Shown: piece after piece, positions 1-64,000 of the stretch
Numbering within the stretch: the first letter of the stretch is position 1
Layout: every line of letters begins with the position of its first letter
Notes under the pieces: model-generated
The model's database searches: none
Told to the model about the DNA's origin: nothing
What the model saw: the letters and a program-made list of their open reading frames with translations, nothing else
NCBI GenBank assembly: GCA_949130485.1
Contig: OX422185.1
Span: forward strand, 339,501-403,500
Reading direction: 5' to 3'
Length of the DNA stretch: 64,000 nucleotides
Source of the DNA: Agelas oroides
Lineage: Eukaryota; Porifera; Demospongiae; Agelasida; Agelasidae
Position numbers and translations under genes: made by a program

Positions 1-1740
1 TCTCAACTTGGGACGACACACCTTGACACACCCATATCTCCTAATGGGACGCCTTCGGAACGTATATCCCAGTAGCAGTGTCAGTGAGACGACTGCCATG
101 CAACCCTGGAGCAGAAGAGGTGTGCTGTTCATGACCTCCCCCACCCCCCATCTTGCCGCCCTCCACTGGACCGGGAGAGGGCGGCAGGCGTAGCGAGACT
201 GGCGGCAGTAGTTGAGTCCGATTCGAGCCCGCCACGTAGCGAGATCGATCCCCATTTCTACCTCCGTCTGATCTTCGAAAACAGCAACACAAAGAAATTC
301 TCACAGTCTGACAACCACAACACATGACAAGAATGCTTTGGGCTCCAACGCCCTCGAGGTGGTCTGACCCAAGCGTGTTGCACGCGCTCGGGGTCTGGCT
401 TCGCCGGACTACTCTCGAGGCGAGTTCTAAGGGGGTGGGGCTAGATTCCAATGTTCCGTTGAATGAGCGCTGATCCTTGCTCTAGTCTGGCCTGAGAGAC
501 TATCCTGCCTCTTCCTAGTATGAACCCATGCAGATCCTCGGGCATTGTGGCTGTCTCTGCTAAGTTCTAACATTCCCACCTACACAGTGTGTTGACTGGG
601 AGAAACTTGACATTTTCATGATTGTACAACAGGACACAATCTTCCCATGACATGTACGTTGATTGAAGGGGGGAGGAAGTGAGATGCCACCATTTTAATA
701 GCGAAAGAACGTTACAATCCATAAGCTGTACACTACAATTAAGGTTGCTCAATATAGCTAGCATACAAATGGTAAAACACTAGCAGTATGCTGAATGTGT
801 AAGGAATTTTATATCTTTCCAGGCTTCACAAATATGGAAGAACTATAGCTGTCCATCTGGAGCTCAACTGGCAGTATCCACTGAGTGAGTTTAGTTCCAA
901 GCAAACAAGGACTGCTCTTAGTGAATCAACTTCACCTTTCACTAAGGACCACTATGGTAAATATTCAAGTACCAAACCTTCCAACCTCCTCTTAGTTTCA
1001 TTCCCAGCCCAAACTTTTCACATGCTATGCAGAAAAATTGTGTGTGGACACTTTCAATACGTAGGAAACCTGAGGCCTAGTTATAAATGTATAGGAATTA
1101 TGTTGCACCAATCAGATTGCTCTGTGATAGTTTGCAATTAACACCTACAATTACTGACCTGACCTGTATGTTAACTGGCCCCAGTTTTCCTAACAAAAAG
1201 TGTCCAGATCCTATTTTTCTGTGGTGCGGGACATGCATCTGGAGTAGTGTTGTCTGTGAATGTGAGTGTGGTCGACCTTACTCCTTCACGAGTGTGAACT
1301 ATGTCAATGCGCATTAAAATCTACTGGCACTGTATAATTCTTTGGACAATATTTATTACTGATGAGAGTAAACACTAGTCCTTGCTCTTTCCACTGAATA
1401 CTTCATGAGAGAGCCTAAATAGCTAGCACAGGTACTAAGAATTTATCTGCATATGAGTGAATAAATAAACTCTCCTACTGTCCTACACTTCATGGCTTAC
1501 AGTGCTATTAGACTAGACATAATACACATACACTGCACTGCCTAGTAGGAGAGCCTGAAGAGAGCCTGGGAATGAAGCTAGCCTCCTGGAAAACTGACCA
1601 TTGTTCAGGAGCGTATTTAAACACCAAGTTAGCCCCTTTTGAGCCTTCCCTATCATGACACCAATCGAGTCAGAATGTACGAGTGGCTTTGAATACCGTA
1701 TTTATTCAAACAAAACGCATGATCCAATCTAGTGCAAGAA
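1..1740 (-). repeat. Duplicated upstream flank of a further array copy (unit 0)
   Basis: This stretch matches 18348-19700 and, with insertions, 46770-52760. All three lie immediately upstream (minus strand) of a 2A leader exon. Positions 1-255 read on the minus strand as the upstream half of the extended leader frame (ATG at 255, starting M-G-I-D-L-A-T-W), open to the window edge. The leader exon of this copy should therefore lie just left of position 1. The remainder to about 1740 is non-coding flank that probably contains the promoter region. No TATA box or transcription start can be assigned from sequence alone. Confidence 0.75.
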
Positions 1741-3780
1741 GTTGGGTGGATTAAAAAAAAATTCAGTCAGTTTATTTTGTGACAACAAAGAGCGGTCAAG
1801 AACAATTTCCAGGAAAAGAGCTATCCCATTAATGTTCTATTTTGGCATTTGTAAGACCTTTTGTGGCTGCAGCTGCTACTGTGTACCAAGAACCTCACTT
1901 CCGTAGAACTGAAGGTCAGGAACTCTTTGCATTTCTGTTTGACCAAAAATTTATTTGCTTGAATCCATTGCAACGCTAGCCTCGTCCCCAGGCCCCTCCC
2001 CCCCCCCCCCGAGGAGAGGCCTGGTACACACTGTTTGCGCATGCGCATAATATCCCCAGTTTTTAGGGGATTCGTAAAATAATGGATACTTACCGTACAC
2101 TAAGTACGTATACGAACCGTTCATGTTCGTTTCACGCAAATGAGCGAGAGTGAGGCTCTGAAGTGTGGCTGCTTCTCCGGGAAAATCGCTGTTTGGTAAA
2201 GCTTTATCGTGCGCCATTTCTGTTGTAAAGGCTGGTTATGTTCAAGACGGAGCCGCTACAAGTTGTGTACAAAGAGAGATACCAGTAAGTGTTTTGGCTA
2301 CGAACGGGCCTTTTTGGTTTGTTACCTTTCTGTTTGAGAGTAAGTTTTGAAGAAATGATACTGCCACGTAGTACTCTAGTAGTATTCCTCAAGTCAAATT
2401 GCCGCTGGAGTCTATTTCGAAGAAAGCTTTGTATTCTTGGTTAGTATAATCTTCCGCATACGGACAAGATAAGTGCACGAAGCTTTTTACGGAAAATATA
2501 ACGGAATATATCGCGCATGCGCAAACAGTGTGTACCAGGCCTCTCCTCGGGGGGGGGGGCCTGGGGACGAGGCTACTGCAACGCATGATGTGCAAGAAAT
2601 TCAATTCCTGGAATTTATGGGTGGCTCTAACTTATATGTCCACTCAAATTATTTAATTTGCATGTGTTTTTTTATTGGAATAAATACTTCTCCAATAGCT
2701 CCAGAACAGGACTGACTTCAGATAACAACCATCTCACTACACATGTGACATTGTGCATACGTAGTGTGTATTATAACTTGTCTTTCAGTCCACTCCTCCC
2801 CTTTGCCCCTCGACTCTTACCCCTCCAACCTTCCCTCCCTTTTCCCCTTTCCCCACTTCCCTTCTTTATCCTGCATGTGGTGGTGGTGGAGATAGTCACC
2901 AAAACAAGCCCGCCCCCCCCCCCCCCACACACACACACACACACACACACATGCATCCTCCCCCTCCTTCCACACACACTGAAATCATTCTCACACAAAG
3001 ACACAACCTCCCCACTACATGTATGTTGGCTGGATTGTGGATAGGTTAGATGGCTGTGATGTGTGTAAAACCAAAGCTCAAGAGCACAACAGGATATTGA
3101 TATGGTGCCACAATATGTATTACTCTCATGCTCTACTTTCCTCCCCACCAACGTACCCTTCACTCCTTTCTTCCCTCCTGTCTCACACACATCTTCCACT
3201 ATGTGTTTGGAGAGACAAGTTACTTAGTCACATGACTCAAAGCCATTGATCAGTAATGCAAGAGACGTGATGAGTAGGTGTTGGCATGTCTGCGTCATTG
3301 AACACAAGTATGCTAAATCAACACATTCCACATCTATAAATACCCTATTCCAGTGCAACACTACTAATATTGCTATGTCTCTATATTCAAGTTCTGAATG
3401 CTGTAGTACTGTCACTTTCCAAAAAAATGGCTGCTAAGAACCAATCCTCAGTAGCCACTGTTAAAGTGGCAGTGAACCCAGTACCACACCAGTCTCATGC
3501 CCAGTCCACATGCAGTCTTGACATGAGACCAGTACCACACTGCACAGTTAATTGGTATGTACATCAATTATAACTAAGATACAAAATATGGGGAATGTGT
3601 ATATAAAGGGTATAATACAAACCAACATACCATATATGGTTATACAATAGTCATCTCACAATTATGACACAGAAAATAACATGCACGCGGGTGATAGAAA
3701 TTTAAAGAAATCAGGGATATGCAAAATTAATATAATAATAGAAGCTTGAGGGTTGAAAAATTACTTCAGTCACTGCTAGT
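1740..3780. other. Spacer between unit 0 and gene A
   Basis: No gene is recognised here. The block is related to 52760-54870, which occupies the same place before gene C. Shared landmarks are the pyrimidine-rich block near 2800-2870, the text around 3045-3110, and the line around 3230-3270. It contains the MITE at 1977-2576 and a C-run followed by a CA microsatellite at about 2911-2952. Open frames crossing the CA and pyrimidine tracts are low-complexity artefacts. Confidence 0.6.
1977..2576. mobile_element. 600-bp hAT-like MITE with 8-bp target duplication
   Basis: The ends are inverted repeats beginning TAGCCTCGTCCCCAGGCC. They continue through a C/G run and a GCGCATGCGC palindrome for about 80 bp. 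The direct repeat TGCAACGC sits at 1969-1976 and again at 2577-2584, an exact 8-bp target site duplication as expected for hAT elements. There is no internal coding capacity. The related spacer at about 53060-53075 has the empty site, with one copy of the target. Confidence 0.8.
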
Positions 3781-5085
3781 TCAATGCTGAAATTTCTGCA
3801 AATACAGATCCACATTGTGATGGCCCATGGTTTCAGCCCACTGACGAGGTGTTGCACTAGGTACACCTCTTATGTTAGGAGGGCACTTCAGCTCCTCAAC
3901 AAAGAACTGAACTATTTTTAAGTGGCCTTTTCCGGCTGCATAGTGGAGGGGAGTATTCTTCCAAATGTCTGTTTGGTTCGGATTGCAATGTTTCTCTAAG
4001 GTGACGAATTTCACAATGTCTAAATGTCCCATGGCTGCGGCAAGATGAAGTGGCATTCGTTTGTTTCTATCCAAACATGATGGGTCACACCCTTGTTCAT
4101 CAATCAAAGACTTCACAATGTGTACATGGCCCCCATAAGCAGCACTATGAATAGGGGTACGACCAGACTGGCCTGGAATGTTTGGACTACATTTTAGATC
4201 TGCAATAAAGAATTTAAGTACTTCCAAGTGGCCATAACGTGCTGCCAAATGGATGGGAGCATTACCAGGAGAGTTTCTAGATATTGGACTACAGTGCTTT
4301 TCCAAGGTAAGGAATTTCACAATGTTTAAATGTCCATTTTGTGCAGCACGATGCAGTGGTGTTCGTTTGTTTCTATCCAAACATGATGGGTCACACCCTT
4401 GTTCATCAATCAAATACTTCATAATGTGCAGATGACCCCCTGAAGCAGCAGCATGAAGAGGGGCACGGCCATACTCACCTGAAATATTAGGACTACATTT
4501 TAGATCAGTGATGAAAAATCGAAGTATGTCTATGTGGCCATTCAGTGCAGCAATGTGTAAAGGAGTGTTCTTCTTCTTTGTTTTCAGAGAAGGCATGAGG
4601 TCCTTCATTGGTTTGTACTTCTCAACCTCCTCAGTTAGAAGTTTGACCATGTTGAGACCACCTCTCACACAACTAATGTGTAATGGAGTCCATCCATCCT
4701 CATCCTGACACAGTGGTTCCACCTGCTGCTCAGTAACAAGATACTTGACCGCATCGAAGTGAGCACGTTCAGTAGCCACATGAAGTGGTGTTCTCCCATA
4801 TTGACCTATACATGCAGGGTTGCAGTTTCCCTCCTCAATGAAATACTTGATTACATTTAAGCTTCCTCCTCGTGCAGCTGCGTGAAGAGCAGTGTTTCCA
4901 TGTTTGTCTTTCTGAAGTGGATTTTGGTGTTCTTTATCTGTAAGAAACTTGATTCTGTCCAGGTCCCCTCTCTTGGCAGCAAGATGCAGTTCAGGTATAT
5001 TCTCAGTTAACTGATGCCCACTAGATATCTGAAGATTGCTCTCAAATTCCTCATCCAGTCCACCTAGTTCTTTAGATAATGGGTC
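3781..5085 (-). CDS. Gene A terminal exon: about 12 ankyrin repeats
   Basis: The acceptor is ACAATACAG|GACCC, phase 0, and the exon is open for 434 codons to a TGA at 3781-3783. It starts D-P-L-S-K-E-L and then runs into repeats with the T-P-L-H-x-A-A signature. Repeat 4 carries a basic insert (K-T-K-K-K). Repeats 6-8 form the three-repeat block that is multiplied in C. The final repeat is degenerate (A-T-P-R-Q-W-A-E-T). Ankyrin arrays are protein-binding solenoids; the ligand cannot be inferred. Confidence 0.9.
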   Translation of the reverse strand, partial: DPLSKELGGLDEEFESNLQISSGHQLTENIPELHLAAKRGDLDRIKFLTDKEHQNPLQKDKHGNTALHAAARGGSLNVIKYFIEEGNCNPACIGQYGRTPLHVATERAHFDAVKYLVTEQQVEPLCQDEDGWTPLHISCVRGGLNMVKLLTEEVEKYKPMKDLMPSLKTKKKNTPLHIAALNGHIDILRFFITDLKCSPNISGEYGRAPLHAAASGGHLHIMKYLIDEQGCDPSCLDRNKRTPLHRAAQNGHLNIVKFLTLEKHCSPISRNSPGNAPIHLAARYGHLEVLKFFIADLKCSPNIPGQSGRTPIHSAAYGGHVHIVKSLIDEQGCDPSCLDRNKRMPLHLAAAMGHLDIVKFVTLEKHCNPNQTDIWKNTPLHYAAGKGHLKIVQFFVEELKCPPNIRGVPSATPRQWAETMGHHNVDLYLQKFQH

Positions 5086-8000
5086 CTGTATTGTAGTTCA
5101 ATTTAGAGTTCACTTGCTGAGACAATATCCAATGTAATATTAAGGGTGGTCGGAACTAACAACTGCGTGCATCAAAAGTATGCAAAAAGGTGTTGTCATA
5201 AAACAACCTGGGCAATTATTTTGATGACTCGAAGCCACTTACTGGAAGTTGTGCCTGCATTTACATTGCACCAAGGAGCTAGGCTGGATTACTGTACACT
5301 GGAGGCAATTCTTTCCCAAAGAGTGTTTATTTCTGAGATTACAACCCCTAGCATGTGCTCCCCCAATTAGTTCCAACCACTCTTAATGAACGCACTTAGA
5401 CTAGTCAATTTACCAATAATAAGTAGGAGTGGAGGTTAGGTAGTCATGTTGATGTAAAAACCACTTGACAATGTTTCCATGCTACAAGGTATGTGAGAGG
5501 TTCATTTTATTTATGCATGTAATGAGAGTGCGCACCGCATTAGCTACATCCGTCTACGCAAAGAATGCTTTGTATTAACCTTAAGTTAAGTATTACACAA
5601 GGTTTCTTCCCTCAGATATGCATAGCGCTTGAGGCTGTGCTTCTCAAACTCCATGCAAAGCTCGCTCCAGGGAGGGCGCTCATTCGAGTAAACTTTGACC
5701 GTATACAGGAAATTGGGCCAAAAGTAGGGGTGGGCACTCTTTCGTGAGTGGGCGCTCTTTCGCAAGACTACGGTACATACACACATTCACTGACCTCTTC
5801 ATCATCTGAAAACCTGTGTGAGCTTCTGTCATCTGTGATAATACTGGAACATGTCCAAATAGCAGAGTCTGCATCAATGTCAGGTATTGTCAGTGCTGCC
5901 TGAAACACTGGGCCCCTCAGTTCTGCAAAAAATTCTAAAATGGAAGGGTCATGTCAAAGGCTTATCAAGCCACTGAAATGAAATGAGTATTTACCAATTT
6001 AGGCAATAGCCTGTGCTGCGAAGCTCAATTTGGAGTTACTATAAATAGAAGCAATTTCTTTTTACACATAAGGGTGTATCGACCACAAAGTAAACAGCAA
6101 AACCAACTTTCTGCCTTCAGTTTTGTAGCTACAACAGATATTTAAAGGAAAATGTATAAAGCAAACATAAATTTGCAACCTTCAGTGTTGCATTCTTTAG
6201 CCAGTAGCAGCCTCATTCCAAGGCCCCGCCCAGCTTTTCCAAGCAGCCAGTAGTACAATAAGTATGATAGCTAGTTAGTAAACTTTGTGTGTCTACAGTC
6301 TACAAACCCGGTACACTGTTCGTGACTTACCACTGTCATCCGGTTCAGATCCATTCTCATCTCCCTACAAAAGGAAAGAACAGTGTTAAAGATTTATTCT
6401 GAGTCAAAGTAGAGGAAATTGAAAAGCTGGCAGTCACTGAGGATTGGATCTTGAGCCAGAACTGCCAATGCTCTGACCACTAGTTGCAATCACCAGGCGA
6501 CCACCAGTTCTTGCCAATCCCCTTTATGCAGGTACCAAATGCTTTAGTCGTACACCAGTGACTACAAACCTTGGTAGCAAACTGGTAGTCTCCACAGGTC
6601 AATCTGATCACACCCTCTACTGCCAGGGCCCTCTTTTGCACACTGGACAGTGGAAATATCTCCTCCTGCACAAATGAGGGTATCTGGAAGATGAGCCGCA
6701 AACACCCCTCTTCCACTCGACAGAGACGTAAAACACTTTGTGGTGTAACACAGAATACTCTACTAAGTCTGTATTCAAACTTCTTCAGCTCTTTCACAGT
6801 GAATCTTTCGTACACTGAATCTAGCTTCACAACTAAATCGGCATGGTTAGCTTTGCTCATAGACCCATAGACTGGGGGACATTCGTAAATTCTACGCTTT
6901 GAGTATTCGTCAAACTCTTTCTTGTAGTTTTGAAGCTCAGCTCTGTCCTGGTCTGTGCCAAGTTTATGGACAATGTGTTCAATCACATGGTAGTTGAAAA
7001 AGGAGAAGTAGTCTTCAATTACCAACAAAACATCTTCAATACTTCGTGCAGTCCGAAGCTCTTGCGAAAAGGTTTGAAACACAGGCTTCAGAGAATCCTT
7101 GGAGACTGGGTCAAATGCACCCAAGGACAAGAGATGGACAACTAGCCTCTCCACAGGAATATTTCGCTGACGCAGTGACTCATAGACTGTAGAATGTAGA
7201 TGCCAGAATTTATGCACGATGTCCTCTGATTCTACACACAATCTGATACTGAGTCCCTCCTGTTGCTCAGGGGTGAGTCCACTTTCCTTGAGGTATGGGA
7301 ATGAGCTAGTTGTTGAAGTGGTGGTGGGAGAGCCAGTCTTAAGGGGATTCAGAGTCTCCTCACTCTGAGCAGAAGAGCTGGGTTCAGGACTGACACTAGC
7401 ACCTTCTGAAGTAAACATGCCATCAGATGTTGGTTTGCTAGTACATGATTCTTCCTGCTTTCTGAAGGTAGATTGCTTGTTGGTTTGAGGAGCTGCAGCT
7501 GAAACCACTGAGACAAGAGACAGAGTAATTCTGTTAGCAGTCTCTCAAAAACGTTTCTAGCTTCGTCCACTATTGTCACCAAGAGTGGATAAAGTGCCAT
7601 GGTATTCACAACACTACCATAGTATATATATATACTTCTACATACACATTTTGTAATAACCTGTTACTTAGAATGTTACCTGAATGTTGTTCAGCAATGG
7701 TCAGAGCAAGTGCACAATTGTCTCCAGCTGCAGGGTGTGCTACTACTTTCACCACAGCTCGCCATGTTGGTTCACCAAATCTCTCCACATTGTAGTTTCT
7801 TTTCAGCCAGCAGGTGAGCATTTCTGACAAACATTCTTTAGGCTTCCCAGGGTTGCTTTCTTGAATTGTTTCCAGACGTCCAGACTCAATTCGGAGACCT
7901 CTACCGATGGCCTTCCAACTACCAGCAACCGGCATCATCTCTGTCAGTATATCAAAGTGATCATCTTCTCCTACCACAAAGAAGTGACATCTGATCAATA

Positions 8001-11000
8001 CAATTATCCTGTAGGTTTATACAATGTATTACCATATAGCCGGAAAATTGAATTTGGTGGCTAGGCGATGGGAGTTGCAACCGCCAAATTAAAATCCGCT
8101 AATATTATTTTTGCCCAGAATGAGTAATGATGTAATGCATGCATTTGTGCTGTTGGCCCCATCCAGTGCACCTGTACATGTAATCCTCACTCCGCCAGTC
8201 ATAGGCTCACCTATATGCTCTGCCTGCGTGCTTCATCCATGCAATGCTTAAGATGATGTAATATGCTTCTGAGGCGCCACCACCAAATTTAAACTCTGCC
8301 AATACTTTTTCACGGCCAGTTCGGGGCCAAATCGCCAAAATTAAAGACCACCAATATTTCCGGCATCACTCACTTCCAGTTAATGCATAGTATTTACACA
8401 TGTTGGTGCTCAATATGACCTCTCAACCAACACTATTTCTAACCTAATGGTGTATTATCCACAGTAGGGAGTACCTTATCCACCTTATCAGATCCTGCAT
8501 GGAGAACAAAATAAGATACCAGCTAACCAAATTAAATGCCAATTCTGCCATGGGATGAACATGAGTACAAGTTTGTATATATAATAATAAGCTGATTGGT
8601 CATATGTTGTTTGTCGTGACACTATTTTATGTTATCACTTGTCTTTCAGTCACTACAACATACAGCAACTTAACACATTTTGGGAATGGGCCCATTGATC
8701 ACTAGACTGTTTCTCGCTGGGAGGCACATGGGCACAAAGACTACTTACTCTATTACCTCCATTGTAACAAATGAGTGAGTGTGGAGTCAAGAATATGTTC
8801 AGAATGTAATTCACAAGTCATGAATAGTAATGTTGAAGTGTGAATACTTGCTGAGTCATGAGTTGATGTCTACAGTGTGCTTACCATCTTCTAGTTATCA
8901 TGAACTACTCATTAATACCAGCCCATAATTGGACTACGATATATTATACCGTGTATAATATATCGTAGCCTTGTTACACAGAGTTTGGGACTATTTCCTT
9001 TGCCTGCCGAGTCACATTTCTTGAATAAATTTTACATCTACAATATTGTCCACCGCTTGTCTGACATAGTAGTGCAATGACATAGTGTGCTTGTGTACTT
9101 ATAGTTATCATAAACTGCTCAATGTTCGCTAAACTGGCTCCTGATTGGAATACAATATGTGCTGTGCAGACTTGCCACCTATATCACATAGAGTGTATGG
9201 CTCTATCCTTTGCCTGCCAAGTCAGGTTTCCTGAATAAATTTTACAAGTATAATTATGTGAATATTGTGCACTCCTCAACAAACTGCCATGACAAAGTGA
9301 AAGTTGCGTTCTTCTAGTTATCATTAGCCTGAGCAAGCCTCGTTCCCAGGCTGAATGTTTTTCTCCTCCCACACAGCCTGGGAATGAGGTAAACATGAAC
9401 CTGAGCAAGCTGACTACAAATGTGCAAGAGATGTTATTCCAACATGTAAAGCATTGTGGGTGTACACGTCTTTTGTGAGTAGATACTTTACCTCTTGCTC
9501 CCTATCTCCATTACATCTGAAAATCCACTACTACCAGTAGTAGACATTCTTTTCCTCTGAGGTTCACTCGCACACTATCTCTCCAGGGCTGGAGGGAGGT
9601 ACTTTAGACTAGTATGGTCAAGGGGTGTGGCTTTTCAGACTATATATGGCCCTGAGTTGATAAGTACATGCGAAAACGTGCAAATTGTAGGGGGCCTGGG
9701 GGCATGCTTGCCCGGGAAAATGTACGTTTTTGCTAGAATTGCTTCTGAGGTCATGTTTGGGCCAGAATCTTGACTCTAGTCCTACCTGTAGTCACTGCAA
9801 CTAGTGAAGCCACTTGAAGCGAATGAACGCCTGAAATTGCCGTCTCACAGGAGCACTTTTTGCAAACTTTCGAGTGGCTGAAAGTCTTGATTTGGCCTCT
9901 TTTTGTAGTCATGCAACCCTGAATTTCGCACATGTTAGCCCCGCTCCCATTTCTCAGACTAGTCTCACATCTGAAATTTATGGCATATGGAAAGTCGTGA
10001 AAGCCTCATGTCTATATGCATTGCCTGCACGAGGCTTACTTGGTGTGTGTGTATGCCTAGCACAAAAGTAATTTGACAGCAAATTGAAATACTAGTTCAA
10101 GGGGCCCCATATATTTCACTAAGGTTCACTAGCTTCAGAAATGGTCCATGCATTTTAGTAAGGTTGCATTACTAGTTTTGGGGGGTCCATATATTTCAAA
10201 ACATAAGGACCTAAGGGAGAACAATTATTTCAGAGGGGGTCCATATAAATATTTCCATCTAGCTCTGAAATATATGTTCCGGGAAGTGCTATTATTTGGG
10301 GAACCATTTTGGGGGTGCCCAATTTTATCAGGACAGGATGTTCCAGAAGACTCAAAAAAGTGAGGAAAAAGTCTCGCAATAATTTGAACATCAACAGCTA
10401 TGACAAAACGCTGGACCTAGTGGAGGCTACGCATACATATTAAGGTTAAAATCCAAGCAATGCCATTTCCTCTTCCTCGAAAACTGGTATTGTCCAAGCC
10501 GTATTACCAGCCATACCGATGCCGACAGCACTTCTCTTTATATGAGAGACATCATTGTGGTGGTCTATAACTTACTAAGGTTTGGTTTATTGAATGAGAT
10601 ATGCTTGCACACGTACAACTTTGCATCATGAACATAAGGACATTTACAGTACAACATATACATAAGTTAGGTGTTACACTAATTGGGGCGAGCCTGAGCG
10701 AGCCCCACACTAGCGTGACTTCATTGCGCACGTGCGTGTGTATGTTTGCTTGCTTGCTTGTTTGGACCGACCACTTACCGTAAATTTTAAATGAGCGCAT
10801 TCAAATATTTCACGAAGATCGATATCGTGAAGCATGTGGAAGGCCAGTGGAGTCGGAGTGCAGTGTTGACGACCCGGAGCGAAGACGACTGAAGTTGAAG
10901 CATGCGTGGCAACTTAATTCTGATTTGTGCTTGTATCGACGACGGCAGGCCGCTCACAGGCAGTAAAAATATGGACGGTAGCTAGGTGACTGCCGGGGTC

Positions 11001-11781
11001 GCTTCAGGTAGGGCCATGCATAAATGGTACTCATAAACGCCAGAAATTTAGCTCATGATTTCGGCGTAAAGCTTAGTCCATGCATGTGTACAGCCACGTT
11101 AGCTGCCCTGGCTGGAGAAATGGCTGGCATATGCATAGTGAGGACTTACTAGTTACGTATGCGTTATCAAATTCGACAGTGACACATCCTGTTGTGTGCC
11201 ATGACAAAGTAGTAAATCAGCAGTTTGCTGCTTGCTCAGGCTCGCCCCATGATGATGATAATCATCTCACTAGTAATGTCATTATGTGAATAGATCACTG
11301 GACTACTATAAATCAGCAAAAGGCAGTCACTTACATGTCACCTGTAGAAGTGTTTGGAACAAATGAGGTGCTCTTTTAAGAGCTGATTAAGGGATCAAGA
11401 TTGACTTCAAATGGCAAGAGTCAACCAAATAAAGTTTTACCAATGCTAAGCAGGCATGGCTACCCTTTTGTCCTCCTAGCAACTGTAAATCAAGCCATGA
11501 AGAGCTTCAGAGGTAAAACGATCAAGCAATCAACCGTAAATTTCAGCAATCCAAATCTTGATCCCCATTTCTGTGTGATCACTGACTACCTGTAATACAG
11601 CATAGATCTATGAATATCAGAAACTTCTCTGAAAAAGAAAAAAAGAACATGTATTACAACAACCTTCTTTCCCTGTAGGACCAGGATTTCTCTCCACATC
11701 TCCTGCCATCAGCAGTAGCGCCAGCACCACTGCACACACACCCAGCGATACGAACACACCAATAATGTCCGTATCCGCCAT
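3781..11781 (-). CDS. Gene A: 2A leader - Death domain - ankyrin protein
   Basis: Seven exons, minus strand: 11781-11673, 8494-8444, 7970-7680, 7507-6570, 6364-6331, 5922-5795, 5085-3781. Total 2856 nt, 951 aa, with all phases consistent. Order: hydrophobic leader (about 5-25) ending DVERNPGP; a 17-codon linker; Death domain (about 54-150; W-K-x-I-G-x-x-L-R-I, then G-E-P-T-W-R); an uncharacterised middle domain (about 151-463); an acidic linker; about 12 ankyrin repeats (about 518-951). The 2A motif should make ribosomes skip before the last Pro, releasing a cytosolic Death-ankyrin protein. Oddity: the exon-1 donor is GG instead of GT. A GAAG|GTTGTA donor 9 nt further on keeps the phase and would add three codons. 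The middle exon is 168 nt shorter than in C and lacks the Cys-rich segment. A 6.3-kb transposon lies 247 bp upstream of the start codon. The model is strong by comparison; expression and partner proteins are unknown. Confidence 0.8.
5139..5387. mobile_element. 249-bp MITE in the last intron of gene A
   Basis: The termini are inverted: ATTAAGGGTGGTCGGAACTAA on the left, and the reverse complement of the right end reads ATTAAGAGTGGTTGGAACTAA. The matching intron of gene C keeps only the left end (from about 56549), followed by different sequence. This points to an old insertion partly replaced in C. Confidence 0.6.
6570..7507 (-). CDS. Gene A middle exon, uncharacterised domain
   Basis: The acceptor is TTGTCTCAG|TGG (phase 1) and the donor AAG|GTTTGT (phase 0). 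It encodes about 312 residues: a Ser/Thr-rich linker, then a predicted mainly helical region. Conserved landmarks across A, B and C are Y-F-S-F-F-N-Y-H-V-I-E-H-I-V, L-G-T-D-Q-D-R-x-E-L-Q, K-R-R-I-x-E-C-P-P, L-R-L-C-R-V-E-E-G-C and the end C-G-D-Y-Q-F. I do not recognise it as a named domain and believe it recurs in sponge multi-domain proteins. Unlike B and C, copy A lacks the F-G-C-G-C-G segment. Confidence 0.85.
7680..7970 (-). CDS. Gene A Death-domain exon
   Basis: The 291-nt exon is bordered by TGTGGTAG|GAGAAG and CATTCAG|GTAACA, both phase 1, so it is a symmetric, shuffle-capable module. It encodes about 97 residues with a Death-fold pattern: hydrophobic start (D-I-L-T-E-M-M), W-K-A-I-G-R-G-L-R-I, E-C-L-S-E-M-L-T-C-W-L, then P-T-W-R-A-V-V-K-V-V and A-L-A-L-T-I-A-E-Q-H. 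Death domains pair with other Death domains in apoptosis and innate signalling. The matching exons in B and C are exactly the same length. Confidence 0.85.
8444..8494 (-). CDS. Gene A 51-nt microexon between leader and Death domain
   Basis: Borders are CTCCATGCAG|GATCTGAT and ACACCATTAG|GTTAGA, phase 1 on both sides. It reads S-D-K-V-D-K-V-L-P-T-V-D-N-T-P-L. The same 51 nt occur at 39572-39622 and 60493-60543 with intact splice sites. Differences are mostly synonymous, apart from one K/Q/E position and one V/I position. That pattern supports coding use although the exon is too short for ORF finding. Confidence 0.8.
   Translation of the reverse strand, partial: DLIRWIRYSLLWIIHH
10684..11249. 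mobile_element. About 570-bp MITE in intron 1 of gene A
   Basis: The ends are inverted repeats, GGGGCGAGCCTGAGC on the left and GCTCAGGCTCGCCCC on the right. The interior is more GC-rich than the host intron and has no protein-coding frame of note. No clear target duplication was found, so the superfamily is left open. Confidence 0.6.
11673..11781 (-). CDS. 2A leader exon of gene A
   Basis: This exon encodes 36 codons plus one base: M-A-D-T-D-I-I-G-V, a hydrophobic stretch of about 17 residues, then A-G-D-V-E-R-N-P-G-P-T. D-V-E-x-N-P-G-P is the complete 2A consensus at which ribosomes skip the Gly-Pro bond. The start context has G at -3 and G at +4. The donor reads ACAG|GGAAAG, so the GT is lost; B and C have ACAG|GTAAA. 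The frame stays open upstream to the transposon at 12028, so a longer leader starting further upstream is possible in principle. Confidence 0.8.
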
Positions 11782-12027
11782 CCCCCTGACCTCTGCACTC
11801 GGGACAGAGCCACCCGCTCTCAACTTGGGACGACACACCTTGACACACCCATATCTCCTAATGGGACGCCTTCGGAACGTATATCCCAGTAGCAGTGTCA
11901 GTGAGACGACTGCCATGCAACCCTGGAGCAGAAGAGGTGTGCTGTTCATGACCTCCCCCACCCCCCATCTTGCCGCCCTCCACTGAACCGGGAGAGGGCG
12001 GCAGGCGTATCGAGACTGGCGGCAGTA

Positions 12028-15000
12028 CACAGAAAAAAAAAAGTGTGCTAATCTGACACATAAAGTGTGTCAAAAGTGATGTCTCCAGTTTTGACACACC
12101 TACACGCATGTCAAATTGTTAGGTGTGTCAAAACTACACATGTGCTAACTGGACAGTGTGCCAAATTAGTAGTGTGCTATTCAGCAAGTGTGCTAAATAA
12201 CAAGTGTGTTATTCTACCAATGTGTCAAAATTGGTGTGCAAAATTAGCAGTGTGTCAACTGACATGCAGCTGACCCCTCACTTAGTGGGTGGAGCTTTTA
12301 CATGGAATTTCCAGTGAAACACTCTTGACTGTAAGCAAAATATAATTGTGACATACACTGAGTTGAAAACATGAATATACTAAAACAAGCAAACAATAGT
12401 TATGCTATAACTTACGTTACAGCATTTTATACAAATATGTATGTGATTGAAGTACTACATTGTATAAAAATGTGTCAATATACTCTATACATACAAAAAT
12501 GGCATTCAACTATGCATATAATATACATTTTATGTACCTATCAATCAGTTAGTTGAGTTCAATTGTTAACATCCATCTGTGAAAGAATAGCACATGCAAT
12601 AATTATTCATATACTAATCAGGTCATGCGATGGAGGAACTGCAATCATTCTATTATTCCATTATACAAGTCATGTGGGGCATCTTGGAGGACAAAACAGT
12701 AGTCATTATCATACTAGCGCATTGAACTTCCCGCCCTAGCAATGCTCCTACCAGTAGCATTCATTTCTCACAGAGGTGTGTTAAATGTCTTCACTAACCC
12801 TTTGCATAGTCTAAAGTTGAAGTTAAACGCCCGAAACAGGTCTGTAGAAATGTAATTTTTGTATAATTGCTTTCCTTCAATTGCCTTCCAACATGGCAGC
12901 ATGTGTACTGAAAATATTTCGAAAGTGTGGCAGCTATCATTTCAAATGCAATTCCTCTACTGGGGTATGTGAAGAAATCACACAGTCAGCATCTCAGAAA
13001 GGCTCATCTTGTTTGTTGTTATTCATGCATACATGGAAATCCCTGAACGTAATCACCAGGGATAAGGCTAGATGTATTAAACATTGTAACCACTCACTTG
13101 GCTATGAGCCTCTTCAAGCAGCTGGGGCCTCTGTAGTCAGTTGGTGTAGTGAGGAGAAGTAAACAGGCCTGGAAGGTATAGTGGAAGATGGTCATGATAC
13201 AAACTAGGTTTGCAAATTTAAGAGTACAAAAATGCAAACACTGGACAATTCCCAACCAGAAGAGTCATCCACTCAGCAGGTACATTTCGGAAAATACAAG
13301 GCCTTGTGTACAACTTATGTTCTCCGCACCTTATTAAGAAATGTACTATGGCTCCCCCCACCCCCAATCCAGTGCAGAACAAATTAAGGAGGAAGACCTA
13401 AATGCAAATTCAGACAACTGCAGTTGTAATAAGTATATAGTACAAGCTTACTTACCAGCAGTTTAAACCACTTGCAGGGCAGCGTGGAGATTGAACCTTG
13501 TGGCCTGGGTACTTCTGAACAATGAGGCATTAATAGCCTGGAGACAAAGGTCCTGTGTATGGATATACAAGTGATGTGAATTAATCATCTGGGGCTTTTA
13601 AATAAAAGCTTTTGTTCTCCCTATCTCATACCTTTCCTCTCTGTGCATATACAGCCTCCAGAACCTCCCTTCAGAACATGTCTTTGGGAAGGCCGCAGAC
13701 TCACTCTGTGTACCTATCACCACCACGATCTCTCAGACAAGATCAGTATAGAGGAAGACTAACTGGTCTAGCTAGTCTGGTAGTTGGTGGAAGGATGAGA
13801 AGGGAACAAGCAGGGAGGTATAAGGTAGAAAGAAAGAAATGACACATTCAACAATATTTCTTTAGCGACTTTACTACTGCAGTACAACTCTATATGCTAT
13901 ATGTTTCCTTACGCGGAAATAGCTACTTTAGCTATTTTATATGTAGTAAAAAAAAAGTACATTTATAAATTCATTGACTTTCAGCCACTTCTTACCACGG
14001 TGGTGTGAAGTCTCAGCGATGTAACCGCTCCGCACTCCTTGTCACCGAAAGACATCGCTCCCGTGGGACATCGAACATGTAAGCCCTCTCCTCCACTAAG
14101 CTCAGGTACCATTTTGTTGCTGGCGGAATTTTCACGAACGGATCATATCAAAGAAGACGAACTTGAAGTGTACGATCGAAGTGAGAAAATGCGAAATGGC
14201 GCGTGCCATGTTGCGCACGCGTACAAGGACTGAGCCACGCCCCTGTCATTATTAGCCCCACCCTGTTTGCGAGGCTGGGTCCTGTACTTCTAAGTATAAG
14301 TTTCTGTAACAAAACAGACTCTACATACATGCTACTACCTAACTGTCATGCTGGTTGTTCTCTCCAGACTAAAGCTACAGGAGTTGGAAAAGTTATTGCA
14401 TGATCATGTATGTTCATATATGTAATATGAATCAGGCCTGAAACAGCTAATACTAGACCAAACTATACAAAATGGGTATCAAACAGTTCCATTTGATGTG
14501 TACCTTCATAATCTGATGTTTGTTTTCATTTTGGTATGAGTGGTTCAAAAACAGTCTAGGTACAGTTGTGATTTTACCACTTGTACATATCGGTTAGTTG
14601 TAACTAACAATTTCAGGCCCGAAACAGACAATACTTGACCAAGCCAGACAAAATGGGTATTAAACAGTTCCATTTGGTGTGTACATTCATAATCTGATGT
14701 TTGTTTTCATTTTCGAGTAAGTGTTCTGAAAATTGTGTGGGTACGGTTGTGGTTTTACCAACGTATCGGTTACTTGTGTAACTAACAATTTCAGGCCCGA
14801 AACAGCTAATACTTGACTAAACTATACAAAATGGGTATCAAACAGTTCCATTTGATGTGTACATTCATAATCTGATGTTTGTTTTCATTTTGGTATGAGT
14901 AGTTCAAAAAGAGTCTAGGTACGGTTGTGATTTTACCACTTGTACGTATCGCTTACTTGTAACTAACAATTTCAGGCCCGAAACAGCTAATACTTGACCA

Positions 15001-18000
15001 AACTATACCAAACGGGTATCAAACAGTTCCATTTGATGTGTACATTCATAATCTGATGTTTGTTTTCATTTTGGAGTAAGTGTTCTGAAAATTGTCTGGG
15101 TGCGGTTGTGGTTTTACCACTTGTACATATCTGTTACTTGTAACTAACAATATCATCCATGAAACAGACAACACTTGACCAAACCAGACAAAATGGGTAT
15201 CAAACAGTTCCATTTGGTGTGTACATTCATAATCTGATGTTTGTTTTCATTTTGGAGTAAGTGTTCTGAAAATTGTGTGGGTACGGTTGTGGTTTTACCA
15301 ACGTATCGGTTACTTGTAACTAACAATTTCAGGCCCGAAACAGCTAATACTTGACCAAACTATACCAAACGGATATCAAACAGTTCCATTTGATATGTAC
15401 ATTCATAATCTGATGTTTGTTTTCATTTTGGAGTAAGTGTTCTGAAAATTGTCTGGGTGCGGTTGTGGTTTTACCACTTGTACATATCGGTTACTTGTAA
15501 CTAACAATATCATCCATGAAACAGACAACACTTGACCAAACCAGACAAAATGGGTATCAAACAGTTCCATTTGGTGTGTACATTCATAATCTGATGTTTG
15601 TTTTCATTTTGGAGTAAGTGTTCTGAAAATTGTGTGGGTACAGTTGTGGTTTTACCAAGGTATCGGTTACTTGTAACTAACAATTTCAGGCCCAAAACAA
15701 CTAATACTTGATCAAACTATACAAAATGGGTATCAAACAGTTCCATTTGATGTGTACATTCATAATCTGATGTTTGTTTTCATTTTGGTATGAATGGTTC
15801 AAAAAGAGTCTAGGTACGGTTGTGATTTTACCACTTATACGTATCGGTTGCTTGTAACTAACAATTTCAGGCCCGAAACAGCTAATACTTGACCAAACTA
15901 TACCAAATGGGTATCAAACAGTTCCATTTGATGTGTACATTCATAATCTGATGTTTGTTTTCATTTTGGTATGAATGGTTCAAAAAGAGTCTAGGTACGG
16001 TTGTGATTTTACCACTTATACGTATCGGTTGCTTGTAACTAACAATTACAGGCCCGAAACAGCTAATACTTGACCAAACTATACCAAATGGGTATCAAAC
16101 AGTTCCATTTGATGTGTACATTCATAATCTGATGTTTGTTTTCATTTTGGAGTAAGTGTTCTGAAAATTGTCTGGGTGCAGTTGTGGTTTTACCACTTGT
16201 ACATATCGGTTACTTGTAACTAACAATATCATCCATGAAACAGACAACACTTGACCAAACCAGACAAAATGGGTATCAAACAGTTCCATTTGGTGTGTAC
16301 ATTCATAATCTGATGTTTGTTTTCATTTTGGAGTAAGTGTTCTGAAAATTGTGTGTGTACGATTGTGGTTTTACCAACGTATCGGTTAGTTGTAACTAAC
16401 AATTTCAGGCCCGAAACAGCTAATACTTGACCAAACTATACAAAATGGGTATCAAACAGTTCCATTTGATGTGTACATTCATAATCTGATGTTTGTTTTC
16501 ATTTTGGAGTAAGTGTTCTGAAAATTGTCTGGGTGCGGTTGTGGTTTTACCACTTGTACATATCTGTTACTTGTACGTAACTAACAATATCATCCATGAA
16601 ACAGACAATACTTGACCAAACCAGACAAAATGGGTATCAAACAGTTCCATTTGGTGTGTACATTCATAATCTGATGTTTGTTTTCATTTTGGAGTAAGTG
16701 TTCTGAAAATTGTCTGGGTGCGGTTGTGGTTTAATTTACCACTTGTACATATCGGTTACTTGTAACTAACAATATCATCCATGAAACAGACAACACTTGA
16801 CCAAACTATACAAAATGGGTATCAAACAGTTCCATTTGATGTGTACATTCATAATCTGTTGTTTGTTTTCATTTTGGAGTAAGTGTTCTGAAAATTGTGT
16901 GTGTACGGTTGTGGTTTTACCAACGTATCGGTTACTTACTTGTAACTAACAATTTCAGACCCGAAACAACTAATACTTGACCAAACTATACAAAATGGGT
17001 ATCAAACAGTTCCATTTGATGTGTACATTCATAATCTGATGTTTGTTTTCATTTTGGTATGAGTGGTTCAAAAAGAGTCTAGGTACGGTTGTGATTTTAC
17101 CACTTGTACATATCGGTTACTTGTAACTAACAATTTCAGGTCCGAAACAGCTAATACTTGACCAAACTATACCAAATGGGTATCAAACAGTTCCATTTGG
17201 TGTGTACGTTCATAATCTGATGTTTGTTTTCATTTTGGAGTAAGTATTCTGAAAATTGTCTGGGTACGGTTGTGGTTTTACCAACGTATTGGTTAGTTGT
17301 AACTAACAATTTCAGGCCCGAAACAGCTAATACTTGACCAAACTATACAAAATGGGTATCAAACAGTTCCATTTGATGTGTACATTCATAATCTGATGTT
17401 TGTTTTCATTTTGGTATGAGTGGTTCAAAAAGAGTCTAGGTACGGTTGTGATTTTACCACTTGTACATATCGGTCACTTGTAACTAACAATTTCAGGCCC
17501 GAAACAGCTAATACTTGACCAAACTATACAAAATGAGTATCAAACACTTCCATTTGGTGTGTACATTCAAAATCTGATGTTTGTTTTCATTTTGGAGTAA
17601 GTGTTCTGAAAATTGTCTGGGTACGGTTGTGGTTTTACCAACGTATCGGTTAGTTGTAACTAACAATATCATCCCTGAAGCAGCTAATACTTGACCAAAC
17701 TATACAAAATGGGTATCAAACAGTTCCATTTGATGTGTACATTCATAATCTGATGTTTGTTTTCATTTTGGTATGAGTGGTTCAAAAATTGTCCAGGTGA
17801 GGTTGTGATTTTACCACTTGTACATATCGGTTACTTGTAACTAACAATTTCAGGCCCGAAACAACTAATACTTGACCAAACTATACAAAATGGGTATCAA
17901 ACAGTTCCATTTGATGTGTACATTCACAATCAATCACATATTATACCACTATTTCCATTGCATGACAAGCATCCGAGTCTGATCATATACACAAAATATC

Positions 18001-18345
18001 ACAAGTGTGTCCCATGCAGTTGTTGTGTTAGTGTGCTGATCATGATGAGAAACTAGCACACGTGGTGTGTCATACTGTTTTGGTGATGAGGAACTAGCAC
18101 ATGTAGTGTGTCATACAGTTTTGGTGATGAGGAACTAGCACATGTGGTGTGTCAAACCGAGGGTGCTAAAAAGGAAATTAGTGCTTGCATGTGCTAATAT
18201 GTTATGTAGCACAGCAGAACATGCCATTTTAGCACACTCCAGTGCTGGATTTGACCGTTTAGTGTGTTAAAGATATACAATAGCACACTCTGTGCTTATT
18301 TGGCACACCAGTTTTACCCAAATAGCACACCAGTTTTTTTCTGTG
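12028..18345. mobile_element. 6.3-kb TA-flanked non-autonomous DNA transposon
   Basis: The element starts CACAGAAAAAAA and ends TTTTTTTCTGTG, with TA on both sides (12026-12027 and 18346-18347). It splits a block that is continuous at 190-240 and 63841-63870 (GGCGGCAGTAGTTGAGTCC). Both subterminal regions are packed with variants of GTGTGCTA, GTGTGTCA or GTGTGCCA, about a dozen in 12042-12262 and inverted at 18020-18335. This is the pattern of transposase-binding subterminal repeats. The CACAG ends with a 2-bp duplication fit CACTA/EnSpm-like elements, though a Tc/mariner-type TA target cannot be excluded. No transposase frame is visible. It carries the satellite at 14433-17926; the rest (12300-14430) holds nothing I recognise. 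Confidence 0.75.
14433..17926. repeat. Satellite array, about 180-bp unit, about 19.4 copies
   Basis: The anchor phrase (CAGGCCCGAAACAG or CATCCATGAAACAG) recurs every 176-182 bp from 14433 to 17851. Two unit types interleave. One has GGTATGAGTGGTTCAAAAAG in its second half; the other has GGAGTAAGTGTTCTGAAAAT. Copies are highly similar, so the array is young or homogenised. It lies wholly inside the transposon and is not a host-flank repeat. A ~180-bp period is close to one nucleosome repeat, but nothing here shows centromere function. Confidence 0.95.
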
Positions 18346-18347
18346 TA

Positions 18348-19700
18348 GTGGAGTCCGATTCGAGCCCGCCACGTAGCGAGATCGATCCCCATTTCTACCT
18401 CCGTCAGATCTTCGAAAACAGCAACACAAAGAAATTCTCACAGTCTGACAACCACAACACATGACAAGAATGCTTTGGGCTCCAACGCCCTCGAGGTGGT
18501 CTGACCCAAGCGTGTTGCACGCGCTCGGGGTCTGGCTTCGCCGGACTACTCTCGAGGCGAGTTCTGAGGGGGTGGGGCTAGATTCCAATGTTCCTGTTGA
18601 ATGAGCGCTGATCCTTGCTCTAGTCTGGCCTGAGAGACTATCCTGCCTCTTCCTAGTATGAACCCATGCATGCAGATCCTCGGACATTGTGGCTGTCTCT
18701 GCTAAGTTCTAACATCCCCACCTACACAGTGTGTTGACTGGGAGAAACTTGACATTTTCATGATTGTACAACAGGACACAATCTTCCCATGTCATGTACG
18801 TTGATTGAAGGGGGGAGGAAGTGAGATGCCACCATTTTAATAGCGAAAGAACGTTACAATCCATAAGCTGTACACTACAATTAAGGTTGCTCAATATAGC
18901 TAGCATACAAATGGTAAAACACTAGCAGTATGCTGAATGTGTAAGGAATTTTATATCTTTCCAGGCTTCACAAATATGGAAGAACTATAGCTGTCCATCT
19001 GGAGCTCAACTGGCAGTATCCACTGAGTGAGTTTTGTTCCAAGCAAACAAGGACTGCTCTTAGTGAATCAACTTCACTTTTCACTAAGGACCACTATGGT
19101 AGACATTCACTTACCAAACCTTCCAACCTCCTCTTAGTTTCATTCCCAGCCCAAACTTTTCACATGCTATGCAGAAAAATTGTGTGTGGACACTTTCCGT
19201 AGGAAATCTGAAGCCAAGTTATAAATGTATAGTTGCACCAATCAGGTTGTTCTGTGATAGTTTGCAATTAACGCCTACAATTACTGATCTGACCTGGCCC
19301 CAGTTTTCCTGATGTAGATTCTGTTTTTCTGTGGTGCAAAACATGTGTCTGGAGTAGTGTTGTCTGTGCATGTGAGTGTGGTCTTTCTCCTGTGAACTAT
19401 GTTAGTGCACATTAAAATCTACTGGCACTGTTGCATTGTATAATGCTATTTATGTCTGCTGGTAATAAACAATGTCAATGTGCATTAAATCTACTGGTAA
19501 TGTTGTAATGTTATGGACAATATTTATTTCTGAAGAGAGTAAACACTATAGCCCTGGCTCTTTCCCCACATGCATGAAATGATAACTGAAAGGAAAGGAG
19601 AGAGCCTAAATACCACAGAGAATAAGAATTCATTTGCATGTGAGTGGATAAACTTTCCTAGATGTTGTGGCTGACAGTATCAGACTGGACATACTATGCT
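18348..19700 (-). repeat. Displaced upstream flank of gene A
   Basis: Near-identical to about 208-1560 (unit 0) and to the flank of B at 50463-52600. It is the continuation of the leader-exon flank after the insertion at 12028-18345. Minus-strand frames beginning near 18480 belong to the upstream leader frame and are not independent genes. Confidence 0.8.
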
Positions 19701-21430
19701 GCATTGCCTAGTAGGAGAGCCTGGGGAGAACCTGGGAACGAGTCTGGTCTTGGAGTATACGATGAGTGCACAGACCGTATTGAAGAATTGAAAACAAGGT
19801 AAGTTAATTTCCAGGAAAACTGACCATTGTTCAGGAGTGTAGCTACCAGAGCAATTTTAAGCACCATGTTAGCCCTTTTTGAGCCCTCCGTATCAATCTG
19901 TTCATGAAGACTGCCAGAATGGGCTCCTGTCAGAGCATGTATGGTCAATTGTGCAACTGCATGATTGGGCACAATCTGCTCATGTTCAATTCTCTCCACT
20001 TTTCCATACTGAAAAGTAAAGACTAAGTCTCAACTGTTCTCCTCCTCCGCATATAAGTGCCATTATGATTTTGACAACACCACAGCTTCATCACTGAGAT
20101 CTCACATTCATGATCAGGTATACATTAGGCAGTACTGGTACATTTCATGATACATGTAGAATGCACATACTGTACATGTAACGTGATGTGATGTGTAGTG
20201 GTTACAACTACAGTATGTGGTGAAATTGCATTAGCTGCACAGTTTTGCAATCAGAGGCTCAAAATGTGCCACCGTGAAAAGGTTACCTCTCCCTCCTTTG
20301 CTACTTTCAAGCTTCCAACCTCCTCTGGAGTAGCATTGTCTGTACAATGTGGGTGGGGCCGTAATTGTAGGTTGGACTGTGCTTTTTTTGAGCGATATGT
20401 GTAGTCTATACAAAATGTTTTGTATGTATGTTCACATGTCGTTTGTGCATGTGCCAACTGGGTTAAGTTGTCATATTGGACTACTCTGGTGTCACCCACC
20501 CGTAGTGAGCACCTCCACTCTCATGGTTATACTTTCAGGAGCTTCTTGGAAAATTCTGACTGGCATGCCAATGCTCACAAATATTTATGACGGTGTTGAT
20601 AATTCTTTGGTATTATAATGCCACAGATCACAAACAGATTTCAGATTTCAGATGAACAGGTGCAACCCACAATCTCGATCGTACAGTATTTTAAACTTCC
20701 TTTCCTCATGACTGTACAATGCCACAGGGTCACACTATTGCTACTATACTTTATGGTCGGTGTACTTGCTGATGTTCCCAGGCTTTCTGCATCCATCGTC
20801 CCTTTCACTTATCTGTAAATCTGTGTCATTATGTATATCCTGTGGTGAGAATGCCTAAGAACGTGCATTGTTGGGGTCATCAGATAAGTTCAGTGGGCTT
20901 CCATTTCGTAGATTTGTGTGTCTTCAAGGTTTTGGTGACTATGGTAGTATTTAGATATTTTCACTTCATTTCCTCCAAGTGTTGATGTATTTGGACAGCA
21001 GCTCAAAACAGACACTCCTCCTGATGGAATGTAAACCTTACTGTGGACATGGTTCTTGTTGTCTTCTCATTGCCATCTAGGGTTGCATATCCAATACCTG
21101 TCACTGTGCATTTGTGTTGTATCCACTGTGGAACTTCTGTTGAGAATACTTCGAATGCTTCTTTTACACAGCTGTTCAATGTCCTTTCTCCTATTCACCA
21201 GCTCTGTGTATGAAAATTCCTGGAGTAATCACCCCTACTTTAGTGAAATTGACGAGAATGAACCACCCCTCTTCTAGTCTTTGAGCGTTTAGCATCCATG
21301 GTGTAACTGACATCTACTAAATGACTGTAAATGTTGAAGTCTGTCCTTACCTTATTCCCAGTTGTTCATTGTGTAAGCACCAGCTAATGCTTCAAATGTT
21401 GTGCTGCATCGGCAGATGACCTACCCTGTG
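19700..21430. other. Unassigned stretch
   Basis: The first 200 bases still resemble the spacer near 1550-1640. Beyond that I recognise no gene, RNA or repeat. The frames present are short and without family features. Confidence 0.5.
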
Positions 21431-21439
21431 GTGCTCTTA

Positions 21440-22985
21440 TCTTAAACACTGTGTTTGATCTGAATCTGACCAATGGAATTGTAGAGATCAGCACTGGCTA
21501 TTGGTTACAGGGATTTAACTTGCTTGGCAATCCACTTATCTCAGATTCATTGTTCAGATACAACAGAGCAACTCAAGACTGCATTGGAGGAAACTCTTTG
21601 ATTTGTTACGGTAGTTTCCCCAACCTTGATACTCTTACAGTTCTCACAATTTACTCTTCTCAATTTCTGTTTGGTAGGCAACTTCATGTGGTGTCTTACT
21701 CTCTGGGCTCTGGAGGACTATTGTCATGAACTGCACTAATTTGTCAGTGCATACTACCAACCTTACACTGTACAACAATGAAGGATACTTTGGAGGAAAC
21801 ATGTACCTCTACTTTCTGCTCTTCACAAACATTTCTGTCACTCTGGAAAGTTCCTCTCTAACTGCCGGGAGGGGATCAAGGGGAGGAGGTGTACTTGTTA
21901 TTATAGACCAAGACGTGGCTGTCAATGACAAATACTCATGTGGTGTCCGCTCAGTTCTTAATCAGAAACATCACCAACTTCTATACTTCTCAAATGTAAC
22001 TTTCGATGGTAACAGTGCTAGAAATTCTGGAGACTTCAGATTGAAGATTGAATCACACCAGGCTATTTGTGTGCTGTTCAGTTAGTTGTGATCAAAAACA
22101 GTGTATTCATGAATAATGTACTTCCTACATCATAGTATGGTGGAGAAGCTGTACGTCTTTTTACAGTTCATTACTCAGTTCAGATCTATGCTGCACAAAC
22201 AAAGCGAAACATTCAAACAAAATTTTGGAATACAGAGTTTAAAAATCATGTAATTAGCAACTTGGATCATGAAAATTAAATCTATGTAAATGTTACATTT
22301 TCAAGCTGTACATTTTTGGACAACAAAGCTGCTGCAATTTGTGCCTTCTAGACTAATGTGATATTCAGGGGAAACAATACATTTCCAAACAACAGTGGTG
22401 GTTCTGGTGCAGTGTTAGCATTGTTCATGAACTCCTACAGGTATCTTAAACCTTCCACCAATCAACTGTTTGTTAACAATCAAGCACTGTCAGTTGGAGG
22501 TGCAGTATACACAGATCTTACACTGGAGTTACCAGGATTAACTCTTGCATGCTTCTTCCAGGTACCACACTGAAGGACAAAAAGAAGTCATCAGTACAAT
22601 TTCAGTAGAGTTTGTAAAAAATACAGCTGGAGTTGCTGGGAACTTTTTGTATGGAGGTTATATTGATGGCTTCCAAGGTTTTTATCAACTTGATATTGGT
22701 GGTATAGCAGCATTCAGGAAGATTTTTCATTACAACACATCAAATCCCTCAGAGGTATCTTCTAATCTGGTTGGTGTCTGTTTCTGCTCACTGACAAGCT
22801 CAAATAGTCTAGAACCAAACTGCCAAACAAAACGTCTCAAGTCACAGTCTATCCTGGGGAGTTGTTTCATATCTTGATAGGTCAGATGAATGGGATTGTT
22901 CCTGGAGTAGTGCACTCTTAACTCAACAATGCACATGGTGATAACACTGCATCACTCGGCCATCTCCAAAAAGAGTAAAAATGAG
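21440..22985 (+). pseudogene. Decayed beta-helix-type extracellular protein gene fragment
   Basis: Several frames read as one family broken by frameshifts: about 21440-21726, 21726-22081, 22350-22560 and 22560-22980. Repeated motifs are G-F-N-L-L-G-N-P-L-I, N-V-T-F-D-G-N-S-A and N-N-Q-A-L-S-V-G-G-A-V-Y, plus Cys pairs (V-C-F-C). These resemble Asn/Gly-rich right-handed parallel beta-helix proteins that I recall as large surface-protein families in sponges. The tail near 22850-22910 (P-G-E-L-F-H, then N-G-I-V-P-G-V-V-H-S) is in another frame again and is interrupted by a stop. No start or signal peptide is present. Family assignment is from memory. Confidence 0.55.
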
Positions 22986-23559
22986 GAGGAAAGTTTGGAG
23001 TGGCAAAACTGTGGGGACTAAGCCAATGACGACTTCTCTGCTACAGGTGACGGATAACATGGTAAGACATTCAATAGAAAGCCACATGTGTGATTTAATA
23101 TTGAAAAATTTCGTTGTGTTAACACCAACGATATATCTATATATGTATATACTGTCTCTAACAGCATGTTATATCAATCTTCCCCATGTAGAGAATAAGA
23201 GTGCAGTAGCTGTGCTCCTGTTGTTGACGAGGTACAAAACTGGAGTCTGCTTCAGTTCTTGGAGGTGAGGTTTACATTGAGTAAACGCCCCCTCCCCACT
23301 TTACACTAAAATGTAGTGTAGAAAAGGGGGAGAGAGGATTATTGCAAACGTATTGATTTACTTACTAGGCCCAGTGAAAACATGAGTGAATGGTGTGGTC
23401 AATTAAGGGAAATCCATGGGCATAGTTAGCAGTGATGCAGAGAAGGCAGTTGTGTTCTCACTTTTATTGTGAAGTGACATGCATGCATTTGGTCCTTCAT
23501 GGTCCTGCATGTTTAAAAGACAATTACAAATACATGTAAATATTATAAATGCATGCATG

Positions 23560-23830
23560 CATGGTTACAATCACTACGTATGATCTTCGAACGAATGACA
23601 GCCGCATGAAGGACAGCTGCACGAAGAGACGGTGCTTTCGAGGAGCTTCTCTCGACCTTTTTGGATAAGGCCAGCCATCTGACTGCATTCAGTCCCCATC
23701 TCTCGGTCACCCCAGCGCAGCTGATGAGGCCTGGTATTGGCCGAAACGTGTCCTGCACAGTGGGTGACTTTGTATAACATCTAGGCCTATTTTTAAGGGA
23801 GATGAGGTTGGTTGATTGTTCATGCACTTA
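23560..23830. mobile_element. Penelope-like retroelement remnant
   Basis: The block surrounds the hammerhead ribozyme at 23706-23768. Penelope-like elements are known to carry such ribozymes in their terminal repeats. Degenerate frames are open on both strands, but no reverse transcriptase or GIY-YIG domain is visible nearby. A small non-autonomous retrozyme-like element is the alternative. Confidence 0.45.
23706..23768 (+). ncRNA. Type I hammerhead ribozyme
   Basis: All core parts are present. Stem I outer helix is GTCACCC (23706-23712) with GGGTGAC (23762-23768), 7 bp. An internal loop follows, then GCAG (23717-23720) with CTGC (23753-23756). The core CTGATGA is at 23721-23727. Stem II is GGCC/GGCC (23728-23731 with 23739-23742) closed by a 7-nt loop. 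GAAA is at 23743-23746. A minimal 2-bp stem III leads to the GTC cleavage triplet (23750-23752), with predicted self-cleavage after 23752. The very short stem III is typical of Penelope-like and retrozyme hammerheads. No core base is mutated. Confidence 0.88.
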
Positions 23831-24333
23831 CATTAGCATACATAAAGGAAATCACTATGCTACACAATCTTTCTCTCAATGTAGGATGAGGATGATCCGA
23901 ATTTTGCTGTCAGAGAAAGCAAGTCAAACTTTGAATTCCATAATGTTATAGTGTGTTGTGTGCTTGGACAAACTGAACTGCTTATTTTATCCCATGTTAG
24001 GTTATTGAATTTGTGCAACTTGTCTATGGACTGCTATTCATCCAATTTTTTGGCCTAATTGAGGTAAGAACAACCTTGAATCACAAATCTCCGAGTCATG
24101 TGGACGGATGGATGGGTAATGTATAAGTGTACACAAGATTCACAAAAAGTTTGTACCAAACTGCTTTCTCTACCTTATAATGCCAATTAATTGTACTTGT
24201 TTGTTTTTGATCTATACATTCAATGTTTGAACTTTGAACTCTTTGTGCTAGAGGAATTATAAATCCTCCAGTGCTAAATTTATCCAAAAACTGGTGTACT
24301 CCTATGCAATTACGCCTGTGAATTGAATTTCAC

Positions 24334-24851
24334 AAGCTGGATAGGTCCAGATACAGCGTTCTCACTCACCCCAATCTCCACCCAGACCTGCCCCAGCTCA
24401 TTGCACGCCTGGTTGATGGTCATACGTGCCTCAAAGTTGTCCACACAACTCAGAACTAGGTCCATAGCACAAGCACCACATAGGTGACCCTGGCTGGGAG
24501 AGGGATGAGAGTGAGGGAGAGAGGAGGAGAGGAGGGAGTATAGAGGAGGGGAAAGGAGGAAGAGAAAGGACAGCAGAGAGGAGAGTGATGAAATAACCAT
24601 CACAGGTAAGCGTAGCTAAAAGTGGATGGATAAAGACAATGTAGTTGTGCACGTTCATTTCTGTGCAGTCGTTTTGATTCGCTGTACTTGTACAGTGACT
24701 GGCTTGATGTGCTTACGGCATGTATTTGTACCTTACATACACCCACTAGTGCATGTACACATACCTGATTTGTTCCATAAAGTGTTGGAAGTTGTCGACT
24801 GTTGTAATGTTGTAGTTGTACACTTCAATTTCCACATCTGGGTTGACCCCC
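24334..24851 (-). pseudogene. UBA5: Two exons of UBA5 (UFM1-activating E1 enzyme), isolated fragment
   Basis: Exon 24851-24765 reads [20 protein letters not shown] and ends CAG|GTATGT. Exon 24493-24334 has acceptor CTCTCCCAG|CCAGG and reads [13 protein letters not shown], then A-C-N-E-L-G-Q-V-W, then S-E-N-A-V-S-G. Both match the central adenylation domain of UBA5, which activates the ubiquitin-like protein UFM1. The phases fit (2 to 2), and no stop interrupts them. The N-terminal G-x-G-G-x-G region and the catalytic-Cys region are not recognisable within about 2 kb on either side. This is therefore probably a duplicated or captured fragment rather than the working gene. The intron between them is purine/pyrimidine-rich (24500-24600). 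Confidence 0.75.
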
Positions 24852-25150
24852 CTGGGAGGGAGGAGAGGAGGAGGGAGGAGAGGAGGAGGGAGGAAATGTG
24901 GAGGGAGGAGGAGGGAGGAGAGGTGGAGGGAGGAGAGGAGGAGGGAGGAGAGAGAAACAGAAGGTACAGAAAGAGGAAGAAGTCGAGATGGAAGGGAAAG
25001 GGAAGAGTTAGGCAAGAAGGGGGGCAGAGAAAAAAACTCTGTATGTTAAGCTGGCTTGTTTTCTCCTCTGCTAACAAGTTTATAAGTTCCCCTCCTCCCT
25101 CTCTCTCTTCTCCCTTCCTCCCTCCCCTCCCCTCACAACAGCTGTAGCTG
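24850..25150. repeat. GGGAGGAGA-type purine-rich tract and CCCTCC tract
   Basis: Runs of GGAGGAGGGA on the plus strand (about 24855-24960) and of CCCTCC further on (25085-25135) make long open frames on both strands. These are compositional, not genes. Confidence 0.85.
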
Positions 25151-25539
25151 GTGTGTGTGTACATTTATGCGATGTATGGGAGTGTGAAGGGGCGGAAGTG
25201 AGCAGAATGTGTGGCAACAAAATGACCCTTTCCTTCCCACCTCTTTACTTCCACCAACTCCCTCCTTCTCACCTCTTTACTCCCACCAACTCCCTCCTTC
25301 TCTCCCCAAAGGAGGAAGGACATGGTTAAACTTGAATGGCTGAGGTCATCACTAATTGATCTCCATATCTCTGTGGACAAGCTCTCCTGTCTTTTACTGA
25401 CAGGGGTCCCACTTCTCAACTCAAGATTCAAGGCTGGATCCAAATTTAAAGACTCAAGAAGGTGCTGAACTATCCAAGATCCATTAGTGATGACCACAGT
25501 TGTTTTAATTACCAAAGGTCAACCATGTCTACCTCCCTC

Positions 25540-25795
25540 TTCCAACCTCCACCATAATTTACTCTTGCCCAGACCACACCACAAAAGAGAGGGTCTACCC
25601 CCCACCATAATTTACTTGTGCCCAGACCACACCAGAAAAGAGAGGGTCTACCCTCCACCATAATTTACTTGTGCCCAGACCACACCACAAAAGAGAGGGT
25701 CTACCCTCCACCATAATTTACTCGTGCCCAGACCCCACCAGAAAAGAGAGGGTCTACCCTCCACCATACTTTACTCATGCCCAGACCACACCAGA
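25540..25795. repeat. About 60-bp direct tandem repeat, with inverted copies at 25895-25990
   Basis: The unit contains CCACCATAATTTACT, CCCAGACCACACCA and AAAGAGAGGGTCTACC and recurs about four times. After about 100 bp the same unit appears twice in inverted orientation (TGGAGGGTAGACCCTCTCTT). Together they could form a large stem. Nothing else is recognised in 25150-27370. Confidence 0.8.
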
Positions 25796-27372
25796 TGTGG
25801 AATTGGGAAGGTGAGAAGAGAGGAAGACAGGATTTAGAGTAGAGGTTGAGGTGGGGAGGGTGGATGGGAGAGAGGGGAAATGAAGGAAGAAGCAGAATTT
25901 ATGGTGGAGGGTAGACCCTCTCTTTTCTGGTGAGGTCTGGGCACGAGTAAATTATGGCGGAGGGTAGACCCTCTCTTTTGTGGTGGGGGTGGTCAGCATG
26001 GTGCACTCCCGAATACGCTCATAGTTATCAACAATGCTCATACGCTTCAGAGCCATTAGACAACTGTGTGGATGTGTGTGTGTGTGTACATCTTATGGTA
26101 GCAATAATTGCGGTATGATATCAACCATGTTCTAGGATCCAGACTAAACAGTAGCCTTGTTCTCAGGCCTTCCCACCTTCCAGTTTGTGATCACTTACAG
26201 TTTACGTAAACGGAGTGGTTACTGCAAGCAATCAAAAGGGAAGGCCTGGGAATGAAGCTAACAAAACAGTGAATCCGTGCTTCAGATACACACGACACGT
26301 GGTAACAACAAATTCTCATGGTGATGTGAACATGGTGAAACATGCTTAGTAGCAAGCACATACCTTCATCGCTGCTTCTACTGAAGGAGGATGGGTCTTC
26401 ATGCTCTTGCTGGAAGGTGCCTGGATATTCTGCCATCACGATCAAGCGATCATGCAGAATGTGGAACTATCAGATGTGGAAACAAATCCTTTTATTCCCT
26501 GTGCGTTTATTAGAGTATCAATGACGTCATTATATCATCCTTGGTCAGCCTCTCCCCCCTGACTGCAGTTCCAGGTCTCCAGGTCCATCTGCTGCAGCTG
26601 ACAAGAAGTGAGGTTATAACTTGCTAGGACAAGTCATTGGTACCCTGCACCACGTGGGTCTGGCTTTGGGGGAGGGGGGCAGTAGTGGCAAGGTATAAGG
26701 ACAAAATGCGTATAAAGTTGACGGCGGTAACCGGTTATCATGGTTCCCAGGGTTCTCACATATAAAAGTTCATGTTAAACTTCAGCTTGATAATGCTACA
26801 CAAATACCTGGCCCATGTCACCCTTGGAGGCGATGTAGACACTGGTCTTAGTTAGTGTATATACCACAAATGATAGTTGTACCAGCTACAGTACGTGTGA
26901 CAATCCTGTGTAGAATCGAACCTGAAGTTTGTGAAGGGCAGAGCTCACATCTGCTTTGTACACATACTTATGCATCAAAATACACACGACAGAGTAATCT
27001 TTGATTTCTGCATGGAACTACCACCACACGTGTGTATATGATCATGTACACACATTCTTCTCTTACAGGTGTCAGTGAGACTCATCTACCACTAGTCTTA
27101 GTTACTGTGCTAAAATTTGAGTTATAGTTGTACTGGGTAGGTCTGGTAATAGTCTGTGTGGTATAGATGTGGCAGCAGTCACGTGTACAGTGAAGTGCAG
27201 CTGCGCTCGAATATTCTGTATTCCGTAGGGTTTACCTTTGTTCTGCATGGAAAGGTTCATGCAAACTACATGACCGGGGTTACATCAATAGAATACTGTG
27301 TACACTACATGCAAATACACAATGATGAGCAGTAAAATACTGTAGTCACAAGTGGTTAGTTGAATGCTCAAA

Positions 27373-28257
27373 CTTCAGTAAATAGAGAGCCACATTGTGA
27401 TGTCCCATTGTTACAGCCAACCGAGAAGGTGTTGCATTATGTTAGGAGGACACTTCAGCTCTTTAACAAAGAACTGTACTACTTGTAGATGGCCTTCTCT
27501 TGCTGCAGAGTGGAGGGGAGTGTTCTTCCAAAAGTCTCTTTGGTTTGGCTTACACTGTTTCTCTAAGGTGAGGAATTTCACAATGTCTAGTTGTCCATTG
27601 GCTGCAGCACAATGTAGTGGTGTTATTTCGTTTCTAGTCAAACATAATCCTTGTTCATCAATCAAATACTTCATAATATGCAGATGACCCCTGGCAGCAG
27701 CATGATGAAGAGGGGTATGGCCATGAAAGCCTGGAATATTTGGACTACATTTAAGATCAGTGAGGAAGAATCGAAGTATGTCTATGTGACCATTCAGTGC
27801 GGCAATGTGTAAGGGAGTGTTCTTCTTCTTTGTTATCAGAGAAGGCATGAGGTCCTTCATTGGTTTGTACTTCTCAATCTCCTCAGTTAGAAATTTGACG
27901 ATGCTGAGACTACCCATCTCACAACTAATGTGTAATGGAGTCCATCCACTCTCACCTTGACACAGAGGTTCTACCTGGTGCTCAGTAACAAGATACTTGA
28001 TCACATCAAGGTGAGCTCGTTCAGTAGCCACATGAAGTGGTGTTCTCCCATATTGACCTGGACATGCAGGGTTGCAGTTTCTCTCATCAATGAAATACTT
28101 GAGTATGTCTAAACTCCCTCCCTGTGCAGCTGCGTGAAGAGCAGTGTTTCCATACTCGTCTTTCTGAAGTGGATTTTGGTGCTCCTTGTCTGTAAGAAAC
28201 GTGACTCCCTCCAGATCACCTCTCCAGGCAGCACGATGCAATTTAGGTATTTAAGTC
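27373..28257 (-). pseudogene. Copy B ankyrin exon, truncated
   Basis: This is homologous to the terminal exons of A and C and has eight readable ankyrin repeats plus a ninth out of frame. The 5' end stops at I-P-K-L-H, just after an in-frame TAA. Exon start, acceptor and the preceding acidic segment are missing, replaced from about 28258 by unrelated sequence. At the 3' end a deletion after C-P-P-N-I shifts the frame, so the last repeat reads only in another frame. Its Death and middle exons lie 9.6 kb away at 37860-39259, with transposons and another gene between. Confidence 0.85.
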
Positions 28258-28261
28258 TAAG

Positions 28262-28870
28262 CTGGAAGTGGGCCCAAAAAAGAAATTAGCTCTCGGCGGC
28301 GAGAGTCAGGCTACGCAAGACTATACCGTTTACCAGATGACAGACTGAGGTGGCAGATACTTCCAATTCTTGTTCATTGACAGTTGAAGCTCTTTGTTGA
28401 AAGATCACCCGAAGTTCCAACTACGGTCTTCTTGATCGACGCCATTCTATGTACGCAGTGGGTGTGGCACGTCTGAAGCGGTAACCATTATGTAAAGATG
28501 ACACAATGCGACTTTTACCCGAGGCCTAGGCGGCCGGTGTCAAGTGAATATAGGCATCCCCAAAAATACGCATCCCGGGTGCCCGTATTCACGTGAATGT
28601 AAGGATCCTGACGCCTATATTTACGTGAATACGGGCACCCGGGTGCCCATTTTCACAGCAAATATGGGCACCACGCTGTAAAAATAGGCACCCCATGCAA
28701 ACAGTGAATTTTGCCCGTTTTAACAATGAGTATAGGCGTCCCTATGTAAAAATAGGCACCCCATGCAAACAGTGGAATTTTGCCTGTGACTAATAGGCAT
28801 CTTAATGCGTTTGGTAAAACTTTACACGTAAATGTAGACATCTGGGTACCTCTATATACTTACATGAAAG
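28262..28870. repeat. Repeat block at the ankyrin B breakpoint
   Basis: Positions 28370-28470 resemble the right arm of the MULE-like element at 61803-62822 (shared TCTTTGTTG..AAAGATCAC and GTGTGGCAC). From about 28524 a second family begins (GGCCGGTGTCAAGTGAATA), with many variants of GGGCACCCGGGTGCCC, GTGAATATAGGC and AATAGGCACCCC. Its inverted partner lies at about 32120-32215 and a relative at 40605-40770. The pair probably marks the ends of one transposon into which the Ginger-like element at 29277-32117 was inserted. Confidence 0.55.
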
Positions 28871-29276
28871 TAGGCTTCCTACACAAACCCTGCTACTATA
28901 CTATACTGGAATATACACAGTAATTGTACAAAAATGAAGTGAAAAGTTAGCTACAGATACAGAGTCAGAGAGATAGATTGATCCACTTCAAAATAATCGC
29001 TATATATAATGGCTATGATTCTCTTTCTTGCTCTGTAAGCTCATCCAAGCCCCACAACTAATCTTGGAGCTGATGCAGCCGTTTTGTACTCCTGATCGAT
29101 AGCGCAAAGTAGTTATAAATGGCAGCTATGAATGAGAATCTCCTAGCTATCACCACCTTGCCAGTCTGAGCACGGCTATTACAATGCAGCGGGTTAGGTG
29201 CAGCTATCCGCCATAGTGTAGTAGTCTAGCTCAATCAGCGCACTAGACAGCAGCAAGTGGAATTCGCTTGTGGTGC
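28870..29276. other. Interior of the outer nested element
   Basis: No gene, RNA or repeat structure that I can name. It lies between the CCC/GGG-rich terminal repeats and the inner Ginger-like element. Confidence 0.4.
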
Positions 29277-32117
29277 AGGTCGGACCGTTATTTCAGGGGG
29301 GGACCAAATTTTTCAGGAAAACATGGTCCGCCCGGTGTCATAGGGGATCCGGCACCCCCGAGAATTTGGCATCCCTGAGCCAAATCCCCTAGGGATTTTG
29401 GAACCCCCTCAGTGCTTTTGGTATCCCCCACCGAACAGGGAATTTGGCATCCCCATGCATAATTCCCTAGAGAATTTGGCATCCCATGCATAATTCCATA
29501 CTATTAATATATTACCTTTCAAATCAATCACTTCTGTTATTTTTTTTTTTCTTTTTTTTTTTTCTTTTTTTAATTTTTTTATATATATATATATATATAT
29601 GTGTGTACTCTGTACAGATGGGTAAAAAAAGGAAAGTAGGAAAAACATGGAAACCAAATAGCATATAAAGAATTGTAAGAGTTCTATTAATGTCCAATTG
29701 GCATGTTAAGATTGACTGGTGTTTAGGCCTGAAGATGGACCTCATCTCGCACCCCCTGGATGAGGTCCAGGGGGTGGTCTGTCAGGTTGAAGTCCCTGGC
29801 TGGAGCATGGAAGGCAGATCTGGGATCACTTCTGTTATGGCACCTTATGTAACAATACAATACTACAATCACTTGAAACATTTATTACAGTTCCACTGTT
29901 CGCTTTCTGCTGGAAATTGCTGTAGACCGACACACTTGAGGTCCCCACACGTGTCACACTTGACCATATCATCATATGTTTCTGGCATCTGACAAGTGCA
30001 GAACAGTTCAATCTCCATATGGGGGAAATAGGTCTGGTAACGAGGTCCTTGTAGTGAAGGTAGGGTTCGCAACTTGGAATACGAAAGTACAGCAATGAAC
30101 GACTTCATGCGCTCGGTGAAACACTGGACTCAAGTCCTAATCGTTGGTGCACATTGCGTTGACTGGAGCTGTACGTTTGCCGAAAGTGACGTAATGAAAA
30201 AATTTCGTTTCCGGTCAAATTTTGGTCACGAAACTTTTCAAGGCTCACATGTTTCTCTAAGCTGTAGCTAGCCAAATCGTAGAAAGTTGCTGTTGTTTAG
30301 TCAACTTTAGAGAACATTTGTGATGATATTTCAAGAGTGAAAGTGACTGCCGACCTATACTGCGTCAATTTCCGGAGCTGTGGTGGTTCCTACGGGATTC
30401 CAAGCCCAAGTGAGTTTGATCTTGCGCTACTTTGATATAAACTGCAGCCAGCCTAAGCTTACTTTTGAGCGTAGTTGATTTTGTGTGTCACTTGAAAAGT
30501 CACCTGAACCGGATGCCCTATATTTTCTGTACTTAATGCATGGGAAAAGGGGCGGGGACGCCGCTTGTACACGAGTTCTGCATAGATTCACTTGCGCGTG
30601 GTATCAGCAGTTTCAGTCCTTGGGGACCTTTACAACAAGGGTAGTTTGATGCCTCTACTATTACAAAAGTCACCTAAATTTTCATACCTTTGATTCCTGA
30701 ATGCGTATGCCCTTCACTGAAGTCAGTGAAGGGTTGTTTTGTATGATATGCACTCCTGTGACGCTCAACGGGAAAAAAAAAAAAGGATTTTTACGCAGCA
30801 TAAATTTTGATGATGTACTTTTGATGTTTGTAGTACGTTGGATATTGCTCAAGTGCTTTGAGTACATGCATGGACGAGATGTCCAGTCACTAGATATTCC
30901 AGCCTGTTTGATATGACTAGCTTGTACAAGTTTCCAGTAAAGTGCAAGGACTGGGGGATTCAGTAGAACTTATGCCTCAATACCTGGCTGGTCATGCATC
31001 TAGTTAGACTGTATATATACATGCATGTAGTAGAAAATGAAAGAGTACTATGTAGTTTATAAGACTTACTATCTTATTGAACCTTGTAGGTGGCTACAGC
31101 AAGAATACTGGTTCCTGGAGTTCTGTTGCAGCAGGCACTCTTTCCTGATCTTGAATGTGCTGTTCAAATTACTTTTTATGCCTAAATCAGCATATTGTAT
31201 TTATTTATGCAGGCACTGTTCACGTCTCAGTTATTACTCACATCTAATATATATCATCCACTCAATGGAGGGTGGAAGTTTGTGAAGACAAAAGCGTTTT
31301 TGAAAGTAGTGTATAGAGTAACGGTGGATTATAACCTTTCTCGTTCCCCTCCTTCTCGCTTAGTACACAGAAATTAGCACTAAGCACCCATCTCTGTACA
31401 GCGCATCACAGGAAACACGTAATCCCAATTTTCTGCGTAGGTGGGCATTTTCGCAAAATATTGCACGCGCGTTTACCGCGAAGTGAAGAAGACTTGGAAA
31501 AAGTTACTATGCGATCTGAAATCAGTACCTGGCGGGTAGTGCTGGCAGTTACTTTTGGGATATTATATGAAGAAAAAAATTTTTGGATTGTGAACCCTAG
31601 TGAAGGACACCATCCACGAGTTGGAACTTTTTTGCCCTTTTCCTAATAACAGCTTTCCCTGTTTTTGTCGCTCCTTCGGGGTAGGTACCGTTGGCTAGGT
31701 AGTCCTGCACTTCGTCATAGTTCGTTAGCTCTTCACGCTCCGCCTCACCGTCCGACCGAACTTCAATCTCCGCTGCATAGTCCGCCATGATTCTGATTCT
31801 CGGTAAATGTGACATGTAGAGCACCACACGCTCTTCAAGTAGTCACGCAAGTTCACCATGACTGACACCTTTTGATAAGCTCAGCAATCCGATTCGTTGA
31901 GCTGTACCGTCGCGGGATGCCAAATTCCCCAAGGGGTGCACCGCAGGGTGCCAGAATCCCTCAGCGTATTTTACTCGGGGGTTCCAAAATCCCTAGGGGA
32001 TTTGGCTCGGGGGTGCCAAAAACCGGGGAAGCCAAATTCCCCATGACACCGGACCGATATTCCGGAAAAATTGGTCCGGGGGCCCAAAATTTCCGCCGGA
32101 CCAAAATTTCCGTGACA
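29277..32117 (-). mobile_element. Internally deleted Ginger-like DNA transposon
   Basis: The right end, read on the minus strand, begins TGTCACGGAAATTTTGGTCC. This closely matches the left end of the intact element at 43159 (TGTCACGAAAAAATTGGACC). Only two coding parts remain. An N-terminal exon starts at 31788 (M-A-D-Y-A-A-E-I-E-V, then Y-L-A-N-G-T-Y-P-E-G). A C-terminal PHD-like segment at about 29869-30030 (F-C-T-C-Q-M-P, C-D-T-C-G, W-N-C-N-K-C) lacks the W-x-H part. Integrase and Ulp1 are gone. GTGC at 29273-29276 and 32118-32121 is a possible 4-bp target duplication, but the left terminus lacks TGT. Poly-T and TA runs lie at 29539-29600. Confidence 0.65.
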
Positions 32118-32276
32118 GTGCCTAAAATCACGTGAAAATGGGAACCCCAGGATGCCCATATTTACGGGGTGTGCATATTTTCATACACCGGCACCTAGCA
32201 GGAACCATTCGGCACGCAGATACCGGAAATCTTGCACCAAAGATTGGGAGAGTCAGATTTCCTATATGACATCGGT

Positions 32277-33728
32277 ATGGATCGTTTCATGCTGAGTTTA
32301 CTGCTCCTAAGCCTAGCACTTTGTGCCAGAACCCAGCAGTGTCATGACATGGATGGGAATGTCTTCGACATAGGTGAAACGGAGTGTATAATAGTAGGTT
32401 CCTTCAACCAACGTCAGAGGGCAACTTGTTCGACAGACGAATTTGTAATGCGCGTTACCAACGGAAGGTATATCTGTCCCCAGCATGGTTTATGCTGGTA
32501 TCATTGCATGCTACAGATGTATGATATTAATCAAGGTCCAGCGGTGTACAATGCGTGCCTTTGCTCGTCTGGTGAAACACCCACGGAAGCACCGACTGAC
32601 AACCTACCTCCGCACTGCTACAGTCCTCGAGGAGACGACTGCAGTTGGTATCGGGAATGTTTGGAGTTGCGCTATCAGTGCGAAGGAACGGATGATGGTT
32701 ACGGTATCGAGTACGCGGAAAAATTCTGTAATTTATATTCTAACAACTACAATGATTTCAGCACTAATGGTAGAGATTGGGTAGATGGAGTACGCAAATG
32801 CCTCCAAGGTGCTCTAGTTCCCTCCCTGAGGCCATCGGTTATGAAGACGTGCGAGGATATTCGCAGGGATGCTTTTAACAGTCATCCAGGTTGTTACCTA
32901 ACACCTGGCACTGGAATCCCCGGTATATGTGAGCTGTCCTGTGCTGATGTCTGGAGTGCTTTCTGGCTCGTAAACTTCGAGGGCGGAGCACTCTCATCCG
33001 CACCAATTGAAACAGGAAAACAGATGCTGTCTGTGATGGCAGGATGTTTCAATAGTGGGCCACTTTCAGGTTGTATTCCAGCTGCACAGACTGCATTACT
33101 TCTGACTGTCATCCCTGGGGGCCTTGTTACTCGTCTCTCCATACTTGCAGCAGCCCAAATAGTGAATTATATTGCTGAAGAACAGGATTGGAATGAAAAT
33201 GGGTTCCGCTGGTTTCCCTTTCTTGATGATAATGACAACTCAGAGACAGGCAACAGGAAAAAGCGACAGACCGCCAATGAGTATGCCAACATTAATGTTC
33301 TGCTGATTGATACAAAAGCTTTGAACATTTCAAATGGCACCACTTCAACGCAAACTCGAGGACAAATTGATCTTGATCAGGTTGTGGAAGATCTTGCAAA
33401 TGCAGTCAGCAATGGACTGCTATCTGAAATTCCACTACTCTTTAATGGCACTCAAATGAGTCTGGAGGTATTTTCTGTTGGACAGTGTACTGACATTTTA
33501 TGCAACTCAACAAATGTAACCGAGTTAGCCACAGCTTCATCACCTCTTCCTACAAGTAGCTCAACAGATGCAACTGAGGTAACCACAGCTACATCTACAA
33601 GTAGCTCAGCAGATGCAACCGAGTTAGCTCACGGATCACCTACAAGTGGAACAAAAATGTCATTTTTACAACTACACAATGTGGGTGTTATCTGTGCAAT
33701 TCATCTTAGTGTGGAATTCTGGGGGTAA
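32277..33728 (+). CDS. Secreted Cys-rich protein, intronless, 483 aa
   Basis: The ATG at 32277 is chosen because it begins a signal peptide (M-D-R-F-M-L-S-L-L-L-L-S-L-A-L-C-A). In-frame codons upstream to 32232 give only non-ATG starts. The mature part has many cysteines, for example C-S-W-Y-R-E-C-L-E and Y-A-E-K-F-C-N-L-Y. A furin-like R-K-K-R site is at residues 327-330. Several N-x-S/T sites, a Thr/Ser-rich region (about 415-455) and a short hydrophobic C-terminus follow. A secreted or cell-surface proprotein is likely. I do not recognise a named domain; the Cys pattern faintly recalls stanniocalcin-type helical proteins. The gene is oriented opposite to the ankyrin genes and starts about 60 bp after a transposon end. 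An uninterrupted 1.45-kb frame in this intron-rich window could mean a retrocopy. Confidence 0.85.
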   Translation: MDRFMLSLLLLSLALCARTQQCHDMDGNVFDIGETECIIVGSFNQRQRATCSTDEFVMRVTNGRYICPQHGLCWYHCMLQMYDINQGPAVYNACLCSSGETPTEAPTDNLPPHCYSPRGDDCSWYRECLELRYQCEGTDDGYGIEYAEKFCNLYSNNYNDFSTNGRDWVDGVRKCLQGALVPSLRPSVMKTCEDIRRDAFNSHPGCYLTPGTGIPGICELSCADVWSAFWLVNFEGGALSSAPIETGKQMLSVMAGCFNSGPLSGCIPAAQTALLLTVIPGGLVTRLSILAAAQIVNYIAEEQDWNENGFRWFPFLDDNDNSETGNRKKRQTANEYANINVLLIDTKALNISNGTTSTQTRGQIDLDQVVEDLANAVSNGLLSEIPLLFNGTQMSLEVFSVGQCTDILCNSTNVTELATASSPLPTSSSTDATEVTTATSTSSSADATELAHGSPTSGTKMSFLQLHNVGVICAIHLSVEFWG

Positions 33729-33732
33729 TAAA
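33727..33732 (+). promoter_or_regulatory. AATAAA signal overlapping the stop codon
   Basis: The stop TAA (33726-33728) is part of GTAATAAAG, so a canonical poly(A) signal starts inside the stop codon. If used, the 3' UTR would be only about 10-30 nt. Another site further downstream may be the real one. Confidence 0.45.
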
Positions 33733-34426
33733 GACTACGTGATAAGACCAATTAACTTTACTAGCATGATGTAGCTATGCATTGCAAAAGTGTTTGTGGA
33801 TATGTAGAGCTTACTTTTGTAACTTGCATGATCAATGTACAGTCGAACTTCAATGGTTACTCTACCATATATGCATATTGAGTGCATAGCCTAAAAAAAG
33901 TGGTGAATTAAGTCTTGCAAGCCAGACACACTCTTTTTACTTTTCAGTTTGTGTTCTTCATTCATGGTAAAATAATCTGTGGTTTTAGCAAATTATTTGG
34001 TTATACTACATTTGCGTGACTATCCTACCTATGCTAATTCAAAGAATGCAGTGCTCGTAAAACATGTTATGGGAGGCTAGTAAGTTTACTCAAGCATCAA
34101 CTCTCACTGCATGAATCCTCTTCCAGCACTGCATGCATTCATAAAATGTGCATAGTAAGATAGTCACACAATTGTAGTATCCAATTACTTAGCTAAAATA
34201 ACAACTTTGTTTTTGCAGTGATATATATATATATGTGCAAGTGAAGGAGTGGTGAAAATGAATCAAAGGATAAAAAAGGAGAATAGAAACAGAGCAGAAA
34301 ACAAATGATGACAAAAACGATTGAATTCAAGACTTATTCTCAGACTTGTGCCAGTTGTTCTACACTCTATGTCAGCAACCTGTGTATGTGTGTGGGGGTG
34401 GGGGGGGAAGGGAGGAGACACACATA

Positions 34427-34502
<76 letters not shown>

Positions 34503-35001
34503 GAGGGAGTCCTATGATTGCTTGTAACATTGCTGTTAAAATCATTATGTATACGTATACATGACAATTATAATACTGTATACTATATAATCATTCAGGA
34601 CTCCAGATCTACCAGCATTCTCCTATATAGTACTACGAGCAAAGTAACCACACCCCAAGATGCTCACGGTTAGTGCTGCAGGTTTACCCTGGCTCAAACA
34701 CTTTTAGAGTTCAGTGCTATACGTAGGTTAAATCTTTGTTATTGCCATTGCAATTTACATGTACGGTAAATGAAAAAGTACAAGGCTTCCTGATACATGT
34801 ACCTATGCAGAGAGTTTCATACAGAGGGGGGAAGGAGGGGGGGGGGGGGGGCACAAGGATTCCCCCAACAAATTTTAAAATTAGTATGTCATAATTACCT
34901 CAACAGCTACAATAGGGTATACAACACAATAACAAAGTACAGCATAAGTATAGGCTTAATGTACTACAGCTGAATCTAACGATTTTTGACCTTACAGTGT
35001 A
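33733..35001. other. Non-coding stretch with GT microsatellite
   Basis: No gene is seen. A (GT)n run of about 70 bp occupies 34429-34498, and a G-rich run lies at 34827-34851. Frames across the microsatellite are artefacts. Confidence 0.7.
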
Positions 35002-35491
35002 CAGTGGAACCCCTCTATAACGGACACCATTGTGACCCAACATTTTGTCCGTTATAGCGAGGTGTCCCTAACTCAGGGGGTTCCGGTATATTTCCGGTAG
35101 GCATGGTACTGTGTAATCCGGCTGTTGAGCACAACGTGGCTGTGTTTTCAGAGCTTTCCTTTGCTGTACGCTGGCAGGGAAGGCTAAGTAGAGGCTAGTA
35201 CTACGAGTAACAGCGCTAATCTAATGTCAAGTTAACTCCAGTGGCAATGGTGGACAATCCTGCTGAAAAGATCGAAGAGTGTCCGCTAATCGGGGTCGTT
35301 GAGTATTGCTTGTGTACAATTGGGACCGCGAAAACTGTCCGTTATATGGAGTAGCGGGCCGGGGTGTCCGCTATTCAGGGGTTGCTTAATAAGTATTGAA
35401 GTGAATGGAAGGACAGTCAGGACTTTCAGAATTGTCCGCTATATCATGGGTGTCCGCTTTTCAGGGGTGTCCGTTAACAAGGGTTCCACTG
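35002..35491. mobile_element. 490-bp pogo/Tigger-like MITE
   Basis: It begins CAGTGGAACCCC and ends GGGTTCCACTG with TA on both sides (35000-35001 and 35492-35493). The interior repeats 'GTCCGTTATA' and 'GTGTCCGCTAT' phrases in both orientations. TA target and CAGTGGAACC termini are the hallmark of pogo/Tigger-derived MITEs. Confidence 0.85.
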
Positions 35492-35493
35492 TA

Positions 35494-37859
35494 TATATGT
35501 CCAGAATTTCATGAAAATGTACAAAACCCTAGCGGGTGCACCAATACATACATGCACCCTTTGCACATGCACATCTACATTTCCCCTCCCAGGAAAAATT
35601 CCTGTATGAAATGATTCCCCCCATTAACTTCCCTCCCCTCCCCTCCCCTCCCCTCCCCTCACGGGAATAATCAGAAGGCAACATTGAGCACGCAAGGTGC
35701 TTCCGCTGCACGCATGGGTATAAAGCTGTTAGAGGCGTGCCTTTCTATTCATAAGGGATGTTTCATGTCTGACTCCTCCTTTGTGGTGAAGCTAAGATCA
35801 TGATAAAAGCAGCTAAGTAGCACTACACTCTAAAGGGTGGATTAACAGCGCTAATTTTGTTGGTGTGAGATCTTGGGGGCGCAGGTTTAACTAAATTCTA
35901 TTAATTGATTAACTTGCTGCATGAGCATAATAGGGACACACCAAGAGCATAATCGGACATAGTTTGAAGCATTCTAGCATAGCATCAATGGTGAATTTTT
36001 GAGCATAATAGCCTCATCCCTACCAAGAGTGCAGATTTTTGATATTGTAATTGAAATAACAAGAACTTGACACCCATAATTATGTAAACCATGGGGAAAT
36101 CCTCAATGCCAAAATGTAAACCTCAAGCAATAGTGTCAATATTGACGTCAGAAGAGACGTAGTAATGAGTAAGAATCATAGATAGTGGAGTTGAGGGATT
36201 GGAAACGGCGTATATTAGCACCCGTTCACACCGACAATCCGCGTTGTACCGGATGTTAACACGTGGATCAGAAAGTACTTCCTGTTTCTAATCAATGCCC
36301 ATCAATGGCAGTCGACTTGGAGGTTTTTTTCATCAAAGACGGAGAGTGATAACTTCTTCAAATATCTGTGGATGATGGCGACCCTAGTAGTACCGCCGTT
36401 ACTACCGCAGACTGTTTTTCCACAGTCACAGGTAAGATAATAAAGCCACAGTAGCCAGCTAACTTCGTGTATAGCATGTACTCTGCCACAGATATTGATC
36501 TATGATTTTACTATATACTGTAAATTTCAAGAGGACTATGATCTGTGGCTGGCTTAAAAACACAGTAGGCCTATAGCTAATAAAGCATTTTTCTATTATC
36601 AGCTGCAACTGCTGTTTCTGACAGCACTACCAACCGTAGAGTGATGATGTCTTCCAGTTTCCTTCATAGCTGCAAAACAATTAAACACAAGAAAACTATT
36701 CAAAACTCCAAGGCACTTTGTAAGGAACTCTTCACTGATGATGTAAACAACTCATAATAGTACGCAAGTAGCTATTGTAGATGTATTTCGTGTAGTATGT
36801 CTTACATTAACAGTCATACAAGCAATGAAATTGCACAGCATGCATACAACTATATAATTGCAACTATACCTGGGAAAAAATGTGCTAATTATAGTGAATG
36901 TCCTCAACTTTCTGAATGAAGACATGGTGCATTACAGGCATGTGTATACTCTCAAGTGAAAGAAATTTAGGTGTTAAAGGGTAAATTAAGTGCTATAAAA
37001 TTGGTTTTGGGACTGCCATAGGATTCGGAGGTACTTGACAGAATGTATAATGGCAGTTAGGAGAGATGTGCCACTAATCAATCCTATACCAATAGGGGTA
37101 CATTTTGGTTAGCATGATCTTTGTAAACATGACGTCACAAAGTAGACATGATTGTGTCAAATGCATGACCAAGTAGTAGTTGCCATGGTTACAAGGTAAT
37201 TTATTGTAATTGCCTCTAGTATGTGGCTCAATGTATATTACACCAGACGTATTACACTATAGGATATTCACACACTACAGTAGTGGATGTGTGACCACAC
37301 CAACAAATGAATTCCTTCAGTATGTAATGGAGCCAATGTACTGGAGCCAGACTTACATCTATTGACATGCTATTAAGCAAATATTGCACATACTGTGTTG
37401 GATATCAAGTTTATTACCACCTGAGGAATATTCTGAGAGTAGCAATAAACCTGATATCCAACACTGTACAAGTGCAATGTTAATTTTGTCTTGTTACACT
37501 TGCATACAAAATCGTGTCAGGGATTTGAGGACAGAAACGATGTACTCTTCTAAGACCACCCTAAGTTTAATACCAACAAAGAAAAGCCATGGTGTGACAG
37601 TCAAAACTTTGGTTAGAGCCAGCATGCATTCCAGAACGACATTGCTTGCGAGTGAGGGATTTGAGTCATGGTGACGTCAGACTTGCCGTGTGTTTGTGAG
37701 CGAATAGCTATTCAGCAACACAAGACCGGTTAGCGCCTGGTGTAGTCTTGTTCCTAGGCACTTTTTTTAAGCACAATTCATAATCTACTTTATCATGTCA
37801 TGTTTAAATGCTAATCAAAACCTCATACAGAGATAAGTGACTACACAGTAACTACAAAC
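35494..37859. other. Non-coding stretch with small repeats and one hairpin
   Basis: It contains a (CCCCT)n run near 35632-35660. A 70-nt hairpin lies at 37395-37464, with arms GTGTTGGATATC..GTTTATT and AATAAAC..GATATCCAACAC. Exons 5 and 6 of copy B would be expected here by comparison with A and C, but no trace was found. A possible tiny spliced frame at 36372-36640 is listed under rejected items. Confidence 0.5.
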
Positions 37860-38968
37860 CTTTTCAGCAAACTGGTAGTCTCCACAGATCAGTCTGATCA
37901 CACCCTCAGCTGCCAGGGCACTCTCTTGCTCACTGGACAGTGGAAATATCTCCTTCTGAATAAATGAGGGTACCTGAAAGATGAGCTGCAAACACCCCTC
38001 TTCTACTCGACAGAGACGCAAGACACTTTGTGGTGAAACACCAATAGTTTACTAAGTCTGTACTGGAAATTCTCTAGCTCTTCAACAGTAAATTGTTCGT
38101 ATGCTGAATCTACTTGTAAATCTAAAAAGGCATGATCAGCATCGCTGATAGGCCCAAAGACTGGGGGACATTCATAAATTCTACGCTTAGAATATTGACG
38201 AAAATCCTTCTTGTAGTTTTGAAGCTCAACTCTGTCCTGGTCTGTACCAAGCCCATTGACAATGTGTTCAATCACATAATAGTTGAAGAAAAGTAATCTC
38301 TAATAACCCACAGCACGTTCTCAATACTTGCAGCATTTCGAAGCTCTTGGAAGAACGTTTGAAGCAGAGGTTTCTGAGACTGCTTGGAAACAGGGTCAAG
38401 TGCACCCAAGGATAAGAGGTGGGTGACTAGTGTGTCCACGGAAACCTTTCGCTCACACTTGTAGACTGTGGAGAAAAGTTGCTGGAATTTGAACATTATT
38501 TCCTGTGATTCCACACGCAGCCTAGTTCTAAGTTCCTGCTTCTGTTCATTGGCATGGAAATGAGCTAGTTTTGGGAATGGGGTGTGGACAGCCATTTTCA
38601 ATATAACTATGGAATGTACAGTTGCCACACCCACACCCAAATGATGGCCTCTGAGATCTGCTTCTCTGACTGGGAGAGCTGAGTCCAGGACTGACATTGG
38701 CACCTTCAGAAGTGAAGACGTCATCTGCTGCTACATTGCGAGCACACAAGTCTTCTTGACACAAGTCTTCCTGCTCTCTGAAGGGAGTTTGCTTGATGGT
38801 TTGAGAAGCTGCAGTTGAACCCACTGTAGACAAGAGACAAAGCAATTCTGTAAGCAGTCTCTCAATATCTCCAGCTTCTGTTGCCACCAGGATCACAAGC
38901 ATTTACCATATATACTTCTAAATATTCAAACACACATTTTACAATAGCTTATTAAATTTTAATCTTAC

Positions 38969-39259
38969 CTGGATGTTGTTCAGCAATGCTCAGGGCAAGA
39001 GCACAATTGTCTCCAGCTGCAGGGTGTGCTACTACTTTCACCACAGCTCGCCATGTTGGTTCACCAAATCTCTCCACATTGTAGTTTCTTTTCACCCAGC
39101 AGATAAGCATCTCTGATAAACACTCTTTAGGTTTCCCAGAATTGCTTTCTTGAATTGTGTCCAGACGTCCAGAATCAATTCGGAGACCTGCACCAATGGC
39201 CTTCCAACTACTAGCAACTGACATCATCTCTGTCAGTATATCAAAGCGATCTTCTTCTC
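38969..39259 (-). pseudogene. Copy B Death-domain exon, itself intact
   Basis: 291 nt, phase 1 at both ends (CATGGTAG|GAGAAG; CATCCAG|GTAAGA). It reads G-E-E-D-R-F-D-I-L-T-E-M-M, then W-K-A-I-G-A-G-L-R-I, then G-E-P-T-W-R. No stop or frameshift within the exon. It is listed as pseudogene only because the rest of copy B is broken. Confidence 0.8.
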
Positions 39260-40604
39260 CTACCATGCAAGAAGGAGTGATGTCAGATGCAATGAAAAAA
39301 TACTTATATGTGCGGCTAGGAATATCTATATTCAGAAGTTCAACTATTACACCGTCAGCCTACCATCAGCTAATCCGTACCCACACCCCATTTCATCTAC
39401 ACCAGAATACACTTGCACCACACCTGCAATAGAGGTTGTCAGTATTTATTGGTCGATGTAATACTCTATGGCTAGTGTAACAGTTGACCAATGAATAATG
39501 CCAACAAAATAAAATAGGATGGTAACTATCCAGATAAAAGTACTGGGTCTATACAATGTATTATCACTAACCTAATGGTGTATTATCCACAGTGGGGAGT
39601 ATCTTATCCACCTCATCTGATCCTGCATGGAGATCAAATTAAGCCAATTAAATAGCTCCCAATGCTACAGTTTGCCATGGTGTTTTGTTCTTATGACAAT
39701 TGGTCATGCAGAGGGTGTTTGTCGTGACACTATTTTGATATCACTTGTCTTCCAGTCATTACATGCAGAACTATTTATGAATTCTATTCTACGTTTATAA
39801 ATGCTACAAATACATGTGACTAATGAACCGTTAACAGACAGCAACTTGTACACAGTTATCTAATCTGTGGTTAATTAACTGGGGTTGCCTCACTTACAAC
39901 TCACAACACATACACTATATCACTGGAGGTTGATTTAACCTAAGATGGGTCACCTCAGTTGCAAGACCTTGGCCCACATCACCTCCCATTTTTAGGGTTA
40001 CATCTTTTGTGTACTCAAAGTTCCAAGGTATGAATACTTATGTGAAAATACACTAGCTGCCCAGTGGTTGAATATTATACCCAATAGCACATGAATATAG
40101 CCAGAGTTCCACCCCCTTTTTGGCAAAAATATGCAATTACAAAATGAATGTCATTTGCAACTAAATTCATGTTTTGCTGGAACCTTGACCACACAAGGGT
40201 TGCAACCCTAAACCATGGCAAAAGGAGGTGAGCCATGGATGAATCCAGACTGCAACTGAGACGACACTTCTTGGGTTAAATCAACCTCCAGTTTTCTTAC
40301 AGTGATTATATAATACATAGAATGTACTCTCTCGTTACAAGTCTCTCTCCTCAAAAACTTGGGGGGAGGAAGAGAGACTGGTAACATTCAGAGGGAAAGT
40401 TGTCGACTTCTGGCACCCTGGATCAGGCAGTACCAATCAGATTGCAGAACAAAATCATGTGTACACATGACAATGTGCCTACAAAATCAAAAATGAACTT
40501 GTAAGTACGGACTACACGTCAAAGGTTGGTGAAAAAAGCAATTTTCAGATGTGCAGAAGGCGCAAGATCAAAATGTCTGAGAATGAAGTCCACTGTAGTT
40601 GACT

Positions 40605-40770
40605 TGCGGGCAAGTGAATATAAGCGTCCCCAAAAATCCATTCTGGACGCCTATTTTCACATAAAGATGTCTACCATGTGAATATTGGCATTCAGATGCC
40701 CTATTCACGGTGAATATACCAATGTGAAAATAGGTATGCCATGAAAACAGTGAAAATTGGCATCTCTGGA
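40605..40770. repeat. Diverged relative of the 28.5-kb repeat family
   Basis: Phrases AAGTGAATATAAGCGTCCCC and GTGAATATTGGCATTC match the family at 28524-28870 and 32120-32215. Directly after it, at 40797-40850, is a hammerhead-like but degenerate sequence (see rejected items). Confidence 0.5.
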
Positions 40771-41261
40771 TGAAGTATTTGTTCCAACTGCTTTACTTTT
40801 GCCCTGATGAGAACTAGAGCATTCAGTCGAAATGTTGGCCAAAGTTTTTCAAGCTCAAGTTGGTAAGAGAGAACCTTCTTTTCTTCATTTGTGCCAGAGC
40901 CAACTGAGAAGCCACTGAGAGTGGCTACATTTACCCGGATTATACATTTTTATTTTATAAATGTAGTCTCCTTGGCCACAAAGTACAGTACAAGTGATTA
41001 CATTACAAGCGTCATGGAGATGGTGGGTGGTGTGCAAACTACACAATGAACCTCCCTCAACTATATATGCACTCGAGCTCTAGTCTTGTGCCCAGACCCC
41101 ACCCAAAAAGTCAAATTCCTTGGGCTAGCATGCACTTTTTCAACTAGTGTAACCTGTAAATCCAAAACCCTCAACAGCCAGTATCTCGGTCCGAAGACTG
41201 TGATGAACATGCGTACAGGTCGTGGAAAAGATTCCGGAACAGTGCTTCGTTATTACATTGA

Positions 41262-41350
41262 CCAGTCACTCAGTACAGGCACAAATTCTTCATTTCACTA
41301 ATGCACGTCCATTAGTGAAATGAAGAATTTATGCCTGTACTGAGTGACCT
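41262..41350. repeat. 89-nt near-perfect hairpin in intron 1 of copy B
   Basis: The left arm contains CACTCAGTACAGGCAC and TTCATTTCACTAATG. The right arm is its inverse (CATTAGTGAAATGAAG, GCCTGTACTGAGTG), with a loop of about 5 nt. It is a short foldback repeat with no coding content. Confidence 0.75.
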
Positions 41351-42963
41351 GTACGCTAGCAATATTCTGTGACACACATGCATATTTGATTACCTGAGTA
41401 GAGGGACAAAATTTCACTGCTGTAAGGAAAGACCTACGTAATAATTAGTGATCTTGCAATCTCATTGGTCCTGACCACAATGTGGGAACAGGCCTAAGAA
41501 ATTTGACTTGGTTCACCAGACCATCTCTCACCTGGGGGCTAGGGACATGTGTGGCTGCATGGGCACAAGACTACTCTAATACCTCCATTGTCACAAATGA
41601 GTATGTGTGGTGTCAAGAATGTTCAGAATGCAATCCACAAGTCATGAATAATGAAGTTAATTATGAATGCTTGCTGAGTCATGAAGTGATGTATATAGTG
41701 TGCTTGTAGTTATCATGAACTGTTCAATGTTTGCATCTCATCCGACAAAGTGAAACTTCCAGTTATCATGAGAAAATAATATACAACATGAACAACATGA
41801 ATTTGAATAAGGCTCATTCGTTTTTCTCCTCCCACACAGCTTGGGATGAGGCTAAACATGACCCTGAACAAGCTGGTTACAAATACGTAATTCCAGAGAA
41901 TGTGTTCAGCATTGTGAATGTGTTTGCTTTTTCTCCTTGCTCCACACACAGTCTCCACTGCATCAGAAAATCCACTACTACCAGTAGTAGATATTCTTTT
42001 CCTTGAGGTTCGCTCGCACACTTTGTGATGTGTATCTTGATTGTTCGTAACTTAGTTGTTTGTTTTTCAAACTTGGCTGTGAGATATGCTTACACACGTA
42101 AAACGTTGCATCATCCTACACTTGAGCTGGTTCTCCAAATAGCAAGAGATGGGAGTTGGTTGACGTGAAGCGTTGCAACATGAAGACTTTTATAGTAGAA
42201 TGTACACACACAACCTCATTATAATGTCACAAATGAAGAGAGGACCAATAGCAAGGGGTCATCATTTATGTGCAGTGTTTGTGATGGGGATCAAATCAAA
42301 TGATCAGTGTACTTTTAAGAGCTGATCAAGGAATTAAGATTAATTCCAAATGGCAAAGGTGATCAACAAGTTTCCCAATGCTAAGGAGGTGTAGTTACGT
42401 GTGACATCGTGCAATGTCTACTCTAGTATATGAATGCTTCATGTACTGTCAAGAATGTTCAGAATGCAATCAGCAAGTCATGAATAATGATATTATGCTA
42501 TATTATTTGGTGAGTCATATTCAGTTACATTGGCCATGGTGCAGTAAATGTTTTTGGACCTTGATTGAAAGGACACTCACGACAGAATTTCCATCAATAT
42601 AGAGTCATGGTAGAAGTGGTGCTTATAACTTCAATAATTTTTAAGAAGGGATGAAGATGACCTCCAAGGAACAGAGCTCAGCAGATCAACCAGTTCTCCA
42701 AATACTAAGATAGTCTCGTATGATCAGACCCTAGACCCAGTAGAGTCGGGTCATGCAAGACTAATACTAAAAATATACTAAGAAGGTCACTATTTTGTCA
42801 TTTGAACCAAAAGCTGCAAGGTGAAAAGACATGACTATTAAGTGATCATTCACAAGCTTCGCTGTCTTAATCCCGGTCACAAACACTTTGCTACTGGATA
42901 AGTTACTACCACTGAATTTAGTCATTTTGCCCAAAACTGGGTTGTAAATACCTTCTAATTTAC

Positions 42964-43072
42964 CTGTAGGGCCAGGATTTCTCTCCACATCTCCTGCCAG
43001 CAGCAGTAGCGTCAGCATCACTGCACACACCCCCAGCAATAAGCACACCCCAATAATGCCCGTATCCGCCAT
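42964..43072 (-). CDS. 2A leader exon of copy B
   Basis: Same 109-nt length as in A and C: M-A-D-T-G-I-I-G-V-C-L-L-L, a hydrophobic run, then A-G-D-V-E-R-N-P-G-P-T and an intact donor ACAG|GTAAAT. The start context has G at -3 and +4. A Ginger1-like transposon begins 87 bp upstream of the start codon. Confidence 0.8.
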
Positions 43073-43158
43073 TCCCCTGACCTCCGCACTCGGGACAGAG
43101 CCGCCGCCTCTCAACTTGGGACGAGACACCTTGCCCCGCCCCCACCTCCCAATGGGAC

Positions 43159-46100
43159 TGTCACGAAAAAATTGGACCTAGGTAAAAATTGGCCCGGGGG
43201 TCCAATTTTTACCGCCAAAAGTGGCCCGCCCGGGCCACTTTGGAATGCAATAAATGGTCCGTGCGTACGAAAAGTGGCCCCACTGTAGCGTATAAAACTA
43301 ACGTGCGAAAAGGACCTTTACAATGAGTTTTGCGAGCAAAAATCGAGATGGAAGTGTCGGATCAGTTCGTAAGCGACAGCGGAGAAGTCGAAGGAGGTGG
43401 CGATCTCGTCCAAGAGGCGTACATCTACCTGACAGAGCACCGCTACCCGCAGGACTGCACTTATGCTCGCAAGCGAAGCATACGAAAGAAAGCTGGGAAA
43501 TTTGTAGTGCGTGATGGAGAACTGTTCTTCAAAAAGAAGAGGAAAGGCAAGGTATGGACCGTCTAGAAGAAATCGATTGACAGCTATTGATTAATTTCTA
43601 AATAGAGCCCATCGTTGCAAATCGTCATCATTTTTCTCTATACTTCCATGTAGGTGATTGAGCTGCGATACATCCAGAACCGTGACGAGCAGTTGAAAAT
43701 ACTTCATGCTTGCCACACTGATGCGACTGCTGGGCACATGGGCATCAAGCGTACCACGACTCGCATATCGGAGCGTTTTATGTGGAATGGCATAGTGAAG
43801 GATGTGAAGGAAATGGTAAGTGCACCACTTTTCCTTTCTTTCAAAATTACTTTAACAGAACAAGAATGCTTTACAAGATATGGAATAATATATTTCAGCA
43901 CTACCATTTAAATATTGCAGATATCACGTTGTGATGCTTGCCAGAGGATGAACAAAAAGATTAGTTCAACAATGCCAGAGCTCCATCCTGTACCAGTGAC
44001 GTCTCCGTGGTATCACATTGGAATTGACTTCGTGGGACCAATCACCCCACTGTCACGCAATGGCAATCGTTTCATCCTGACAGTGAGCGACTACTTTACG
44101 AAGTGGGTTGAAGCAGTTGCTCTACCTTCAAAGTGTGCACAAGGAGTGGCTGAATCACTTTTCAAGGTATGGCATACAGTGTGATGTGATGTCATTTGTT
44201 ATTTCCAAGTAGTGTTTAAGTTCAAATACTGCAATACATTCACATTGACTAAACTAATTGCTTTTGCAGATCTTCATGCGCATGGGCTTGCCACATGTCT
44301 TGACAACTGACCAAGGGAAGGAATTTCGCAACCAGCTCAATGAGGAACTCATGAGGAGTCTCGGAATCAAGCATCGCCTGACCACGGCATACCATCCACA
44401 GGTTACTTACTCCTTTCCAAGCCGTAATAGTTAAGGTGGCTATACATACATTGTTGGGATCAAGCATTCTTGTCATGTACTGCATAGGTAACATGCTACT
44501 TCACATGCAACTTTTTTTTCCTCAGGCAAATGGTCTTGACGAGCGCTATAATCAGACCTTGCAAAACATGCTGGTGAAGTACGCAACCGACAAAAGGGAT
44601 GAGTGGGACGACTACTTAGACACCTGTGTGTATGCGTACAATACATCAGTACAAGAGTCGACACGCTTCTCACCTTTTGAGGTCATGTTTGGGCGTAAAC
44701 CAACCATGCCAATTGACATTGACATGGCTACCAACATCCCTGAAGACCAGCTCCAGAAGTATCTAGAAGCCAAAGAGCTTTCTCAGACACGAGTTGAAGA
44801 AATGGCATCCCAGCGTCAACAGCTCCTCCAACAAGTGAAGGCAAACATCAAGCAAGCTCAGGACAAGCAGAAAGAGTATTATGATCGCAAACATGCAGAC
44901 CCTGCAGCTTACAAAGTGGGTGCTAAAGTCCTGAAGAAGGACTTCCTGCGCAAGAAGCGCAAAGGAGGCAAGATGGACACACGATTTGTTGGGCCATACG
45001 TCATCACAAAGAATGTTGGCAAGGGTCTGTATGCCCTCCAGTTGGTGAAAAATCCTTCAGTGGTTATTCAGCGAGTTAATGGGGCTCATCTTAAGCCTTA
45101 CCAAACTCCTCTCCAAAGCCCTGCAAGTAGTTTTGCAAGCAATTCCTCCTCAGCCAGCCACAACCAGAGTCATGACGGTAGACTCTTAAGCGAGGAGGGA
45201 GAATCCCTTGCTAATGGCCCCCACAACAGCTTTACAAGTAAAGGAGATAACTCCACTCCAGCTACAGCTAGTGATGATTCCATTCCACCACTACCACCAC
45301 CAATGCCTCCTCTTAGTCTATTGAAAGGTGCAATGGGGCCTGAGTCTTCCATTCCCCCAGCCAAAAAGCCTCACATCTCTCCAGCAGCAAGTAAACACGA
45401 CGACACTTATACAGTAGATTGCCCGCCAGCAGATTTAACATACACCAAATTCCCGGCCCAACCAAAACATCTTGATGTGCTCCCACCTTTACCTTGTGGT
45501 TCTCTTCCATCACCATCAGCAGCAAGCTCACCAGAAAAGAGGCTACCACAACCACACGACAAAGCTGCTCAAAACCTTCTGTTTAAATGGCGACAGTCAC
45601 GATTGAGGAATGAATCCGACAAAAAGACGGTGGTGACATTGGATGACTATCACCTCACTGGTGAAACCAGTGAACCTCAGCCACCATGGATAAACAATGG
45701 TCTGGTCACACTCAGCATGGCAGACAAAGCAATCTTGGAAGGAAAAGAGTGGTTGACAGACAGCATCGTGAATGCTGCTCAAACAATGCTTGCAGACCAG
45801 TTCATCATGACCACAGGGTTCCAGAGCACAAATGCTGGATTGTGCATGACCTTCACAATCGAGCCAGATGAATTTGTTCAAATTCTTCACGATGGGAGTG
45901 CCCATTGGGTTACAATCTCTACTATCGGTTGTATGCACCCAGAAGTCAAGATATTCGACAGCCTCTATTGCACCTTATCACCTGCCCTAAAGCGTCAAAT
46001 TGCTGCTCTGCTAGCTACCAAAGAACGCAAGATTTCTGTTCATTTTATGGACGTACAGATGCAAGCAGGGAGTAGTGACTGTGGCTTATTTGCCATAGCA

Positions 46101-46769
46101 TTCGCCACATCACTTTGCTATGGACAGTCACCTGGCAAGTTTCACTTTGATCAGAGTGCCATGCGCAAACATCTCATAAGCTGCTTTGAGAGGGGCCATT
46201 TTGAGATGTTCCCCATTGACCGAAACAGGCGGAGCAAAAACAAAGTTAAGGCAACAAAGACAATAGCTGTTTACTGCTCATGCCGAATGCCTGAACTTCT
46301 GGGGAGTGAGATGATTCAGTGTGCAGACTGTAAAGACTGGTTCCATATTGGCTTTTGTATAACAGTAGATAAAAAGGCTAGGAGTTTAAAATGGCATTGT
46401 ATTTCTTGTTCATAGATTGTACTCATCATTACAGTAAGTATCATGCACAGTGATGATAATTTTATCCAGCACCAAGTTGACAGACACCATGCATGATCAT
46501 TCTGGATCCACTTTCAACAACGTTTACTGGCCTGCCAGGTCCACTTGTGGCAACTAAAACTTGCCCCCTAGGTCCACTTATGGCAACTAAAACTTGCCCC
46601 CTAGGTCCACTTATTGCAACTAAAACTTACCCCCTAGGTCCAATTTTGGCAACCAAAAGTGGCCCTGGGAGGGCCACTTTTAGTATTGAAGGTCCACTTT
46701 TGGTTGCCAAAAGTGGACCTAGGGGGCCAGTTTTAGTTGCCAATAGTGGACCTGGGGGACCTGAGGACA
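43159..46769 (+). mobile_element. Apparently complete Ginger1-like DNA transposon, 3.6 kb
   Basis: The element starts TGTCACG and ends GAGGACA. It is flanked by GGAC at 43155-43158 and 46770-46773, a 4-bp target duplication. The interrupted sequence is continuous in the other copies (CCTAATGGGACGCCTTCGG at 37-55). TGT termini, a 4-bp duplication and an intron-containing integrase gene fit Ginger1 elements. Subterminal repeats rich in AAAAGTGGCCC and GGTCCACTTTTGG occur at both ends (43160-43290; 46530-46760). Confidence 0.85.
43348..46415 (+). CDS. Ginger1-like transposase: integrase + Ulp1 protease + PHD finger
   Basis: Five exons: 43348-43551, 43654-43815, 43921-44166, 44270-44401, 44526-46415; 2634 nt, 877 aa, all phase 0 with GT..AG introns. 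Domains in order: an H2C2 zinc-binding motif (H-A-C-H, G-H-M-G, C-D-A-C); an rve integrase core with D158, D218 and E254, exactly DD35E; a GPY/F motif (F-V-G-P-Y-V-I); a long Pro/Ser-rich linker; a C48 Ulp1/SENP protease with H708, D726 and C767 (S-D-C-G-L-F-A); a C-terminal PHD finger (C-S-C, C-A-D-C, W-F-H, C-I-S-C). All catalytic residues are present and no frame is broken, so the element may be recently active. The Ulp1 part may remove SUMO and the PHD part may read chromatin; both are inferences. Related domesticated genes (GIN1, KRBA2) are alternatives, but the flanking termini favour a transposon. Confidence 0.88.
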
Positions 46770-47085
46770 GGACGCCTGCGGAACGTGTATCCCAGTATCA
46801 GTGACAGGGAGACGACCGCCATACAGCCCTGGAGCAGAAGAGGTGTGCTGTCCATGACCTCCCCCACCCCCCATCTTGCCGCCCTCCACTGGACCGGGAG
46901 CGGGCGGCAGGCGTATCGAGACTGGTGGCAGTAGTTGAGTCCGATCCGAGCCCGCCACGTAGCGATATCGATACCCATTTCTACCTCAGTCAGACCTTCG
47001 ACTACTGTAACACAAAGAAACTCGCACAGTGACACTGTCAGAAACCACAACACACGACAAGAATGCTTTGGGCCACTCCTAGAGG
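46770..47085 (-). repeat. Displaced upstream half of the copy B leader frame and flank
   Basis: Matches unit 0 (about 48-330) and C (63690-64000). The extended-leader ATG would be at 46978 (M-G-I-D-I-A-T-W-R-A-R-I-G). The Ginger element cuts this frame from the inner ATG at 43072. Confidence 0.75.
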
Positions 47086-49955
47086 ATGCGATTTTCGAAT
47101 TTGGACGCGGTTTTTACGGAAATACGTATACTTCCGTGTTATCAGGCTTGACTTTAACCCCTGGGCCACTGCAGATCTTTTGTAAGGAAAGCTGGGCGGG
47201 CCTGGGAACGAGGCTGACTTACGTACAGCAAACAAGTAGAGGTATAATATGAGAAAAGTCCTGTGTGGCTCATGATTGTAAATTACTTTAGCCAATGAAA
47301 CATTTATTTTGATGATGGTAACTGCATGTGTGGCTAGAATGACTCATGATTGTAAGTTTCTTGATTACTCTAGAAAAATTTATTTTTATGATGGATGATG
47401 GTAACTGCATAGTTACTGAAAATAACAGTTTCAGTGGCTGGAGTAATCAAGAAAGTTTTAAATATAATAGGATGTAAAATCTTTAAAGAGTTTTAGTGTA
47501 AATGTTTATAAAGGTTTCACTGTTCATGCTTGGACGTTCTGACTGGAGATCAATAGGATCACACAGAGCTGCATTTCCAGGCATGTTTGCAAAAGATCTA
47601 GCCCCCTGATAGACATAATAGAGGTTCTTAACAAGGCAAAGCTCAAGTGGCAACCTATCCACCCCATCATTTTGCTGTATGGCTGTACCCCAGTTGATAG
47701 GGCTGGTGGTGTAAAAAGTGAAGGCTTTACTTCTCTGATTCTCTGGTCATATGGAAATATCTTCTCTTGTTCATGCAAGATATAGATACACTACACACAC
47801 ACAAGGAAAATGCAAGCTACTGTGACTCTGACAGAAAGGAAGGGTACCTCTGCGCCTGCGCGCTTTGACCAGTAGCAGATAGCACCCTTGTAGGGTGAAC
47901 AACTGTTGCATGCTCCCTGCTGGATCTCTAGCACAGCAGTACTGTCCTTCAGTGTCTGTTTATTAATCACTCCTCCCCGTCTCAATCAACAGTTTTCCAC
48001 TCATGACCACAATGTAGTCTTGGCAACTGCAAATTCATTAGAGAATACTACTGCAAGACATACTATAAGTTGCATAATTTCATGATTATTATGCTAGTAA
48101 ATTCTGCAGTTTTGTTTATACTCAGAGCACTGTAGAAGGGGCACAGTACTCCATCGCTGGCATCAAACTTAAATGATACTACTGTTAGTAGATACAAGTA
48201 CAAATGCTTTTCGCATTCAATTCTTACTAGACATCTCACCAGCATTGAAGCGAGAACTACAGTTTGATGTTACCTTGTTCTTTTTTCAAGTTTCCTGAGA
48301 TAGGCTAATACACAGTAAGCTATAGCTCTGTCCAGGTGTGTAGCACCAATTCAGAAGAGAATAAGGTAAGCAAGCTACTAAGGGCTGCATGCATTTTAAA
48401 TGTCGGGTACAATGGCCTGTATTCAATGTTGGAAAATATCACTTGTGACCATTTGTGAGCTGACCATTGAGCTGCTGCATGTTGGGATAAGTGGGATCTA
48501 TAATATCCTCAGCTCAGTTTTATCTTATCAGTTTTACATAGTTGCCTACGCTTTAGATAAAATTGGCAACATTTTAAGATTCATATCAATCTGCATGGGA
48601 GACGACTGACATGACTAGAAGCTTTGGCTGGGATGGCAGTGAAGGTACATGTACATAATATGTTGCATGTACAATGTACACCTTAGAGTAATTCCATGTA
48701 CTTTATTCCAGTGTACACAATAGTGGAATTATCTCATATTCCCTTCATTTCTACTCCCTCCCATCCTTCCCCCTCTCTCCCTCCTGTCCCTCCCTCCTGT
48801 CCCTCCCTCCCATCCCCCCATCCCCCACTCCCTGTCGGTGATCTGCAATCCCTCCCCCTCCCTCCCTCCCTTCTCCCTCCTCCCCCCCTTCCCTCTCTCC
48901 TCTCCCCTCCCACCACCCCTCCCTCCCTTCTCCCTTGGGGAATGAATACATAGCCACAGAAGCAGAAGCTCTCAAAGAAGAATCTGTGGCTTCTATAGTA
49001 GAATTTATTTCGAGGTTGATGTGCTGAAACTTGTCCCAACTGCAGTAAGGGGTTAGAAATGACGAAAATGTGAAAGTACTTACTAGATGCTTTGCAATTC
49101 CATGAGCGATCAAAATTCCTGGCTGCATTGATATTTCCTCGTTGATAAAATTTCCGAGAAAATTTTATCTCAGTGATAATATTTTCGAGCAATCAAATTC
49201 ATCGTAAAAATACCTTGAAAAAGGTTATCTTTCAAGCAACGCAAACCAAACTTTTATTTCCACTAAAGGGAAGACTACTGAACATTAGCATGAACCACTT
49301 CTGTTCATTATACTGTACAGACTACAGGAGGGTTGAAAGAGTCTCTTGCTTCAATGCTGGCAAGATGTCGTAAAAATTAATCTTTCGTACATGTATGATC
49401 CCTTTATTATACCGTTCAAGACCAACAACAGTAGTACTAGTGAAATTTTGATGCCAGTGATGGAGTACTTGTACCCTTCCTACAGTGCTTTGAGTACAGC
49501 AACACTGCAGAATTTACCAGCATAATTATTATGAGAATTTGCAACTTACACTTACAGTAGACATCATCAACATGAGAATTCTAGTGCAGTTGTCAGGACT
49601 ACAATGCTGGGAATGACTGTAAAACACGTTGATCGCTGAGATGAGGAGGGGTGATCCGGCATTATTAAAACAGGCACTGGAGGACAGCACTGCTATGTTG
49701 GAGATCCAGTAGCGAATAAATTTTATGCCCAGTTGCTCACCTATCCACGAGGAGCGGTCTGCTACCATTCAAAGCGTGTGGAGGTAGCTACCACAGTAGA
49801 GCTTTCCATGTTTCCATGTGTGTGTGCAGCATATCTGCCATATTATCATGCAGTTGGCAAGCGTACAGAAGGGGTTAAAGTCAATGTTAGTAACACGGAA
49901 ATATACGTATTTCCGTAAAAACCGCGTCCAAATTCGAAAATCGCCTAGAGCATGA
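47085..49955. mobile_element. 2.9-kb foldback element
   Basis: The ends are inverted repeats of about 80 bp (CGATTTTCGAATTTGGACGC, then a run through ACGGAAATACGTATA and GACTTTAACCCCT), flanked by CCTAGAG on both sides. Inside, 47820-48300 and 49370-49860 are also inverted relatives of each other. A pyrimidine-rich block lies near the middle (48755-48935). No transposase frame is visible. Confidence 0.75.
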
Positions 49956-49957
49956 GT

Positions 49958-50378
49958 TCTTAGAATAGCCTCGTTCCCAGGCCGTTCCCGGCTCCAGTTT
50001 TGATCGCTTGCAGTATAAAAACGGAGGGAAGGCCTGGGAGAAAGAGTCACGTGCGTGACGTCAGGTAGACGTGAGGGGGGCGGTGCCCGATCCGCGATCG
50101 TTGTAACTCACAAACTTTGCGTTGATCAGCCTCAAGTCTACCAAACAACGAGCTGTATTGACACTGTATTTCGAATGCTACAGTCTCAAGTTCTTGGACA
50201 AGATATTACAGGAAGGACCTCGAGATTCTTCGTCGGGCACCGCCCCCCCTCACGTCTACCCTCACGTCTACCTGACGTCACGCACGTGACTCTTTCTCCC
50301 AGGCCTTCCCTCCGTTTTTATACTGCAAGCGATCAAAACTGGAGCCGGGAACGGCCTGGGAACGAGGCTATTCTAAGA
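49958..50378. mobile_element. 420-bp palindromic element
   Basis: Arms of about 150 bp are exact or nearly so, running from TTAGAATAGCCTCGTTCCC through GGAGGGAAGGCCTGGGAG to ACGTGCGTGACGTCAGGTAG, then inverted. A second, 65-bp palindrome of the same AGCCTCGTTCCCAGGC family follows at 50396-50460. Confidence 0.8.
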
Positions 50379-50462
50379 GGGTGGGGCGCTGATTCAGCCT
50401 CGTTCCCAGGCCCCGTCCGAAAAATCGGAATTTTTCGGGCGGGGCCTGGGGACGAGGCTAGG

Positions 50463-52760
50463 CTCATTATGGCTGTCTCTGCTAAGTTCTAACCTTCTCC
50501 CCACTTACAGTGTGTCGACTGGGAGAAAACAATCTTCCCGCCACATGTTGTGTGAAGGAGGGGGGACGGTGAGATGCCATAATTTTGATATCAACAGAAC
50601 GTTACGATTGATAATCTATACTCTAATTTATATGGGTTAAAGTTGCACAACAGATAGTAGAGGAAGTTATCGATGTTCGGACACCAGCGATAATCGGACG
50701 CTCGTACACGGATACTAAGCCACGCAGATACTGGGTTATGCCACTGAAAGGAAGGTGGTGTCCACCGTATCCGGCGACTGAAAAATGGAGCTCGATCGTC
50801 AATCCCCGCTTGTGCAAGGGGTGATTAACGTACAATTTCGGACCATACGATAACCGGATGAAGTAATGTGTTTTCGGACGCCGCTTCCTGCTCCCTTTCT
50901 GAAGCAACTCTCGGCAAGATTTCAGCACTGTTGGCAAGCTGCAAGACCTTGCTGCTGCACGCCTGATATTCGTCCCCATAGCTGCCTTGGGCGCGGAGGG
51001 GTGTTGCCGAAAATTGAGTGGGTTGCTCCATCAATGATCGGACAGTGGATTTACGTATTTTTTCGCCGTGGACACCCCCAGTTATGCAATACGCAAACAA
51101 TACTAGTATCATTGGAATCCACAGGTCCTTACCAACGTAACGGTGCAAGTCTCGTCTTAATGCGTTGTGTGGTTCTCGAGATACGATCGTTCTTGATTCA
51201 TGTGCTTCAGAAATTTAGTTTCCTGTAACTAGGCCCGTATGAAGGCGAAAAAACAATTGTATCTCGAGAACCACGCAACGCATAAAGATGAGACTTGCAC
51301 CATTACGTTGGTAAGGACCTGTGGATTCTAATGATACTAGTATTGTTTGCCTATTGCATAGCTGGGGGTGTCCACGGCGAAAAAATACGTAAATCCACTG
51401 TCCGATCATTGATGGAGCAACCCACTCAATTTTCGGCAACACACCTCAGCGCCCAAGGCAGCTACGGGGACGAATATCAGGCGTGCAGCAGCAGGGTCTT
51501 GCAGCTTGCCAACAGTGCTGAAATCTTGCCGAGAGTTGCTTCAGAAAGGGAGCAGGAAGCGACGTCCGAAAACACATTATTTCATCCGATTATCGTATGG
51601 TCCGAAATTGTACGTTAATCGCCCCTTGCACAAGCGGAGATTGACGATCGAGCTCCATTTTTCAGTCGCCGGATACGGTGGACTCCACCTTCCTTTCAGT
51701 GGCATAACCCAGTATCTGCGTGGCTTAGTCTTTGTGTACGAGCGTCCGATTATCGCTGGTGTCCGAACATCGATAACTTCCTCTAAAACACTAGCAGTAT
51801 GCTAAGGAGTTTTAGATGGACATGCAACTAGGGCATTTTCTGATGTGGAAATTTTTCCAGGGTGGGTGATACTCAACTGCTTCACAAATAAGGAAGAACA
51901 GTAGCTCAGTATCCTCAACTCATGGCAGTATCCACTGAGTGAGTTTTGTTCCAAGCAAACAAGGACTGCTCTTAGTGAACCAACTTCACCTTTCACTAAG
52001 GACCACTATGGTAGACATTCAAGTACCAAACCTTCCAACCTCCTCTTAGTTTCATTCCCAGCCAAACTTTTCACATGCTATGCATAAAAATTGTGTGTGG
52101 ACACTTTCAGTACGTAGGAAACCTGAGGCCTAGTTATAAATGTATAGGAATTATGTTGCACCAATCAGATTGCTCTGTCATTTAACGCCTACAATTACTG
52201 ACCTGACCTGTATGTTATCTGGCCCCAGTTTTCCTAATGAAAAGTGTCCAGATCCTATATATTTTTCTGTGGTGCGGGACATGCGTCTGGAGTAGTGTTG
52301 TCTGTGAATGTGGGTGTGGTCCTTCCCCTTCACGAGTGTGCATTAAAATCTACTGGTACTATTGCATGTTGCAGTTGTATAATGCTTTTGGACAATATTT
52401 ATTACTGATGAGAGTAAACACTAGCTCTTGCTCTTTCCACATGCATGAACTGAATACTGAAAGTGAGAGCCTAAATACCACAGGTACTAAGAATTTATCT
52501 GCATATGAGTGAATAAATAAACTCTCCTACTGTCCTACACTTTGTGGCTTACAGTGCTAACTTGAATGGACATAGTACATGTACACTGCACTGCCTAGTA
52601 GGACAGCCTGAGGAGAACCTGGGAATGAGGCTAGCCTCCTGGAAATTTGACCATTGTTCAGGAGCGTATTTAAACACCAAGTTAGCCCTTTTGAGCCTTC
52701 CCTATCAGGACGCTGATCAAGTGGCTTTGAATACTGTATTTATTCAAATAAAACACATGA
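50463..52760 (-). repeat. Displaced upstream flank of copy B
   Basis: Similar to 500-1740 (unit 0) and 18650-19700 (A), but interrupted by the long hairpin element at 50653-51786. There is no recognisable gene; the matching spacer continues to 54870. Confidence 0.75.
50653..51786. mobile_element. 1.1-kb near-perfect hairpin (foldback) element
   Basis: Two arms of about 550 bp are inverted copies around a centre near 51230. The outer ends are GAGGAAGTTATCGATGTTCGG and its inverse. The same frame is therefore open on the minus strand of the left arm (50825-51148) and the plus strand of the right arm (51295-51618), with only a handful of differences. These mirrored frames are not likely genes. 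Host flank resumes with ACACTAGCAGTATGC. Confidence 0.85.
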
Positions 52761-53573
52761 ATCCAATCTAGCGCAAGAAATTCAATTCTGGGAATTTATG
52801 GGTGGACCCAACTTAGCGCAAGTCTCCACTAATTAATTTTGTGTTGATCTATTTCAGCGCAATACCAAGAATGAAGCCTCTCAGTTGTCCCAGTCAGTTT
52901 ATTTTTGACAACAAAGACCGGTCAAGAACAATTTCCAGGAAAAAGAGCTAAGACCTTTTGTTGCTGCAGTTGCTACTGTCTACCAAGAACCTCACTTCTG
53001 GTGAACTGAATTAAGGGACTCTTTGCATTTCTGTTTGACCAAATAAATTTTTTCGCTTGAATCCATTGCAACGCATGATCTAATCTAATTTATGGGTGGA
53101 TCTAACTTAACACATGTCCACTCACATTTGCATGCGTTTTATTCGAATAAATACGGTAATTATATATTTGCTCTTCTCCAATAGCTCCAGAACAGGACTG
53201 ACTTCAGATATAGCCCTGCGACCAACAAAACAAAGCAAAGAAGAATGCTCCATTTAGTGAGCACCATAGTCTCCACTCTCTCTCTTCCTTCACTCTCTTG
53301 CTTGCTCTTCCCTTCTTCCTCTTGCTCTCATCCCTACCTTCCTTCTTCATCTTCCTTTCTCACTTCTCCCTCAGTCACTCTTACCTTCCCATTTCTTCAC
53401 TTTCTTACTCCTCCCTCTCACTCCTCACTCAATTCTCTCAGAGCTTATCTCCCTCTTTCATTCCTTCCTCCCGGCCCCTTTTCTTAATTCTTCCCCTCTC
53501 TGTCTCCCGGACCTCTCCACACACATCTCCCTTCACATCCTTGCACTCTCGCACACACGCACGTACACACACA

Positions 53574-53648
<75 letters not shown>

Positions 53649-54171
53649 ACACAAACACACAAACACAGTACAGTACAGTTGCTGAAACCAGGTGGGAGGG
53701 AACTAATGGACTCTCTGAGCAGTACGTGTTGAGAACATTCTCTCACAAGGACACAACCACCCGACTATACATACATTGTGTGTGTGACATTGTGCATAGT
53801 GTGTATTATAACTTGTCTTTCAGTCCACTCCTCCCCTTTGCCCCCTTGACTCTTACCCCTCTAACCTCACCTCTTCCCCACTTCCCTTCTTTATCCTGCA
53901 TGTGGTGGTGGTGGAGATGGTCGCACACAAGCCCCCCCCCCCCCCCCCCCCCCCCTCCCCCATCCCCCCCCACACACACACTCACACACAGAAATCATTC
54001 TCACACAGAGACACAACCTCCCCACTACAGTATGTCGGTTGGATAGTGGATAGGAGGTTAGAGGGCTGTGATGTGTGCAAAACCAAAGCTCAAGAACACA
54101 ACAGGATATTGATATGGTACACTATATCATGCTCTCCTCCCCCACCAACGTACTCTTCACTCCTTTCTTCC

Positions 54172-54206
<35 letters not shown>

Positions 54207-54870
54207 AGATGTCTTCCACCATGTGTTTGGAGACTGGTTAACCCTAGCCCTAGCCTCGTACCCAGGCCACGTGGCCTGGGTACGAGGCTAGGTTAACCCT
54301 TAGTCACATGACTCAAAGCCATTGATCAATAATGCAAGAGGCATGTACTAGTGATGAGTAGGTATCGGCTACATCTTTGAACACAAGTATTAATATCTGC
54401 ATATTGACTTCCCCTCAAAGCTGTAAATACCATAACACTGCTAATATACTGCTATGTCTATATATTCAAGTTCTGAATATTGCTGCTGTAGTACCGTCAC
54501 GTTCCTAAAAGATGGTTGCTAAGAATCAATCCTCACTGGCCACTGTTAAGGTGGAAATGAACCCAGCACCACACCAGTCTCATGCACACCCCACATACAG
54601 TCTGGGCATGAGACTAGTACCACACCACACATGCAGTTAATTGGTATGTACATCAACTAGAACTAAGTAAGATACAGCATACACATTAACAATAATGTAA
54701 GCAGTCAAACTATGGAGTATGTGTATATAAATGCATGGTATAATACAAATCAACACCACATATGGTTGTGCAATAAGGATGAACGGTGATATAACAACAA
54801 TAGAATATTATGTACACTACATGAAAATATACAGCAGTAATATTACAATTTGAAAGCTACAAAAATTACT
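52760..54870. other. Spacer before gene C with microsatellites
   Basis: No gene is seen. It holds pyrimidine-rich sequence (53275-53480), a CA microsatellite (about 53567-53645), a C-run (53932-53955), a CT run (54174-54202) and a 54-bp palindrome of the AGCCTCGTACCCAGGC family at 54243-54298. It corresponds to 1740-3780. Confidence 0.7.
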
Positions 54871-54874
54871 GTAG

Positions 54875-56491
54875 TTAGTGGTTAGTTGAATGCTGAAATT
54901 TCTGTAAATACCGAGCCACAATATGATTGCCCTTGGTTTCAGCCAACTGACGAGGTGTTGCATTATGTCGACCTCTTATGTTAGGAGGACACTTCAGCTC
55001 CTCAACAAAGAACTGAACTACTTGTAGGTGGCCATGTTCTGCTGCAGTGTGGAGAGGAGTGTTCTTCCAAATGTCTCTTTGGTTTGGATTACAGTGTTTC
55101 TCTAACGTGAGGAATTTCACAATGTCTAAAAGTCCATGGTATGCAGCACAATGAAGTGGTGCATGCTTCTTGCTATCCAAACATGATGGGTCACAGCCTT
55201 GTTCATCGATCAAATACTTCATAATGTTCAGATGACCCCCTTCAGCAGCATAATGAAGAGGGGTACCACCATGCTGGCCTGGAGTGTTTGGACTATATTT
55301 CAGATCAATGATGAAGAATTTAAGTATTTCCAAGCGCCCATTGCGTGCTGCCCAATGGATAGGAGTGGCAGCATAACAGTTTCTAGATGTTGCACTACAG
55401 TGCTTTTCCAAGGTAAGGAATTTCACGATGTCCAAATGTCCATTGCATGCAGCACGATGAAGTGGTGTTTCTTTTTTTCTATCCAAACATGATGGGTCAC
55501 ATCCTTGCTCATCAATCAAATATTTGATAATGTGCAGATGACCCTTCTCAGCAGCATAATGAAGAGGGGTACCACCATGCTGGCCGGGAGTGTTTGGACT
55601 ACATTTCAGATCAGTGATGAAGAATTTAAGTATTTCCAAGTGGCCGTAGCGTGCTGCCCAATGGATAGGAGTGATACCAGAAGAGTTTCTAGATGTTGGA
55701 CTGCAGTGCTTTTCCAAGGTAAGAAACCTCACAATGTCTAACTGCCCATTGCCTGCAGCACAATGAAGTGGGGTCTGTCTGTCTCCATCCAAACATGATG
55801 GGTCACATTCTTGTTCATCTATCAAATACTTCATAATGTGCAGATGACCCCACAAAGCAGCACTATGAAGAGGAGTGCGACCAAGAAAGCCTGGAATCTT
55901 TGGACTACATTTCAGATCAGTGATGAAGAATTGAACTACGTCTATATGGCCCTTCAGTGCAGCAAGGTGTAAAGGAGTGTATTTCTTCTTTGTTGTTAGT
56001 GAAGGCATGAGGTCCTTCATTGGTTTGTACTTCTCAATCTCCTCAGTCAGAAATTTGACAGTGTCGAGGCACCCACCTTCACAACTAACGTGTAATGAAG
56101 TCCATCCATTCTCATCCTGACACAGAAGTTCTACCTGCTGCTCAGTAACAAGATACTTGACCACATCAAGATGAGAATGTTGAGTAGCATAATGAAGAGG
56201 TGTTCTTCCATGATGACCTGGACATGCAGGGTTACAGTTTCTCTCATCAATGAAATACTTGAGTATATCTAAACTCCCTCCCTGTGCAGCTGCGTGAAGA
56301 GCCGTGTTTCCGTACACATCTTTCTGAAGTGGATTTTGGTGCTCCTTGTCCGTAAGAAACTTGACTCCCTCCAGATCATCTCTCCTGGCAGCAAGGTGTA
56401 GTTGAGGTATACTCCCAGTTAACTGATGCCCACTAGATACCTGAAGTGTGCTTTCCTCGTCCAGTTCATCCAGTTCTTTAGATAAAGGGTC
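54875..56491 (-). CDS. Gene C terminal exon: about 15 ankyrin repeats
   Basis: The acceptor is CAACACAG|GACCC, phase 0, and the exon is open for 538 codons to TAA. It has the same first five repeats and last two repeats as A. The middle consists of three-repeat blocks: T-P-L-H-Y-A-A-E..., T-P-L-H-R-A-A..., T-P-I-H-W-A-A-R.... Each block is about 100 residues and is repeated almost unchanged, so growth was by block duplication. Confidence 0.92.
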   Translation of the reverse strand, partial: DPLSKELDELDEESTLQVSSGHQLTGSIPQLHLAARRDDLEGVKFLTDKEHQNPLQKDVYGNTALHAAAQGGSLDILKYFIDERNCNPACPGHHGRTPLHYATQHSHLDVVKYLVTEQQVELLCQDENGWTSLHVSCEGGCLDTVKFLTEEIEKYKPMKDLMPSLTTKKKYTPLHLAALKGHIDVVQFFITDLKCSPKIPGFLGRTPLHSAALWGHLHIMKYLIDEQECDPSCLDGDRQTPLHCAAGNGQLDIVRFLTLEKHCSPTSRNSSGITPIHWAARYGHLEILKFFITDLKCSPNTPGQHGGTPLHYAAEKGHLHIIKYLIDEQGCDPSCLDRKKETPLHRAACNGHLDIVKFLTLEKHCSATSRNCYAATPIHWAARNGRLEILKFFIIDLKYSPNTPGQHGGTPLHYAAEGGHLNIMKYLIDEQGCDPSCLDSKKHAPLHCAAYHGLLDIVKFLTLEKHCNPNQRDIWKNTPLHTAAEHGHLQVVQFFVEELKCPPNIRGRHNATPRQLAETKGNHIVARYLQKFQHSTNH

Positions 56492-59400
56492 CTGTGTTGT
56501 AGTTCAATTTAGAATTTGCAATCACTTACTGAGACAATATCTAATGTAATATTAAGGGTGGTTGGAACTAACAACTGTGTTGATCCAAAAGTATGCAAAA
56601 GCTGTTGTCCTAAAACAACCTGAACAATTATTTTGATGACCTAAAGCCACTTACTGACACCACAGGAGCACACAGCACCTGGTTATGAAGGCGGCAGTGA
56701 TTCAGAGCTAAGTGCCGGCTTGACAGATGAAGAGTTTGACCGGCCCGGAACTAACCGATAACGTGCCAACTGTTCCGAGCTAGAAGACCTCCTTTGTGAC
56801 TGTTCACTATCTCTTGCATACATACCATGATGGCAGCAAGGACAATTTTTCAATGCTACAAGGTATGTGTGAGCTTCAGTTTTATTTATGCATGTAATGT
56901 AAGTCAGTATCTGTGCACGTACTAAGAATGTCTGCACATGTAAACAGTTGCCATGGTTTTGTAAGTGTATTATCTCTGTATCAGTGTTTGTGACAAGGAG
57001 TCCAGCTCCTCAGCCACAATGCTAATGGTAAGATTCAAAGTTGCACATATGTACAGCAGGCATCACTGAAGAACACTTAGAAGAGTCCACACACAATTAT
57101 TAATTGCTTCTGCACTATTACATACTTTTCTCACTCACAATTCTAGCATTACGATGAACACTCACTGACCTCTTCATCATCAGAAAACATGCATGAACTT
57201 CTGTCGTCTGTAATAATACTGACCCCCATGGCAGAGTCTGCATCAATGTCGTGTATTGTTAGTGCTGCCTGAAACACTGAGGCCCTCAGCTCTGCAAAAA
57301 ATTCTAAAATGGAAGCCATGTCACGGCATATCAAGCCACTGAAGTGAGATGAAATATGATTTACACCACAAAGCTCAATCCAGAGATACTATATAGAAAC
57401 TATTTGTATTTTATCGTTCACAGAGTTACATGCCCTCTTCCTTTTGTGGTTGATATGTGGTTATGTGTAAAATGTCAACTTTTTGCCTTCAGCAACAGAT
57501 TTTGAAGGAAAACGTGTAGCAGTAAAGCGAACAATAAAAACTTGAAGTATTCACTTGAGTGTTGTGTGTTCATTAAACAGTAGTACAAATGATATGGTAA
57601 TTAGTCTGTAACTTAAGCTCTGTATAATGTAGCGTACGGTCATTATGGCCATGATTTTGCTATTTTCTTTCATTACGCACAAACACATTTACTATGAACA
57701 ACTAACATTTGTCTATCTACAGGTGGCATTCTTGTCTTTTAACTTTGTCTGATTGAACAGAGCAGGGTCATTCAATACCCATGTTTCACGAGGCCATAAT
57801 AGGTAGACTGTCGCTTATATGGCCACCGTGTGCTAACTGAGGAATCAAAGAGTTAAATTTACAAACAATTTAACCCTCAATAGACTTTAGCTACTGGATA
57901 CGCCATGCAAATTTATCTGTTCAGTACAATCTTCTGATCCAGCACAGGAGCCCCTTCTGTCTAATAAAATTCATAACACATTAATTTATATACATTTTAT
58001 ATGTACAATGAACAGAATTCTTTACAATTCGATGAGCTTTGTTCCAGTGACAACAGAGCATGCCAAAGCGCTCTACAAACTGAGATTAGTACTTGTAAAT
58101 GCAAAAGGATCCAATACTACGTAGCTCTCTAGAGTTACCATGCAGGAGACTGTGACGCAAATATCGTCCGTGACATGTTTGCCGCCAACAGCTTTAAAAG
58201 ATATTTCTCTGATACCTGAAAATGCAGACGCCCTGTTTTTTTCATGCACTATGTTACCTAAGCATTACTGCGCACAGTGGCGTAGCCAGGTCATTGGTAT
58301 TGGCCGGGCACCTGCTGTACGCTAGCCCATTAGCCTCTAGGGAGTCTAACAACACTAGCGCTCATGCACGCTTTGCGTGAGATCGCATGACATTAGCGGG
58401 ACGAACATGGTGCTTTGGCCGGGCACGTGCCCGGCCAGGCGCGGCCTTCGCTACGCCACTGACTGCGCATATGCAGGAAAAGTGGAATTGCTTAGTACTC
58501 AGAAAATGCTAAATACAGTAAGTGGCCATAATAGGGGACCGTACCCTATGTCTACAGTCTACACACCCGTACAGTATTCCTGGCTCACCAGTGTCTTCTG
58601 GTTCAGATCCATTCTTATCTCCCTATGAATGAATGGAAAGAAGAATTTATTCAATGGTGTGAGTTGAAATAGAGGAAAGTGAAAAGCTGGCAGTCACTGA
58701 GGATTGACCCCAGGGCTACTTGAGCTGTCAGTGGTCTGACAATGAGTTGCAACCACCAAGCAACTACCAGCTCTTGCAATCCTCTTTATGTATATGTAGG
58801 TGTTGAATGCTTTGTACACCAGTGACGTGCATGACTACACAATACCTTGGCAGCAAACTGATAGTCTCCACAGGTCAATCTGATCACACCCTCTGCTGCC
58901 AGGGCCCTCTCTTGCTCACTGGACAGTGGAAATATATCCTGTTGCACAAATGAAGGTAGCTGGAAGATGAGCTGCAAACACCCCTCCTCCACTCGACAGA
59001 GACGTAAAACACTTTGTGGTGAAACATGTAAAATTCTACTAAGTCTGTATTCAAAATTCTCTAGCTCTTCCACAGTAAATTGGTCATATGCTGAATCAAC
59101 TTTCAAAACTAAATCAGTGTGATCAGCATTGCTCAGAGGTCCATAGACTGGGGGACATTCAAAAATTCTTCGCTTAGAATATTGGTGAAAATCTTTCTTG
59201 TAGTTCTGAAGCTCATCTCTGTCCTGATCTGTACCGAGCCCATTGACAATGTGCTCAATCACATGGTAGTTAAAAAAAGAAAAATAGTCTTTAATTATGT
59301 AAAGCACTTTTTCGATAGTTCCTGCATTCCAAAGTTCTTTGGAGAAGGTTGTAAGCAGAGGTTTCTGAGAATCTTTGAAGACTGGGTCAAATACCCCCAG

Positions 59401-62400
59401 GGACAAGAGGTGGGTGACTAGCCTGTCCACACTAATATTTCGTCCACGCAGTGACTCATAGACCGTGGATAAAAGTTGCTGGAATCTAATCATTATTTCC
59501 TGTGATTCCACACGCAGCCTACTTCTAAGTTTCCTTTGTTGTTCATGGGTAAGTCCACTCACATTGAGAAGTGGGAATGAGCTAGTTTTGGGAATTGGGT
59601 CTGAACACCCATTTTCAATGTAACTAAGGAATGTGCACTTGCCACACCCACACCCAAATGGTGGCTTCTGAGATCTGTCTCTCTGACTGGGAGAGCTGGG
59701 TCCTGGACTGCCACTAGCACCTTCAGAAGTGAACCTGTCTTCCTCTTCATCTTCCTTTCTTTTCTTTTCTCCTGCCATTTCCCCCTCTAACACCCCCCTC
59801 TGTTTCCGAGGAGAGATCACCTCCATAGGGCCAGCGAGGTGAGGGTTTGCAGTTGAAATGAAGGTCTGTTCTGTCAATGCTTGGGGGCTGGGTGTCACCA
59901 GGGTGGAGCTGGAGGAACCTAGTGTGTGTACATGGTGTGTCATGTGCCATTCTGCAATACATATCCTGTTATTTCACAAGAAAGTACATACAAACAATTT
60001 CATTACCTGGATGTTGTTTAGCAATGCTCAGGGCAAGTGCACAATTGTCTCCAGCTGCAGGGTGTGCTACTACCTTCACCACAGCTCGCCATGTTGGTTC
60101 ACCAAACCTCTCAACATTGTAGTTTCTATTCAGCCAGCAGGTAAGCATCTCTGACAAACACTCCTTGGGTTTCCCAGAATTGCTTTCTTGAATTGTGTTC
60201 AGACGTCCAGGATCAATTCGGAGACCTCTACCAATGGCCTTCCAACTACTGGCAATTAGCATCATCTCTGTCAGTATATCAAAGTGATCATCTTGTCCTA
60301 CAAGAAAGAAGTGATGTCGACACAATATGTGTTTTTGAAGGCATCGTCAATTCCAAGGAATGATTAATATATATCAACATTTGAGTATTGACCTTCTCAA
60401 TTAACTAACCTAATGGTGTATTATCCAGTTAATGCATAGTATTTACACATGTTGGTGCTCAATGTGACCTCTCAACCAACACTATTTCTAACCTAATGGT
60501 GTATTATCCACAGTGGGGAGCACCTTATCCACCTGATCAGATCCTACATGGAGAACAAATTAAGATACCGGGTAAATAGCTCCAAATGCTACACTTCTGC
60601 CATGGGGTGAATGTGAGTTCTTAATAATATTAAGCTGATTGGTCAGAAGGTGTTTGTTGTGACACTATTTAATAATTTATGTTATTACTTGTCTTCCAGT
60701 CACAACGTACAACACTGCTATACATACAGTAAGGATACATAACTGATGACAGACATGCAGCAACTTGTATACTGTTATCAGCATGGAGTCTACTGACTGC
60801 AAACTTCGACCTCAGGTAGTAGCTACCTTTTCCAGGAGTATACACGTACTCACTATGTATCATATTTGCCACACCAAGTAATGTAGTCTCCTGGACCACA
60901 GAGTACAGTACAAGTGATTATATCCTCAGAAGGAAAGTGGAGATGGTGGATGACATGTAAGCCGCTGAACAAAGTTCCCTCCACCTATAGCTCTAGTCTC
61001 AGGCCCAGACTCCACCCTCTCATCAGGAAAACCAGTCAGCTAAAAAGTCAAATTTCTTGGGCTAGTGTATGCTTTTCCAGTTAGTGTAACCAACATTCAA
61101 AACATTGTGCCACACCCACTCACAAAGGTTTCGAGAGGCAAAATTTTCCTGCTATAAGGGAAGTGCTACACACAAAGAAAGGTTTTATTAGCTCTAACCA
61201 CATTTTGGGAATAGACCTAAGAAATTCGACTTTGTTCACCAGACTGTTTCTCACTGGGAGTCACACGTGTGCTCTGGGCACAAGACTACTCTACACCTCC
61301 ATTGTCACAAATGAGTGAGTGTGGTGTCAAGAATGTTCAGAATGCAATCCACAAGTCATGAATAATGAAGTTGAAGTATGAATACTCGCTGAATTAGTGA
61401 TGCCTACAGTGTGCTTGTATACTTTTAGTTATCATGAACTGCTCATTAATGTTACTATACCGGCCCCTGATTGGAATACAATATGTACCGTGTATCCTTT
61501 GCCTGCCGAGTCACATTTCCTTAATAAATTTAAGTACATGTGAATATTGTCCACTGCTTGTCTGACATAGAAGTGCAATCACAACGTACGTGATCATGAG
61601 AAAATAATGTACAGCATGAGCCTGAACAAGCCTTGTTCCCAGGCCGTATGTTTTCCTACTCCCACACAGCCTGGGAATGTGGCTAAACATGAACCTGAAC
61701 AAGCTGATAACCAATGTGCAAGAGATGAATCTATTCCAAAGAACGTGCTAAGCATTGTAGGTGTGTCTGGTATTAGAGCACAAATGAAATGCAATTATAA
61801 AAGGGTCGCGTAAGGTGCCGGGTGAAAGCCGCATACGTTATCATTAATTTTGTACTAAATAGGACAGAACATCCTCTGTCAACGTGCCTGCGCCATGCCA
61901 CGCCCTCTGCATACTTAGACCTTTGTCAGACAGTTGTGAGAGCTTGATCAACGTCAAGGAACGTCAAGGAAGAAAAGGAGGCCATCCCTCAGGTGATCTT
62001 TAACAAAGAATTCAAACAATAGCTGTGTGATTTCAGTGAACTGTACCCAGGTGAGCAAGAATGGGAAGCATTTGCCTCAGTTCTGTGGTCACCGCTACAC
62101 AATCTGCCAGGGACAATGATGATGCAAATATAGACTTTTCTAGCCAGTACAACATTTCAGCAACCTGGAAACTCTCAGAGAAAATGGACCCAGAAGGAGT
62201 GAACTCAACCTACACAACATACTACCAAATGCAGCACATTTGAGACCCAGAGCTGTGTTTGGTAGCAGAAAACATTTAAGTGGTACGTACCATATCTATG
62301 CTATCACGCATGCATCCTGCAAGTGAAAGTCTCCACCCTTCAGTCTGAACTAGTTTCAAAGTGAAGAGGAAAGTATACACTGTTCTTGTCCAGGTTGTCA

Positions 62401-63606
62401 ATTCGTCTATAAGATGCCCACCTCATCAGGCCCGACACGTACAAGGTCAACTATAGTGACTGAAACGCCTTGTGACAACTGATGTGTATCGTGGCAAACG
62501 GCAGTATTACTCCTGCCATGCACTCTAGTCGGACTAGTGGCATTTGGGTACAGATTGTGTAGTGGAGACAACAGAGCTGTGGCAAATGCTTCCCATTCTT
62601 GCTCATCTGGGTACAGTTCACTAAAATTACACAGCTATTGGTTGAATTCTTTGTTGTTAAAGATCACCTGAGGGATGGCCTCCTTGGCGTTGATCAAGCT
62701 CTCACAACTGTAGTATGCAGAGGGCGTGGCACGGCGCATGCACGTTGACAGGATGTTCCGTCCTATTTAGTACAAAATTAATGATGACGTATGCGGCTTT
62801 CACTCGGCACCTTACGCAACCCATTATAAAATAGTGTCTGGATTGTCCACAGACGGGTACACGTGGTGACTTTGTCCTTGCTTCCTTACTCTTTCACATT
62901 GACATTGCATGCGTGCAGTAGATCTTTTCTCCATTACATTAGCCTTTTTCTCTTGCTCCCCACACAGTCTTTGTTACATCAGCAGAACCACTATTACCAG
63001 TAGATATTCTTTTCCTGTGAGGTTCACTTACACACTCTCTTATTACACATTACTTGACATGTGGTGGTCAGTACCTTAGCAATGTTTGTTTTTCAAACTT
63101 TATTTTGAGATACACTTGCACACGTGAAATGTTGCATCATGAACATAAGGAAATTTACAGTAGAACGTATGCATACATTATCTTATTAACATTACACAAT
63201 GATCGGGTTACTGGACAAATGAGGAGTAGTCACTAACACGTCACCTGTAGAAGTGTTTGTGACTGGGATCAAATCAAGTGATCAATTTATTTTTAAGAGC
63301 TGATCAAAGAATCAAGGTTAATTTCAAATGGCAAACATCAACAGGTCAGGTTTTCACAATTATGCTTCGGAGGGAAACGATCATGCAATTTTCGCCAATC
63401 CTAATCTTGACTCCCAGTTGTCAACATTTCTGTGCAGGAAGTGGCAAATTTGAAGGCTCTTACTTTAAAATTTATAACAGTTAACCACCTTCTTTACCTG
63501 TGGGGCCGGGGTTTCTCTCCACATCTCCTGCCGTCAGCAGTAGTGCCAGCACCACTGCACACACTTCCAGCAATAAGCACACACCAATAATGCCCGTGTC
63601 CGTCAT
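54875..63606 (-). CDS. Gene C: intact 2A leader - Death domain - ankyrin protein
   Basis: Seven exons, minus strand: 63606-63498, 60543-60493, 60297-60007, 59951-58846, 58622-58589, 57291-57170, 56491-54875. Total 3330 nt, 1109 aa; every junction has GT..AG and a matching phase. Order: leader (1-35) with hydrophobic run and DVERNPGP; linker (37-53); Death domain (about 54-150); middle domain (151-519) preceded by a Cys-rich segment with F-G-C-G-C-G-K-C; acidic linker (520-571); about 15 ankyrin repeats (572-1109). Ribosome skipping between Gly34 and Pro35 should give a leader peptide and a 1075-residue Death-ankyrin protein that begins P-T-G-S-D-Q. The leader resembles a signal sequence, so unskipped product might go to membranes. 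Death domains signal through like domains and ankyrin repeats bind proteins, so an innate sensor or adaptor is plausible but unproven. This is the reference copy of the array. Confidence 0.88.
56492..57169. other. Last intron of gene C with unrelated inserted sequence
   Basis: The left end of the 5139-type MITE is at about 56549. At 56658-56764 the plus strand holds a short acidic frame (G-Y-E-G-G-S-D-S-E-L-S-A-G-L-T-D-E-E-F-D) ending in TAA. It looks like the C-terminal exon of some other gene or transposon. I cannot assign it. Confidence 0.4.
58275..58461. mobile_element. 187-bp hAT MITE with exact 8-bp target duplication
   Basis: Starts CAGTGGCGTAGC and ends GCTACGCCACTG. ACTGCGCA lies on both sides (58267-58274 and 58462-58469). 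The terminal sequence and duplication length are typical of hAT elements. It lies in the intron between the 34-nt and 122-nt exons of gene C. Confidence 0.88.
58846..59951 (-). CDS. Gene C middle exon with Cys-rich segment
   Basis: The acceptor is GTATTGCAG|AATGG (phase 1) and the donor AAG|GTATTG (phase 0). A basic/acidic low-complexity part (E-K-K-R-K-E-D-E-E-E-D) precedes the Cys-rich segment F-G-C-G-C-G-K-C and N-G-C-S-D-P-I-P, then the conserved domain described for A. The Cys segment could bind metal; this is speculative. Confidence 0.88.
60007..60297 (-). CDS. Gene C Death-domain exon
   Basis: 291 nt, phase 1 at both ends (TTCTTGTAG|GACAAG; CATCCAG|GTAATG). It reads G-Q-D-D-H-F-D-I-L-T-E-M-M, then W-K-A-I-G-R-G-L-R-I, then G-E-P-T-W-R-A-V-V-K-V-V. 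It differs from copies A and B by a few substitutions and no indels. Confidence 0.87.
60493..60543 (-). CDS. Gene C 51-nt microexon
   Basis: Reads S-D-Q-V-D-K-V-L-P-T-V-D-N-T-P-L with acceptor CTCCATGTAG|GATC and donor CATTAG|GTTAG, phase 1 on both sides. Including it keeps the frame (51 nt is 17 codons), so it could also be skipped without loss. Confidence 0.8.
   Translation of the reverse strand, partial: DLIRWIRCSPLWIIHH
61803..62822. mobile_element. 1.02-kb Mutator-like MITE with exact 9-bp target duplication
   Basis: Arms of about 260-270 bp are inverted copies (outer ends GGGTCGCGTAAGGTGCCG and GGGTTGCGTAAGGTGCCG). ATTATAAAA occurs on both sides (61794-61802 and 62823-62831). Long inverted ends with a 9-bp duplication fit Mutator-like elements. 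No transposase frame is present. Confidence 0.88.
63498..63606 (-). CDS. 2A leader exon of gene C
   Basis: M-T-D-T-G-I-I-G-V-C-L-L-L-E-V-C-A-V-V, hydrophobic to residue 25, then A-G-D-V-E-R-N-P-G-P-T and donor ACAG|GTAAAG. The short ATG at 63606 is preferred because it alone gives a signal-like leader. It also survives the transposon insertions in A and B. The frame is open further upstream to an ATG at 63897 (M-G-I-D-V-A-T-W), which would add 97 residues with a second hydrophobic segment. Confidence 0.85.
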
Positions 63607-64000
63607 CCCTCTGACTTCCGCACTCGGGACAGAGCCGCCCGCTCTCAACTTGGGACGACACACCTTGCCACACCCACACCTCCCAATGTGACGTCTGCGG
63701 AACGTATATCCCAGTATCAGTGACAGGGAGACGACCGCCATGCAGCCCTGGAGCAGAAGAGGTGTGCTGTTCATGACCTCCCCAACCCCCCATCTTGCCG
63801 CCCTCCACTGGACCGGGAGAGGGTGGCAGGCGTGTCGAGACTGGCGGCAGTAGTTGAGTCCGATTCGAGCCCGCCACGTAGCGACATCGATCCCCATTTC
63901 TACCTCCTTCAGACCTTCGACTACTGTAACACAAAGAAACTCGCACAGTGACACTGTCAGCAACCACAACACACGACAAGAATGCTTTGGGCCACTCCTA
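63607..64000 (-). other. Upstream leader frame and flank of gene C
   Basis: GC-rich block homologous to 1-350, 11782-12027 and 46770-47085. The frame in phase with the leader is open from the window edge. A second frame on the same strand is also open for about 160 codons (63494-63979), so openness alone is weak evidence for coding. The upstream ATG at 63897 would give a 133-residue leader. It is left as unproven 5' region. Confidence 0.55.

Follow-up and report, generated by a model that had tools for sequence, protein, structure and literature searches.

Results

Organization of the locus

The window, by which we mean the whole 64,000-nucleotide stretch of Agelas oroides DNA analysed here, carries several related gene copies on its minus strand, and gene C (63897-54875, minus strand) is the sole copy in it that looks intact (Table 1). 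Its seven GT-AG exons, whose joins are splice predictions, connect in phase and read through as one frame, closed by a single stop at its end, as an earlier note on this DNA had claimed; the predicted protein has 1202 aa instead of the 1109 aa given there. The domain order is 2A leader, Death domain, conserved middle domain and ankyrin repeats. The note had also spliced the leader to a 51-nt microexon. That join is indeed in phase at 60543-60493, but the microexon is unproved, because the frame of gene C stays open without it too.

PF00531 (Death) scores above the Pfam gathering cut-off of 22.6 bits in gene C (23.0 bits) and in L062 (24.5 bits), and below it in three of the five copies tested (A and B, 22.2 bits each; L060, 19.8 bits). 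The predicted fold of the Death exon shows the six helices of a Death domain, with moderate fold matches; in a PDB sequence search its top match was GLE1 (E 0.066), and the Death domain of FADD was matched at E 0.39. The predicted fold of the exon 4 middle domain (mean pLDDT 44) was too poor for a fold search. A Pfam search of exons 1, 3, 4 and 7 of gene C found neither NACHT nor a PHD finger. A scan of all six frames of the window finds three NPGP sites, each on the minus strand and each within D-V-E-R-N-P-G-P. The 2A is present in each of the three leader exons recognized before, but not all of these are whole leaders: copy A lacks the MGID start and the leader of copy B is split.

Table 1. 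Features of gene C and of related copies, numbered by position in the window.
Feature	Position	Strand	Remark
Gene C exon 1, leader MGIDVATWRARIG... to GDVERNPGPTGKE	63489..63897	-	phase-1 donor; alternative donor 63498
Gene C leader, first hydrophobic segment, residues 47-65	63703..63759	-	Kyte-Doolittle 1.79
Gene C leader, second hydrophobic segment, residues 103-121	63535..63591	-	Kyte-Doolittle 3.01; just ahead of 2A
Gene C 2A core D-V-E-R-N-P-G-P	63502..63525	-	predicted skip between G and last P
Gene C exon 2, 51-nt microexon	60493..60543	-	phase 1 in and out; optional; splice prediction
Gene C exon 3, Death domain	60007..60297	-	PF00531 23.0 bits (cut-off 22.6) and fold match
Gene C exon 4, conserved middle domain	58846..59918	-	no Pfam match; 114 genome matches
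Gene C exon 5, 34 nt	58589..58622	-	splice prediction only
Gene C exon 6	57170..57303	-	splice prediction only
Gene C exon 7, ankyrin repeats and stop	54875..56491	-	Pfam Ank_2 345.5 bits
Copy B leader, N-terminal part	46760..46978	-	
Insertion splitting copy B leader, ~3.6 kb	43169..46759	.	
Copy B leader, C-terminal part with 2A	42959..43168	-	
Copy B Death exon	38970..39257	-	PF00531 22.2 bits
Copy B middle exon	37860..38725	-	frame shifts near 38045
Copy B open frame with ankyrin repeats	27414..28250	-	shorter than that of C
Leader 5'-end fragment, residues 1-20	18333..18392	-	
Copy A leader, residues 16-136 only	11665..12027	-	without MGID start; 2A kept
Copy A Death exon	7681..7968	-	PF00531 22.2 bits, just below cut-off
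Copy A middle exon	6570..7415	-	without PFGCGCGKCTF stretch
Copy A open frame with ankyrin repeats	3784..5097	-	
Fourth leader, 5' part	1..255	-	extends left of window (C3:339345-339755)

The leader exon and its 2A core

The leader of gene C measures 132 aa from the conserved Met to the predicted skip site; leaders of the family have 128-136 aa, a conserved N-terminus (MGIDxATWRARIG) and two hydrophobic segments, whose coordinates in gene C were counted from the exon start at 63897. This conserved polypeptide replaces the short leader of about 36 aa proposed earlier, which began at 63606: the conserved leader exon starts at 63897, and the Met chosen before is codon 98 and is not conserved. Among 25 distinct leaders, a set that is itself defined by the MGID Met, a Met is present around that position in 15, and in one of the six of C1 type. 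Likewise, the donor lies more probably at 63489 than at 63498, since a phase-1 GT follows NPGP by 4-16 nt in all 25 leaders, while the ACAG/GT of the earlier model was found in four (both by eye). Position -3 of the MGID Met is a purine in 22 of the 25. As a conserved polypeptide with a conserved N-terminus and two hydrophobic segments, the leader may stand as a separate product. The screen proposed earlier, for 2A motifs within 40 residues of the N-terminus, would overlook the Death-ankyrin leader family.

The only Pfam match of the leader, CEND1, scored 14.7 bits against a cut-off of 27 and was taken as chance. We also considered possible N-myristoylation at the leader start MGIDxA and left it out. 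Similarity between leader types was obtained by BLAST without composition correction and is inflated by hydrophobic bias; we make no claim that the types share an origin.

The pattern (D/G/C/N)(V/I)ExNPGP is present in gene C and in 24 of the 25 distinct leaders, the exception being one change of E to A; the cores read DVERNPGP (19), DVETNPGP (4), DVEKNPGP (1) and DVARNPGP (1). Because these leaders were picked by MGID...NPGP among the fetched loci, the set cannot show how often NPGP is lost. Damaged cores do exist (E to A in L012, a frame shift within the core in L045), and among leaders on C1, which were found by leader similarity, the exact pattern occurs in 49 of 53 places, the other four being fragments or stop-bearing. 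In all 25 leaders the hexamer before the core, compared by eye with the elements in PMC12846837, is leucine-rich and ends in AG.

Substitution patterns show strong protein-level constraint on the 2A core. In C3-type copies its pN is 0.006 and its pS 0.39, and its dN/dS (0.011 among 16 C3-type copies, 0.074 among six C1-type copies, 0.018 between types) stands beside values for the whole leader of 0.425, 0.399 and 0.331, respectively. When nine-codon windows are ranked by pN/pS, the core comes first of 100 within the C3 type and third of 68 between types; in the C1 x C1 comparison, with six sequences, it ranks only 16th of 87. In comparisons between leader types, the first ~15 residues show constraint as strong as that on the core. 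In the C3 type, the second hydrophobic segment lacks sequence conservation (dN/dS 1.11).

Distribution across the genome

The motif D[VIM]ExNPGP has 285 matches in the genome and none in the reversed control. The genome-wide listing of leaders holds at least 66 full-length, stop-free rows. At 76 of 83 leader places the middle exon follows on the same strand at a distance of up to 13 kb, and at one it follows on the opposite strand. It also lies upstream on the same strand at 21 of the 83, which is expected in tandem arrays, yet weakens the linkage count. The 83 places were obtained by merging split rows (C3:678, C1:4641, 6385, 3796, 4419, 4320, C22:5340) and dropping short or weak ones (C3:678686, 678949, 467333, 678551, C1:3853844, C11:980673, C3:130204, C1:638101, C1:411789); leader B contributes two places, one for each half. 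No middle exon was found nearby at seven leaders, and in one such region, L069 (10 kb), the Death, middle and ankyrin queries had no match. Conversely, 28 of 114 middle exons lack a listed leader or 2A upstream, with 100 of the 285 2A sites used in this count. The order leader, Death, middle and ankyrin of gene C recurs in four of the five regions examined (L060, L062, L068, L070).

The 285 matches are a mix of gene and retroelement-like sites. The sequence supports the earlier claim that a 2A leader shares a frame with a Death-ankyrin protein, but the arrangement is not confined to such genes, since some sites front NLR-type genes. In L063 a leader, a 2A and a Death-like domain share one uninterrupted frame with no intron, and NACHT follows a 2A leader both there and in L061, where it is accompanied by LRR. 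Both regions sampled for retroelement-like ORFs, L065 and L067, encode a hydrophobic stretch, a 2A and a PHD finger, in this order. We scored 150 of 870 Death and 105 of 314 NACHT candidates by Pfam against 211 listed sites of the 285. On the same strand, the first 5 kb downstream contained eight Death and five NACHT matches, with none in other placements; at 10 kb the same-strand downstream counts were 13 for Death, against one upstream on the same strand and zero and one otherwise, and seven for NACHT, against one upstream on the same strand and zero and zero otherwise. Hence, most of the listed 2A sites have no scored Death or NACHT match nearby.

Discussion

A conserved leader of membrane type ends in a virus-like skipping signal, so one message of gene C may give two proteins. 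We consider ribosome skipping, yielding a membrane leader and a Death-ankyrin protein from one mRNA, to be the best explanation of the sequence data, with a probability of roughly 0.78. Gene C belongs to a large family of innate-immune type, the first exon of which encodes a 128-136-aa leader ending in 2A (StopGo). The ribosome would complete NPG, let the leader go and restart at the next Pro. The first product, the leader with its two hydrophobic segments, would probably be membrane-bound, while the second, the Death-middle-ankyrin protein starting with P-T-G-K-E, would probably be cytosolic. We infer 2A activity in Agelas oroides; according to PMC12846837, a core of this kind preceded by a leucine-rich stretch ending in (A/S/C)G skips, and motif 6, a tested representative of that class, showed activity in vitro.

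When the skip takes place, the second hydrophobic segment would lie 10-28 residues from the catalytic centre, inside the exit tunnel, and the first, at 66-84 residues, would already be outside; therefore, the ribosome could dock at the ER before the skip decision. Docking could lower skipping, and sequence inside the translocon is described as able to inhibit 2A in cells (PMC2978324). A minority of unskipped, membrane-anchored Death-ankyrin protein would then be a likely second outcome. The main purpose might, as the earlier note proposed, be dual targeting, with skipped protein going to the cytosol and unskipped protein being anchored in the membrane system or passing through it, in a ratio tuned by leader sequence or stress, a possibility to which we give about one chance in three. 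It has a precedent in a sea urchin NLR leader that skips by ~80% in vitro (a qualitative estimate) and whose unskipped form enters the exocytic pathway (PMC4981915), and the variation of the pre-2A hydrophobic stretch among C3-type paralogues (dN/dS 1.11) could tune such a ratio. However, a mere targeting signal needs no constraint on its first ~15 residues equal to that on the core, and the first hydrophobic segment of gene C would have emerged by the time of the skip, which does not hold for the sea urchin leader of 26 aa.

That the leader is a captured piece of ORF1 of a non-LTR retroelement, passed on by duplication and with its 2A activity a relic, seems improbable to us. The genome does contain retroelement-like 2A ORFs (L065, L067), and 2A is known from non-LTR elements (mentioned in PMC4981915 and PMC11512398), but the core ranks with the most constrained parts of the leader (first of 100 windows, C3 type; third of 68, between types), the leader precedes a middle exon at 76 of 83 places instead of being scattered alone, and the PHD match is absent from exons 1, 3, 4 and 7 of gene C. 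The leader may still have an old retroelement origin. The ~2.9 kb intron between exons 1 and 2 of gene C and the predicted nature of the joins could suggest that the leader exon forms a short gene of its own, or an upstream ORF, unjoined to the Death exon; this we hold to be very unlikely, given the phase-1 donor in 25 of 25 leaders, the phase-1 acceptors at exons 2 and 3, the lack of an in-frame stop ahead of the exon 1 donor, the 76 of 83 linkage to the middle exon and the uninterrupted frame of the similar arrangement in L063.

Beyond skipping at gene C, we speculate, with considerable doubt, that many Death-domain proteins of immune type in this lineage start with a 2A leader as a standard module. 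This wider reading covers Death-ankyrin, Death-NACHT-LRR and other proteins, and several leader types, 128-155 aa long, each with a pair of hydrophobic segments and a terminal 2A. If it is true, each mRNA yields a membrane leader and a cytosolic Death effector at near 1:1; the skip rate is set by docking at the ER via the first hydrophobic segment, which couples membrane state to the supply of free Death protein; and the 'membrane-bound' sponge NLRs deduced from transmembrane segments may in part represent such leaders. One animal genome holds 285 core matches and a family with dozens of stop-free copies selected for the core, which makes regular use of ribosome skipping in animal immune-type gene expression directly testable. 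Leader variants that occur naturally, a core mutant among them, offer test material. Caution is advisable with transmembrane predictions in sponge immune receptors, which may describe a released leader.

With the 2A of non-LTR retrotransposons, on which Odon et al. (2013) is reportedly the main paper, gene C shares a hydrophobic stretch and a 2A near the ORF start, as in the similar ORFs L065 and L067 of this genome; in these the 2A is followed by a PHD finger, whereas in gene C it is followed by a Death domain. StopGo is largely viral, and its motifs are very rarely found in cellular coding sequences, as stated in PMC12846837. Gene C resembles the L-rich viral class described there in its D-V-E-x-N-P-G-P core, its leucine-rich hexamer ending in A-G and the G before D; that set, however, derives from long viral ORFs, while the element of gene C is cellular, N-terminal and on a separate exon. 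In Dysidea avara, Death and NACHT families are likewise much expanded and transmembrane domains occur in sponge NLRs, but the available portion of that study (PMC12909245) names no 2A leader. Our search of the literature by titles, with most subscription journals outside it, found no report of 2A leaders on sponge Death-ankyrin genes; the cellular 2A in this literature is that of sea urchin NLRs, and NLRs with 2A are also named in PMC11512398, which cites the sea urchin work and a 2010 chapter. Within this coverage, the Death-ankyrin leader with 2A is an unreported arrangement, while 2A leaders themselves are known from sea urchin NLRs. The closest system is SpNLR2A (Roulston et al., 2016; PMC4981915), in which a hydrophobic stretch and a 2A core also front Death-containing proteins of innate-immune type in a large family. 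The assayed SpNLR2A leader has 26 aa, as compared with 132 aa in gene C (family, 128-136), where the N-terminus is conserved and two hydrophobic segments are present, and the other SpNLR2A leaders are described there just as 'within the N-terminal region'. Moreover, SpNLR2A fronts an NLR (NACHT-LRR; Death-NACHT-LRR), whereas the leader of gene C occupies a predicted exon of its own and fronts Death and ankyrin domains, with no NACHT found in exons 1, 3, 4 and 7.

Results

Six-frame translation of the window revealed three NPGP motifs, all within GDVERNPGP and each preceded by a hydrophobic stretch. In gene C, the earlier note had proposed seven exons in one frame, and seven exons with GT-AG borders are indeed predicted to join with a single stop; the leader, however, had been taken too short, as its frame is open and conserved upstream back to MGID(V/L/I)ATWRARIG at 63897, which yields a model of 1202 aa. 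Pfam gave no match above cut-off for the leader and none for the middle exon. The structural model of the Death exon reached a mean pLDDT of 73, and its best fold matches were Death domains with moderate scores.

Predicted exons of gene C (63897-54875, minus strand) and other features of the window
Feature	Position	Strand	Description
Exon 1, leader	63897-63489	minus	predicted exon
Exon 2			51-nt microexon, predicted
Exon 3, Death			Pfam Death, 23.0 bits (cut-off 22.6)
Exon 4, middle			1073 nt, without Pfam match
Exons 5 and 6			two small exons, predicted
Exon 7, ankyrin			1617 nt; Pfam Ank_2, 345.5 bits
Duplication	208-826 and 18345-18968		208-457 vs 18345-18594 and 527-826 vs 18669-18968, each 99% identical; second copy bears leader 5' fragment (18333-18392)
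Tandem array	14432-17931		181/357-nt units; 19.5 copies of 181 nt, 87% matches
ORF between genes A and B	32232-33728	plus	498 aa, cysteine-containing, hydrophobic stretch near start; by eye secreted-looking
ORF inside insertion in leader B	44436-46415	plus	659 aa; by eye resembles integrase, Ulp1-like protease and PHD finger; perhaps a Ginger-type transposon
Inverted repeat	50658-51785		arms 537 nt, 96% complementary, spacer 54 nt

The suggestion that all three leader exons splice to downstream exons is borne out, as judged from sequence, by copy C, which is intact, but not by the other two, because the start of leader A is missing and leader B is interrupted. Copy A keeps its 2A, Death, middle and ankyrin parts, with a leader beginning only at family residue 16, while in copy B an insertion of about 3.6 kb follows leader residue 73, the middle exon carries a frame shift and the ankyrin frame is shorter.

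The window is C3:339501-403500 of a 259-Mb assembly (141 contigs), in which introns and large families of Death, NACHT and ankyrin genes fit an animal source, probably a sponge. Across this assembly, the leader query returned at least 89 rows and a query of the C1 type at least 93. Residues 1 to at least 133 were covered without a stop in 66 of the 89 leader rows. Merging gave 83 leader places: 53 on contig C1, 19 on C3 and 11 on C2, C4, C5, C9, C10, C14 and C22 together. Among 25 distinct fetched leaders, picked by MGID...NPGP so that presence of the core is part of the selection, the core reads DVE(R/T/K)NPGP in 24 and DVARNPGP in one; the preceding hexamer is leucine-rich and ends in AG in all 25. 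Two natural leaders have damaged cores, L012 (C3:504193-504603; E to A) and L045 (C3:628539-628844; frame change within the core). The dN/dS values were 0.33-0.43 for the whole leader and 0.011-0.074 for the core. In nine-codon sliding windows, the core was the most constrained segment in C3-type comparisons (rank 1/100), ranked 3/68 between leader types, beside windows of MGIDxATWRARIGLN, and 16/87 within the C1 type. The N-terminal motif pattern gave 61 genome matches versus 0 for the control, 58 of them, by eye, inside the 83 places and the other three fragments. Constraint at the protein level thus acts on the two ends of the leader, and less on its middle. Two hydrophobic 19-residue segments were found in 6/6 copies measured, the second adjoining the 2A.

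The middle exon of gene C has 114 genome matches. Of the 83 leader places, 76 are followed by such a match no more than 13 kb away on their own strand (median 2.7 kb), 21 are preceded by one on that strand, and on the opposite strand a single place has one downstream and a single place one upstream. Conversely, a listed leader or 2A precedes 86 of the 114 middle exons. The order leader, Death, middle, ankyrin recurs in four regions (L060, L062, L068, L070); a fifth, L069, has a leader but no recognised part in the 10 kb examined. By eye, a phase-1 donor closely follows NPGP in 25/25 fetched leaders, which fits the phase-1 acceptors of gene C.

The pattern D[VIM]ExNPGP matched 285 times in the genome versus 0 for the reversed control; D-I-E cores alone gave 104 matches, and D-V-E cores with codons other than GTG gave 59. 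Six further 2A regions were read, of which L061, L063, L064 and L066 were chosen for a NACHT or Death match just downstream and are thus uninformative on proportions. In L061 (C11), leader and 2A are followed by a pair of Death-like domains (17.6 and 24.7 bits), NACHT and LRR; in L063 (C3, 15.6 Mb), one intronless 246-aa frame runs through leader, GDIELNPGP and a Death-like domain that scores 20.1 bits, under cut-off, and NACHT comes after it; in L064 and L066, a leader with 2A is followed by Death above cut-off and long ORFs, with LRR in L064. Counted from the first in-frame Met, these four leaders are 135-155 aa long, each with two hydrophobic segments. The other two regions, L065 and L067, were taken as examples of dispersed sites; both look retroelement-like, the 2A preceding a PHD finger. 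In a placement count covering 211 of the 285 sites, the Death/NACHT matches that had been scored were commoner downstream on the same strand than in other placements, most sites being without one nearby. Hence, both immune-type genes and retroelement-like ORFs are represented among the 285 sites.

Several sites are grouped. Thirteen D-I-E sites, all on the plus strand, lie at G000:C1:4605-496714, where L064, the single region read, shows leader, Death and LRR. Five on the minus strand at G000:C1:3025738-3226353, each 0.8-1.5 kb from a middle-exon match and outside the MGID leader places, perhaps represent a further leader type. A run of D-V-E and D-I-E sites at G000:C9:646747-2068508, several with a Death match downstream and including L066, is apparently another cluster.

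Discussion

The core and leucine-rich upstream context of the gene C family fit a StopGo class described in PMC12846837, a tested representative of which was active in vitro. Given this published activity of similar sequences, two products are the likely outcome: skipping would release a leader ending in NPG and a Death-middle-ankyrin protein starting with Pro. At that moment, the second hydrophobic segment is computed to lie 10-28 residues from the catalytic centre, within the exit tunnel, and the first 66-84 residues away, past the 30-40 residues that the tunnel accommodates (PMC2978324). The same article describes 2A as efficient in vitro, and the directly upstream sequence as able to inhibit it in cells while traversing the translocon. 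From this geometry and translocon effect, we infer that docking at the membrane can change the skip rate and that the leader probably has a function of its own as a protein.

The principle of an N-terminal 2A leader fronting immune-type genes is already known from sea urchin NLRs. There, according to PMC4981915, the 26-aa leader is itself the signal, skipping was estimated at 80% in vitro, and the unskipped product enters the exocytic pathway; the leader of A. oroides, in contrast, is long, its first hydrophobic segment being beyond the tunnel at the skip. What is new is the long conserved leader, its separate predicted exon, a Death-ankyrin family in which no NACHT was detected, and the scale. 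A study of the sponge Dysidea avara takes transmembrane domains in sponge NLRs to suggest membrane-bound forms (PMC12909245), and the 2A leaders seen here may offer an alternative reading of such predictions.
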